Shown here: positions 1 through 64,000 of the stretch, piece by piece
How the letters are laid out: each line of letters begins with the position of its first letter
Numbering within the stretch: position 1 is the stretch's first letter
Assembly: GCA_949317995.1 (NCBI GenBank)
Contig: OX439040.1
Location: forward strand, 55,834,089-55,898,088
Source: Acholoe squamosa
Lineage: Eukaryota; Annelida; Polychaeta; Phyllodocida; Polynoidae
Length of the DNA stretch: 64,000 bases
Direction: 5' to 3'
Program-made: the position numbers and the translations under genes
Notes under the pieces: model-generated
Told to the model about the DNA's origin: nothing
Databases searched by the model: none
Seen by the model: the letters and a program-made list of their open reading frames with translations, nothing else

Positions 1-575
1 TGATAAAGAATGGCAAAAGGATATGATTTGAATCGATATGTTTGATTAAAAATGTAAAAAATAAGGTGTTCGCCCTGTCGTTAATTCGCATCACAAAGCC
101 GTGACCCAAATAACCATGGAAATTGGGTCGGGCATGCGCAGATAGAACCAAAATCCAAAATGGCGGACAGCGAGACCATCGACTCACGGTGCCATGCAAA
201 CTGCTGGATTATAACAAAATGGAGGAGAATTACACTGTCTTATGCATTTTTATGGTTAATATGGATCATTATTCAAGACCTGCTGGTATTGTGCAATGCT
301 TAACTCGCCAGGAGAGGAGTTATTTGCCAATGAAACATACGGGCGATAATGGATGCATTCTCCATTGGCTTAACCATTGACAGTGATAATGCTCGCAGAA
401 AACATGAAGTTAGTATCAGAAGGGGCCAAAAAGTAGAGATTAAGTGCCTTTTCGAGTTACTTGCATTGCAAAATGCTGTACTATATTTAATTAATTTGTT
501 AGCAATATATGAAGCCCGAGTTAATTGTGAGTGATTATACAACGGCAGCCCAAGTACAGCTGTGTGATTATTATG
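1..575. other. Intergenic, no gene recognised
   Basis: Only short open frames without recognisable motifs, splice context or codon bias are present on either strand. No RNA gene or repeat was recognised. Confidence 0.5.
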
Positions 576-703
576 TAAGTTATGTATAGATATTGCGCAC
601 CTCGTTGGTTGTATGCTAGGATATCACACAAGGGGCCTGCGACCCCTTGTGTGATATCCTAGCATACAACCAACGAGGTGCCCTATATCTATACCTTACT
701 TAC
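576..703. repeat. Long near-perfect hairpin (foldback)
   Basis: Positions 598-635 are the exact reverse complement of 643-680 (38 bp), separated by a 7-nt loop. With mismatches the pairing extends outward to about 576 and 703 through the ATAGATAT / ATATCTAT segments. There is no coding content. It is either a very short foldback MITE or a recently formed palindrome. Perfect arms imply recent origin or conversion between arms. Confidence 0.85.
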
Positions 704-1629
704 TTTATTACATCCTAAAACCAATCAATAAACAATCAATAAAATATCAATAGATTCAATTTGAAAAAAAAATCATTCCCTATGGGACTCGAAGCACAAG
801 GTTTGACAGCTTGCACCACGAAAAAGATGAACCAGGCCAGGACACAAACGCCTGTACCTGGGGTTTGGAGCCCTACTCGCTGGCCACTATACCATCGGTA
901 TACACGTCGACGGCTTGTTGCGCTGTCTTACTGGTGTGATTGCCTCTATAATTATAATGCCATTCTCACCTTGTACACGCGAAATCCTGGGTCACTACTA
1001 ACCAGGCCAAACCTATGATATTCTATATATACAGGCAAACACACTCTGTTTCTTGTCAGTCCCTGTGGCACACTGCATAGGGAGTTGGATTTGGGATCAG
1101 TACTGTACGGGTTTGACCCCTACCTCTGGCAATGAAATTCTCATAGGTTTTAACATGTGACATATGACATGTAAGTGTGCCTGATATCCATGAATAACAG
1201 GCACTGGGTGCCTTACAAAGCCATGATGCATGCAATATCGACAGGTATCAGAAAGGGAATATCCAGGAAAAGCACTCAGAATCACAGAAATTGTGTAATA
1301 AATGAACGTAGTGCACACCGGAACAAGGCCAAGGCTTGTCCATTATTCCCATGGGATTATTGGAGGCCTTTTATAAGACTTTTTCATTTAAATAGTGCAA
1401 TGCAAGGAATATACTTGTTTTATAAAGACAAATGACAACTCTTCCTTTACATCTTGACTATTGTCTATAATGCACAAATACATCTTGGTGTGAAGAAAAT
1501 CGTCTATTCTGTAAATGATGCGCTCTGATGCATTGGTGCATTATAGGACAACAAGCAGTCTCACTTTTAGGAAGGTCGTTGTCTATTCTCTTAAACAGTA
1601 CAGCCGTAACTTTCATGAATCAGGGCTTC
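704..1629. other. Intergenic, no gene recognised
   Basis: Short open frames only. No splice-bounded coding segment or family resemblance was seen. Confidence 0.5.
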
Positions 1630-1801
1630 TTCCCTAGTCCACTTAAAAGGGCCTGTATCTCTTCTTTATTATCCCCTCGAATGTGTGTGGTGCACACAGG
1701 TGTGGGCACCGACACATCCTCCGAAAATGTGTAATGTAATCCTCGCCATGAATATGACCTTAGCTGTCGTAAATGGCGTTAATCATCTATTACTCACTCA
1801 C
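1630..1801 (-). repeat. Dispersed repeat R1, copy 1 (reverse)
   Basis: Read on the minus strand, this shares a succession of blocks with 21511-21674 and 54951-55139: a TGAGTGAG/TAATAGATG start, TTAATGCCATTT, GGTCATATTCATGG, TACATTACACA, a segment rich in CACACACA, and CCTTTTAAGTGG. The copies differ by indels. The unit is about 170-190 bp and adjoins a TGAG microsatellite at one end, a form common for SINE or LINE tails. The family is not identified. Confidence 0.7.
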
Positions 1802-2473
1802 TTTCATGAATCTGGAGTGTGATGCACCCTGATGTATTTCAGTCACACACTGTGGTCCCCATGGCAACCTAAGTCTTCAGAGATTTCCCTGATTTCAGGG
1901 ATTTTGAAGTTTCAAGGCCCTATACATTCATATAAAAACCCAGGTTTTTGGGCCGATATTGGACCATTTCAGGAATTTTTGTGCTCTGTGACTTTCATCC
2001 CTCACACTTACAACCCAAAGACATGGGGTCACCATTTTGCTAGCATGAATGCTTTACTCTTTAACAGTCTGACAGGACTAGGAAGATAACCCTTAATCAT
2101 GGTCAGTGAAAATTGATGGCCTCATTCAATTGTGACAATGAGATAACAAAGGCTTGCCCTTGGTTATTGGCCATATTGCAGGGATTATGTGCGACCCTTG
2201 TGGAATCATCTTCGGGTACACAGTTAAGGATTAGGCAGGGATTATGATGTGATTAGATCAGTCCAGATCACCTATTGATATAGGACTCAGTATGGAGGAC
2301 CAGTGGATCCGCCATTTTGAATTTCGCTGGTTGAGGTAAAACCCACAGATAAGACATACCCTGATGGGTACCTTGTCCATGGTTGACACCCACTTCCAGG
2401 GACATGCTGGTCCCATCTTATCAGTACTTATTGCCGTTCATTCTTAGGAATGAACGGCTATAGGAGGGGACCC
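1802..2473. other. Intergenic, no gene recognised
   Basis: No supported gene. A short palindrome (CCGTTCATTC / GAATGAACGG) lies at about 2434-2457, just outside the inverted repeat of the next element. Confidence 0.45.
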
Positions 2474-2625
2474 ATTCTTAAATACAAGCTCTCATAGTGG
2501 TGCTTCCTCGCTCTCCATGTATAATCCTGTCATAGGTACAGTATTGAGTATGCCTATACCTGGATTAAAATCTGCAAATCAGTCAAGCATAGAAGTGGTG
2601 GCAGTGGTGGTGTTGGTGGACCTGT
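2474..2625 (+). repeat. Left imperfect terminal inverted repeat
   Basis: Pairs with about 6590-6745 on the other strand. The best-conserved core is GTGGTGCTTCCTCGCTCTCC at about 2497-2516, matched by the reverse complement at about 6696-6715. Confidence 0.7.
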
Positions 2626-2939
2626 TATTGTAGACCCTGGGGACAGAGTGGTGGTAGCCCTGGACACCTCAGGCAGAGCCATGGTATATAGTATATATAG
2701 CCCCCCCCCCACCACCCACCTCTGAATGGTGGTGGTGGCTGTGCTCCTGTGGTGGCCCCATACCTGCCTGGCACCACCTCCCCCAGCACCATGTGGTTCT
2801 CTTCTGCTGGTGATGCATTTCTCAGCACCACTGACTATTAACCCACTAAAGGCCACCTACATGTATATTTATGTATACATGTACACATAAGTATGATGCA
2901 CTTTTTTAGGAGTTTTAAGTGGCGTGGCATTGGATTATT

Positions 2940-5900
2940 TGGAGTCTTGGGACCTTTTTCCATGTGTGTCGGCCATCTTGGTTTGCGGAAACACAGGGAT
3001 CCAGGCCATATATGGTCAATTTTGATCTTAAAAAGTTATCAGATGGATGTAAGTGACCATTGGGACACCTCAACTATCCAATTTTATTGTTCGCCATGTG
3101 TGTCAGCCATCTTGGTTTTAGGAAACACAGGGATCCAGGTCATTTGTGGTCAATTTTGATCTTCAAATGTTATCAGATGGGTGTTAGTGACTATTGGGAG
3201 ACCTCAACTAGCCTATTTTATTGTTTTCCATGTGTGTTCTCTATATATGTCGGCCATCTTTGTTTTAGGAAACACAGGGGTCCAGGCCATATATGGTCAA
3301 CTTCGATCTTCAAAAGTTATCAGATGGATGTTAGTGACCATTGGGGGACCTCAACTACCCAATTTTGTTGTTTTCCATGTGTGTCGGCCACCTTTGTTTT
3401 AGGAAACACAGGGATCCAGGTCATTTGTGGTCAATTTTGATCTTCAAATGTTATCAGATGGGTGTTAGTGACTATTGGGAGACCTCAACTAGCCTATTTT
3501 ATTGTTTTCCATGTGTGTTCTCTATATATGTCGGCCATCTTTGTTTTAGGAAACACAGGGGTCCAGGCCATATATGGTCAACTTCGATCTTCAAAAGTTA
3601 TCAGATGGATGTTAGTGACCATTGGGGGACCTCAACTACCCAATTTTGTTGTTTTCCATGTGTGTCGGCCACCTTTGTTTTAGGAAACACAGGGATCCAG
3701 CTCATATATGGTCAATTTTGATCTTCAAATGTTATCAGATGGATGTTAGTGACCATTGAAAGACCTCAACTACCTAATTCTATTGTTTTCCATATGTGTC
3801 GGCCATCTTTGTTTTAGGATACACAGGGATCCAGGCCATACATGGTCAATTTTGATCTTCAAAAATTATCAGATGGGTGTTAGTGACTATTGGGAGACCT
3901 CAACTAGCCTATTTTATTGTTTTCCATGTGTGTCGGCCATCTTTGTTTTAGGAAACACAGGGATCCAGCTCATATATTGTCAATTTTAATCTTCAAAAGT
4001 TATCAGATGGATGTTAGTGACCATTTGGACACCTCAACTAGCTAATTTTATTGTTCTCCATATATCTCGGCCATCTTTGTTTTAGGAAACACAGGGGTCC
4101 AGGCCATATATGGTCAACTTCGATCTTCAAAAGTTATCAGATGGATGTAAGTGACCATTGGGGGACCTCAACTACCCAATTTTGTTGTTTTCCATGTGTG
4201 TCGGCCATCTTTCTTTTAGGAAACACAGGGATCCAGCTCATATATGGTCAATTTTGATCTTCAAAAGTTATGAGATGGATGTTAGTGACCATTGAAAGAC
4301 CTCAACTACCTAATTCTATTTTTTTCAATATGTGTCGGCCATCTTTGTTTTAGAAAACACAGGGATCCAGGCCATATATGGTCAACTTTGATTTTCAAAA
4401 ATTATCAGATGGATGTTAGTGACCATTGGGAGACCTCAACTAGCCTATTTTATTGTTTTCCATGTGTGTCGGCCGTCTTTGTTTTAGGAAACACAGGGAT
4501 CCAGCTCATATATTGTCAATTTTAATCTTCAAAAGTTATCAGATGGATGTTAGTGACCATTGGGACACCTCAACTAGCTAATTTTATTGTTCTCCATATA
4601 TGTCGGCCATCTTTGTTTTAGGAAACACAGTGATGCAGGCCATATATGGTCAACTTCGATCTTCAAAAGTTATCAGATGGATGTTAGTGACCATTGGGAC
4701 ACCTCAAGTACCTAATTTTATTGTTTTCCATGTGTGTCGGCCATCTTTGTTTTAGGAAACACAGGGATCCAGCTCATATATGGTCAATTTTGATCTTCAA
4801 AAGTTATAAGATGGATGTTAGTGACCATTGAAAGACATCAACTACCTAATTCTATTTTTTTCAATATGTGTCGGCCATCTTTGTTTTAGAAAACACAGGG
4901 ATCCAGGCCATATATGGTCAACTTTGATCTTCAAAATTTTTCAGATGGATGTTAGTGACCATTGGGAGACCTAAACTAGCCTATTTTATTGTTTTCCATG
5001 TGTGTCGGCCATCTTTGTTTTAGGAAACACAGGGATCCAGGTCATATATGGTCAACTTCGATCTTCAAAAGTTATGAGATGGATGTTAGTGACCATTGAA
5101 AGACCTCAACTACCTAATTCTTCTTTTTTTTCAATATTGTGTTGGCCATCTTGGTTTCAGGAATCACAGGGATCCAGGTCATATATGGTCAATTTTGATC
5201 TTCAAAAGTTATGAGATGGAAGTTAGTGACCATTGAAAGACCTCAACTACCTAATTCTTTTTTTTTTTCAATATGTGTCGACCATCTTTGTTTTAGAAAA
5301 CACAGGGGTCCAGGCCATATATGGTCAACTTCGATCTTCAAAAGTTATCAGATGGATGTTAGTGACCATTGGGAGACCTCAACTAGCCTATTTTATTGTT
5401 TTCCATGTGTGTCAGCCATCTTTGTTTTAGGAAACACAGGGATCCAGCTCATATATTGTCAATTTTAATCTTCAAAAGTTATCAGATGGATGTTAGTGAC
5501 CATTGGGACACCTCAACTAGCTAATTTTATTGTTCTCCATATATGTCGGCCATTTTTGTTTTAGGAAACACAGGGATCCAGGCCATATATGGTCAACTTC
5601 GATCTTCAAAAGTTATCAGATGGATGTTAGTGACCATTGGGACACCTCAAGTACCTAATTTTATTGTTTTCCATGTGTGTCGGCCATCTTGGTTTTCGGG
5701 AACACAGGGATCCAGGTCATATGTGGTCAATTTTGATCTTCAAAAGTTATCAGATGGATGTTAGTGACCATTGGGACACCTCAACTAGCTAATTTTATTG
5801 TTCTCCATATATGTCGGCCATCTTTGTTTTAGGAAACACAGGGATCCAGGCCATATAGCTCACATAGCCATTATCAGCTGGGGGCCGCCATTAGACCCCG

Positions 5901-6575
5901 ACGGCACTATGACTAACACCTTCAGCCCCCGACTCCGCAGTATATGCCAGGGATGCCTCCCATTGGTCAATAATACAATAGCCATGTGCCGTATATGGTC
6001 AACTTCGATCTTCAAAAGTTATCAGATGGATGTTAGTGACCATTGGGGGACCTCAACTACCCAATTTTGTTGTTTTCCATGTGTGTTGGCCATCTTTGTT
6101 TTAGGAAACACAGGATCCAGGTCATATATGGTCAATTTTGATCTTCAAAAGTTATGGTTAGTGACCATTTGGACACCTCAACTACCCAATTTTATTGTTT
6201 TCCATGTGTGTCGGCCATCTTGGTTTTAGGAAACACAAGGATCCAGGTCATATGTGGTCAATTTTGATCTTCAAAAGTTATCAGATAGATGTTAGTGACC
6301 ATTGGGACACCTCAACTACCTAATTCTTTTGTTTTCCTTGTGTGTCGGCCATCTTGGTTTCAGGAATCACAGGGATCCAGGCCATATATGGTCAATTTTG
6401 ATCTTCAAAAGTTATCAGATGGATGTTAGTGACCATTGGGACACCTCAACTACCTAATTCTTTTGTTTTCCTTGTGTGTCGGCCATCTTGGTTTAAGGAA
6501 TCACAGGGATCCAGGCCATATATGGTCAATTTTGATCTTCAAAAGTTATCAGATGGATGTTAGTGACCATTGTGA
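2940..6575 (+). repeat. Satellite-like tandem array, ~140-bp unit
   Basis: About 26 units of 137-143 bp. Each contains the ordered blocks TCGGCCATCTTTGTTTTAGG, AACACAGGGATCCAGG, CATATATGGTCAA, TTTGATCTTCAAAAGTTATC, AGATGGATGTTAGTGACCAT and ACCTCAACTA. A two-unit duplication of 281 bp makes about 3110-3390 and 3391-3690 nearly identical. Open frames run through several units because the unit lacks stops in some frames. The translations only repeat the unit and carry no domain, so no protein is annotated. Confidence 0.95.
5857..5993. repeat. Unrelated 137-bp insert inside the array
   Basis: The array breaks after CAGGCCATATA and resumes at GTATATGGTCAAC. The intervening ~137 bp (with CAGCTGGGGGCCGCC and CTTCAGCCCCCGACTCC) is unlike any unit and more GC-rich, yet is one unit long. 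Confidence 0.7.
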
Positions 6576-6589
6576 CACCACCACCACCA

Positions 6590-6745
6590 ATACCACCACC
6601 ACACTACTCCCAACCCTCACACACATTCCTTATTTGCATATTTTAATCCAGGCATAGGTTTACTCCATACTATAGCAATGGGGCAGGATTTTACATGGAG
6701 AGCGAGGAAGCACCACAATCAGAGCATATATTTAAGTATAGGTCC
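6590..6745 (-). repeat. Right imperfect terminal inverted repeat
   Basis: Reverse complement of 2474-2625 with scattered mismatches. Its inner part is a CCACCACC-rich stretch, its outer part TTTAAGTATAGG. Confidence 0.7.
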
Positions 6746-7395
6746 ATTCCAAAGGCCATAGAGTTCATATATAATGATCTTTTTTCCTTGGATCATCATA
6801 GGAATATGCACGGCATTACAGCATTGCTGTGTTTACTTTCCTGAAAGTATGTTATAGATTAATAAATTGCAAAACACACAACATATGAAGGGCTTTTAGA
6901 TTCCGTATTAAAATAATATTTGTTCTGAAAATTTTGATCTACTATCATAAAAAATGTTGTAAATCAATTCTATACTTCTTAGAACATGATATGAATATGC
7001 ACGGCATTACAGCTTTGCTGTGTTTACTTTGCCGAAAATATGGGATAAATTTCTAATCCGGGAAACGCACTGCAATTTAACTGCTTTTAGAATTGATATT
7101 AAACTCAGAATTGATCGTCAAATTTAAATATGAAACCCTAATATCTTGATCATAGATGACAGATCCTAAATTGAATCCTCTCAATTGCATCCTTAACACG
7201 GGCCTCTTGATCATAGATCTTAGATTCTAAATTTTCAATTGAATCCTTAACATAATCTCCTAACCATGGACCCCTTGTATCAGTGTATGTGGCCGGAACC
7301 AGCTCTAAACCTGCTAGGGGCGAATATATGACTAAGTTCATAACAACAACAGAAAACTAATTACACTGATGAAATATATTTGTTTGTATTTACAG
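6746..7395. other. AT-rich spacer or intron
   Basis: Contains two diverged copies of a ~40-bp segment with GAATATGCACGGCATTACAGC and GCTGTGTTTACTTT, at about 6802-6842 and 6991-7031. No coding exon was recognised. It could be intronic to the candidate gene that follows. Confidence 0.4.
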
Positions 7396-8004
7396 GAACC
7401 AAACAGGTGAGCAGGATGTTCAGTTAACCAATGACCACCAACTGGTTAATCGGTACACCGACCCTCGTGCTGCACAGGCAACCAAGGCCCCTGACCAAGG
7501 TAAGAGGCATCCGACAACATAAGGGGGCGATCGATTTCTAACAGGGATAGTGGTGGACTAGCGGATATGCAACGAATTTCTCTCCTCATCCACCCCTTGA
7601 TTGCCCAAAAAACATTTGTTGTATATAGTATCAATACACTCTACGCTCCCGTATGGTGTGTTGGTCTCGATTTTTCTTTTTTATTCTGAAAGATCCCTCA
7701 TTAATAGCATGAAAAAGCTTTTGTTAGCAATCTGAATCTTTTTTTTTTTTTTCATCTAAGCGACTGAAACAAGATGTCTAGTTTTCACACAGGGAATACA
7801 CATTAAACATTGAACACTGCAGTTGATTACCAGTGTATATATTATAAGATTGTTAATTTCCAAAGAGCTTTTGGATTTTAGCACAACGAATTCAATTATG
7901 AATCTATATTTCTGACAGCTTTAATTTTCAAATCGTGTTTTATGTTTGCAGCGCTGCGACCTAAAACGAGCATGGTAGATCGGAGTAAAGGCCATCGAAG
8001 ATGA
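7396..8004 (+). CDS. Candidate last two exons of an unrecognised gene
   Basis: Exon 7396-7499 follows a TTTGTATTTACAG acceptor and ends at an AAG|GTAAGA donor. It is open in the frame starting N-Q-T-G-E-Q. The next acceptor (TTTATGTTTGCAG, ending 7951) opens exon 7952-8004, whose phase matches. The frame continues A-L-R-P-K-T and stops at TGA 8002-8004, giving a basic C-terminus. The two pieces encode about 52 residues rich in Q, N, D and T, without a recognisable domain. No upstream exon was identified; the satellite element or the window edge may separate it. This rests on splice signals, phase and codon content only. Confidence 0.35.
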
Positions 8005-10584
8005 TCAGATATTGAGTTAGACTCTTCACCTCAGAGCTCTAGCAGTCTGACAGGAGACAGACGTGCTGTGACACCACACCATTGACCTTAATGCAATTAG
8101 AGCAGACATTTAGGGACACACTTATGTGGAACAGGTCGTTGACAGACCATAGGATAGCAGCTACTGCTCTCAGAGGTCACACAGTCAGTCCTCTTGGCTA
8201 TGGAACCTGGTGGAGTAGGAGTAATTGCAAAATCAGTTATGAAACACAATTTTGTTGGCCGTTGCTGCACCTTTGCAGATTGTTGGGCTTGCTGGGGGCG
8301 TTGCACCTTTAGTCTGATAGTTGCTGCGTCTGGACACTCAGGTAGTAGTGTAGGGGAATATGATCCATGTCTCCAGGCAACCAAATGGCGGCCAGGACTG
8401 TGAGCACAGGTACAATACCACACCCATGATTAATTGTGAGATTATGATTACAATGCACTGAACAAATGATCTTTGTCTCATGGCACTACAAATAACCATC
8501 CGTCCGCGTGTATATATTGAGTTAATTTCCGTCCCAGGATCTCTTGTCCCAAGAAGTCGTGATATATAATGGTAATATGGTGAATACAATGCACTTGAGA
8601 TTGTAATACAAAAGAAGACGGATGTAGAGCTCTGTACTATATTGCCCTTCTATTTATGAAGTCTTACATGCAATGTGATACTACTGTATGTCAAAATGTA
8701 TATAATTAATCTTATGTGTAGGACATTGTGGGAGCTAGCCAGTCAGGTTTTATGAGCGTTGAATGAAATGTCCACAAGTAAACAGTCCAAAACGGGCTAA
8801 GTAGTGTCCTTAATGAGATCTACCATTGTTATTTACACAATCAGTGCAAAAACGATAAGATAGAGCTAGGGCATATGGGTCAGTGATATGTTTGTAAAGT
8901 ATGTTGTAGATGTGTAAGTGTATGCAGGGAATTAAGCGCTAACACAATGCAATGTGGATAAATTGTGTTTTGTGTTCATTGTTGTGCTCCCAGTCCAGAA
9001 CCAGAACAGCATACATAAACACCATTCCAGAGCTTCATCGTGGGAACTGCAAAAAGGAAAACCTATATCTGTGTCGACCCTTGGCCTCGAAGACATTGAT
9101 GAATTCTGTATAGATATTTTATATGCAACTTTGCTATATTAATGATGTCTTTTTTTCTGGGTGTCTATTGCAAGTGCCATAGTGGCTTTCATGGATCTGA
9201 TCTGAAACTCCGTCCAAATGTATGTGTCATAGATTTTCTTTTTTCCCCTTTGCTTCCTTAAGAGTCGTTATGATACATTTCATGTACATTTTAAGAGAAT
9301 TTGAGGCGTCTTTTCCACAGTTCTAATGTAGTCACCATGAATGTTAGTTGTGTAGTTGTCCCTGTCAGAGCTGTTGGTACATCGGTAAACCTCAAGACTG
9401 TTCCATAGAAAATGTCGATTATAACTAATGGGACTATGTTACTTTAAGTCTTATCAATACATAGAAGATGGAAAGAGCAAGACAATCCTACTCAAATTCA
9501 GTGTACACCATTCACGAAAATCTATTATGGAAATATGAATATTCAAATCGCCCTACTCTTGAAGTCAGTATGACCAAGGATCTCACTCTATTAAGCCGCC
9601 CCTGGATACAAATCAGTTGGAGTTGGTTAGTGTATCTGACATGTCCATTGTACTGTCCACATACTCATTGTCTACCATTGCAATTGAACGTTTATATTAG
9701 TATAGGAGTACAAAAGGTGTTATACGCAATAGCTTACCGTAATTAACATCTAATGCTTCTCCGTCCAGGCATACAAACTTAATATTGGAAACAGCACATG
9801 CAGTTGACGTCTCTAAGAAAATGTTACGCAGGTTATACACAATGACATTGCAAATAAAGACACTATTATATTGACTATTTTTGGCTTACGTCGTTTGTGA
9901 TTATAAATACCATATCTATTACATGTGTTGCTGCCACTCCTATAAAGGTCCTTTCTAACACTTGACAAAGTAGAGCTTATTATTAACATACAACATGGCA
10001 ATGACACACTCCTTATTGACGAACCCAGTGTATTAAATGGGGTGTTTTTTAAATACTTCACTTCTGACCACCCAGGAAGTAAATTCCTAGTGGTTCTTTT
10101 TAAACCAAAATCACTGGCCCCTGCAATGAATATTTTCTTCCTACACTCACACCCTTCGTAGTTGCCAGGGAAATCGTACACGTTTTAGAATGTATCACAA
10201 AAGGGGAAAACTGAAGTACTAAGCAGTACACAGAAAGAATAGGATTTCCCGTATAAAGGGGACAATCTGACAAAAATTTGTGTTGCAGGCATTCATAATT
10301 TTTCAAAATCTGGAGATTCCATATTTAAAAGACTGAATTTGGGGTATCGGCATGCAGCTAAGGCTTCAGGACATACAACCAGTAGCATTTGGTGGGTTGT
10401 TATAGATAAGACAAATGCAATCTTTTCAGGCATCCTTATTTGGTTAGAAAAATGATTGTTTCGGTCGCACAATTTGGACCCGAGATGTGTTAGAATCGTA
10501 AATCAATACACAGAACCGCCCGGCTACACAGAAAAAAAAATCCGACTGACATGATGCTGGATACAGACTCAGGGCATGTCACCA
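8005..10584. other. Intergenic or 3' UTR, no gene recognised
   Basis: May begin with the 3' untranslated region of the candidate gene before it. No further exon, RNA gene or long repeat was recognised. The short frames on both strands lack motifs. Confidence 0.4.
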
Positions 10585-10680
10585 AAAGGAGTAAGATTTG
10601 TTACTCAGTCTGATCCTGGTCAGTCCCAGGACCGGCCAAGTTATCACCTTAGGATCAGACTGAGTATCAAGTCTTATGTC
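10585..10680. repeat. Imperfect hairpin
   Basis: ACTCAGTCTGATCCT near 10605 pairs with AGGATCAGACTGAGT near 10651, and AAGATTTG / CAAGTCTT extend the stem outward. It abuts the MITE at 10681 and may be part of the same composite. Confidence 0.6.
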
Positions 10681-11006
10681 ATGGCTGATACGACCGTCAC
10701 TATAGATTAGTACTAGAACCGCCGTATTCAATGGGGGGCATTGAATACAATGTGTCTGTATTCAATGGGTGTCCGCCATCTTGGATTTTGAACAGATCTG
10801 AGCTGTGTTTCTTTATTTAAAGGCAAAATAACCCCCTAGGCCATGACATAAATGCAAATGTCCATTCCAGGGAATAAATTTGCATCGTATTCACCTCGGT
10901 GAGGCCTGTCCGCATTCAACTCTGCCTATAAGGCATCGTTGAATACGGACAGCCTCACCTCGGTGAATACGATGCAAATTTATTCCCTGGTCATGGACAT
11001 TTGCTT
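10681..11006 (+). mobile_element. Hairpin MITE family H, copy 1
   Basis: Ends in a long hairpin whose arms, about 10856-10920 and 10938-11003, contain AAATTTGCATCGTATTCACC and GAATACGATGCAAATTT around a loop with GCCTATAAGGC. The outer part (GGCTGATACGACCGTCACTA, then CCGTATTCAATGGGGGG) is also found in reverse at 32098-32712. No coding capacity. The two related copies in opposite orientation show that this is a dispersed family. Confidence 0.8.
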
Positions 11007-11665
11007 ATATATTCATTCTGGTGACATTGTCTTAGCCTGGATCCAGCCAGAAGTAAGTTGGATCTCCGTTTTTCTGTATCCAGTAAGAGCGTGCCGAGGC
11101 TTAATGCATGGCCACATTGGATTTGTGGAGAATTCACGGGCGTGGAGATTGGGGGGGGGGGAGGGGGTATGTCACCATACTTTTAACCGCCCCCCCCCCA
11201 CACACACAAAAAAAGGTCAGAGTGTAATTTAAATGAATTTATAATTGGGTTGATTCCTCTCTCAACATCAAAAAAAACAAAAAAACTAGAATTTTGTTTA
11301 CATCATCGGTCACCCGCCCCCATCACTTGCTTAGACCGTTGTACATATAAATGTACGGCACCTCTGATTATTGTGCAAATATTCAGACTATGTTTTGTCC
11401 TGGGGTGCAGCCCCACCTCCCCCCCCCCACCATGTACCCAACCATCCCATGGTCCTCTAATGTCAATGGCTGCAGTCTCTCCCATCCCCTACCCCCTTCA
11501 GAAAAAATAAATGGATCCGCCCCAGCGGAATGCACTATTTTCAAAGTGTGCTTTGGGGCATGTTGCTAGCAGCAAGACTGATTCTGGTGACAGTTTCACC
11601 AAAGTCTCACTTCTTGCTCCTTTCCAGAAGTTAGAAACCTTTTACCATCTAACATAATGACATTA
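11007..11665. other. Intergenic with G/C homopolymer runs
   Basis: Contains G and C runs at about 11149-11166, 11190-11200 and 11416-11430. No gene was recognised. Confidence 0.5.
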
Positions 11666-11941
11666 GAGAGTAGTTATTATATATCAACAGGGGGGGGGGG
11701 GGCTGTCAGGTTTATGGGGGTCGTAAAAATTTCAGACCCCTCTTGAGGGGGGGGGGCTAAAAACATTTTGACCCCTCTTGAGGGGGGGGGGGCTAAGAAA
11801 TAGCTCAAAGAGGGGCGCGAAAATTCTCCATGCGGGGGGCGCAAAAAATCTTGACTGCCATCGAGGGGGTGGGCGTAAAAAATTTCCATGCCTCCGCGCG
11901 AAAACCCACCAGCCCTCTGTTGATAAATAATGACCACTCCC
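11666..11941. mobile_element. MITE family G (TTA target), copy 1
   Basis: Flanked by TTA on both sides (11663-11665 and 11942-11944). The end TGATAAATAATGACCACTCCC is the approximate inverse of the start. The interior has repeated ACCCCTCTTGAGG and G-runs. It is clearly related to 26608-26918. A TTA target and short inverted ends are typical of PIF/Harbinger-type MITEs; that assignment is inference. Confidence 0.7.
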
Positions 11942-11944
11942 TTA

Positions 11945-14624
11945 ATCTAATGTGAGTGGGGAGGTGTCTTGTGCATTTTGTTATCAGGTCTTGACACATT
12001 TCGGGGTTGGAGGCTGACAAAAAATATTACTATACCTTCTCTTTGATTACCCCCCCCCCCCCGTTTCCTACCTCTCTGGCAAAAGCAACAACCCATTGAG
12101 CGGTGAACCAACTACTACACAGATAATCTTCTGGTGCAAGACGAGGCAGCACATGTAGACTGTCCACTGAGCAGCAGCTCACAGATGAGTAGTGAGAACA
12201 GAGGTGCTCCTCCCTCTAACCTCCCATCCTACCAGTGAGCAGCTCACTGAGCAGCTGACCACCACACCTCACAGTGCTGGCCTCACATATATAACACCTG
12301 GCACTCGTCTAGTCCTACCAGACCACTGCAGTATACCCATGTCGGAGCACCACTGATGGTTCAACCAGAGGCACAACATTTACACATTCCACTATCTGCT
12401 GATATAGGATCATTCCTACTACTTTACCTACAGACACCGTCCACATAATCCTGACTGCTGGTTTAGTGCACCTTTCTTTTGTATATTCGGGCACATGCTT
12501 GTTGTGATGGTTTACAAAGACACTGAAAGCAATAGACCTACAGTCAGAGGTCCCAATATACCCATGTATCGATTGATCATGGCATATCATGGATTACCGA
12601 TACTTCTATGGTCATGTAGTCACTAGTGGCTCAGCCAGACAGTCTCCCAACCAAGCATGCCTTGTTAAGACACGGAAGAGATACGGGTGAATATTTGGGA
12701 CAGGCTGCTGGACAATGAACAAGGCTAATATCCAATGTAAAGTGCTGGTGTGTTCAACAGTCATAGAGAGAAGACATGGCTTTTGAGTTAACAGACACGC
12801 CTTACAGAGGAGATAGACCATTGCTGTGTGCAGACCTTAAAGGCGAGGTAGGGTGTAGGGGTTGAGAGTATAGACAAACATTCGAGAGATTTAAATTTGG
12901 TTGTGGCACGAGTAGGGCGATTTTTCTGTGCTCCTTGGAGTTACAATCAATTAGTATTGTCCTACTGCTTAACAGACAAAAACATGATGCCAACAAATCA
13001 TATCTATAGGTGTTTGATCGATAACCATTAACAGAAGAGGTGACAATGTCCTAGTACTGAGATGTCTTCGTTTGCATAGCTGGTTCCAGAGACATAGCTA
13101 CTATAATGTCACCTTATCTGAGAAGGAAGGTTGACCAGCTAGGTATTTCTCAAACACTACGAATTGAGACTGGTCACTACGAATTGAACACCCCTTACAA
13201 TCCAGTACACTCATAGTGATTGACCCTGGGTGATCATGTAATACCTACGATTGGCTATTCAGATGCATGCCTTTTCCCTCTATATCTGCACCACTTGTAG
13301 TGATTGACCCAGTGTAACCAAGAATACCCTTCCGATCCAGGCCAGGTTGGTACGATTTGGTAGGGTTGTAATCTTTGGGTTTGAGAAATGACTTCCTGAC
13401 AGACGAATATTTGAATATCATGTAGGAGATGGACAATAATTCACTTTGGACGTAATGGATTTATTTGCAATTTGGACAAAGGCAATGGACAAAGGCATGA
13501 TCCTATAGCCGAGGTAAGAGCTTCTTGGTTGAAAGGGAAAATCCACGAGGCTACAAAAACCTTTCAACAAACATTCCGACTTGGTCTTCATATTGCTGAC
13601 AGGGACAATCCTCAGCACACCACAGGCAGCGCCGGGACTACCCTCTCATCACGTGCTCTACCAGTCTTCTGTGTATAGAGGCCTGATAGTGCCTTTAATG
13701 ATAAGGAGCCACATTGAAACCACTGCTTAGTTAAAATGGATGTTGTACCTTGCCGATCTAGGGAGGACACCTGTATTACATAGCCTTTATCTATACACAG
13801 TTGTAGTCCTGATCCATCTCCATCAATACACAAAGAGGTAAACTTCAGACAATTAATTGTAACAGGTTGGTTTGAATCATCATATAAGGCAAAGTATAAA
13901 GGAAGCACACTTTTATACTGCATTTCGAACCTCGTTTTTTTCTTTTTCTCTCTTTCATCCCAAAACTTCCTACCTCAGGATTGTTTAACCTCGCACTTCA
14001 GACCATGCTCAACGCTGCAAATACTGGCTTTCTTGCTACCATATATGCCAACACAGAATGTCCTATACACTGGCAACAAAGTGTACTAAAACGGGACACG
14101 TAGAGGGAAGCCTTTATGTGATAATGTCCGGACACATGAGTAGCAATCGCCTGGAAACCACATCCCTTCATCAAGTATTTTCCATTGAGCGCTAAAAGGC
14201 TGGACGCCAAGAGTTATCCTACCACATACGTGTAGAATTCAATGGACCATCATATTTAGTGTACTGGGTGAAGCTATATATGCGGTGATTTATTGGCACA
14301 TGACTCATCTGAAGAACCTACTTAATAAAAATAAAGTCATGGTGTGTGCTGAATGATTTGATGGTAACATTAGGTATACGTTCACATATTGAGATCCATT
14401 TGTCAGAGATGAGATTTTAATAAGAGAGTCATGAGAGTGCTTGATACGATATTTAAAAGGTCCAAAAAAAAATGACTGCAATACAGAGCAGGTATCAAAT
14501 TGGTAGGCCAATGCTAATATAAAGCAGCAGAATATTGACAGAGAGATATTAGTTTAACTGCTACTTCTGAAGTCAACTGCAGGTAAAACGAGCCTCGTCT
14601 ACTCTTATAGCACAAGCAAAGGAA
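11945..14624. other. Region upstream of opsin, no firm gene
   Basis: A C-run sits at 12050-12062. At 12123-12238 an acceptor-preceded open segment ends in a stop and could be a terminal exon, but its CTGAGCAGC-rich sequence is also simple-repeat-like. The rest shows only short unrelated frames. The opsin promoter and 5' UTR should lie in the last part; no TATA or initiator was identified. Confidence 0.4.
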
Positions 14625-17600
14625 ATGACTATTAGCATGATCATGGAAAACATCACACATTCCCTGGTTAGTACAGGAGTGGACATGGAGTCCCTGAGGT
14701 CTCATCCGGTGGGTCGTACCCAAACCCTCATCCACATTTCCAATGTTACAAATGAAGTCACGCACAATGACATCACAGATTATGTGGCATATAATATGTC
14801 TCTTAATGCTACGGGCAGTGGACTTCCCATGACATTACATATTGTAGTTGGCGTTATCATGGTGATCGTATCCTTACTTGGAACAGTTGGTAACATCCTT
14901 GTCATCGTTGTTTTTGGATGGTAAGTAATTAAATCCCCATTATTTTTTTAATGTTATCAATGGGTATGAAGCTGGGACCAAAGACATCAGAGACACAGTT
15001 TGCTTCTTTATATTAAATTCTAACAAAATCTACCCAAATCGGAAGTAAACATTTGTAATTCAATTTACAAAGTGCATCATGGAAATGACATACTCTGTAG
15101 GTGGTAAAGGGAGAGTGATGAAATGATAAAATTTGACATTTTTCTACGTGCCTTATAGCTGTGCCTAATCCAACAGGTTTATGACAGACCAGCTTATGTC
15201 ATAATAACTTCTTACATGCAGAACCGCCCAATCCCGAAAAGAGCCTGAAAACCACCAAATATTATGATTTCTGGCGACCTGGCACATATAAGCTGCAGTT
15301 TGCCCATCAAAAGAAACGTTTTTGTGGTATTTTGTTCATAAAATATTAGCGTCAATACCGTAGTGGCCCGTTTGAGTGTCCAGGCGCTCATTAATTCCAC
15401 AAACACTGTGAAAACTGTTTTTATCTTTAAACAATAAAATTGCTAAACATGTTAAGGGGCTACACATCTATGAGATCTAAACGGATTTCTGGTGTGCTAA
15501 ACACATGATTTCTAAACACCTAAACAGCAAAGCTGTGGATGTGTTAAGGTGTATAATATTTAAACACCCATGATATGAGTGTTTAGTCCTTAAACACCCA
15601 TTATTAAGGGTGTTTAGTTTTTAAACACCCATGATCATGAGTGTTTCTTCTTTAAACACTCATTTATTGTGTGCTAAACTTTAAAACATATATGTTTTCT
15701 TAACAAGTCAGCTGAACATGTTTAGGTGTTTATCATAAAACACAAGTGTTTAGGCAATAAACAATTGTAATTTATCACACTTGGTAAGATTACAGTTCCT
15801 GACAGTATTTTCTCCAAGCAACTAGAAGTTGACCCATCTTCAAAAATGTCAGATTAACACCCAAACCTATTATTTCTGGTAATAAGATGCACAAACATGG
15901 AGTTTATCCTGCATTGCAATGATCTTTTTGTAATTTAGTGATTTGTGATTTGCACAAGAGAAGTAGTTTGCTAAGACACCCATTTTGTGGAATATAGAAT
16001 TAGATAGGGCAGAGGACTCTTGGATATAATACTCTACTCTTTCAGAGGCTACTCCCCCTCTCTCTCTCCCCTCCTCTGAGAGGTATTAAATGTAGTGAGA
16101 GGTGTATGTGCTCTTCCTAAGAAGTGCATGCCATCATTGTTTTTATAAACCCACTCAGAAACATCATTGATTATTTCCCAAGTTAAACACAAGGAGAGTG
16201 TTTAAATACTTGCTATATCTAAACACATTGATATCTTAACACCCTTTCTCTAAACATGTTTGGATATTAAACATGTTTAGGTGTAAAAACGTGTCTCAAA
16301 ATGTGGGACAAGATAGTGTTTAGAAAAGATGTTTAGCTGCATTAGGCGTTTACAATCTAAACACTGTTTTATATTAGCAGTGAATGTCCTTGTATCCCTG
16401 GGGCTTATTTGAATAATGTTTTTAGTGTTTAATATTAATTTTACTACCTCTATACGCCCGGTGCTTATTCGAGACTGGCGGTTATTTGAGACCCACGTTT
16501 TACATATTGCATTGATATAAATCTAACCTAATGTATGTTGTGCAGTTTCAGATCCTTACAAAAGCCCATAAACCGCTTGTTGATAAACCTGGCAGTAGCA
16601 GACCTCGTGATGGCCTGTTTTGGGTCTCCTGTGGTGGCCGTCTCTTCCTTCCATGGACACTGGGTTCTAGGAGATATAGGTAATTATACCTAGTCTTTCA
16701 CTAATAAAGGGCAGTGGGGAGGGGGGGGATTGATGACAGTGAATATGATGGTCAGGGATTCATGACCTAAATGAGATAATATCAAACCTAGTCAATTGCC
16801 ATCGAAATGCTTGAATATACTGATATAACTACTGGGAATATAATTTAGGGACTGCAATAATTGATAACTGACCAAATTACCCATCTGATGGTGAAAGGAC
16901 AACAGATGGCTATAGTGAGGTAGATTTACCTTAAATGGGCATGTGCCTAGAGTTGGGTACCAGAACATTTAGGTATGCAAATATTTGACTCCTGTATCCG
17001 ACTCATTTTGAATAGAATCTATATACTAGTAGTCAGCGATGGTGATCGATGTATACGATCTCTCCATCCACGGTGCTCAGCCTGGGAGCCATACACCCGA
17101 TACCTGTAATGTTGAACCTATATAAACATCTACCTAATGCAATTATGTATACCAAACCAATTATAACATGTTTACTTTGGTGTGGCCTCTTTTCACATCA
17201 ATAAGTATGAATATGCTTGGTGCTAGATCACGTCATGTAAAGGCCCATACAAGAAAAGGGAAGAATAAGATACGTGTCTCAGTTACACGGAAATTATGAG
17301 GCAGGTTTGATGAAGTTTCTTTTGAATTTCCTACTTAAAGGCAGTTTCCCCCCACACTATTCAGTCAAGAAGGCGACTCAAAATGATATTGTATTTGATA
17401 TTTCTCAATGTTTCCTCCAAATAACTTGATTTAACGTGATACACCTGATACCTGCATGGTATATGTAAAAATCATATAAATACAGATTTCTCTTTCTATT
17501 TTTACAGGTTGTAAGTGTTATGCATTCATGATGGGACAGTGTGGGCTGGTGTCCATAGTCACCATGTCTGCCGTGGCATTGGAGAGAGTGTGTGGTGTGG

Positions 17601-18547
17601 CCTCCTACAAGCCCAGGTCACCGTTACAGAGATGTGGTGCCCCAGGCACCGTTGCTTTCATCTGGTGCTACAGCAGTCTCTGGGTACTGCCACCGCTCTT
17701 TGGTTGGGGGAAATACACAGTAGAAAGTCATGGCACATCATGTAGTTTTAAATTTCTGGACCCAACACAAGAGGATCGCTCCTTCCTGTTGTATTTATTT
17801 ATTGGTGGCTTTGTTGTACCATGCTGCATCATCGTCATGTCCTATATGATACTTTGCTGCTCGGTGTTGCACAATCAACGAGCTTTGCAGCGCCAGGCAG
17901 AACGTATGAAGACTTCGATTAACCTCATACGCAGGGGCAGTCATGTAAATGTTGAGCTCCGAGTTACAAAAGTGTGTGGACTGGTTGTCCTGTTGTTCCT
18001 GGTTGCTTGGATTCCATATGCCACCATTACACTGTTGGCAGCATTTGGAGGGAAAACTCAGCAGGCACTGATTACCCCACTTGTCTGTTTGCTACCAGGG
18101 GTGTTTGCCAAGATATCCTCTATATATAATCCTATGGTCTATGCCATGAGTCACCCAGCATTTAAGAGGCGTCTATGGCATCTGATTTCTCACGGAAATT
18201 TCTCTGACTCTCCTGTTCTGCCAACTTACACCCAGGCCCTCCCTGCAACCACCAGAGTCGAGGCAGAGTCAAGTCTACATAGACGCCGCAAGTGTCGGGA
18301 CAGCCTCGCAAAGAACACGACATTAACATATTGCAGATCAGAGTATGTAGTGGAAGAGGAAGAATGTAGAGAGCTCAAAAACTCTAGAAGTGATCTAGAA
18401 GAGCCGACACTGTTTCTACTGGACGCGCAGGACGCTAATAAGAAGACAGTGGTACTAGAAGCTGAATGTGATATTGGAAACATTCCTGAAGCTGAGGAGG
18501 ATTCTCAACTGATACCTGATGAAAAACGAGAAGATGAACTGCTTTAG
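14625..18547 (+). CDS. Opsin, Opn5/tetraopsin-like (3 coding exons)
   Basis: Light-sensing G-protein-coupled receptor of the plasma membrane that binds retinal as a Schiff base. Exons 14625-14920, 16546-16679 and 17508-18547 join in phase at GT..AG boundaries (G|GTAAGT, TGCAG|T, TAG|GTAATT, TTTTTACAG|G) and encode 489 residues. Visible features: N-glycosylation sequons (NIT, NVT, NMS, NAT) in the N-terminus; TM1 with GTVGN; TM2 with NLAVADL; disulfide cysteines C145 and C222; Tyr148 at the vertebrate counterion position 113; Glu216 at the ancestral counterion position 181; TM6 WIPYA; retinal lysine K345 (FAK); and TM7 YNPMVY. The DRY site reads ERV. The long acidic tail ends at TAG. TM3, ECL2 and TM6-7 resemble Opn5/neuropsins best; the exact subgroup needs a tree. 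The first ATG was taken; later in-frame ATGs are possible. Confidence 0.93.
15455..15790. repeat. Cluster of TAAACACCC hairpins in opsin intron 1
   Basis: Successive short palindromes such as AAACACCCATGATATGAGTG and AAACACCCATTATTAAGGGT follow each other at about 30-40 bp spacing, with many TAAACAC / GTGTTTA half-sites. A second cluster lies at 16185-16375. The pair may be the two ends of one ~0.9-kb foldback insertion in the intron. Confidence 0.7.
16185..16375. repeat. Second TAAACAC half-site cluster in intron 1
   Basis: Repeated TAAACAC / GTGTTTA and AACATGTTT motifs as in 15455-15790. It lacks coding content and lies 170 bp before exon 2. Confidence 0.6.
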
Positions 18548-19640
18548 CCATAGATGTCTTGTCAACGTGCTCAACTTTTCCTCTAAGGCACAACTGACCT
18601 ACGCAACAGACCTGTAAAAGACATGATAGTGTTATAAGCAGAAAAGACACCCCGAGAGGCCCCTGCAGAGTATTCTTTCGCTTGACTACTCACATATTAA
18701 AGTCTATTCATTGTGTGGTGCATATAATATGATAAAAATCATCATTCATTGCCTCCTACGCCCTGTGGGTTAGTACGTCTTCTTGAAGCATTGATGTCCG
18801 CCCATTTTTACATACCGGGTATTAATAATCGTCAATGTTGGTAATAATTATTATTACCTCGTAAATTATATGATATGATAAGCATTGAACCCAATGTTGG
18901 AATGTCACTATGAGTATTTTCAGTGTTATGACAGCAGAGCTTTAACAATGTTGGACTCTACTATTTGCATTAACATTGGCCGAATGCCAACCTGACACCT
19001 TAGACCAATCATATATATTATCTTTGCTAACTATTGTACATTGGTAAGAATGATACCAGTGAAAATTTGACTGCATTTCAAGCCTCTATAATAAACACGA
19101 TTATTCTCGGTAAATGAGGGCAATGTGATAAGAAAAGGTTTATTAGACATATCAAGCAAGGTGTGTCTAGGAAGAACGTGAAACAGACTTCATTGACATG
19201 GTGCTTGATACGGGAGAGATTAGGTACATATCATAGATAACCTACGCAAAAGTAGTCCTGTAAGCATATTGCTAATTTATACATGTATATTTTGCATTAG
19301 ATTGTGCTTCATGGACATTATAATCCTAATCATAGGGAGCGTAAAGCGTGCTCAAGGTTTGAACCCGCGGCACATGACTTTTTCTGTTGTGTTAGTCAGC
19401 CCAAGTTAAGAAAACAGATTGATGTGATTAAGATCAAAGGTGACTCACAATTACAGGGTCCAGACATAGGTGCAAGGTCTTCATGAGAAAGTTCTTGAAC
19501 CCTACTATATGTCAACACAAGGAAAAAGGAGAAACAGGCGTACTGAAAAGGGAATAACATTGGTCTCGAAACACTGCTTGTATATAATGTTGCTAAAATA
19601 TCGCTATGATTGTTCCAGACCGTTACTCACATTCTGTACA
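18548..19640. other. Opsin 3' UTR and downstream spacer
   Basis: Directly follows the opsin stop. An ATTAAAG (variant poly(A) signal) near 18697 and AATAAA near 19090 are possible 3' end signals. No further gene was seen. Confidence 0.4.
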
Positions 19641-19919
19641 ATACCCACTTGGCAAGAACTTTTCAGAACTTTTGTGAAAGATTTGGGTAAAAAACGATTG
19701 AGCAAGAAAACACGTTCCACTTTGGTTGAAAGAAATGTAAGCTACTTTTTAAAAGTTGAAATTACGTTTTTAATCTAGAAATTTAAGTGTGTTTAGACAA
19801 TGTGTTTGGGAGTACATAGAAAAGCGTTATTTTGACGTGTCCTTACATTAGCAAAACTCATTTAAACCAGAAATAACGTTTTTTTAACGTTAATGAAAGC
19901 TTCTTCTGCCAAGTGGGTA
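19641..19919. repeat. Foldback element
   Basis: The start, TACCCACTTGGCAAGAA, is the approximate reverse complement of the end, TTCTTCTGCCAAGTGGGT. The interior is AT-rich with AACGTTTTT / AAAACG half-repeats. No coding content was recognised. Confidence 0.6.
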
Positions 19920-20108
19920 CATATATTTTTCGCTATGGCATAAAAGCCCTTAATACCTAGACATGAGCCGTCTTCCAAACCTGACCATTGTCAAGCAACG
20001 AAACTAAGTGGCTTTTCTGTTGTGGGCATGAAAATAAACGTACTACTGTGGTGCTTAAGATAAATACAATCCAGAGGTCTGTTTTGTTTACTTTTGCTTA
20101 GGCCGTGT

Positions 20109-20541
20109 TATTCTAATAACTTGGATTACGGATCCGGCGACGAGATTTTTGGCAAAATAAAAAAAAAACTTCTTTTTTTTTGCCCCTGCCCGATGAAATT
20201 TAAGGAGAATTTAACCAAAAAAATGTGGATCAACACGGTAAAAGGTATGCCCGGTAGGGGGTGCGTGGGCGTACCATTTACCGTGTTGATCCACAAATTG
20301 TCTCTTGAAGAAAAATGTAAGTAGTCATTCATAAACATTTCATATTTTGCCCCTCAGATTTGAAAATATCTCAATATTTCCCACGAAAATGCCTCAATAT
20401 AAGGTGTTTCCATGCCCCCTTTTTTTCTTCTTTTTTTTTTTTTTGCTCTCGTCGGTGGATTGATTTGGTAGTGAGCGTTTTTTCCCCTCTACCCGACCAA
20501 AGTTTAAGGTAAAAAATCCCATAATCCAAGTTATCAGAATG
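20109..20541. repeat. Foldback element with central hairpin
   Basis: Outer arms TTCTAATAACTTGGATTA (from 20111) and TAATCCAAGTTATCAGAA (to 20539) are exact inverses. Near the centre, TGTGGATCAACACGGTAAA (20224-20242) pairs exactly with 20277-20295 around a GC-rich loop. A T-run lies at 20430-20444. No coding content. Confidence 0.8.
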
Positions 20542-20953
20542 AGGTGGACTTTTTACCATTGTATCCTCATAGAGGCAATTAACAAACTACATTGCGTGCT
20601 ATTCATGGCTAATGATAAACTTTGTGTTCCTTGCAAAGACAGTCCCCTAGAGTAGTTAGTTAGTTGCACAACCTGTTAGAAATAATTAGTAACGTAGCAT
20701 CATTAGTATACAAATGACCAATGCCCTGAGATTTTCTCAACTTCCTCCTCTCGGGGAACTGTCGCAACTGGACATGCACTCACTACATACTGGTCCTACA
20801 TCTCCCAATATACTCATCTCTTTAGGCGAATGGCTTCAATCATAGTTTCTATTTTTGTAGTGAGAATGACGTGCTTGTCGAGTGCCAAGTTCAGGGCAAC
20901 GCAGGTGCTAGCTATAGTGCCAATATAATTATATGGCGTTGGGTATTTATAAG

Positions 20954-21494
20954 TGCGTACTACGGAGCCCTGGAAAGGACATATGTTTTTTAGACATTTA
21001 TTTCTATAGTTTGTTTCTGCAAAAAGTATTTTCGTTTCCACAAGTAGTATTTTCGTTTCTGCAAGTAGTATTTCCATTTCCGCAAGTAGTATTTTTGTTT
21101 CCGCAACTTTTATTTTCGTTTCTGCAACTTTTATTTTCATTTCTGCAACTTTTTATTTTCATTTCCGCAAGTTATATTTCGTTTCCGCAAGTTTTATTTT
21201 TCATTTCTACAACTTATATCTTTCTTTCCACAACATAACATCCACAATTGATTGATAATGCACAAAAAAGCTATTTAGTTGTGGAACCAAAAGTATAAGT
21301 TGCAAAAACGAAAATAAAGGTTGTGAAAACAAAATATTGGTTTGTGAAAATGAAAATAAACCTTGCAAAAACAAAACTAAAACTTGCGAAAACGAAACTA
21401 AAACTTGCTAAAACGAAAATAAAACTTGCGGAAACGAACTTAAGAAAAAACAATGTTGAAAACGGATGTCCTTTCCAGGGCTCCATAGTACGCA
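20954..21494. mobile_element. Foldback element with subrepeat-filled arms
   Basis: Terminal TGCGTACTACGGAGCCCTGG is matched by the inverse at the right end with one mismatch, followed on both sides by AAAGGACAT. Inside, the left arm (21006-21236) is an array of a ~20-bp unit like GTTTCTGCAACTTTTATTTTC. The right arm (21279-21440) holds the same unit reversed (GAAAATAAAACTTGCGGAAAC). Inverted arms made of short tandem repeats are the hallmark of Foldback-type elements. Only a ~40-bp spacer separates the arms, and no transposase is present. Confidence 0.85.
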
Positions 21495-21510
21495 GATGGT
21501 TGTCAGGAGG

Positions 21511-21674
21511 AGTAATAGATGCTTAATGCCATTTCGAGGTCATATTCATGGTGAGTTCTACATTACACAATTTCACACATGAATGTGTCAGTGCCTGCGT
21601 ACATATGCACCACACACAATAGGAATGGGGAGATATCCATGGACCCTTTTTAAGTGGGCTAGGGAAGCCTGGGT
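21511..21674 (+). repeat. Dispersed repeat R1, copy 2
   Basis: Same order of blocks as 54951-55139 and the reverse of 1630-1801: TAATAGATG, TTAATGCCATTT, GGTCATATTCATGG, TACATTACACAATTTCACA, ACCACACACA, CCTTTTTAAGTGGGCTAGGG. Confidence 0.75.
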
Positions 21675-21937
21675 TGAAGGGTTACAGTCAATGAATATTA
21701 ATGCAATATAGCATAAATATGACAGCCCAAGTTTTGTATATTGAGGAATATTGCACGAGGTGAAGCTGAGTATATTTATGCCATACTGCGTTCATACCAC
21801 CTATTCCTCTACAATAACAGTAATTACCTACCTGATATCCCCATAATAAATTCAGCAGAAGACATTTTGTAAGTGCCACCAATCCTCCCTGTTTCGCTCT
21901 GTGTGAAGCAATTGTTATTCTCGTTGGGTGCTCGACT

Positions 21938-22086
21938 TTCCACCCATTTTTCGCATTGAATTCAACCGTGTCATGTCGAAATATGGACATAATGTGCATG
22001 GATGGATCATCTAGGATATCTTAGGGTGTATATATCATAATATTTCAACATGACATGGTTGGAATCAATGCGAAAAGTGGGTGGAA
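21938..22086. repeat. Foldback hairpin
   Basis: TTTCCACCCATTTTTCGCAT at 21938 pairs with ATGCGAAAAGTGGGTGGAAA ending 22086. The stem continues through TTCAACCGTGTCATGT and its inverse (about 48 bp in all) around a ~50-nt AT-rich loop. Confidence 0.75.
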
Positions 22087-22209
22087 ACACAGCAGTACCG
22101 CTACCGGGTAGGTCTTATTTACTTTCGCATTGGATTTCCTCACCGTTCAGTGTGGTGTAATGGCTTAGAGCCTCGCCTACCACCACTGCAGCCTCGGTTC
22201 AATACTGCT

Positions 22210-22432
22210 GTAGGGGTCGGCGAAAACGTTTAGGGAAACCAGGAGTTGAACCCGGGACCTCTCAGCCTTCAGACGATTGCTCTACCACTGAGCTACTTCC
22301 CCGTACAACGTTTTCTACCTTCCACCCACGCCAGGACTGGGCTGACACAGAGAGGGGACATGTGATTACACGACGACCGGCCCCTGAGAGTCAGCACATC
22401 GCGCCGAGGGAAATCACATTCCCCTACACAGC
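22210..22432 (-). mobile_element. tRNA-derived SINE, copy 1
   Basis: On the minus strand, positions 22302 down to 22231 fold as a tRNA. The acceptor GGGGAAG pairs with TTTCCCT using G-U ends. The D stem is GCTC/GAGC. The anticodon loop CTGAAGG has a GAA anticodon and U33. The T arm is CCGGG-TTCAACT-CCTGG. The anticodon stem has mismatches, and no plain tRNA gene flanks it. The surrounding ~220 bp is repeated at 22650-22865. This suggests a SINE with a tRNA-Phe-like head and internal A/B-box promoter rather than a working tRNA gene. Confidence 0.65.
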
Positions 22433-22649
22433 CCCCAACCAGCTTCGACCACCGCTGACCAGCAACCCGGCTCTCCTCCCAACCAGACGATTGGGCTTTA
22501 TCAAGCAATGTGAGGCATTCCAGATTCCCTGGTCAACTGCCGGTACAAGTTCCAGGCGGTCGAAGCGCCTGCCGTGTCACACCAGCCCAGGTACTGAGTT
22601 CCATAGCCCCCCCTCACGCGGGTCAGGACCACTCGGTTTCCCTACCATT

Positions 22650-22865
22650 GTAGGGGTCGGCGAAAACGTTTAGGGAAACCAGGAGTTGAACCCGGGACCT
22701 CTCAGCCTTCAGACGATTGCTCTACCACTGAGCTACTTCCCCGTACAACGTTTTCTACCTTCCACCTATGCCTGGACTGGGGTGACACAGAGAGGGGACA
22801 TGTGATTACACGACGACCGGCCCCTGAGAGTCAGCACATGGGGAAATCACATTCCCCTACACAGC
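22650..22865 (-). mobile_element. tRNA-derived SINE, copy 2
   Basis: Nearly identical to 22210-22432, including the tRNA-like part (22742 down to 22671). It lacks a short CGCGCCGAG-type segment present in copy 1. Two direct copies 440 bp apart suggest local duplication or two insertions. Confidence 0.65.
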
Positions 22866-24779
22866 TATGAGTTTGGACGATTTTTCACATTGAAACAATG
22901 GCGAGACAAAAATCCCAAAAAAAGCACATGGTCGTATATGCTCTGATAAGGCACTGGTAGAGGACAGCATAACAGTCAGGGAGGTGGCAGAATAGTGGTA
23001 TAACCAAAAATGACTGTACTCCTACACAGAACAGCTAAGATTGATTCGTCCTGACCACTTCCTCCACCAAAACGCAGACCATACAGGCAGCTTATTTGCA
23101 CACTTCTGTGTCGTAACTGCTACATCCAGATCATTCCTTATCCATACACGGAACATGGTTACAGTACTCTGTAGAAGTGCACACCTTATCGACTATTTGA
23201 GTACTGCTGCATGTCGACACTATTGTGATTTGGTGCCCTCCTTGTATATTGAAAGAGTCATAACAGTAGTAAGAAGACTGCATGGTATAATTATATGAAT
23301 TCCTGTACAGGATGGAAATCTAGCAGTGGTACAGTGCAATTTTTTTTGACATTTACCCCAAAACGGGTAAGGCCTTCCAACTACCCGTGCGGTATAGAGA
23401 ATGAACATAGCTCCCAATTCGCAATAGACTAAAACTGTCATCTACCATAGATACCTCTGCAATTTTAGTCTATTTTAGCCTCTGCATAGTGGGATTCGAC
23501 CTTATTCTAACTACTTAATTTCTGTCCTGCGCCACTTATCTAAGTCCCCAGTTATTGGGCCTCTGTATTGGAGCGACTTCTGTAGGCAGTGTAAGGCTTG
23601 TCATTTAGGTTAATAACATCTTATTACCTACGTAGTACAGCTTCCTCACAGATCCCTGTACTCTGGCAAAGTCCCTTGTAAGCTGATGACACCAACATCG
23701 ACATTTACACATAGGCCTATCATAAACTCAGGGGGGTAGGAAAAGGAGGTGGGGCCTGAGTATGTCCCCCCCCCCCGAAAAAAAAATTGCCAAGAACTCA
23801 TGATAAAATGGATAAGAAGCTAAATCTCTGCATTTCATTTAGATCAAAATGGTATTGGGATTGAGAAAATGGGGACCTAAGCCTAAAATCATATCCAAAA
23901 TTCACCAAATATTACTTTTCTATTCAAATTCTATATGCATATGTACAGACATCGTCGCGCTTCAGTCAACAATTCAAGTTGATCACGTTGGGGCCCTCGC
24001 TGGGCCAACAAAATGAAGATTTGCCTCCTACGCCTCTGTAAACATGAGCGACCACATGCCTTATGGGATATCAACTAGTCTCTTTCAGTACATACATACA
24101 GCTGCATGAGAGAACTAACCTTTACCTGTCAGCCTTTATATTGGAAAGAGAAATAAGAAGATGGCCCAGGGAAAAGGTTAATCTCGATATCCAGGGACCT
24201 ATAGGCTTAACCGATCAATACCTTTTTAAGTGTTGTCTTTGGGGGTAAATAAATCGTTTCACCAAAAGGCCTCTAAGGGGGATTTGGGGCGCAGTCATGA
24301 TGAATCAAATTTATAAAGATGATTTTGTTTCTAGTGCTGACATTCAACTATCTATGGCGTGGTTGGGGGTAAGTGCAGGATGAGACTGTGGTGGGGAAAT
24401 AGTGAGACTGAGAGTGAGGTACTGGGGGGCTGCAGGTAATGGCAGAATGAGACTGTGAAGTAACTGAGACTGGGGGTAGGTGTCTATAAAGGATAGGACT
24501 GAGGTGGAGGAATCGTGGGCTGGGGTTAAGGGCAGGGGCAGGAGAAGAAATGAATGACTTAACCTCCCATGTGAGCCCTTTACTCTCACCAGTTTTGTGG
24601 GAATTTGGGAGATGAGTAAGTGATCTAGTCTAATGGGGGAAGTTTTGAAATTATTGATGTATTGACTTCTGGTAATGATGTTATAACCTTGGTTCTTGTA
24701 AGAATATTTGAAAAATTCTTTCACCGTTGGAAAGAGCATATATAAACATACTGAGAACCATATTTGTGGGAAGAATAGG
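22866..24779. other. Intergenic, no gene recognised
   Basis: C-run at about 23765-23777. No supported exon or RNA gene. Confidence 0.5.
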
Positions 24780-24824
24780 GGGGGGGGCACGTGCCCCCTA
24801 TGCCCCCCCCTAAATCCGCCCCTG
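24780..24824 (-). mobile_element. hAT-like terminus, partner end not found
   Basis: A G-run then CACGTGCCCCC...CCCCCCTAAATCCGCCCCTG. Read in reverse it begins CAGGGGCGGATTTAGGGGGG, the form of many hAT-type non-autonomous ends in invertebrates (family knowledge). No matching opposite end or 8-bp duplication was found, so it may be a relic. Confidence 0.4.
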
Positions 24825-26083
24825 GGCCCTTATGATGTTAGGTATAAGAGCAGGCCCGGGGTACGTACAGGCAAATCCCTCATTAGAGCAATGTCGTTAG
24901 AGCAAGACAAATCCCTGATCCCAGTCTTGATCCCATCAAATTTCCGAATCCATTTGTGAACCCGTCGTCTTTTTACACAAATGAAGAAAAATGTAAGGGA
25001 AGCACCTCTCATTTTAGTGAATCTGGTATGATCTTGACCAAAAGCAATACGCCAGATCATCCTCAACACGAGGAAATCTTATAAATGTGTAGGTATGAAG
25101 ACTATATAGCTATCCAGTTGTGTTATCACATTACAAGGCATGTACAGCCCCCACTCCTCTGAGATCTCTAAACTTTCTTCAACTTGAGTCTATACTTCTT
25201 TTCAACCTCTTTTCTAGGATCTACAAATCTTGCCCCATGAGTTCGAACTAGCATTTAATGCCATATATGCTTCCTCCTGGCACCTGAAATCCAACTCTAG
25301 CGTGTCCCAATTGCTCATTTCCTAGCTCCCAGATTCGTGGATCTGCAACATCCTGTCTATCATTCCTAACTAATATTTTAGTATGCACAATACCCCAAAC
25401 ATTTTATCACTAAAAGTCCTTTATAACCTAGTCTCAAGTATTTGTTAGCTAACATGAATTAATGTCTATTCAACTTATGGTAAAGCCACTTTGCTCTTCA
25501 TATTCTATAGATTGGTTAATGGAAGTGATTCCATCGCCAAACCCAACACAGATATAGGCACAGTTTGATCTGTGTAAATGCTATTGCATTTGACCCGTGC
25601 CAAAACAGGCGACAATCAGAATAAATTGTTCATACTCGTTCACCTTGGCCCAATAACTCAGAGTGAATATTGTAAGTGCTACATATCACTTATTGTTATC
25701 ATGCCAATAAAGTTCAAGGTTTTTATTCAACATGCTGAAAATAACAGCTATAATGTATTCATGGATCCATTTGACAATATGGTTGATTTATAACCTTTTC
25801 TGCCAACATCCTGTCCTACTTCCTTAATCGAGTTCAACCGAGGGACCATTCTTGAACTCGTTGATTGCAGCAAGGAGGACTACAGAGAGGTTGCAGTGAA
25901 GACAGTTATACTGCCTTCCATTATTGCCCTGGAACATCCTGACCTGATTACCCGCAGGAAACTGTAGGTGCTCCTTATTGTCAACATGAGGAACTATTCT
26001 TTTTTCAAAGGCCGTCCCCATGGCCAGGGCAACCACTTTTGCTCTGCCCTTAAAGGGTTAATGGACCCTCTAGCTAGATAAAG

Positions 26084-26084
<1 letters not shown>
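24825..26084. other. Intergenic, no gene recognised
   Basis: No supported exon, RNA gene or long repeat. Confidence 0.45.

Positions 26085-26148
<64 letters not shown>
26085..26148. repeat. (GATA)n(GA)n microsatellite
   Basis: Four GATA units followed by about 23 GA dinucleotides. Confidence 0.95.
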
Positions 26149-26149
<1 letters not shown>

Positions 26150-26607
26150 CAGGATTCTACTGTAGGCATACCTATCTAATAAAATAATGCCTGTCCACTC
26201 TGGACTTGTCCTGTGCCTTGTGGATAACACAGGAGTGTATGGGGTCACACTGGCCCGCTGCCCACAAATATAAACTCTGGTAGAACTATACCGATATTTG
26301 GGATGACTTTTGGGCACAGCCATTGCAGATGGTAGTACCCCAAGAGGTCCGCAGTGAATAGTTGGGGTTATTTCATTTTTGGCTGATAATCAATCCTACT
26401 AAGTTGATTTACCGAGCATGCATTATCTAAGATATTGAGCCTGGTGTGGAGGGCATTATCCCACAATCATGCCCAGCCCGAGGGCACTGCCAGGTCAGGC
26501 TGTGCAGCAGCCCCTGGTCATGCCATAGGTTATTTTACCATAGGTTATTTTGAGTACATGAACTTAAATCATCGCTGGTATGACGTCATTGGTTCGACAG
26601 GGCATTA

Positions 26608-26918
26608 GGGAGTGATCATTTTTAACAACAGGGGGGGCTGGTGGGTTTGAGGAGGGGTCAGAATTTTTCAACCCCTTGACTGGGGGGTCAGAATTTTTTC
26701 AACCCCTCTGATGGGGGGGGTCAAAATAATTTCACCTGTTTTCAGTGGAAAACCCCGTGTGTTACTATAGGTTAAAAGAGCATGTTCGCATGCGATTTTC
26801 ACCCCTTACGGAGGGTCAAAAAATTTGTTATACCCTTGGGGGGTCAAAAATTTTTTCACACTTCCGAGCGCAAACCCACTAGCCCCCCCCCCCCTGTTGT
26901 TAAAAAATGATCACTCCC
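26608..26918. mobile_element. MITE family G (TTA target), copy 2
   Basis: TTA at 26605-26607 and 26919-26921. The terminal GGGAGTGATCATTTTTAACA is mirrored at the right end as TGTTAAAAAATGATCACTCCC. The interior has GGGGTCAGAATTTTTCAACC repeats. It is homologous to 11666-11941 and has no coding content. Confidence 0.8.
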
Positions 26919-26921
26919 TTA

Positions 26922-29216
26922 TCCCTGGATTAAGCCCTGCTAGCCTCGTTTTAATTAACATTGAGCTCTATGGGATCAAGATGCCCTCTGTTCCTGCCCA
27001 TAGTAGAACAACCAATCAGACAATTCCTTGCGTTCACTGCAGAATTTTCTGACTACATTTTGTAACACATGTTACCCACTATGCTGGTCCTTTTCAGTGC
27101 ATATCTCGCCAGGTGCCAGATCAAGCAACGGCTGACCCAGCGTCCATACTGAAGCCTATATAGAACCATGACCAGCGCCTGCGGCACTGCTCGCACGCAA
27201 AGAAGTGGCGCCACCACGTGCCAAAAGCATTGCAACTTCTACCGTTGCAACTCTGTACTTGACACACAACTTCTTATTCACTGGGTCACTTTCGCTGGTT
27301 GCTATCAGAGAGAGTGTGAGTGGCAAACTACAGGAACATCCCACGTGAAAGCGGACAACTTCCGGGGTAGCCGTTTTGGATAAGTAGTGCAACAAGGGTC
27401 TAATACCCTGTGACGTCACACTACAGAATCAGTAGGTCTTGGCAGACTAAGGTAGTTCGCCTTTTACAGAATTATGCCCTGTCCAAACTATGTTGTAATA
27501 GGTTGAGGAGGCCACTCACCCAAATTTAGAATATCATATGTGAATACGATTTCAAGGGTAGGTTGCTTCACATCTGGAAGTGACTTCCTAGGGCTAGGAG
27601 AGTGTTTTGTTTGTTGTTGTTGTTGTTGTTTTCATGAAAGGGGGGGGGGTGACCATGATGAGTAGGATTCAAATTGGCATTTTCCCCGGGAAATGATCTT
27701 GAATTCAAACACATTCATCTGATTAGGGTTCAAAAGTATAATAGGATTGCTCAGTCATGGAAAAATCTCGGGAGTAGCCACCTTGGGTGAAATGGATACT
27801 AAGTGTGTGGCAGTGGTCAGGACCTTTGTGCTGTCAGACTGATGAGCACACGTGTATTCATTACTCAACGGGATTTCGGTTTCCCTGTTATGGCGTCACT
27901 GGGTAATTAGGTGTGGGAAAGCAAGGCCAACACATGGCCAGGAAGCTGCACCATGAATAAGTACAGGAGAGGGCACTAGGTGGCAGGCTAACAGGTAAGG
28001 CCTCTTTATTTTGTGCACAGAGGAGTTCCCACACACTGCCTGATTTTGGTCTAACAGTGACCTTAACTAACTAGATTACAGACTAACAGAGTGTTATCTG
28101 GCTTATTTGAAGGACAATGAACTGGAAACCAAAAACAAACCATCTGTAAAAAGATCAAGCTGAGCTATCTAGTCTATTGAATGTGATTTATCAATTGGTA
28201 TACTTCATGGTGCATACTGAACCCAATATTCACCATCCAATATTATTTGCATAAAAGGGGTGTACTTAAGTATGACCTACAACGCTTATCTTATAAAGAA
28301 GTTATTTGATGCAAGCCCCTACAAGCTAATGCGGATTTAATGTGCTTGGTGGATCAACACAGGAAAAGGGACCTCTGTGAGGGGTCTCCCGGGGGTCCCC
28401 TTCTATGGTTTATTTTGGTACAGGCAAACTCAAACATGTGTCTTAATTGGTGCTATTTACAGTGTGACCAGACAACCCTCTGCACCTGTATGGACTGCTC
28501 TTTCAGGGCATGATCTATTTACAGACCCTAGCATGCTAACAACCCTGCCTACTCTTAGCTGGAGTGTGCAGGCCTAGTTGTTACTCAGCCTGAACTGGCC
28601 TTGTCAGACTGCCTGCAGACACCAACTCCAAGATCACAGTTTAAGAGACCATTCACACTACAAACTAGTGTTCTCAAAACACCCATATCCAATATTTCCA
28701 ATTTGATTTCCTCAGCTTCTAGGTAACTTGAGACCAAAAGAAAAACTGATTTGGACCATGGCTTGCATGGACAAACAGATATTCTGACATCAGAATAATT
28801 AGATGCATTCTAAAATTCCTCTCCTGTTCCTACCATGAAGGGAAAGTGAATGTGTCTCTGTTAAAGGATAGAGTGTAAAAGACCTAGTCTCCATGGTTAA
28901 AGTAATGTCTAGTTCAATACAACATTTAATTTATATATGGGTATGTGCCGACATAGCAGGATAAAACATGACATTTGCTAGGATGACAATTCAGTCTTTC
29001 GAGATAAAATCAATCAAATTTATACCTACCGTTAAGAACTAACTTTCAGACATTTATGCCCGAAATAACCCTTTCTCCTACAAATATGTTCAGGCAGCAG
29101 ATACTGACTTTTTGATGGATGCATCTCATGTCTTGTATAATTGAGAATTTTATCTATGTATACCTACCAGTAATGACTACATCCAATACTGGGATATCAT
29201 AAATGATTTAGTTTAT
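26922..29216. other. Intergenic, no gene recognised
   Basis: Contains a (GTT)n run at about 27605-27631 and a short GTGGATCAACACAGG segment near 28349 recalling the central hairpin of 20109-20541. No exon is supported. Confidence 0.45.
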
Positions 29217-32200
29217 CACAGTGTGAACCACGATATGGATGATGCACATCACTCATACCACAAATGGGACCCGACTATTTCTACTCACAAAGAGGGCTTG
29301 GATTCCCACACTTCTACTGTACCGTTTGATTTCAAGTCTTTATTTGATATGCGTTATGTATTGCTGGTCATGTGGACATCAATCACTGGTTGGAATACCT
29401 AGCAGAAGACCCAGAATAAGAGGTCTCTCTTTGCAAGTGGTATGGGTAATGCTTTTCACTGGTATGGGTAATGCTGATCTAGCTTTGACAAATGGTATGG
29501 GTGATGCATAAATTTGACCAATTGAAATAAGTTTGTTTTGCACACAGTATACAGTGGATTCCCATCTTCCCACTGATTTTACAATCTTTTCTCATGATAA
29601 AGATTTGCCAAGAATATATCATAGCTGTATCATGAAATCTTATATGCATGAAGACCTACATTTTCTATTGCAATCAAAACATTATTAGGAAAAAAATGTA
29701 TTTTTTACAATTGTTTTTACTTTTTTTTTGCAAAATGAAGAGTTTGAGCCCTATTCTGAAAGCAGACAGTCTTGACTTTATAAAACCGGTATGATTTTAT
29801 CATCAATTAGTCTGGTAAAGTCAGGCAGCTTGACTCAGATTTTGAAGGGTTTGAGAGGAAAAGAATCCTTCTGTCTGGTCAATGCCATGCCAAACTTCTG
29901 AAAGCTGATAGTTTCAGCTTTCCAACAGTGGTCTGTATTGTTTGGTTAAGTATGTATATTAATGTGTATGTTCGTCTGTATATGTTCTAGTTGGACAAGT
30001 AGTTATATGTTATGTATGGGAAGTCTAGCTCAAATGATATGGTGATGGATCGCCCATCTTAAACCAAACACCGAGTCTGCCATATAGTAGTCACTGGTTT
30101 TATTATATATACATAGTTATCCACAGTTACAGCAATATGGTTTCATTTCAAGCTCAGGCTTCACAGTGGTGTAAACTCTCACACATATACAATCCTATAG
30201 CATGAACATGTTGCTAGCTGGCCACCTTTCCATAGAATACAGTTAGTCTCCCAAGGTTGCATGTGAATGCATGTATAGCGTCCCTGTGCTTACAGCCTGC
30301 ACATAGTAATTCCCTCGGCGACTCCAGGAGTATATGTCTTAATGTCTACCTGTCAATGTCCAAAACGATACTAACTCCTCCCTGCTTCTACCTCTGACTA
30401 GTATCTTTTCTTACCCCCAGCTCCAAACTCATACCTATATTCCCTCCTTGCAGGCGTACCTGTACCTATGTCATCACCTGCTAATGTATCTACTCGGCTT
30501 AAACCCTTCCAGGACTCAACTTTATGCCAGCCATGCTACTTTATTATATACAGCTATTATTGTCAATAAATATATACCTGCTATTATACTTTATTATACT
30601 TGACTCATCTTATTTATCACACTTTATGACAAGACAACAGTTTAAATCATATCGATGAGATGATTACTGGCTGAGATGTAAGACAAAATGTGAACATATC
30701 AGGTACATTTCCCTCTCCCCAGTTTTAATGGGGTTTTCTTGGGTTTTGGGCATGAAAAGTAATAGCCATTTTCCCCGTCAGAGCCATATAATATGTTAAT
30801 ATGATGTTATTGTACCATCCAAGTGTCAGATACTTCCCATTCCTTTGATCCGCTTACAATTAAGATGGGTCGACCCATTGAAATTGAACCTGCTTTGCAG
30901 GTCCCTGCGCATATAGGAAATTTTCATCAGAATGTCATCAATTTTGGCATGAACATATTTATACGAGCCGTAGATGTTCACAAGAAGTTTGGGCAATTTT
31001 GCTCAAGATTGTGTATTTTATGACAATTTGAATTTTTGGTATATTTGCAGCAGGATTTTTTCATCTTTCTCTGACATTCTTTTGTACCTTATGTCTACAG
31101 ACCTCACATAACCTAAACTAACCTGTATAAGTGATAGGCTATTCACAGTGACCGAAGGCATATATTGAAACAGATTTATGCCAAGGATTTCTAATTTTAC
31201 CCATCATGCAGCACTTTGAAAATGGATTTTATTTCTATTTCTTCAATACATTTTTACTTCAAATGGCCAAAACTACAAATATATGCATGGGACCCCATAT
31301 CACCATTACTCTCATTTAAAGGCAAATTGTCTGAACAATATTTGAGAAAAATCTAGTGGTTGAAAATAGGAATTCTAATTGATTTTACTGTGAAATTGTA
31401 GGAAGTTTGTCCCAACTTTCACCAAAATATGTGAGATTAACATGCCTTGTAATGGAGGTGAATACAAAAGTTCTTAGTAAATATGGATATTAGACCTTCC
31501 ATCATGTGAGGTTTCATATCTCTGTGTTTGATGGTTGTGATGGAAAAATTATCTAAACTGAATCAATTTTTTTCTAATTTTTAGGTGAAAAGAAAATGCT
31601 TTTATTTTTCAAAATTCAATATTAAAAAAAGTAGCTCAGGACCCCCTACTTCTCTTTCCATATTTTCATTCTACATGATTTTAGCTACTCTTGAGAAATA
31701 AATTACGAAAATCTAGAAGCTCAAACAAGCATAGAACAAATAGGTCTCTGACAAAAGAGACCATTCCACTTATTCCTCATGATCTTACACAGGGAGGGGA
31801 AACATTTTTGGGGGTACCATAACATCCTACAAAGTCAACAACAATCTCAGTTTTACTCTTACATACGTAACCATACACTCAGCGTTTTGTGGCTACAACT
31901 ACTAATAGAAATACTTTAAGGTGTAACCTATTTGCTCAAAGTCTTTTAGCATTACCCATACCAGTGTGATGCATTGCCTATACCAGCTGTTTGAGAACTG
32001 TGTGCATTACCCATACCATAACACATTTAAAAGTAATTGATATGGAAAATCTAACCCTCAGTAGATGTTCAAATTAGATCTGTATTGTGTACTATCATAA
32101 TACATAAGCAAATGTCAACGAGCATGGGATATTTTTGCATCGTATTCACCAAGGTGAGGATGTCCGTATTCAACGAAGCCTTATAGGCTGAGTTGAATGC

Positions 32201-32837
32201 GGACAGGCCTCACCGAGGTAAATACAATGCAAAAATATACCATGTGAGTTGACATTTGCATTTATGCCATGGCCCTAAGGGATGAATTTGATTTTAAACA
32301 AAGAAATACAACCTTATTTACTGATTTTGAAGACGTCGAGTCATTGTGGTTTGTTTTGATCCGCCATCTTGGCATGCTTAGGTTGGCTGGAAGCTAGCAG
32401 CAGAGTTCAACCTCCTAGTTTCGTATGAAGTGTTACACACAGGAATCTTTCCTTTTTAAACATGGCATTTCTGTTCTATTTACATCAACAGTTCATAACA
32501 TAACATTATTTAACTAGTTCAATCATTCTTTTACCATAAAACTTCTAATAACCATACCTAAATACAAAACTAACTAACACTGTATAAATTTCAAAATGGC
32601 AGCATTAAATATGCGAGGATCGTATTCCATCCCCCCACTGAATACGGCGTAAATAGTACAAATCTATATATAGTGTCGTCAGTATTAGCCATGGCATAAA
32701 CTTGGATATTGAACTCCACAATGGCAAATATTTCTTAGAAAGGCACGAAAACCAATGAAAACATGCCCTCATTCAGCTGCATGCCGTCATTTGTGGTATG
32801 GGTGATGCGCATCACCCATATCGGTGTTCACCCTGTG
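29217..32837. mobile_element. Non-autonomous TIR transposon with subterminal repeats
   Basis: The left end (29217-29267) CACAGTGTGAACCACGATAT... and the reverse complement of 32788-32837 match over about 50 bp with few differences. TTTAT flanks both sides (29212-29216 and 32838-32842). The motif TGGTATGGGTAATGC recurs inside the left end (about 29438-29512) and inverted near the right end (about 31957-32020), as expected for transposase-binding subterminal repeats. The ~3.6-kb interior has no sizeable open frame and contains a nested MITE (32098-32712). The superfamily is unresolved. Confidence 0.6.
32098..32712 (-). mobile_element. Hairpin MITE family H, copy 2
   Basis: Reverse-orientation relative of 10681-11006. 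It has the same terminal hairpin (GCATCGTATTCACC / GGTAAATACAATGC with loop GCCTTATAGGC) and the same outer end (CCGTATTCAGTGGGGGG on the minus strand). It is longer because of about 280 bp of extra interior, and it lies inside the 29217-32837 element. Confidence 0.75.
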
Positions 32838-35800
32838 TTTATGTTGGCGTGGACCAGAGAGATAAAATCAGAAGGTGTAGTGACATTAGTGGCTCTAGCT
32901 GTCACCGTGGTTAGTGATCTACTTTGCCCTCACCTGAGACCCAATCCATCTGGAGAACTCTACATAAGATGCTACAATCGAAAATACACCCCCCCCCTTG
33001 AGTCCTGGTGGCTGGTATTAGGCCATAACTCTCTCTGGCAGAGGCCCTTATATCATCATCATACAGGGTTTGGTAGAGCCACCATAGCAGTGCCACCACC
33101 AATGTAGACAGAGGTCCTTATATCACCATACAGGGTTTGGTAGAGCCACTATAGCAGTGCAACCACTTATGTAGGCCTGTGATATCATCGTCAATATGAC
33201 CCTCACTAAGATTCAAGGTGCCCAGTCGTAGCAACTTGTGTAGTACCCTCCGCTCTACGCTGAATTGGATTGGTCGTGGAGATAAAATAAGCTGTACATA
33301 ACTTGCACGGTTAATAGAAACCCTTAAATAATTTAAGTACAGCATGATGCCTCAGGGCTTCAGCTATATGTCTCATCATAATACACATTTTAATAATGTA
33401 TCGCCGCCATTGATTTTGATGATGCATGAAATCCTACCTACCCCCCCCCCCCCCCCCTCGTGAGACTAACTCCAACTTCCCTCCCCACCCCATAAGGTGA
33501 TTCATCAATTCACGAAAACTCCATTCTGGTCTGGACCAATAAAGCCTGATGCTGGCATTAACGGGTTAATTAGTGCAATATGGACGAAGAGACATATAGA
33601 CAGGTTTCAATAACAAGCAGTGCGAGACGTAAAAGACATGGGTGAATGAAATAATCTGGACTACCGATCATCTACAATGCTGAAGTGGGAGATGGCGTGT
33701 GTGGATTGATGTCTACGATATATTATGTGTCTGCCCGATGTGAAGTATAAACCTAAACGTGCACTGTAGCTGCATGGGCATTGTGACAAAATTAATAGCA
33801 GAACACAGTAATAAAGGGCACTAAATCGTCTTGGTGATATTTTCTTCGGTTGCTACTCACGCTACACGCCATGTTAAAGCAGAAAATTAATACGTAAAAG
33901 TATTAATCACAATCATTTTGTTTTTAAACAGGTTGCTGTTATGAGTACACGCTGCATGATATAACCTTTGGAAGCTCATTATCTCTCCATCATGTGTTTG
34001 ACAGTTTATGGCAAAGTAGGCTCCTAGAAGCAGATGGTGGATTCTTCGTCTTTTTTTTTTTTAATTTCATAAGGCACTACACGGATTTCACTTCAGCAAA
34101 AGGGCTGTTAGCACGCACATGACAAACATACCAAAATGGTTTGGATGATAGCTTTGCTATAGATTGATAATTCAGTGAGTCTTAGTAGACAATATGATAT
34201 GTAATCTAGGAAAGGCTCACAGAAAGTCGCCTTTTTGAAAAATGTAAATCGATTAAGTGGTTCAGTCCTGCATGAGTAGGTAAAAAGTACCCAGTCTAGA
34301 AAGGGTCCTCAGCGTAGGGAAGCGATATGCGGACGGCCTCACCGTCCGAATAGCCTTGTCACGATGCTGTGTGGAGATATGAATGGTAATTCGATGGTTC
34401 TGTATAAATGAATAATACAAATGAGTTATTTCACATTAAGGGTAAAGGTGGTACGTCTACACTCCAATGGTCTGTCTTCATTTGGAAATGCCAAGAAGTA
34501 TTTGCCCTGATTACTTCTTGTGGCAGGTTGTCTAGTGTATAACGGTGTTCATTATAAAATGGAAATGTAATCTGTTCTCCATTATCACGCTGTTGGGCGA
34601 CCAGAACTCTGGAGGTCATTTCTTAAGGTACTACTATCGAAAAATGCACTACAACTGCATAGTCCACTGCTATTCCCATGGCAATATGGGTACAACCTGA
34701 AGGGAGCAGTCGTCGTATATCCCCCTAATAATTCATACCATTTATTCCATATTATTCCAAATCATTTGTGTGGTAATGTTCTTAAACATATGTCTTTGGC
34801 CTTTGTTTACAGAAAAAATAGTACGGTATTGGTGGTAATGGGCTAAACTGAAAACGTGTCGTAATTTGAAACACATCAATGCAGACGACGTTAGGATCGT
34901 CAATTTCACCCAGTAGAATCCAAGGGTAATTAATTTTAAAGTTTCGGTTCTACTTTTAAGTACCCTTTGTCAGTTATTGGTCATAACTTGCATGCTTATG
35001 TAGTCTCTACTTGACAGATATATTGAAAAGTCATTTAGATTTTGTGACATTTATTGTTCGTCGAATGAAGCACAGACATAACCATTCAAGGTTAATAGCC
35101 TATCCTATGTACAATCAAAACAGAATTGAAATTTTATTTCTTTTCATTCTTCACATTTTATAGGGGGGGGGGTATCGAATTTAATTGTCAGTTATATCCA
35201 CCAAATGAAAAATGTTCCATTAGGCCGTGTACTGCAATGTTTACCCATCGACTCCCCTATAGGCCGGGGGCTGATAGGGCCCACCATGCACCCCCGCACA
35301 TCCCAACGTACCAGGTATTTTTTTTATCCTTAGTGTCCCCTGAACAAGATTCAAGATGTTAACATTGATTATCTTGGTATGCACTACCGGTTTTTGCTCA
35401 TTACCCATATGTGGGTTCAGACCACTTTTGAGACAATTTTGCTACCATGTTATTCAAGGGGTATGCTCAATCCCTAATCTAAGACTATCTTACCTTGTCT
35501 GGATCCTGAAGCTATTGGTCTTGTTGGGAAGAAGACACGATAAGCTTTTCATTAAGCTCTAATATATGTTTTTAAGTTCAGATTTGAGTGTACCAGACAG
35601 TCGGGAAAACGGAAGATTGAAATCACAAAGTTCCTTTTTTAACTGAAAATTTTAAATGCACTCCAGATACATGTATAAAACTCGTTCTTATCCCCATCTA
35701 ACCACAATATCTAATATGATTTACGTAGGCAAAACCTTTCTGAGTAAAATGAGACATTTTGCAGCATTTCCTGTTTCGACCAAAGAACCAATGGAAAAGG

Positions 35801-37152
35801 CGGTAGTTCGTGAACCTGAGAACGCAGGAGTGTGTATGGTTGAGCATGAGAGTGCAGGTAAGGGACAGGGATTTGCCTCATTACATGTTTCTTGATGCAA
35901 GGCCAAATAAAAAAAAAGGTTTGTTTCGAGTCACCTGACGGACTCTAACAAAGCAGGGCAAAAAAAGATTTTCTTTTTGACTTTGAAGAATTTTGTCTCA
36001 TTTTTTTCATATTTTAAAAAAATCTTGATTACTTTTTGATGATTTTTTCTTGTATCCTTTTTGTGGTCCTCCCCTCTCTAACAGCTGTCATTTTCCCGTC
36101 ATTATTTTACAATGAAACCAAATAATTTGATACATCCATTGATATATGTGCCCTAACATTTCCTATATTTAAATGTAAAAAAAGAAAATTCGACCTACCG
36201 ACCCTAACTTTTCAAGTCATGTTACTGGAAACACACCTTTATTTTCGTGGCCCAATTTCTAATATATCTACATAAATGGGAATAGTTGTGCTGAATAGTA
36301 AATATCTATCTATCTGTCTGTCTGCCTGTCTGTCTGTCTATCCATCTATCTATCTATCTATCTATCTAATTGTCTGTCAGTCCATTCTAGTGTTTTCATT
36401 TCCTACTCAGGCCAGAATTTCCAACCTTAAATTTGACCACTAACCTGTATGCAAAGTTTAATCCTGTGCCTACATCCTCCTGATCACATCAAAATGGATC
36501 AATCATATTTGACAATGCCTGATTGAATCTGATGATCGAGTCAGATGATCAGGGCAGCCCAATTTACGGTCCTCTCTAGGATTTAGGGTCATGTACGTAA
36601 ACAAGTCAGTCACAGGGCACCCGAGGGGATTGCATCACGTACTTTGATGAAACGAACTCTACCTCCTGTGTCCCTTCGACAGGCCTCTGCTAGCTTCTGG
36701 GATGTACAAACTCCCCCGTTTCCTGCAGCTGATCTCGTGCCCATCTCCCTCGCTTCCGCCTGTTCCCATCCATCGTTCTTTCCAGCAGTCTTTGAATCAA
36801 GCAAACTGCACCCTTCATTACTTAGGGTAGGTTAACCTAAAGACGACCACATACCTTGAGTTGACCACCTGCCACCTTGTTTTTCTCACTTCTACATCTA
36901 CTGTATGGGGCTGTACCTCTAATATTCCTGAAATAGAGGTGTTATAGTATCCCATGGACTGACCACCTATAATATGTTGAGTAGTTATCATTGTGTAACA
37001 ATACACCAAAGTAACCATGTTTGACTGGTTTTATCATGGCCAACTGGCCATTTCTCCAGAAATCTTTCACTTTGATTGCAGATTTTGAACATTGAGAGTA
37101 TACAAGGAGCATACTGGGAGGTAAAGGGAAGTACAGGGAGATACAGGGAGTT
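32838..37152. other. Intergenic flank of the LTR element
   Basis: A ~68-bp segment is tandemly duplicated at about 33042-33175 (CAGGGTTTGGTAGAGCCAC). A C-run lies at 33441-33456 and a TCTA/TCTG microsatellite at 36302-36367. A possible coding exon ends at the donor CAG|GTAAGG at 35857; it is weakly supported. The last 65 bp (from about 37088) is a TACAGGGAG-type minisatellite that forms the insertion site of the LTR element. Confidence 0.5.
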
Positions 37153-37550
37153 TGTGCAAGGGCACATAAGAGTAGTTGTGATAAATAATGAGTGTCAGAA
37201 GTAATAATGTACATAGGTGTAGACTATAATCCATAAAGGGTTAGCATGATCCATGAAGGGTTAACATAGAGATGGAAGACGACCGGGGAGAACCACACCT
37301 GCAAGGTAAAAAGAGATGGGTAAAGATTGGAAGAATCATGTAAACAGGATATACTATGCACCCTCCCACCTACACCGACCGACCAGGGAGCTTATCCAAA
37401 AGATAGAACAGAAGGCCCCTTACAGCTAATATAATAATATACATGAAAATACCAACATAAGCAGCCCAAGGTAACAAACTGGGCCAAAGTATTATCAAAG
37501 ACATAGGGGGTCCCTACCAGGGGAGTAGTGAACTAGTAAAGGGACAGAGA

Positions 37551-37563
37551 TATATATATAAAG
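37551..37563 (+). promoter_or_regulatory. LTR TATA box
   Basis: TATATATATAAAGG within the LTR, about 335-350 bp upstream of the AATAAA at 37899. This would define the U3/R side. The same sequence is in the 3' LTR near 52668. Confidence 0.6.
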
Positions 37564-37898
37564 GATGATAAAGGAGGATATATTATTATTGGAGTAAGAT
37601 AACACACGAAGCTAGAGGGTCGGCAACTGGGCGATGTACTCGCGGAGTTAATCCAATAGGAGAGTGCACCAGATGTATTATCACTAGCACTATGTAGGAT
37701 TACGAGTGTTAGATAAAGCTGTTACTTAAGCCTTGGTGATCGCAGGCAGAGGTCTCACACACACACACACACCCACAATCATATAAGGAGTCATGCGAAT
37801 AACTGTACATATATGTGAAGGGTTAAAGTGAATACCAATAACCCTCAACAGGAGTCAATGTAAATAAGGATTGGATGTCATCTGGAAATGGAATGTTC

Positions 37899-37904
37899 AA
37901 TAAA
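37899..37904 (+). promoter_or_regulatory. LTR poly(A) signal
   Basis: AATAAA in TTCAATAAATGG. The equivalent copy in the 3' LTR (near 53021) would end the genomic transcript. Confidence 0.65.
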
Positions 37905-38027
37905 TGGTAACCTGTAATACAGACTTATGGTTATTGAGTAGGTGCATTAGTACTCTACCAGAGCTACTTCCCCTATAAGGCGCTGATAATAATTACACCT
38001 TGTAATGAAGCAGTCTTATAGCGCAGA

Positions 38028-38045
38028 TGGTGATCAACTCGAGGG
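38028..38045 (+). promoter_or_regulatory. Putative primer-binding site
   Basis: TGGTGATCAACTCGAGG begins 2 nt after the LTR. TGG complements the CCA end of a tRNA, and the spacing is normal for LTR elements. The tRNA identity was not determined. Confidence 0.65.
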
Positions 38046-38065
38046 GCACTACATTTGATGTATAA

Positions 38066-40411
38066 ATGTCAGGATGCCCGTTCCCGGACACTAGTGCACC
38101 AACAGTATTAAGTGAGATACAAGAGAGCGATGGTGATGATATAAGTGTGTGTGAGAGTACTGTGGATTACGGAGGGACATTACCAAGCTCGCAGGGCATT
38201 TCGCCAGGTGGTACTGGGGACAATCAATTGGCACCACCTGGAGCAGAGCTAGGCCAGAACAGTGAGACAAGTGGATATCCTAATATAGGAAGAAGGGCCT
38301 TAAGATCTGCAGGACCTGCGGAGCAGATCCAGTTAGACTGGGACGGTAAGCAGTACAGCTATGGTAGAACTGGGCCACCTCCAGAAAGCCCAGGAGGTGT
38401 GTGTACTGGAGCATTAAGCGGGGGTTCTCCGGACCCTGTTGGGGGTACTTCAGGCTGCCGGAAGGGCCCTATATCCGGACAAGCTGAGAAGGACGCTAGT
38501 GGGGGACCACCAGGAGGAGAGGCCCCACCTGTGGGTCACCCCACACCGACAGGGGCTAATCCAGCAGGGAAAGCAGGAGAAGCCACACGTAGGCAGTGTG
38601 GGAAGGATTGTACCCAGGTCAGCACTGCCACCCGGGAGGAAGATAGGTTGAGCGGCGATCAGAGGTTTTTGACAAACACCCCTGCTACCTCGGTGGAGGG
38701 GGCGTTTGGACACACCTCGGGCACTATATTCACACCCTCCTCCAGGGTACCTTCTAGCGAGAAGATATTGGAAGCAGCTGCTAGGAAGCTAACTTTCGAC
38801 AAACCAAGGTCACGAAAGAAACCAAAACAAAAGAAACAAGATATTTGGCAAGACGATTTTGAGATAGTGAGTGAATCAGATGTTGACAAAATACGGGCAG
38901 AAGTGATAGCTGATGATGAGCCTATAAGCAGGAAGCCCGCGTTACCCGGCGCTGCCCAGGTGGGAGATACAGATAGTGAGGAAGAATATTATAGGAAGAT
39001 AAGAGAACAGAATAACGAGTTGGTTAGAAGATATGAGGATGCGCAGCGGTCGTTAGGAGAAATAGATGGTATTAATAACAAACCAGTTAGACCAAGGACA
39101 CCTGAGGAGCAATTGACTGAGAGTGAAGGTGACACCGGATCAAAACAGAGCTTACAAACGGGCAATAGGAGTAGTTTTTCTGATCCATCAGACGACGACG
39201 GTGAGAACGTACCAGGTGACTTAGGACATACAGATATGCCTGCTAATCCTAATATTAAGTTCCCCACATTCTCCGGGGCCAAAGGGGAATGCTATGAGAG
39301 GTTCCTCAACGAAATGGAATCACTCAGAGTCATCTATGGTTATGAGCCCGATGCATTTTTGGATGTAATAAAAATGCACCTTAGAGGAGGAGCATATGAT
39401 TTGATTGAAGCTCTCCCCGATGGTGAGAAGAATACTGTAGCCTTAATTGAGGAAGCCCTGTAGGGAGCCTTCGAGGACAAAAGGCCGAAGTGGCAGAAAC
39501 TGAAAGATGTGTCCCAACTTAAACAGAAAACAGGACAGACGGTCATGGAATTTTATATTGAAATTATGAAACAAAAGAAAGAAGGGCATGATGATGATAC
39601 ACTGTTGGGAACGTTCTTAACAGGGACCCTGCCGTATATTCAAGGAGAACTGATGAGGACAGCCCACACTGACATCAAGTCTGCATTGGATCAGGCGCTC
39701 TATTTAGAAGGACAGCAGCCTAGAGTAAGTCAGCCAACAACAGCGGTGATTGAGAACGGGACCCCTGGAATGATAGGAAGGGTAAATAAAGATGCCAATG
39801 AGGAGGCGCAATATTGGAAGGACAATATCAGGTCAATTGCAGAAAATATGGCAATGGATGGATATAATTTAGGCAGGAGAGATCAAATGAATAATAGGCC
39901 ACCGGAGGGCCGGGCCTATAATGATAGGACTGGGGGTAATGGAAGAGGATATGGAAGGCCCGGGAGGTATAATGATGAGAGGAGATACGACAATAGAAGA
40001 AGGTATGAGGACCAGAGAGGACAGGAGGCTCAGGGACCTCCCCAGAGAGGCGCAGGAAATTGGTTGGGAAGGAACGAGCCCCAGAGACAAGGGGGTAGTT
40101 ACAACCAGCAGGGGAACAATAGGATGCAACAAGGGGGATTTCGGCCGTTCGACTTGAATGATAGAAGAAAGGAGGAATATACTAGGTTGGCCAAAATGGA
40201 TGGATCAGAAATGGAAGCGTTGAAGGAAGGAAAAGAAACAGTTCCCCCAGGCAGAGCGTTCTGCCTAATACATAATAGGCAGGGCCATAGCACACACGCC
40301 TGCTATTGGTTGAAGGATGTAGGAGCACGAGAGGCATGGAGTAAAGGTAGAGTTGGGTACAACAGAGATAGGAACCAGGGAAACTCGTGGACTGGTCCGG
40401 CTCGCCGATAG
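38066..40411 (+). CDS. gag: gag, interrupted by one in-frame TAG
   Basis: Structural polyprotein that would assemble the particle and bind RNA. ATG lies 40 nt after the 5' LTR. Codons 1-465 are open, TAG is at 39461-39463, and the same frame stays open to TAG 40409-40411 (782 codons including stops). The N-terminal ~390 residues are Gly/Pro/Glu-rich and disordered-looking. A retrotransposon-Gag-like capsid region starts at about codon 390 (KFPTFSGAKGECYERFLNEM). The C-terminal part is Arg/Gly-rich and ends with a CHHC zinc knuckle variant (C733, H736, H741, C746; spacing 2-4-4). The TAG falls within the capsid region and would remove the nucleocapsid and all of Pol unless read through. Whether it is a mutation or a decoding site is open. 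Confidence 0.9.
40378..40384 (+). promoter_or_regulatory. -1 ribosomal frameshift slippery site GGGAAAC
   Basis: The heptamer fits X XXY YYZ exactly in the gag frame (G GGA AAC). It lies in the 40-nt gag/pol overlap (40372-40411), directly after the last pol-frame stop (TAG 40369-40371). GGGAAAC is a known -1 slippery heptamer in retroviruses. A downstream structure was not computed. Confidence 0.85.
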
Positions 40412-43400
40412 AACTCAGTATCATACAGGCAAACGGACCTAAAACAAATACTCATTCAAAACAAGCAATGGTGGTATCGGTAGTAATTGGAGGAGAAGAG
40501 ATACAAGGACTCATTGATACAGGGGCTTCAGAGTGCTTCATGGCCAAGGAGGTCAGAGATAAGTTGACAGACGATGATGTATGGGAGTCAACTGCCGGAA
40601 TGAAGCAGACAGTACGATTTGGAAACAACAATGAGACACGAATTATAGAAAACATCAGGGTAAAGGTCATTATGGGAGGAGCAGTTGTATATTATAATTT
40701 TAATGTGGTGCCGGAATTGCTGTATAAGGTCATATTAGGCAGGGATTTAATTCTGGATGTACTGGCTGATATTAGAATGAAGAATAGTGTAATAGAGCTA
40801 TTTACGGGATGCCCGGTGTCAGCAATAGAAGATATCAGATTGGAACCATGGACTGAGGAAATAATTAGGTTGGAACCATGGGAACAGTTGAGTAAGGACC
40901 CATGGGATGTGGTAGAAGTCGAGCCTTCAAACCTGACAATGGTCGCATTGGAACAGAGTTTGAACTTCGTCGGAAAGAACTGGTGGACTAAGGTAGGCAA
41001 TTGGACCGACAGTGTAGTGTTTGTCAGTAGATATGATGTCTTGGGATATGCAGAAATAATAGAAGCACCTAGGTTAGATACACTAAAAGTGTGTGATATT
41101 TTAGACATTCGAAAGGAAAGGACACCGGATGATATGGTAACATCTAGGACGGGAAGTGTACAGAACAGAAGGCTGGCTACAGTATGCAACATTAATGTCC
41201 AGGTTGAGACCATGCGAAAGAAGGCAGACATCCAGAGTGCTAGGGATAAAAAGAAAAATAGGATAAGAATGCTATCATTAGGTGATACATGCATATCTAA
41301 GGATGAGGAGGCACGATTTAAAGAGATGCTGGCTAACAACTGCGACGCGTTTGCATTTGACATGTCGGAATTGGGACATTGTACATATGCCCCAATGAAG
41401 CTTAAAGTGAATACAGAAAAAGGGCCATGCAAGGTAAAACCATACAGGTGTTCACCGATAAAAATGAGAGAAATCAATAGGCAAATACGTGAAATGTTGG
41501 AATTAGGAATTATTGAACCTAGCACAAGTGTGTATAGGAGTCCATTGGTGTTGGTCAAGAAAAAGGATGGTAAGACCAGATTATGCACAGACTATAGGGT
41601 GTTGAACATGATAACGGAGAGTGATTCGTACCCTATGCCAACCGCGAGGAGCCTATTTATGTACATGGCATACAGGAAACCTACAGTGTTCTCATGTATG
41701 GATTTGCTAAGTGGATACCATCAGTGCGATATGGATGAAAGTAGCAAGCATTACACGGCGTTTGAGTCAAGTTCAGGTGTGTGGCAATATAGGAGAATAC
41801 CATTTGGTATGAAGAACAGCGGGTGGCAATTTACACGAATAATGTCAATGGCTCTGGAAGGGTTAATCCCGGAATATTGCATGGCATATTTGGACGACGT
41901 AGTGGTCTTTGACCCAGATATACAATCACACATTCTCAATGTTGATAAGGTGCTTAAGGCATTTATTAAAGCAGGGCTGACGATTAAACCAAAGAAGTGT
42001 GAATGGTGTAGGGATAAAATACAGTTTCTGGGACATGTAGTGACAGCTGAAGGACTGACTACACAGCCGGCTATCACTGATAAGATACAGGAGTTCGGTA
42101 GACCAGGCAATAAGACGCAGGTACGGTCGTTTCTGGGGCTGTGTAATTATTACAGAAATTTCATAGCTGGGTTTGCTGTGTATGCTGTGCCACTGAATAA
42201 TCTATTGAAAAATGACACTGCATGGGAATGGACTGAGGAGTGTGAGAATGCCTTCAAGGTGATTCAGGAGAAATTGACATCGCCCCCCCTATTAATTCAT
42301 CCACAGATAGGAGGGCATTTCTATATAATGGCCGACGCTAGTGGGACAGCTATAGGTGCTGCAATATGCCACATGGTGGGCACGCAATTACGAGCGGTGA
42401 CCTATTATGGATATACGCTCAATAAAGCAGAAAGAAATTATACAGTTACTGAAAAAGAAGGGTTAGCAATCATAAAGGTGCTTAAGCATCATGAGGACAT
42501 GTTGCATTCAGGGAAAATCACAATTATGACGGACCACCAACCATTGGTGCCGCTATTGCAAAATGCGCATAAGGCGCCATCCCAAAGGTTGAGGAGATGG
42601 CGTCTTGCATTAACACCTTTTGATTTCAAGATTGAGTACCATCTAGGAAAGGGCCATCATCTCCCGGATTATTTATCACGAGTTCCATTGAAAAGGGGGC
42701 AGCTGGAACCAGACAATGAAACTGGCGAGTTTGAACCTGATGTTGGATGTGAACTGCTGATTCATGATCTGGATGAGGATAAGGAAGGTAGAATATACAC
42801 AACAGGTAATACAGCTAGGACTTGTGAATTAGTATTGCATGAGATACAGGAGGACGAATTAGATGAAGTAGACATCAGAAGGGAACAAGAAAATGACCTG
42901 GAGTTGGGCCCCATTTTGAGGTTCCTGGAAAAGAATATTCTCCCTGAAAGTAGGGAACAAGCCAGAACCATACTGTACAGTTCAGAGCTTATGGGAGTAA
43001 ATGATAACGGGCTGCTGTGCAAATTCAATAGGCAAAGAAAAGAGAGGAAATATAGAGGACCGGTAAAACTGTATGGGCGCGTTATGGTTCCACCGACGTT
43101 GGTGGAGAAAGTCCTGTATATGATGCACAACGACATGTTTTGTGGAGGCCACGTAGGGGCATCAGCTATGAATGACATGTTGCTAGAAAAGTATTATTGG
43201 AAAAACATGTTTGTGGACATAACTAACTATGTACGGGCCTGCGAGAGGTGCGCGCTCAGAAAAAGGGGGCCGCACTATAAAGCAATGGCCAAATCATGGG
43301 AACGGCCCGAGTTCCCATGGCAGGTGGTGCAGACGGACTTTGTAGGACCTTTGAGGAAAGCCAAGAACAGGGAACAATACAAAATGACATTTATTGACAT

Positions 43401-44373
43401 GCTTACAGGATGGCCGGAGGCGTTTTGTACTCGGGACTGTAAGGCCACGACGGCGGCGGCCGTTTTCTTACAAGAAATAGTGTGTAGGTATGGTAGAGTT
43501 GAAGTGCTCATGTCAGATAGGGGTGCCAGCTTTATAGGAGCAATGTTTAGGGAGGTAACAGCCAGGTTGATGAGTAAACAACGATTTACAAGCACGAGAA
43601 ATCCAACCTCAAATGGTAGGGTAGAGCGCCTGCACCGTACAATAGAAGATACAATAGCATGTTACCTTACTGAGGACCACGAAACATGGCCGGATTTGGT
43701 GCCAGTGGCACTGTGGAGTGTGAGATATCATGTTAGTAGCAGGACAGGGTTCTCACCATACACCTTGATGTTTGGGAGAGACCCCATACCGGTGGGGATG
43801 GTGAAGGATAGGCCCATGCCCAATGCCGGCGACGACCATGAATGGTTTCTAAGGACAAAACAGAGGATTGAAGTCATGGAGTCAATGGCAAAGGAAAATA
43901 CATTGAAATATGAGGAAATAATTAGAAAAAGAATGGATCAAAATGCCCGGCCTATACAATTCGAGGAAGGAGAATGGGTGTACTACTACGACCCAGGGTG
44001 TGCATCAAACAGCACGTCTAAGTTTGCAAATAGATACAAAGGACCATATAGGATTGAACGGGTAGTAATGGATAATCTGGTCGAGCTCAGGAACATTTTA
44101 GATGGGCGAGTTATCCCACACTTGGTGAACATTAATAAATTAAAAAGGGCATACGAGCCATGGAGTCCAGCCATGCAGGGTAAAAAAGACAAGGAAATTG
44201 TACAAAGAAACAAGGAAATGAAAAGGAGGAAGGAAGGTGACCTTGGTACTAATTATGGTAACAGTAGCAGTGACGAGAGTGTTGATGATGATGATGGTGA
44301 AAGTACTAGTAGTACAGAGGATAGTGACAAGGCAGAGGTTGAATATGCCGGACGACAGGAGAATAGTAGGTAG
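40387..44373 (+). CDS. pol: pol: protease, RT, RNase H, integrase
   Basis: Replication enzymes, expressed as Gag-Pol by -1 frameshift; the frame opens at 40372, so no own start codon is needed. Residues are counted from 40387. Aspartic protease: DTGA at 44-47. RT: SCMDLLSGYHQCDM and the catalytic YLDD at 501-504. RNase H: ADASG with D650, then TEKEG and TDHQP. Integrase: an HHCC-type zinc finger (H..H..CERC), D984, D1044 and E1080 (D-D-35-E), then RYKGPYRIERVV, a GPY/F module typical of Ty3/gypsy. A ~250-residue spacer between protease and RT contains three short EPW/DPW repeats. The C-terminus is acidic (DESVDDDDGES) and ends at TAG 44371-44373, after which the frame remains open. All catalytic residues checked are intact. 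Confidence 0.96.
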   Translation: MDWSGSPIELSIIQANGPKTNTHSKQAMVVSVVIGGEEIQGLIDTGASECFMAKEVRDKLTDDDVWESTAGMKQTVRFGNNNETRIIENIRVKVIMGGAVVYYNFNVVPELLYKVILGRDLILDVLADIRMKNSVIELFTGCPVSAIEDIRLEPWTEEIIRLEPWEQLSKDPWDVVEVEPSNLTMVALEQSLNFVGKNWWTKVGNWTDSVVFVSRYDVLGYAEIIEAPRLDTLKVCDILDIRKERTPDDMVTSRTGSVQNRRLATVCNINVQVETMRKKADIQSARDKKKNRIRMLSLGDTCISKDEEARFKEMLANNCDAFAFDMSELGHCTYAPMKLKVNTEKGPCKVKPYRCSPIKMREINRQIREMLELGIIEPSTSVYRSPLVLVKKKDGKTRLCTDYRVLNMITESDSYPMPTARSLFMYMAYRKPTVFSCMDLLSGYHQCDMDESSKHYTAFESSSGVWQYRRIPFGMKNSGWQFTRIMSMALEGLIPEYCMAYLDDVVVFDPDIQSHILNVDKVLKAFIKAGLTIKPKKCEWCRDKIQFLGHVVTAEGLTTQPAITDKIQEFGRPGNKTQVRSFLGLCNYYRNFIAGFAVYAVPLNNLLKNDTAWEWTEECENAFKVIQEKLTSPPLLIHPQIGGHFYIMADASGTAIGAAICHMVGTQLRAVTYYGYTLNKAERNYTVTEKEGLAIIKVLKHHEDMLHSGKITIMTDHQPLVPLLQNAHKAPSQRLRRWRLALTPFDFKIEYHLGKGHHLPDYLSRVPLKRGQLEPDNETGEFEPDVGCELLIHDLDEDKEGRIYTTGNTARTCELVLHEIQEDELDEVDIRREQENDLELGPILRFLEKNILPESREQARTILYSSELMGVNDNGLLCKFNRQRKERKYRGPVKLYGRVMVPPTLVEKVLYMMHNDMFCGGHVGASAMNDMLLEKYYWKNMFVDITNYVRACERCALRKRGPHYKAMAKSWERPEFPWQVVQTDFVGPLRKAKNREQYKMTFIDMLTGWPEAFCTRDCKATTAAAVFLQEIVCRYGRVEVLMSDRGASFIGAMFREVTARLMSKQRFTSTRNPTSNGRVERLHRTIEDTIACYLTEDHETWPDLVPVALWSVRYHVSSRTGFSPYTLMFGRDPIPVGMVKDRPMPNAGDDHEWFLRTKQRIEVMESMAKENTLKYEEIIRKRMDQNARPIQFEEGEWVYYYDPGCASNSTSKFANRYKGPYRIERVVMDNLVELRNILDGRVIPHLVNINKLKRAYEPWSPAMQGKKDKEIVQRNKEMKRRKEGDLGTNYGNSSSDESVDDDDGESTSSTEDSDKAEVEYAGRQENSR

Positions 44374-44979
44374 GTAGAGGGGGACAGCCAATCAACTGAA
44401 TCTGATGAAGACGGGCGATTGGGGGCCCGAGGCAACCTAGGCAATGCTTCCGGCCAGGGTCAAGTGATGGGAAATACCCATCCTCCGACTGACCAGGATG
44501 TCCCTAACCCCTCTGAGGATGGTAAATTAAATGGAGCCCATGGTGCCGTTATGACACAGGCAGGCTCGGGAGACCAGGGTGTCTTTCCCAAGGTAGTAGA
44601 TCCCGTTTATAACGGAAGGAGGGAGCAGGCTGAAGAGGCCATAGCCTGCCCTCGTACGGCTGTGGGAAAACAAACAACAGACAAATGGAAAAAACATGGG
44701 AAACCAGTACATGGAAGGACGGTGGTAAATGGTCCATCGGATGTACAAGATGAATTTAGGAAAGAGGGCAAACAAAAAAGGGCCGACCAAGGTGTATTAA
44801 AAGGCCTGAGAATGAAGCCCAATTTTCAGGAGGCTCATGCTTTGGAGGATAAAAGACTGAAGGAATTGTCCAAAGAAAGGGATAAATTACATAAATGGAG
44901 TAGCAAAAAACCTAGTGGGCAGACTCTAGAAGATGAAGAGAGAAGGCTCGGAGAGAAGGGAAAGATTGAAAATCACTAA
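44374..44979 (+). CDS. In-frame extension after the pol TAG
   Basis: The pol frame stays open for about 200 codons past TAG 44371-44373. There is no ATG near its beginning (the first part reads V-E-G-D-S-Q-S-T-E-S-D-E-D). The acidic character continues across the stop. The latter half is Lys/Glu-rich and probably helical. This looks like the former C-terminus of Pol cut by a nonsense codon, or a read-through extension; a separate gene is less likely. No domain was recognised. Confidence 0.6.
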   Translation, partial: VEGDSQSTESDEDGRLGARGNLGNASGQGQVMGNTHPPTDQDVPNPSEDGKLNGAHGAVMTQAGSGDQGVFPKVVDPVYNGRREQAEEAIACPRTAVGKQTTDKWKKHGKPVHGRTVVNGPSDVQDEFRKEGKQKRADQGVLKGLRMKPNFQEAHALEDKRLKELSKERDKLHKWSSKKPSGQTLEDEERRLGEKGKIENH

Positions 44980-45148
44980 AGCGGCCAAAATGCGAGAATT
45001 CAAAGAAAGTAGGGCCAAAATGGAAAGTGAAAAGAATAAGGCTAAGGAAAAGAGGGATTATGACAGAGAACAGAGGCTGATTGCCAGGAGGTTAATTAGG
45101 GATAAAAAGGAGCAAGATAAACATAAGAAGTATAATAGTGAGGATTAA
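44933..45148 (+). CDS. Charged coiled-coil-like ORF, 71 residues
   Basis: ATG at 44933, overlapping the end of the preceding frame by 47 nt in the +1 frame. Highly charged (K, R, E, D) and predicted helical by composition. Because both overlapping pieces have the same composition, it may be the continuation of the pol extension after a frameshift rather than an independent gene. No family was recognised. Confidence 0.45.
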   Translation: MKREGSERRERLKITKAAKMREFKESRAKMESEKNKAKEKRDYDREQRLIARRLIRDKKEQDKHKKYNSED

Positions 45149-45226
45149 CGCTAGGGGATGTACATGTCCCAAATTGAGGGCAAGGTGTAGTATATAGTAG
45201 GAGCAATAGTAGGGGCTCCCATTGGT

Positions 45227-45361
45227 ATGAGGGAGTACGTGGGAGAGATTCTAGGAAAGCCGCACGGTGGAAGGAGTGCCAGTGGCAGAACGAAGCTGTA
45301 CCTACGGCAGCTACTATTGAACGCAGTACTAAAGAATGGATTACTATATGACACAAAATGA
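45227..45361 (+). CDS. Small ORF, 44 residues
   Basis: ATG 45227 to TGA 45359-45361, overlapping the start of the zinc-finger ORF by 26 nt in another frame. Basic N-terminal half, Leu-rich C-terminal half (LYLRQLLLNAVL). It may be an upstream regulatory ORF or chance. Confidence 0.25.
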   Translation: MREYVGEILGKPHGGRSASGRTKLYLRQLLLNAVLKNGLLYDTK

Positions 45362-45890
45362 TGGGAATTCCATGGATATGAGTTGGACGGAGCAGAACAT
45401 GGAAATACAACCATTGGATCTGAGAATGTATGCACGGTGGCAACCTTCCATGACAAATAAGGAATGCCAGACTGAGGAGATTGGGCATAAGAGGTCAATG
45501 TCAAATAAAGCTACACAGACTCGGATAGGTAGGCTGTATACGGGACAAGAGGAAATGGACAATGACAGCCTAGCAGTGCTGGGAACAAAGGGTACCGATG
45601 AGGTAAATGTTATGATGGTATGTAGATTGTGTGGGGTGATATTTCCCACCAAGCAAGCTTTTCACAAGCACGAAGAAGAGGGGCATAGAGAACTACCCAA
45701 GCACTGTGGAATATGTGAAGTGGGATTTGCAAATGGAAGTAGACTGAGGCAACATTTTCTCAGTTATAAACACAAGAAAAAGGCTGTGGCGCGATATATG
45801 AGAAGGAAGGCAGGTTACGGCACAATTAAGAAGGTCATTAAGTCGAGTGGTGGCCGATCTGCAATGAAGGAGTGTGCGGCTTGTGAATAA
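45336..45890 (+). CDS. Accessory protein with two C2H2 zinc fingers
   Basis: 184 residues from ATG 45336. Two C2H2 fingers near residues 95-140: C-x2-C-x12-H-x4-H (CRLCGVIF...) and C-x2-C-x12-H-x5-H (CGICEVGF...), followed by a basic stretch (KHKKKAVARYMRRK) and a terminal CAAC. The N-terminal part has PLDLR, like CtBP-binding PxDLS sites, and KATQT, a consensus dynein light chain LC8 motif, with a related KECQT upstream. Fingers of this type bind DNA, RNA or proteins. A nuclear regulator or a trafficking adaptor for the element is inference. No homologue was recognised. It is not a typical Ty3/gypsy gene. Confidence 0.75.
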   Translation: MDYYMTQNDGNSMDMSWTEQNMEIQPLDLRMYARWQPSMTNKECQTEEIGHKRSMSNKATQTRIGRLYTGQEEMDNDSLAVLGTKGTDEVNVMMVCRLCGVIFPTKQAFHKHEEEGHRELPKHCGICEVGFANGSRLRQHFLSYKHKKKAVARYMRRKAGYGTIKKVIKSSGGRSAMKECAACE

Positions 45891-46150
45891 TGGGGTGGAA
45901 TTGGTAGTGTCCAGAAATGGGGCCAGGAAAGTCATAGGTAGAATCCAAATACCAGCATGGCATCTATAAGCAGTACAGGAATACACATCTGACTGCCTGT
46001 ATGAATAGGAGGGTGTCCGACAGGCAGGGCATGGACCTGGACGCTACCATCATGAACATGTGAGAGGGTATGACATATCATAAGTATAAGTGGTAAACAG
46101 AACTTAACATAGTGCCACTATGAATGTAACAGTTGGATGATGCACATCGT

Positions 46151-46498
46151 ATGAGTGATTGGTACTGGAGAATATATCAGTGCTATATGACATTTTATTG
46201 GGAGGCGCACCACTACCATTATACGATGAGTTACTGGAGACTCTTTCACAGTTACTTACCACCAAGAGTTAAAGAGATGCCTGCCGATAGCTCTTTAAGA
46301 ACACAGCTAGTGAAAGAAGGAACAGAGACATATAACAGTGGTGCTGTGGTAAAGATGCAAGTTAACCCTACCAGTAGTGACGTGCAATGGGAGTTAAAGG
46401 TTAATGGGGAATCAACCAGCGGAATAGCGGTACTGAAAGAGGACAAATATTTTGTGATTGTCGCACGGATTCAGAAAGCAGCTGTTAACAATGCATAG
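46151..46498 (+). CDS. Accessory ORF, 115 residues, unknown
   Basis: First ATG in this frame is at 46151; stop TAG 46496-46498. The N-terminal 35 residues are strikingly rich in W, Y and H (DWYWRIYQCYMTFYWEAHHY). The C-terminal ~70 residues look beta-rich (VVKMQVNP...VQWELKVNG). The stop overlaps the start of the next ORF as ATGCATAG, suggesting coupled translation or selection to retain both frames. No family was recognised. Confidence 0.6.
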   Translation: MSDWYWRIYQCYMTFYWEAHHYHYTMSYWRLFHSYLPPRVKEMPADSSLRTQLVKEGTETYNSGAVVKMQVNPTSSDVQWELKVNGESTSGIAVLKEDKYFVIVARIQKAAVNNA

Positions 46499-47060
46499 CA
46501 TACTGGAACCACTTAGAAAAAGGAAGGCGCAAGCAGCACTGGAACCAACTATTAAAAACAAGGAACCAGCTGTTGGAGCTTACCCCTTTTTGAACCAGTT
46601 TATGTCGGCCGCAGCTGGGGGAGTTGTTAGAGATTATCAGCAGCCACCGCCGGTGGATCAATCCATGCCAATAAATCACACTGGGTATGTTAAGGTAGTG
46701 GAAGCGCAGTATTTCCAATATATAACTATAACTGCAAACTTTAGTATTGTATACATGCCTGTGATATCACAAAATGAAATACCCCAAGACATTGTTAATG
46801 CGGGAGGTTATGGCATTCATTTTCAAACATATAGGATTGGATCAACACAGGGACCGCAATGTTTGATCATACCAGTTACTAAGAATGTTTATAGTGGGGC
46901 GTTAATGGGACTTACCAATCAATGCGTGTGCATTCATTGTGTGGAGGCTTGGGTAGCTGAGGCTGAAAGACAAGGATTGGATGTGGCCACACAGGCTACA
47001 GCACCGTATATGATAAGTATTATGAGGGAGACGCCCCCATGCCCATATTCAAAACGTTAG
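46491..47060 (+). CDS. Accessory ORF, 189 residues, unknown
   Basis: ATG 46491, overlapping the previous stop by 8 nt. Short basic N-terminus (EPLRKRKAQ), Pro-rich patch (QQPPPVDQS), then a compact-looking domain with mixed beta propensity and several cysteines (CVCIHC). No signal peptide or membrane span. No homology was recognised. Intact reading frame, same orientation and tight spacing favour a real product. Confidence 0.6.
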   Translation: MHSILEPLRKRKAQAALEPTIKNKEPAVGAYPFLNQFMSAAAGGVVRDYQQPPPVDQSMPINHTGYVKVVEAQYFQYITITANFSIVYMPVISQNEIPQDIVNAGGYGIHFQTYRIGSTQGPQCLIIPVTKNVYSGALMGLTNQCVCIHCVEAWVAEAERQGLDVATQATAPYMISIMRETPPCPYSKR

Positions 47061-47078
47061 TGTAGAAGGAATGGTAAT

Positions 47079-47246
47079 ATGGGAAATTTGCTACAGTGTG
47101 TGCAGCAACATCCTGTTCAGCAGATGGTTCCTAAGAAAAGATCAATGAGAGTTAGAAATAAAAAGATAATTGGGCCAAGGTCGGCACGTTACTTAATGAG
47201 ATACGAGCATGGGATACCCAGAAGTACTACGGTTATGATGACGTAA
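47079..47246 (+). CDS. Small basic ORF, 55 residues
   Basis: ATG 47079, TAA 47244-47246. Gly follows the initiator Met (MGNLLQC), so N-myristoylation is conceivable though the context is not canonical. The centre is strongly basic (PKKRSMRVRNKK) and could be a nuclear localisation or RNA-binding segment. Its 3' part overlaps the end of the opposite-strand ORF. Function unknown. Confidence 0.4.
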   Translation: MGNLLQCVQQHPVQQMVPKKRSMRVRNKKIIGPRSARYLMRYEHGIPRSTTVMMT

Positions 47247-48220
47247 TACTCACGGGAGGACAGCAGGTAGTTGCATAGATCGAAGTCTACATTATGAGAA
47301 GGGGAGAATTCCATGTCTAGAGTGTCCATGTCCATGCTGGGCGCTTGATCATAAGGTGATGATGAAGGAGAATAGCCACCCATGACGTTGAGAAGGGGTC
47401 CTCCAGGCGCAAGAGTGGATGCAGTGGGGGATGTAGAGGCCGGCGAGGAGACTTGGGCAGCCCGCAGAGCTGGGAATGAGACGGGTGACAAGGAGTATTG
47501 ACGACTTCCGCCAGCGACTGGGGACGTGGTATGGTCAGTGCGATACACGGTGGTAGGCAGAGGTGATTGGGCAGAAACCAATGCCGGACGGGCCATGTGG
47601 ACAGTAGTGAGCCCAATTAATGGGAAGGAAGGAACGCCGTATGAGGTGCCGGGCTGTGCAAAGGCACGGGGCACCTGTGGGAACACACCTGGGTTGCAGG
47701 TGGAAGGTCCAGATGTCCCGCTGGACTGGATGATAGTAGCAGTGTGTGAAGTTGGTATATGCGTAATGGCGGCGCCTACGGCAGCGTGAAGAGGGGACGA
47801 CCGGGATGATGAGGTCGCAAACCCCGAGGATATCCTTGGGGTAGTGCTATAGGTGACGGTGGTGTTCGACAAGCTGGACGTTAGGTATAAGCCACCGCCG
47901 TGGGATTGTGTGGTAGATAGGGTTCCAGGTACCCCGAGGTTAACGGCGTCAGGATCGCCGCTCGAAATTCGAACCTTGACGGCAGTATTGGCGGTGTACC
48001 CACAGTGCTGGATGAGTGCTGTTTGGACGGTACTCAGACTAGGCCGTACTGAGTTGAGGGGCCCCACATGAACGATGGTGCAAGGGATAGTATGCGATTG
48101 ATTATAACAGGGTGAACCCTGGTCTTGAGGCACGAATAGATAAAACTGACCAACGGGTAGATTGTCAGTGGCATAACCAATCACCCTACCAGCGGAAGCG
48201 AGTATAACGTAGTCCGACAT
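47189..48220 (-). CDS. Antisense ORF, 343 residues, possible transcriptional activator
   Basis: Runs opposite to gag-pol-env, between the accessory ORFs and env. ATG at 48220-48218, stop at 47191-47189. Residues 1-~105 look globular (VGQFYLFVPQD, PCTIVHVGP). About 105-290 is Ser/Thr/Pro-rich low complexity. The end contains Asp plus bulky hydrophobics (SMDMDTLDMEF, VDFDLCNYLL), like acidic activation domains, then a short hydrophobic C-terminus. The sense strand has no comparable frame here, so the region seems dedicated to this ORF. A nuclear regulator, by analogy with antisense genes of complex retroviruses, is inference. A mucin-like surface protein is less likely because no signal peptide is visible. 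Confidence 0.7.
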   Translation of the reverse strand: MSDYVILASAGRVIGYATDNLPVGQFYLFVPQDQGSPCYNQSHTIPCTIVHVGPLNSVRPSLSTVQTALIQHCGYTANTAVKVRISSGDPDAVNLGVPGTLSTTQSHGGGLYLTSSLSNTTVTYSTTPRISSGFATSSSRSSPLHAAVGAAITHIPTSHTATIIQSSGTSGPSTCNPGVFPQVPRAFAQPGTSYGVPSFPLIGLTTVHMARPALVSAQSPLPTTVYRTDHTTSPVAGGSRQYSLSPVSFPALRAAQVSSPASTSPTASTLAPGGPLLNVMGGYSPSSSPYDQAPSMDMDTLDMEFSPSHNVDFDLCNYLLSSREYYVIITVVLLGIPCSYLIK

Positions 48221-48315
48221 GTTCAAGTTTTACAGACACTCTGAACAAAGTGGTTCCCTACTGCGAATAAGAACTGGAATGGGACGTCTTATCTAAATGA
48301 CCCCTGTATAAGATG

Positions 48316-48335
48316 TATAAAAAGGTGTATAAATG
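48316..48335 (+). promoter_or_regulatory. Candidate internal core promoter before env
   Basis: TATAAAAAGG at 48316-48325, followed by a second TATAAATGG at 48328. It lies in the ~340-bp spacer between the divergent antisense ORF and env, 239 nt before the env ATG. Internal promoters are rare in LTR elements but known in some complex retroviruses. Sequence-only evidence. Confidence 0.4.
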
Positions 48336-48563
48336 GATGGCGGATTGACGGCGGGAATCGCTTAACAGCGAGAGGTACAATAAAATGGCTGAACATGTAA
48401 CATAAGTAACGGCTGAAATGATAATGTAGAAAGTGGAGAGGACCTAAGATTGGTGTTAACAGTACCAGAAACTAGCTAATGGATGGATTACTGTCTTGGA
48501 GATAGATGCCCGAATGAAAAAGCCGGGTAGCAGAGGGTGAGTGAAACGTTAGAGGGACAAGAT

Positions 48564-51293
48564 ATGGCGAGCAGACTGAGGGCATGGCCAAATGGCCATA
48601 GGCATGGTGGTGAGTTGGATATCATTCTGGCCATTATGTGGTTTTTCATACTGCAGTGTCCAGGGGCTGCAGATATGGATTTTGGTATTAAGGACCGGGT
48701 TGATTTAGGGGTTGTCATGAAGCCTGGGAGGATAATCAGTATTGCTGATTCTGATCATGTATCACAGGAATTTATGCTCGAGTTGAATCAGAAAGCGGAG
48801 CCCCCAGAGGACACTAGCATGTACAACGAGTGTATAAAAACAGTGAGGGGTATAAATATCATGTCAAATTTTTCAGTAATATACCCCGGACTGTGCGACA
48901 TCATTAAGTTAAATGAGGAATGGCTGGACCCGGCCAATGACGAGATGATTAAGGTACACCAATCCATAGTTCGAGACACATTGGAACTTATACCTGAGAA
49001 GAATGATACTGACAGAGTTAAGAGGGCTGGAATACCGATTCTTAATGTTTTCTCAGATTTTACCTATCATGTGTTTGGAATAGCTCGGGCAAGTGATGTG
49101 GAGGCTGTTGGTGAACGCATAAATATTATGAAAGGTACCCAGAGGAAGATTTATAAGATGCTGCAAGAACTGGCTACGAAAGGGGATAACAATTTCAAGA
49201 CAATACAGCAGGAATTGGACAAGGCACTGAAACAGAGGCAGGTTTTGTTTGAAACACAAAAAGAAATGTTGACTTTCCGGACCTTTATGGGGCACAGAGT
49301 GAATCAGAACACCGCGGCTCTATATGATCTATCAATATTTCAGGGGCATGTCAATGCTATGCTCAGGACGAAACTAGGGTATGTGTTACACTCCATGAAT
49401 GAAATACAAAGGATAGCAGAATTGGCGGGGGAAATAAGGGAGGCAATTAAGCACAAAGTGTCACCCCGGCTCATATCCCCTAAGGACATTCAAAAGATGG
49501 TACGACAGGCGGCAATGTATCTGAGCAAGAACTACCCTAGGTACTCCGTGGCGTTTACGGACCCGGACTATTACTATGAGAATACAATAGTACAATGCTA
49601 TGGGAGTGAAGGACGTATATACCTCAAGCTGAATATACCAGTGGTTAGTGGGGAGCACATTTTCAGTGTCTACCAGGTAGTGGTATTCCCGGTGCCAGTG
49701 CGCATCAAGGATAAGAAAGCAGACAGAAATATCATAGCAGACTTGCCAAATGAAATTGCCATTTCAAGGACCGGAAGTTATTATATCGCTACACCTGTGG
49801 TGACGTGGTCCAGGTGCATAGGGGATACAGTGGCAATTTGTCCAGATGTCCCGCATATGCGAAAAGTAAGTGAACAGTCATGTGTGGCGGCCCTCATACG
49901 AAATGATCAGATAGCCATACAGCTTCTTTGTAATATTCAATATGTGGTAAGACCCACATTTCCTTCAATGGCTATGGCGATGGGAGACAATAAGGTTCTG
50001 ATAGTGGGGCCGGAGATAGAAGGACAATTGTTGTGCGGGTGGCAGCCTCCGCAGATAATAACAATCCATCACTGTAGTGTAATCGAAGTAGCGTGCGATT
50101 GCGCCTTTCTCACGGCGGGATCGTGGATGCCGTACAGTTTAAAAGGGTGTGCCAAGAAGGTGTTGAAAACAGAGGTACATTTCTCTTCTAACGAGCTACT
50201 AAAAATGGGTAAACTGGGACACGAGTGGGTGGCAGCGATGATAAATGGTAGGGAGGTGGCGACACTGAAGCGAGATCCCCTGCCACCCAGTGTTAGGATG
50301 GCAATGGAACAGAAAGCATCCGAATTAAATTCTACTGTCAAAGTAAAGATGGCATTGTTGGCAGACAGGCTGGACAGTGGCCTTCTTACTTTTGAGGACG
50401 GACTGGGGCAAGTACAGTTGGAATCATTAACCACGTTATCTATAGGCGGATACGCAGGAGTGGCGGCAGGTCTGCTTCTTTTGGCATTGTTGTTGTACCT
50501 GGGATGCGCGAAGAAACAGGCCATTGCCTCGGGGGTGGTTGCCTTGTTTAGAAAATCCCGGGCGGAAGGACTATGGGATAGTTTGCCAGAGGATAAAAGG
50601 AAAGAATGCCCGCCAGTGGACAATGCATCGGACTCCACCATTACAGGACTAGCTATAATAGTGGTGGTACTGATAATACTGGCAATATACTTAATAAGAA
50701 AAGTGAGGCAGCTAAAAAGAAAGAGGCTGCCCGATGGGATATATTTGGAACTGTCATCCGATGCTGTGAATGAAGTGGTACACTTGGGATCGTGTAGTGT
50801 GCCGGTCGATCATGTATTTCAGAGACCTATGGGCGAGCCGCTCATTAAAGAGGTAGGGATATCCATTACGTGCAAGGGGCACATGGCCCAGATATTGTGG
50901 GGCAGGACATTATATTCAACAGAGAGAGCATCGGGGGAGTTGGCTATACCAGTGGGGTTGCCCGATGCGGTTAAGGTATCCAGGACTACCGCCAGGGAGC
51001 TGGACAAATTGAATGGAGTGGTCATAGCCAGGCTGCTCAGGTACTCTGGGGGGTTGGCCTCCGTGGTGCCGCACGATATACCGGCCTTATCAGCAGCAGG
51101 GTGGTCCGCCATTGGAGCTAATGCCATCATGGTACACTCTCTGGATACGGCTGCAGAACATTCAAGGGCGGTACAGCAGATGGGCAGACAACCAACAAGA
51201 GTGACGTCGTCCGTGCAGTCACGACCATTGCCGGAGGTTTGTGCCGGGAATGATGGGGAAACCTATACTGAGTTAGTGGGACCGGCGGAGTAG
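48564..51293 (+). CDS. env: env: baculovirus F-like envelope fusion protein
   Basis: Membrane glycoprotein that would mediate membrane fusion. 909 residues from ATG 48564 (a GTG 27 nt upstream is also in frame). Signal peptide h-region at residues 18-36. Furin-type site RVKR at 151-154, followed by a hydrophobic fusion-peptide-like start (AGIPILNVF). Long helical/coiled-coil region at about 178-310 ending in VSPRLISP, as in baculovirus F and insect errantivirus Env. Cysteine-rich ectodomain follows. Hydrophobic span 1 is at 628-647, span 2 at 695-711 with a basic flank (RKVRQLKRKR), then a ~198-residue C-terminal domain ending in YTEL. The small N-terminal and large C-terminal subunits fit the F-protein plan. 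The second span and big tail are unusual. The frame is intact. Confidence 0.85.
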   Translation: MASRLRAWPNGHRHGGELDIILAIMWFFILQCPGAADMDFGIKDRVDLGVVMKPGRIISIADSDHVSQEFMLELNQKAEPPEDTSMYNECIKTVRGINIMSNFSVIYPGLCDIIKLNEEWLDPANDEMIKVHQSIVRDTLELIPEKNDTDRVKRAGIPILNVFSDFTYHVFGIARASDVEAVGERINIMKGTQRKIYKMLQELATKGDNNFKTIQQELDKALKQRQVLFETQKEMLTFRTFMGHRVNQNTAALYDLSIFQGHVNAMLRTKLGYVLHSMNEIQRIAELAGEIREAIKHKVSPRLISPKDIQKMVRQAAMYLSKNYPRYSVAFTDPDYYYENTIVQCYGSEGRIYLKLNIPVVSGEHIFSVYQVVVFPVPVRIKDKKADRNIIADLPNEIAISRTGSYYIATPVVTWSRCIGDTVAICPDVPHMRKVSEQSCVAALIRNDQIAIQLLCNIQYVVRPTFPSMAMAMGDNKVLIVGPEIEGQLLCGWQPPQIITIHHCSVIEVACDCAFLTAGSWMPYSLKGCAKKVLKTEVHFSSNELLKMGKLGHEWVAAMINGREVATLKRDPLPPSVRMAMEQKASELNSTVKVKMALLADRLDSGLLTFEDGLGQVQLESLTTLSIGGYAGVAAGLLLLALLLYLGCAKKQAIASGVVALFRKSRAEGLWDSLPEDKRKECPPVDNASDSTITGLAIIVVVLIILAIYLIRKVRQLKRKRLPDGIYLELSSDAVNEVVHLGSCSVPVDHVFQRPMGEPLIKEVGISITCKGHMAQILWGRTLYSTERASGELAIPVGLPDAVKVSRTTARELDKLNGVVIARLLRYSGGLASVVPHDIPALSAAGWSAIGANAIMVHSLDTAAEHSRAVQQMGRQPTRVTSSVQSRPLPEVCAGNDGETYTELVGPAE

Positions 51294-51541
51294 TGTTGTG
51301 GCCGGTATGACACAAATGCTGGTTGGGGTGCTAAGGATACAGCGAGCACTGCCAGCACATAGGGCGTGAAAACATGTGTAACTATTAGTATATATGGGGT
51401 AAGGCCAGTATTAGGGTGGTGGTGCTGAGAGGAGTGCCAAGGATACCGCGGGCACCATCAGTACAATTCACTGAACGATGTAAATATGTTAGCGGCAATA
51501 TGAACCTGAACTTTGAGACTTGCCATTGTGTAACGGACTGG

Positions 51542-51602
<61 letters not shown>

Positions 51603-52270
51603 TGCATGTATATTGCTGCAAAGGAGTATGGGACACTGTTTAGACTATGTAGTGTTGATATACATTGTCCTATGGAATTGTGTTACGGTATTGGCAGTAA
51701 CATTGTTGTCCATTGATCTGTGCAAGTTGGGCAACATCAGGCTGTGATGTACGCATTGCATTTATGTAAAAGGGTTTAACACGTCCATAAGACGGGCAAC
51801 CCACATTATGGTCGGCGGGGCGTTCCTGCAGGCTGTATGGGTGCGGTTCGGAATGTCAGGGTACACAAAGGTGTTGCTTCATTGTTGTTAGCCAATGTTG
51901 GCGATACAACGGGCTTACGATGTATATCGCTGATGGAATGGGTTATGTCAGTAAGTAAAAGGATGCCAACCGGGGCCAGGTGGTGAGGCCGTAGGTCCAA
52001 GGGGGTCTCGAACCCGGGTATCTAAAAACAAAAAAGGTTAATAACCCATAGAAACAAGAAAATAGAAAGAAAAGACCTAGTAAAAGAAATCTAGGTCATG
52101 TAAGTAAGTAAATATAATATATATATATATACATAAACGGCCAAAAGCAAGAAGGTTACCAGTAAGAGCTTAAAAGCAAAATGTAGATACTTGTATATGG
52201 ATGTCTGTATTTGTATACATATATACAAGACATAAAACAACAAGTTGTTTTAATGGACCCCCCCCTGCAC
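51294..52270 (+). other. 3' non-coding region of the element
   Basis: No open frame with coding character. Contains a (TA)n microsatellite at 51543-51599 and a purine-rich stretch at about 52041-52090. The bases directly before the 3' LTR are GGACCCCCCCCTGCAC, a pyrimidine run instead of the expected plus-strand polypurine tract. Confidence 0.7.
51543..51599. repeat. (TA)n microsatellite
   Basis: About 28 TA units between env and the 3' LTR. The apparent open frames through it (YIYIYI) are artefacts. Confidence 0.95.
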
Positions 52271-53163
52271 TGTGCAAGGGCACATAAGAGTAGTTGTGAT
52301 AAATAATGAGTGTCAGAAGTAATAATGTACATAGGTGTAGACTATAATCCATAAAGGGTTAGCATGATCCATGAAGGGTTAACATAGAGATGGAAGACGA
52401 CCGGGGAGAACCACACCTGCAAGGTAAAAAGAGATGGGTAAAGATTGGAAGAATCATGTAAACAGGATATACTATGCACCCTCCCACCTACACCGACCGA
52501 CCAGGGAGCTTATCCAAAAGATAGAACAGAAGGCCCCTTACAGCTAATATAATAATATACATGAAAATACCAACATAAGCGGCCCAAGGTAACAAACTGG
52601 GCCAAAGTATTATCAAAGACATAGGGGGTCCCTACCAGGGGAGTAGTGAACTAGTAAAGGGACAGAGATATATATATAAAGGACGATAAAGGAGGATATA
52701 TTATTATTGGAGTAAGATAACACACGAAGCTAGAGGGTCGGCAACTGGGCGATGTACTCGCGGAGTTAATCCAATAGGAGAGTGCACCAGATGTATTATC
52801 ACTAGCACTATGTAGGATTACGAGTGTTAGATAAAGCTGTTACTTAAGCCTTGGTGATCGCAGGCAGAGGTCTCACACACACACACACACACACCCACAA
52901 TCATATAAGGAGTCATGCGAATAACTGTACATATATGTGAAGGGTTAAAGTGAATACCAATAACCCTCAACAGGAGTCAGTGTAAATAAGGATTGGATGT
53001 CATCTGGAAATGGAATGTTCAATAAATGGTAACCTGTAATACAGACTTATGGTTATTGAGTAGGTGCATTAGTACTCTACCAGAGCTACTTCCCCTATAA
53101 GGCGCTGATAATAATTACACCTTGTAATGAAGCAGATAAGATAACCTAAAGTCTTATAGCGCA
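52271..53163 (+). repeat. 3' LTR
   Basis: 893 bp. Compared with the 5' LTR: A/G, T/C and A/G substitutions (in AGCAGCCC, GGATGATA and GTCAATG contexts), two extra CA units and a 16-bp insertion near the end. Followed by AGTT, matching the base quartet before the 5' LTR. Confidence 0.97.
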
Positions 53164-54038
53164 AGTTTACAAGGAGAGTAAAGGGAGTGTAAGGGGAGAA
53201 TACAGGGATTATGAGTAGTATGCAAAGGAACCATATGACATCAAGAAAGAGTGGTGGATATTGATAGATAATCATAAAACAAAGCCTTTTTAGTGCAGGG
53301 CTAGGATTATTACCCCTAATTGGATGGGAATGGCAACTACGATGAACATAATCTTTACTGAAATATCCCTTCCAATTAAGCTGCTGCAAAACATACATTT
53401 TCATTATAATACAGCACCATCAACAATAACATTATATTGTATATTTATGTAAGACAGTCATTCTTTTTTTAAATAATGGCTTAAAGAAATGGCCCCATTC
53501 AAAGGCTGTGTATCAAGTGGTCGTCTCAAGATGCTAAGTGGTCATCTCAAGGTGAAAATGAACTAAATGGAATGTTCTTAGTAAGGGTGATAAACTAGAT
53601 ATATATTATACATATGGATTTTCAAGATATAGCAGGTGAAAAAGCCTAAACAATTATCTTTCATTCAGTGCCTTTTGGAAGTCTGAGGACCTAGAATTCT
53701 CAGAGATATTACCTACTACAAATTCCTCATTGGAGGCCTTCACAGGAACGGGCATATTTAGGTTAATCTACCCTACACTCAGTTGGATACCATCTTTCCT
53801 CTTTTTTCCATGCTTCCGTCCGATACTGGAACCTGTTACCTATCAACCAAGGATTACGCTCAAATCATACCCCTTCAGTGGCAGTGGTTATAAGCCCCAA
53901 ATAATATTGCAAATTGTTATCACAGCAATATTTCCTTTGCTTTGGCTGAAGTGGTAAAAAGAACAATGACTAATTACTACTGAAAACTATTAGAACATGA
54001 TAAATCATGTCTTTCTGTAGACGTTATACTTATACTAT
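53164..54038. other. Downstream flank, no gene recognised
   Basis: The first ~50 bp (GGAGAGTAAAGGGAGTGTAA) continues the minisatellite that precedes the 5' LTR. The rest has no supported feature. Confidence 0.55.
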
Positions 54039-54244
54039 AGGTCGAATCCCAAATGGCGAAAATGGCTGAAATATCTCTGCGATTTTGTCCCTTGTGTTGT
54101 ATGGCCCTTGTTGAGGCCATAAAACGCAAGGACTATTGCAAACTTGACCCTAAACTTTTTAATGGCCCCCACAAGGGCCATACAATGCAAGGGACAAAAT
54201 CGCAGAGATATTTTAGCCATTTTTCGCCATGTGGGATTCGACCT
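54039..54244. repeat. GGTCGAAT foldback family, copy 1 (206 bp)
   Basis: Starts AGGTCGAATCCCAAATGGCG and ends with the inverse. Arms of about 70 bp include ATATCTCTGCGATTTTGTCC and its complement. Non-coding. Confidence 0.85.
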
Positions 54245-54426
54245 ATAGGTTGAATCCCACTACGCCTCCACCTTTACCTAACCCAAATCCTACCAGTAAC
54301 CGATACTGAGTGCTGGATCTCTGATTTTGATTCAATTGCCGATATTAGGCAGTAGATCTCTGTGATTCTTAGTCTATTGCCAATATTGGGCACCGGATCT
54401 CTGTGATTTCGATTCTATTGCCGTTA

Positions 54427-54902
54427 CAGGTCGAATCCTACATGGCGAAATATGGCTTCAGTATCTCTGCGATTCTGCCTGTTGCTATAGGTTGAATCCC
54501 ACATGGCGATTTAGGGCTCAAATATCTCTGCGATTTTGTCCCTTGCACTCTTGGGGCCTTCCTGAACCCCTATATTGCAAGGATAACTGCTTAATTGGTC
54601 TCAATTCACTGTTGGATTCGGTATAAGTTGAACAATCCTTGCGATCTAAGAGCCCAGGAAGACCCCAAAATCGCAAGGGACAAAATCGCAGAGATATTTG
54701 AGCCCTTAATCACCATGTGGGATTTGACCTTTTGCATGGCCCTTTCTGAGGCCATAAAACGCAAGGGGTATTTTAAAAACCATTGTAGGATTTGGGATAA
54801 GTTGAACAATCCTTGCATTTTATGGCCTCCAAAAGGGCCATACAACGCAACAGACAAAATCGCAGAGATATTGAAGCCATATTTCACTATGTGGGATTCG
54901 AC
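54427..54902. repeat. GGTCGAAT family, copy 3, split by copy 2
   Basis: The left arm (54427-54488) ends at CTGCCTGTTGC, and the complementary right part resumes at 54731 with TTTGCATGGCCC and runs to CGACCT at 54902. The intervening 242 bp is a complete second member, so this is a nested insertion. Confidence 0.7.
54489..54730. repeat. GGTCGAAT family, copy 2 (242 bp, nested)
   Basis: AGGTTGAATCCCACATGGCG ... inverse. The same 242-bp form occurs at 57438, 58613 and 58879, with GATAACTGCTTAATTGGTC and TATAAGTTGAACAATCCTTG in the loop region. Confidence 0.85.
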
Positions 54903-54950
54903 CTTATTGGGCATCAAAGTACTGTGGAATATGCACAGTGGAATCACAAT

Positions 54951-55139
54951 GAGTGAGTGAGTGAGTAATAGATGTTTAATGCCATTTCAACAGCTAAGGT
55001 CATATTCATGGCAAGAACTACATTACACAATTTCACAGGGGAATGTTTCAGTGCCCGCGCATATGTGCACCACACACATCCCGAGGGGATAGGAAAGAGG
55101 AGAAATAGACCCTTTTAAGTGGGCTAGGGAAGCCCTGGA
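54951..55139 (+). repeat. Dispersed repeat R1, copy 3
   Basis: Begins with (GAGT)n, then TAATAGATGTTTAATGCC, AGGTCATATTCATGG, TACATTACACAATTTCACA, ACCACACACAT and CCTTTTAAGTGGGCTAGGG, as in the other two copies. Confidence 0.8.
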
Positions 55140-55396
55140 ATCACAATGATACACTAAATCACAGAGATTTGTGGCCCTTTGTGAAGAAAATATCAAAAAC
55201 TTTTGATGTATTTCACTCCCCAAATACCAGCACTTTGGCAAGGATTCTTAGCCTTTATAGGCCTTCCTTAGACAATATTTCCACCCCAATATAAGCTAAG
55301 CAACCACATATCCTATATCACAAGGATTTTCTGCCCATTTTCGCATTGTGAGATTTGGCCTTATCCTGCTACCAACGAGGGTATATTTGACTCTAC

Positions 55397-55944
55397 AGGT
55401 CGAATCCAACATGGTGAAAAATGGCTCAAATATCTCTGCGATTTCAAATCTGTTGTGTTTGTAGTACCTACCCCAAATTCACAAGGGTTATAACTACAAC
55501 AGGGAGCATAGAACACAACTTTTGTGATTTTAAGCCAGAAAATATATAATGCACAGAGATATAAACATGAACAAAGGGGAAATATCCCAAAGACTACATG
55601 AGGAAAAGCAACAGTGTCCTTGTGGTCTATTCACCATGCTGTATTTATAAACCTTGTGAATTTGTGGTTGGCACCTACCCCAAATTCGCAAGGGTTATAA
55701 CTATAGCAGGGAACATAGAACACAAGGTCACTGTTGTGTTTTATCATCCACCCCTTGGGATGTTTTGCCTTTGTTGATGTTTATATCTTTGTAAATTATA
55801 TATTTTCTGGCCTAAAATCGCAAGAGAGTGCTTTTGTTCTATGCTCCCTGCTGCACTTATGACTCTTGCGAATTTGAGATAGATCCCACAAACGCAACAG
55901 ATTTAAAATCGCAGAGATATTTCAGCTATTTTTCGCCAAGTTAC
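55397..55944. repeat. GGTCGAAT family, long form
   Basis: Left end AGGTCGAATCCAACATGG. The right arm, CGCAGAGATATTTCAGC, is truncated at CGCCAAG. The interior has repeated CAAATTCGCAAGGGTTATAAC and CATAGAACACAA segments in both orientations, suggesting a ~550-bp member or two joined copies. Confidence 0.65.
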
Positions 55945-56662
55945 GGTATTTTAATACGTTTCTGCATATAACCATTGGCCCAGTTCTAGTATTCTCTACA
56001 TAATGACCATAAATAATCGACTTTTGTTTTCTATTTTTTTTAAAGGTGGGTCCATGGGTGCCAGTACATGTACCAACATATCAATCATTTTGATGCAGTC
56101 TATGGAGTTTCTACATCTAAGTCCTATATATCAATACAGTAAGAAAGGGTGACCTTTCAGAAAAGAATTGTTGATAAAATGTTTTCTTACTTTCTAAGTT
56201 CATCGACAGTCCTGCCATGTAATATATATCTTTACATACAACTGCCCCGTGAATCTCTGATGTAAGTTGTTTGTATATATGTGGACACAATAGGCAAAGT
56301 TATGACAATACTCTAGAATTAGTCTAAACACAACTTTATTCATAAAAAAGCAACATTTCTTGCCATGTGGGTCTATAGTAAGTATTTGTGTGCCGCACTC
56401 AGTTTCTTCTTTTTTGAATGTCCATTGTGCGTATCTGTCTATATCATATGTATATCTCCCGATAGCAATGCCCTCCATCAGTTCCATGCAGTTCTCCATC
56501 TACTTTAACATATCAAGATAGCAGGCAACCCTGCCCCCCCCCCATTTCTTTTTGTTTTGTTTGTCTCTTTAAGTAATACCTACAAAAAGCTGATAAATGA
56601 ACATGGTTATTGAAAAACGGATCAGCACACGCACAAGGTAGAGCTGCTCTGCTCTGTCCATA

Positions 56663-56962
56663 AGGTCGAATCCCACACGGCAATCTGGGGCTCCAAAATC
56701 TCTGCAGTTGGTCGCAACACATGTTACTCCAGATATCCCATAAGCATACTTTTGCGATTTTTGGACAGAAAATATTACATACACAGCGATATAAGCATTG
56801 ATCAAGGCATGATATCTCAAATGGTTTACAAGAAAACGCAACTGTGTGCCTGTGTTCTTTACACCCTCTTGTAGTTTTTGAGAAGCGATTATTCGTGAAG
56901 TATATAAAATCGTAAACGGTTGCAAATCGAGAGATTTTGGAGCCCTATATAAGATTCGACTC
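56663..56962. repeat. GGTCGAAT family, diverged copy
   Basis: AGGTCGAATCCCACACGGCA at the start, inverse AGATTTTGGAGCCCTATATAAGATTCGAC at the end with several mismatches. Internal AGCATTGATC as in the long form. Confidence 0.6.
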
Positions 56963-57224
56963 ATGGAAAGTTGCTCCTGATGAGCAAAACGTAGCCTGAG
57001 TAATGATGCCTCGAGGCTTCCAGCAACTCTTTAGCTACCTTCTCCCTACCAGGTGTTCGGTGATGCATCAGCTGCCAAATAGGCTAGGATCGAGACCATG
57101 CAGGGCCTTCTTGTATTATGTTTCTTCCCAAGGTTACTTAGATGGCAACACTGAGGTCTGAGTTTCGTACTTCCATTGTAATCCGAATGCCTTGCTGCCT
57201 CTGTCTCTCCCTGGTTCTTTGTTG

Positions 57225-57239
57225 CCCCCCCCCCCCCCA
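57225..57239. repeat. C-run in pyrimidine-rich tract
   Basis: Homopolymer C followed by a CT-rich stretch to about 57300. Frames through it are compositional only. Confidence 0.8.
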
Positions 57240-57437
57240 CTCATCCCCTCCAGTTTCCTCCTCCCTGCTCCCACCTCATTCCTATAGCCGTACTTCTGCC
57301 TCCATTTTCCTTTCATTCAGTGCAGACTTTTCAGGGTGCATTATTTAACACCTGGTACCCATCAGCTCACTGTTATCAGTCCTTATCTCGCAAGGTATAA
57401 GCTTCAGCAGGGGTCAGCCCACTAAGGAATCCGCTAA

Positions 57438-57679
57438 AGGTCGAATCCCACATGGCGATTTAGGGCTCAAATATCTCTGTGATTTTGTCCCTTGCACTCT
57501 TGGGGCTTTCCTGAGCCCATATATCGCAAGGATAACTGCTTAATTGGTCTTAATTCAGTGTTGGATTCGGTATAAGTTGAACAATCCTTGCGATCTAGGA
57601 GCCCAGGAAGACCCCAAAATCGCAAGGGACAAAATCGCAGAGATATTTGAGCCCTAAATCGCCATGTGGGATTCGACCT
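57438..57679. repeat. GGTCGAAT family, 242-bp copy
   Basis: Near-perfect foldback: AGGTCGAATCCCACATGGCG ... CGCCATGTGGGATTCGACCT. Flanked by TAA on both sides, though other copies do not show a consistent duplication. Confidence 0.9.
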
Positions 57680-58021
57680 TAACCGGGAATATTATCACTA
57701 TTTGTATTACTAGTAACGGCTACACATGGTATAAAAATGAATAATGCATAGTGCCAAATATTATCTCTTATATGTTTGTATATTCAAGACAATGTCACAA
57801 TAATATTGTGTTGACCTATAGTATTCATAATATCACCAGAAAACATATTACCATGTGCTGAGCATGCGTATTCTATATTGTTCTCCGGCAATTTAGTTAA
57901 TCACAGTCAGAGAGATAACTGTGTAGACCATATTCTTGGCTGATAAGCACATAATTCATGTACCTGATAACATTCAGGGGAAACGCTTTATATATGGGAG
58001 TTCACAGTAGAATCTGGTTTA

Positions 58022-58357
58022 AGGTCCAATCCCACATGGCGAAAAATGGCTAAAATATCTCTACGATTTTGAATCTCTTGCGATTTTGGGACCTACCCCA
58101 AATTCGCAAGGATATAACCGCACTAGGGGGTATAGAACACAAGGACTCTGTTGCGTTTATTCATGTACTCCTTGGCCTTTGTTGATGTTTATATCTCTGT
58201 GCATTATGCATTCCCGGGCCTAAAATCACAAAAAAGTACTTTTGATCTTTATATCCTACTGTAGTTATATCCTTGCAAATTTGGGGTTCAAAAATCACAA
58301 GAGTTTCAAAAATCGCAGAGATATTTCATCCCTTTTACGCCATGTGGGATTCGACCT
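58022..58357. repeat. GGTCGAAT family, 336-bp copy
   Basis: AGGTCCAATCCCACATGGCG ... inverse. Interior resembles the long form (CAAATTCGCAAGGATATAAC, GATGTTTATATCTCTG). Confidence 0.8.
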
Positions 58358-58612
58358 ACATCAATTTAGCTGGGTGTAGGATAAAGTGTGCACTGGCATT
58401 TAGAGTTTTTGTTATGCAAAATATTAATGATGATTCCTTTTTTAGGATTAGAGCACATGAACGTTGATGAATAATTGTTCAGAGGGAGGGTATGGCCCTT
58501 ATGTGATGGTAGCAAACTCCCAATTAAAATTCGGTGTAAAATATCTGAGAATGAGTGCGTCCTTCGTTGTTCTGTTTCTACTCCAAACGATCATTTTATC
58601 AAAGGCATGTAA

Positions 58613-58854
58613 AGGTCGAATCCCACATGGTGATTTAGGGCTCAAATATCTCTGCGATTTTGTCCCTTGCACTCTTGGGGCCTTCCTGAGCCCCTATATC
58701 ACAAGGATAACTGCTTAATTGGTCTCAATTCACTGTTGGATTCAGTATAAGTTGAACAATCCTTGCGATCTAAGAGCCCAGGAAGACTCCAAAATCGCAA
58801 GGGACAAAATTGCAGAGATATTTGAGCCCTAAATCGCCATGTGGGATTCGACCT
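58613..58854. repeat. GGTCGAAT family, 242-bp copy
   Basis: Same length and loop as 57438-57679, with a few substitutions. It lies 24 bp before the next copy. Confidence 0.9.
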
Positions 58855-58878
58855 ATAGTGATTTAATGAGGACCCAAA

Positions 58879-59120
58879 AGGTCGAATCCCACATGGCGAT
58901 TTATGGCTCAAATATCTCTGCGATTTTGTCCCTTGCATTCTTGATGACTTCCTGAGCCCCTATATCGCAAGGATAACTGCTTAATTGGTCTCAATTCACT
59001 GTTGGATTCGGTATAAGTTGAACAATTCTTGCGATCTAGGAGCTCAGGAAGACCCCAAAAATGCAAGGGACAAAATCTCAGAGATATTTGAGCCTTAAAT
59101 CGCCATGTGGGATTCGACCT
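58879..59120. repeat. GGTCGAAT family, 242-bp copy
   Basis: Same 242-bp form, in tandem with 58613-58854 across a 24-bp spacer. AAA on both sides. Confidence 0.9.
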
Positions 59121-61494
59121 AAAGAACCCTTACGTACAGTCGCTTCAATGCTTTACAGGTACATGTAGGAATCTTTTACGCAAAAATCTCCATAAACTGT
59201 ACCAAAATTTTATTCAGCCTATGCTGACACTGGTTATAGGTGGTGAGTGAGCCAGTGTTAAAGGTACTAGTCTAGCCATTTGCTATATACATAGCTGTGG
59301 CTAGTGTTTGTTACTGGAATGAAAGTCTATAGCATGTTTGCCATGCATATAAACAGAAAACCTTTAAAGCAAGTGACTACTTTGAACTGTGAAAGCATAT
59401 GACATCCATTTTACCCAACCCTTCGCCTCTGAGGGATTTGAAGTTCAATAATGAGTTAAATGGGTAATCCAGATCAGGAAGGAACTGCCTCCATCTATCA
59501 ACTAGGGTGACTGAAAAGCATTCTTATGAACTCAGGCCCTGTACTAAAGGCCCTTTGAATTCTTGTGATTGTGTATGACAGGCAATTTGAAGGGATAAAT
59601 ACTATATCTAAACCTCCTTTTCCCCGTCGTAATAATCACTTTATCTCAAGTCCGGTGGTACGAGGCAATGATTTAGATATAATACTGATAACGTCGACCA
59701 GGGTCGCCTGCTCTACATATCAGAATCCTCGCAATTATCTGATGAGTGCCAGTGCTATCTTAACCATGACACAATTGTTGATCTAAAGACTTGCTAGCGT
59801 TTATTGATCGGAATTCCCTCCGGTCCTGACCTGAAGAGGCTTTGGAAGTGTTTTCCTTTGCTTGTGTATTATTGAGAAAGAGCGAGCTCCCTTGATCTAA
59901 CCATTGTAGATCTACGTCCACTGTCGTTTGTTTTTGCCGAGTTATATATGGATATGTAATAAAGGAGACGCCTATATGGTGTCCCTTTTCCAACACAATT
60001 ACATATAGTGCTAAGTGAGATAATCTCCGTCTTTTCATGGCATAATGAGTAATTGGCACCATGTCATATTGGGAACGTATCTCACTTCAGTGACTACATC
60101 TATGAGTATCGCTAACCTAGCGATGTACCCTTATAAGTACTTATATCAAGTATTGTTAATGCCACTTTAGTTCCCCGTTACGAAGTGGTTCCATGGCAGA
60201 TATGCTGGTGGGCCTCTTTCCAAGCTAGATGATGTCACAAGACGTTGGAGTGACAAACTCTTTTTCACCACATGCACATAGAACACTTGAATCAACTGTT
60301 TGTTTTGTTAATCTTGACGTCCAGTCATTGTCTCATCTGAAAGATAGTGTACATGTATATGAGAGAAGTATATATAGAGTGGTAAGTTAAGACCTCGAAT
60401 GGTTAATAGACTGGCGTAAAAGGTATTTTATCAAACTGGGCACCATGGAGATCGTTTGTTATAAATACAGAATGAATTATCAAAGGGATAGATGTAGTCT
60501 GATGGGTCTTAAGTACTTTATCAGTACCCATTATAGATTCTCTTCTCTCTCCCTCCTTACCTGCTTGCTTCGTCTCCATCATCAAGTTCGTCTAGGAAAC
60601 GAAAAGCCTCATCTGCCACATGTTTACCTAGAATATAGTCATTAAATAGGTTAGGCACCTATTAATTTATGAAAATAATTTTATCATTACAAATCAACCT
60701 ATTATTTTCATTCATCCAAGATCAAGTGAGCATGTGTGTATGATGCATAGGCCTACATATCCATGCAATTACAATTATTTATATTGATGGCTAATGGAAG
60801 AACAACAAATGGACGGCACATTTCACTCTACACAATTATACATCACCCCACGCACCTTTAAACTTCTCAGCCATAATTATGCACATTTTGAGATAAATTG
60901 AGAATCCCTCAAAAGTAACATCACCAGCTAGGTCATTCACCTTTTCACCGTTATCAGATATCATGCATTTTATTTCAAGACCACGCCCTGCCAAATAATG
61001 GCAGGGTGTGGTCTTAAAAGGTCCAAAACTTAGTGACATCATTTGCAGAACCCCTATGATATGAATAGCTGATGGAACACCAACATTATGGAGGAACATA
61101 TAATCTGATGTAATTCATTACAACGTCAAAGCACCAAATACACACTAAAGCACATGCACCTGCAAATGATCGTCCTCGTATGCAATATCTTATCACCGTT
61201 CATCAGCCATTTCATTGTGAAAAGAATTCACTGGTTATTCCAGATACTTTGCCTATCCTACGGCTTCCGACAAAATATCATATGAACGTCGAATCCCACG
61301 ATCTTTAATACCGAGAAAGTTTCTTCAATTTAGTAACGTGTTGCAATTCATGACTGACACTGCATGTGGTGGCGTCAAAACTGACTGCATATAGTGACAG
61401 TATTCTGAAGGTCAAATCCCTTCATAAGTTATACTTATCTTGGTTTGTCCTTTATTCCTAATTCTATTTTTGTTTCCTCATTTTGTATTTGTAA
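59121..61494. other. Intergenic, no gene recognised
   Basis: Short frames without motifs. An inverted pair TTTCAAGACCACGCCCTGCC / GGCAGGGTGTGGTCTTAAAA at about 60972-61020 forms a small hairpin. Confidence 0.45.
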
Positions 61495-61603
61495 AGGTCG
61501 AATCCCACATGGTGAAAAATACCTGAAATATCTCTGCGATTTTGAATCTGTTGCGTTTGTGGGACCTTCCCAAAATTCGCAAGGGTTATAACACTAAAAA
61601 CCT
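61495..61603. repeat. GGTCGAAT family, left part, interrupted
   Basis: AGGTCGAATCCCACATGGTG through TTCGCAAGGGTTATAACAC, then interrupted by the palindrome at 61604. Family-like interior (TATAGAACACAAGC, CACAGAGATATAAGC) reappears near 62378-62430, so later insertions seem to have split it. Confidence 0.6.
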
Positions 61604-61877
61604 GGAAGATCCGAAACTAGTCAGCAGTGATGACTTTAGGTCCTCAGGTTAACAATACCTAAAACAACTACCTTAGGTGGTCAAAATAATGGCTTAAGGT
61701 CATCAACTTGATGACCTAAGTCATCAGTATGACAACTCTGTATTGTCAGTATTGTCATACTGACGGGTTAGGTTGTCAGGTTGATGACCTAGAGTCATCA
61801 TTTTGACCACCTAAGGTAGTTGTTTTATGTATTGTCAACCTGAGGACCTAAAGTTGCTGACTAGTTTCGGATCTTCC
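61604..61877. repeat. 274-bp foldback element
   Basis: GGAAGATCCGAAACTAGTCA pairs with TGACTAGTTTCGGATCTTCC. Arms of about 130 bp continue through ACTACCTTAGGTGGTC and its inverse, with internal GATGACCTA / TAGGTCATC repeats. Confidence 0.85.
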
Positions 61878-62835
61878 ATTGAGTGAAAAGCAACAGGGTA
61901 CACGTATATGGGACTAGCACATTGCTAGTGCTAAGGGAATCAGCTAGGTGTCTTATGTAGTCAGGGGCTATTTCATCACTTGGCCTCTTTGTATAGTCTA
62001 GTTTGTCAGCCTGCCAATTAATTGCTATCCATGGGTTTTTTTCTATAAATTATATGCATGGATTCTCCATATCAACAGCTTTAAGGAGATGATCTAGAAG
62101 TAGAATAGCTATTTGAAATAAAAGAGCAATAGATCATTGAAATTTCTGTTGAATACCACAGGTGAGCCAATCAGGCCATTGTCTCCCTATCAGTGTTATC
62201 ACTTTACTTCACACCTCAAACAATGGAGGGGTACTGTGGGTGATTAAGATAAGGGGCAGGGTGCATCTTATCAGTCTTATCACTGATCATTGTTCTGGAG
62301 GCTGATAAAAAAATTACCCAGAATGCCCTGCTCTGGAGTCGATGGCGGCCTCCATAGCCTAATATGCTAATGCCCTATAGAACACAAGCATTTCAGAAAA
62401 TATATAATTCACAGAGATATAAGCATAAACAAACAGTCTTTGCCAAATCCCGCCGGAAACTGTTTATAGCCGTCTAAATGGCTCTTGGGCCGACATACAT
62501 TGTCAGACTGCCAGACCAAATGTCTGGCTGTCATTTTCAGACCTTGGGCTACATCCCATTTTTTCGGCATTTAAATCGAAACCATTATTAAGGGGTTTAC
62601 AGTGTTAAACAAAATGCATTAGCATATTATCCTTCTTTTCTCAGAACTTCATGAATCCTAAAGCTCGAATCCTACTTGGCGAAAAATGGCTGAAATATCT
62701 GGTTCTAGGGTTCAGGGCCCCTTTCAAAAAGGCCCCCGGACATTTAGCCCCCAGTCTCTTGGCCCCCAGGTCAAATGGCCTCCTAGCTTTTAGGCCCCCT
62801 GACATATGGCCGGAATTTGAATGTGGACATATATA
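61878..62835. other. Intergenic with repeat debris
   Basis: Contains a remnant of the GGTCGAAT family (about 62378-62430) and another family-like start at about 62660-62700, then CCCC-rich text (GGCCCCCGGACATTTAGCCC). No gene. Confidence 0.45.
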
Positions 62836-63805
62836 TGTATGTCACAGTGTGTTCCTGTACATCACATGTATGTCACAGTGTCTTCCTGTACGTCACATGC
62901 ACGTCACAGTGTGTTCCTGTATGACACGGTGTGTACCTGTACATCACATGTACGTCACAGTGTGTTCCTGTACATATAATGTACGTCACAGTGTGTTCCT
63001 GTACATCACATGTACGTCACAGTGTGTTCCTGTATGTAACATGTACGTCACAGTGTGTTCCTGTACGTCACATGTACGTCACAGTGTGTTCCTGTATGTC
63101 ACATGTACGTCACAGTGTGTTCCTGTATGTCACATGTACGTCACAGTGTGTTCCTGTATGTCACATGTACGTCACAGTGTGTTCCTGTACGTCACATGTA
63201 CGTCACAGTGTGTTTCTGTACGTCACATGTACATCACAGTGTGTTCCTGTATGTCACATGTACGTCACAGTGTGTTCCTGTATGTCACATGTACGTCACA
63301 GTGTGTTCCTGTATGTCACATGTACGTCACAGTGTGTTCCTGTACGTCACATGTACGTCACAGTGTGTTCCTGTACGTCACATGTACGTCACAGTGTGTT
63401 CCTGTACGTCACATGTACGTCACAGTGTGTTCCTGTATGTCACATGTACGTCACAGTGTGTTCCTGTATGTCACATGTACGTCACAGTGTGTTCCTGTAC
63501 GTCACATGTACATCACAGTGTGTTCCTGTATGTCACATACATGTACGTCACAGTGTGTTCCTGTACGTCACATGTACATCACAGTGTGTTCCTTTAGGTC
63601 ACATGTACGTCACAGTGTGCTCCTTTAGGTCACATGTACGTCACAGTGTGCTCCTTTAGGTCACATGTACGTCACAGTGTGTTCCTGTACGTCACATGTA
63701 CGTCACAGTGTGTTCCTGTACGTCACATGTACATCACAGTGTGTTCCTTTAGGTCACATGTACGTCACAGTGTGTTCCTGTATGTCACATGTATGTCACA
63801 CAGTG
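62836..63805. repeat. 31-bp minisatellite
   Basis: About 31 units of CCTGTACGTCACATGTACGT + CACAGTGTGTT, with Y/R variants (TATGTCAC, TACATCAC). Since 31 is not a multiple of 3 and the unit lacks stops, all three forward frames stay open for hundreds of bases. These frames are artefacts. Confidence 0.97.
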
Positions 63806-64000
63806 TCCCCCTGTATCTCCCTGTACACTCCCTGTACCTCGCTGTATGCTCCCTTTATACTCTTTGTACACTCTCTGTACCTTCTTGCATGCTCCCTGTA
63901 TGCTCCCTTTACACTCCCAAAATGCTCCCTGTACACTCCCTCTACCTTGCTGTATGCTCCCTTTATGCTCCCTTTACACTCCCCTTACACTCCTTGTACA
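63806..64000. repeat. CTCCCTGTA-type minisatellite
   Basis: Irregular repeats of CTCCCTGTACA / CTCCCTTTATG / CTTGCTGTATG running to the window end. In reverse complement it matches the style of the AGGGAGTGTAA tract at the LTR element insertion site (37088-37152 and 53168-53215). Confidence 0.85.

What the first reader, a model, noticed from the sequence alone, without database searches (positions are those of the whole stretch)
37153..53163. Giant 16-kb Ty3/gypsy retroelement built like a complex retrovirus
The ends (TG...CA LTRs, AGTT duplication, binding site 2 nt after the LTR) define an intact insertion. Besides gag, pol and env it holds at least five further open frames, one of them antisense. 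Envelope-bearing Ty3/gypsy elements normally have only gag-pol-env in 6-9 kb. About 7 kb of extra, mostly open sequence in a young copy suggests retained accessory functions, comparable in plan to HTLV- or lentivirus-type genomes but evolved on a different backbone.
Basis: partly seen in the sequence, partly recalled or inferred. Interest (0 to 1): 0.95.

Follow-up and report, generated by a model that had tools for sequence, protein, structure and literature searches.

The report
Large envelope-bearing Ty3/gypsy element, antisense gene
This is a recently inserted, virus-like jumping element of an animal genome that carries, besides the usual capsid, enzyme and envelope genes, a block of extra genes, one of which appears to be read from the opposite strand, as in some complex retroviruses.

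Summary
A 16,011-bp LTR element lies where reported (37153-53163): 873/893-nt LTRs, AGTT duplication, Ty3-type Pol, 909-codon envelope. It belongs to a multicopy family in a 1.48-Gb animal genome: the one answered genome search listed 10 full-length or nearly full-length envelope copies (90-100% identity, this one included) and 30 open copies of a second family at 41%. Gag-Pol probably uses a -1 frameshift. The envelope looks F-type (class I; low-confidence models), with two membrane segments and a conserved tail. Five extra frames of 100 codons or more lie between pol and env: triplet periodicity supports three (pol tail, 189-codon ORF, 343-codon antisense ORF), is marginal for a zinc-finger ORF and absent for the 122-aa frame. 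The element is purine-rich throughout, unlike its flanks, which suggests the extra block is long resident. This copy is not coding-intact: gag carries an internal stop. The decisive test, extra genes and dN/dS in other copies, could not be run because the genome server stayed busy. Verdict: a Ty3/gypsy endogenous retrovirus with a probable complex-retrovirus-like plan; a new variant of a known kind, not the first giant or accessory-bearing one.

The parts
37149..37152 (.). target-site duplication AGTT, left
   Evidence: sequence
37153..38025 (+). 5' LTR, 873 nt; TATA-like at 37551, AATAAA at 37899
38028..38043 (+). primer-binding-site-like sequence beginning TGG; primer tRNA not identified
   Evidence: sequence; length inferred
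38066..40411 (+). gag frame, ATG at 38066, with an in-frame stop at 39461-39463 within the capsid-like region; CHHC-type zinc-knuckle-like motif near its end
   Evidence: no Pfam hit for either piece; capsid and zinc-knuckle assignments rest on recalled patterns
40378..40384 (+). GGGAAAC, candidate -1 frameshift site in the gag register inside the 40-nt gag/pol overlap; 6-bp GC-rich stem downstream (40394-40399 with 40434-40439)
   Evidence: z -1.56, not strong
40372..44373 (+). pol, 1333 codons open: protease, RT, RNase H, integrase H2C2 and core; GPY motif near the end
44374..44976 (+). pol-tail open frame, same frame as pol after its stop, 201 codons, charged
   Evidence: z 5.7
44930..45145 (+). 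72-codon Lys/Arg/Glu-rich frame overlapping the pol tail; coding not supported
   Evidence: z 0.9
45336..45890 (+). 184-codon ORF with two C2H2-like zinc fingers and a basic tail
   Evidence: zf-C2H2_4 E 3.1e-5, 24.7 bits, below the curated cut-off of 27; z 2.0
46151..46498 (+). 115-codon Trp/Tyr-rich ORF (122 aa stop to stop); coding not supported
   Evidence: z -0.7
46491..47060 (+). 189-codon ORF, no known relative found
   Evidence: (z 6.3)
47189..48220 (-). antisense ORF, 343 codons, Ser/Thr/Pro-rich, C-terminal hydrophobic segment
   Evidence: (z 5.7)
48221..48563 (.). 343-nt gap between the divergent antisense ORF and env; TATA-like TATAAAAAGG at 48316 and a second TATA-like motif at 48328 on +
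   Evidence: promoter role inferred; other TATA-like motifs occur elsewhere in the element (same call)
48564..51293 (+). env, ATG at 48564, 909 codons: signal-like segment, RVKR (49014-49025), long helical region, strong hydrophobic segments at 50454-50510 and 50640-50696 (a weaker one at residues 501-519 of the 912-aa query), conserved C-terminal domain about 50712-51194
51294..52270 (+). noncoding stretch with (AT)28; no polypurine tract beside the 3' LTR
52271..53163 (+). 3' LTR, 893 nt
53164..53167 (.). target-site duplication AGTT, right

Best explanation
A recently inserted member of a multicopy, envelope-bearing Ty3/gypsy (Metaviridae-type) lineage. Shown: LTRs, target duplication, Ty3-like Pol, gag and pol in -1 frames with an in-register slippery heptamer, a conserved envelope family, related envelope copies across the host genome, and an extra block with coding signal in three frames, one antisense. 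Inferred: genomic RNA starts in the 5' LTR; Gag-Pol is made by -1 frameshifting; the envelope is an F-type fusion protein that lets particles pass between cells, made from a spliced or internally started RNA, possibly from the 343-nt region it shares with the antisense gene; the zinc-finger, 189-codon and antisense products are accessory proteins, regulatory or membrane-associated, kept because they help expression or spread. This copy itself cannot make whole Gag unless the stop at 39461 is read through.
For: Structure of ends. Pol domains and Ty3 as closest solved relative. Slippery site and stem. Env: 7 homologs at 37-42% identity (61-94% of the query covered) with an invariant RxxR and ten invariant cysteines; the top 7 viral fold matches (E 7e-16 to 3e-7) are two glycoproteins of viruses named chu-related, two of Hubei viruses (chu-type by recall), two baculovirus fusion proteins and an abalone herpesvirus protein; PDB matches are headed by RSV and HMPV F and coronavirus spikes, none below 1e-3. 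Genome: of 53 listed matches, 23 at 81-100% identity (10 full-length or nearly so; 4 of those 10, this one included, without stops) and 30 at 41% (30 of 30 without stops) (50 of 4432 candidates scored). Extra block: periodicity with controls (2 of 36 host ORFs at z 3 or more), ORF lengths, purine fraction: element 31 of 31 half-overlapping 1-kb windows at 0.566 or more, host 0 of 94 at 0.57 or more, antisense region 0.60.
Against: No homolog of the antisense or 189-codon protein in 5.8 billion proteins, though for the antisense query only the 8000 candidates sharing most words were scored. The 122-aa frame has no coding signal, the zinc-finger ORF only z 2.0. The purine argument is weakest for the 189-codon ORF, whose own stretch is 0.553, inside the host range (maximum 0.556), and 2 of 94 host windows deviate as far the other way (0.412, 0.428). 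Env models are poor (pLDDT 44.1 and 47.5), so fold matches are leads. No GTRAGT splice donor lies between the 5' LTR and 38866. The 3' LTR lacks an adjacent polypurine tract. The accessory content of other copies was not seen.
Confidence: 0.68

Rival explanations
1. The extra block is passenger DNA (captured host or other-element sequence) that happens to be open and has no function.
For: No homologs or domains for most frames; of five frames one has no coding signal and one is marginal; the 189-codon ORF's purine fraction (0.553) is inside the host range; captured ORFs between pol and env are known in LTR elements (PMC6431247 passages).
Against: In 1-kb windows the block shares the element-wide purine excess, reached by 0 of 94 host windows; three frames show strong triplet periodicity.
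Confidence: 0.17
2. The antisense ORF is a by-product of composition: a purine-rich sense strand makes the other strand poor in stop codons.
For: Antisense frames of 299 and 246 codons also lie opposite pol and env.
Against: Length reached in 0-3 of 1000 composition-matched simulations; own triplet periodicity z 5.7, 0 of 300, where no + strand frame reaches 100 codons to impose it; ATG within 3 codons of the frame's start.
Confidence: 0.2
3. The family is a defective passenger mobilised in trans, and the genes of this copy are decaying.
For: Gag stop and pol-tail stop here; 6 of the 10 full-length or nearly full-length envelope copies of the same family carry stops.
Against: Pol and env are open here; 4 of the 10 envelopes have no stop, and the LTRs of this copy are nearly identical.
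Confidence: 0.25
4. It is a true retrovirus (Retroviridae or lokiretrovirus-like) in an invertebrate.
For: Envelope, -1 frame gag/pol overlap and accessory ORFs resemble retroviruses.
Against: Pol is closest to Ty3 by a wide margin; one RNase H region after RT was found, no second one.
Confidence: 0.03

Closest known systems
Errantiviruses and other envelope-carrying gypsy elements of metazoans (Chary and Hayashi 2025, not held; seen only as cited in PMC13172572 and PMC12859917 passages)
   Same: LTRs, Ty3/gypsy Pol, fusion-type envelope downstream of pol; wide in animals
   Different: Here the element is 16 kb, with extra ORFs incl. an antisense one between pol and env, and an envelope with two membrane segments and a long conserved tail; whether it falls in that clade was not tested by a tree
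Burro giant gypsy-like elements of planarians (PMC6431247 passages)
   Same: Giant, gypsy-type, envelope-like region, additional domains
   Different: Burro has one giant polyprotein with the env-like region between gag and pol; here separate ORFs and a conventional gene order
Retand elements of plants (PMC11963269 abstract and passages)
   Different: Plants, no env reported; TRP28 domain, not found here (Pfam gave nothing for the antisense ORF)
Cer1 of C. elegans (PMC10309623 abstract)
   Same: LTR retrotransposon with an extra regulatory protein, CERV, from a spliced RNA
   Different: CERV's export role is experimentally shown; nothing comparable is shown here and no sequence comparison was made
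HTLV-type retroviruses (antisense genes mentioned in PMC11963269 passages)
   Same: Antisense gene plus further accessory genes
   Different: Ty3-type Pol; antisense ORF lies between pol and env; no Pfam or PDB match for it
Troyka (PMC12440569, parts 1-2 of 5 read)
   Same: Gypsy-like animal LTR elements
   Different: Troyka: CG...CG ends, 3-bp duplication, no env; here TG...CA, 4 bp, env

Membership tests
Ty3/gypsy (Metaviridae) | PR-RT-RH-IN order with Ty3-like RT/RH | tested here: met
Ty3/gypsy (Metaviridae) | GPF/Y motif after the integrase core (shared with Retroviridae) | tested here: met
   motif read from the pol translation; its distribution is stated in PMC12440569
Ty3/gypsy (Metaviridae) | LTR TG...CA and 4-6 bp duplication (usual for LTR elements) | tested here: met
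Ty3/gypsy (Metaviridae) | place in an RT/IN tree | not tested
   no reference set gathered; only pairwise scores
Errantivirus-type (F-type envelope) | envelope homologous to baculovirus F | tested here: inconclusive
   no Pfam match of that kind; fold matches to baculovirus F and chu-type glycoproteins from low-confidence models
Retroviridae | retroviral RT and dual RNase H | tested here: not met
   Ty3 best by far; one RNase H region only; dual RNase H as a retroviral mark: PMC9040795 passages
Troyka | CG...CG ends and 3-bp duplication | tested here: not met
Complex retrovirus-like plan (works like) | several accessory genes under selection | tested here: inconclusive
   coding signal in 3 of 5 frames; selection between copies not measured, server busy (and repeats to 146)
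Complex retrovirus-like plan (works like) | spliced or antisense transcripts | not testable with these tools
   no RNA data; splice-motif scan uninformative

The most novel reading that the evidence does not exclude
An invertebrate Ty3/gypsy lineage has independently evolved a complex-retrovirus plan: a zinc-finger protein, a further sense protein, and an antisense gene fired from a divergent internal promoter shared with env, all long maintained in an active family whose envelope is an F-type fusion protein with an unusual second membrane segment and conserved tail.
Probability: 0.33. Interest if true: 0.85.

Novelty: new variant of a known kind. Interest (0 to 1): 0.6.

Why it matters
If the extra genes prove selected, the complex-retrovirus plan arose on a Ty3/gypsy backbone in an animal outside the vertebrate retroviruses, so accessory and antisense genes would be a recurrent answer to life as an enveloped retroelement. 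The host genome holds many copies of two related families, so the question can be settled by sequence comparison alone.

Tried and rejected
Searches that led nowhere: relatives in viral contigs by env, env alignment, pol and four homologs and in prokaryote genome contigs gave none; homologs of the antisense and 189-codon proteins gave none; PDB and Pfam gave nothing for them. A splice-motif scan was uninformative. Both env models are low confidence. The primer tRNA was not identified. Troyka and Retroviridae were considered and rejected. The eLife paper on metazoan envelope-carrying elements was not held. In one search the main opsin exon scored only z 1.5, so the periodicity test can miss real coding sequence; of the two controls above 3, one (14571-14921) is probably the opsin gene's first exon (inferred), the other (20817-21152) lies in a repeat.

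Full report
Ends and age. The element spans 37153-53163 (16,011 bp). The LTRs are 873 and 893 nt, begin TG and end CA, and are flanked by AGTT on both sides. They differ by three substitutions and two indels, 4 nt in a CA repeat and 16 nt near the 3' end, so the insertion is young. A TGG... sequence starts two nt after the 5' LTR, as a primer binding site would; I could not name the tRNA. The stretch before the 3' LTR is not polypurine.

Core genes. The gag frame opens at ATG 38066 and has an in-frame stop at 39461. By position and recalled sequence pattern it lies in the capsid-like part; Pfam recognised neither piece. Pol is open for 1333 codons with protease, RT, RNase H and integrase domains, and its closest solved relative is Ty3 (313.8 bits; then an 'Enzymatic polyprotein' chain, caulimoviral by recall, at 193.2, then 120.9 and lower). 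Pol lies in the -1 frame of gag with a 40-nt overlap that contains GGGAAAC at 40378 in gag register, followed by a GC-rich stem (the stem's z is only -1.56). So Gag-Pol frameshifting is likely but inferred.

Envelope. The 909-codon env has a signal-like segment, an RxxR site, a long helical stretch, two strong hydrophobic segments (a weaker third one lies upstream of them) and a C-terminal domain. It had no Pfam or significant PDB sequence match, but 7 homologs at 37-42% identity among 5.8 billion proteins. Six of the seven carry the second membrane segment and five (P0001-P0005) the whole tail; P0006 ends within the tail and P0007 before the first membrane segment. Foldseek against predicted viral structures put chu-type glycoproteins (partly so named, partly by recall), baculovirus fusion proteins and an abalone herpesvirus protein in the top seven of both runs; porcine torovirus spike proteins and a few others also pass 1e-3. 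Against the PDB no match passed 1e-3, but the top ones were RSV and metapneumovirus F and coronavirus spikes, class I proteins. The models are poor (mean pLDDT 44.1 and 47.5), so 'F-type, class I' is a probable reading, not a proof.

Extra block. Between the pol stop (44371) and the env ATG (48564) lie five frames of 100 aa or more (other shorter or overlapping antisense frames also listed there are not counted). Compared with second-order Markov sequences of their own composition, triplet periodicity is strong for the pol tail (z 5.7), the 189-codon ORF (6.3) and the antisense ORF (5.7), marginal for the zinc-finger ORF (2.0; 15 of 300 simulations) and absent for the 122-aa frame (-0.7; 215 of 300). 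The same test gave 7.4 for pol and 16.1 for env, 8.0 and 0.9 for the two gag pieces. Among 36 host ORFs of at least 90 codons, after leaving out those in two minisatellite arrays and those starting at 17400-18600 (main opsin exon and its overlaps), 2 reached z 3: a frame that is probably the first opsin exon, and one in a repeat; the main opsin exon gave only 1.5. The antisense length was reached in 0 to 3 of 1000 simulations, depending on region and order. These are post hoc tests on chosen frames.

Strand bias. On the + strand 31 of 31 half-overlapping 1-kb windows of the element have a purine fraction of at least 0.566, against 0 of 94 host windows at 0.57 or more (host maximum 0.556). The antisense region (0.60) and the gap beside env (0.63) share it; the 189-codon ORF alone (0.553) does not stand out. 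Two host windows deviate as far in the other direction (0.412 beside the element, 0.428 in a minisatellite). I take the pattern as evidence that the block has long evolved with the element. It also means the antisense frame is poor in stops by composition, which the simulations take into account.

Genome context. The window lies in an unnamed 1.48-Gb genome in 63 contigs. The one answered search, with env, scored 50 of 4432 candidates and listed 53 matches: 23 at 81-100% identity, of which 10 cover the full length or nearly so (4 without stops including this one, 5 with one stop, 1 with three; the other 13 are partial or pieces of broken copies), and 30 at 41% identity, all 30 without stops. 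So the host carries at least two envelope families, and counts are lower bounds. An opsin-like receptor gene in the flank (Pfam 7tm_1; closest solved relatives PDB rhodopsins 4ww3/2z73) points to an animal host.

What could not be done. Requests for that DNA and searches with the extra proteins did not complete (and repeats to 146). My confidence in accessory function is therefore limited.

Comparison. Giant size, extra ORFs and antisense ORFs are each known in LTR elements: Burro and foamy-like elements (PMC6431247, passages), captured ORFs in rotifers (PMC5408684, abstract and outline), antisense ORFs in plant Retand (PMC11963269, abstract and passages), an export factor in Cer1 (PMC10309623, abstract and outline), insect F-type envelope elements (PMC12992720, passages), and envelope-carrying gypsy elements across metazoans (cited in PMC13172572 and PMC12859917, passages). 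The eight answered paper searches (listings with abstract starts) showed me no animal Ty3/gypsy element combining an envelope with an antisense gene, but most subscription papers and the main eLife paper are not held. Hence: new variant of a known kind.

Noticed in passing
G000, e.g. C1:53530358-53532895: A second envelope family at 41% identity with at least 30 open copies of almost identical score, suggesting a recent burst of a sister element in the same genome.
   Followed up: partly
51294-52270: No polypurine tract beside the 3' LTR; the last bases are pyrimidine-rich (CCCCCCCC), unusual for plus-strand priming.
   Followed up: no
50712-51194: Conserved domain after a second membrane segment of the envelope, whole in 5 of 7 homologs; function unknown.
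   Followed up: no
48564-51293: An uncharacterised abalone herpesvirus protein is among the best structural matches of the envelope, hinting at gene exchange with a mollusc DNA virus.
   Followed up: no
37153-53163: Element-wide purine excess on the coding strand in 1-kb windows, LTRs and noncoding parts included.
   Followed up: partly
14571-18547: Opsin-like G-protein-coupled receptor gene: main exon 17480-18547; 14571-14924 looks like its first exon (inferred).
   Followed up: partly
22231-22302 and 22671-22742: Two tRNA-Phe genes 440 nt apart, same strand.
   Followed up: no
2956-6588 and 62835-63996: Minisatellite arrays with units near 134 nt and 62 nt, judged from the spacing of self-matches.
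   Followed up: no
55408-55942, 58613-59120, 61603-61878: Stretches that match their own reverse complement at 78-84%, perhaps palindromic mobile elements.
   Followed up: no
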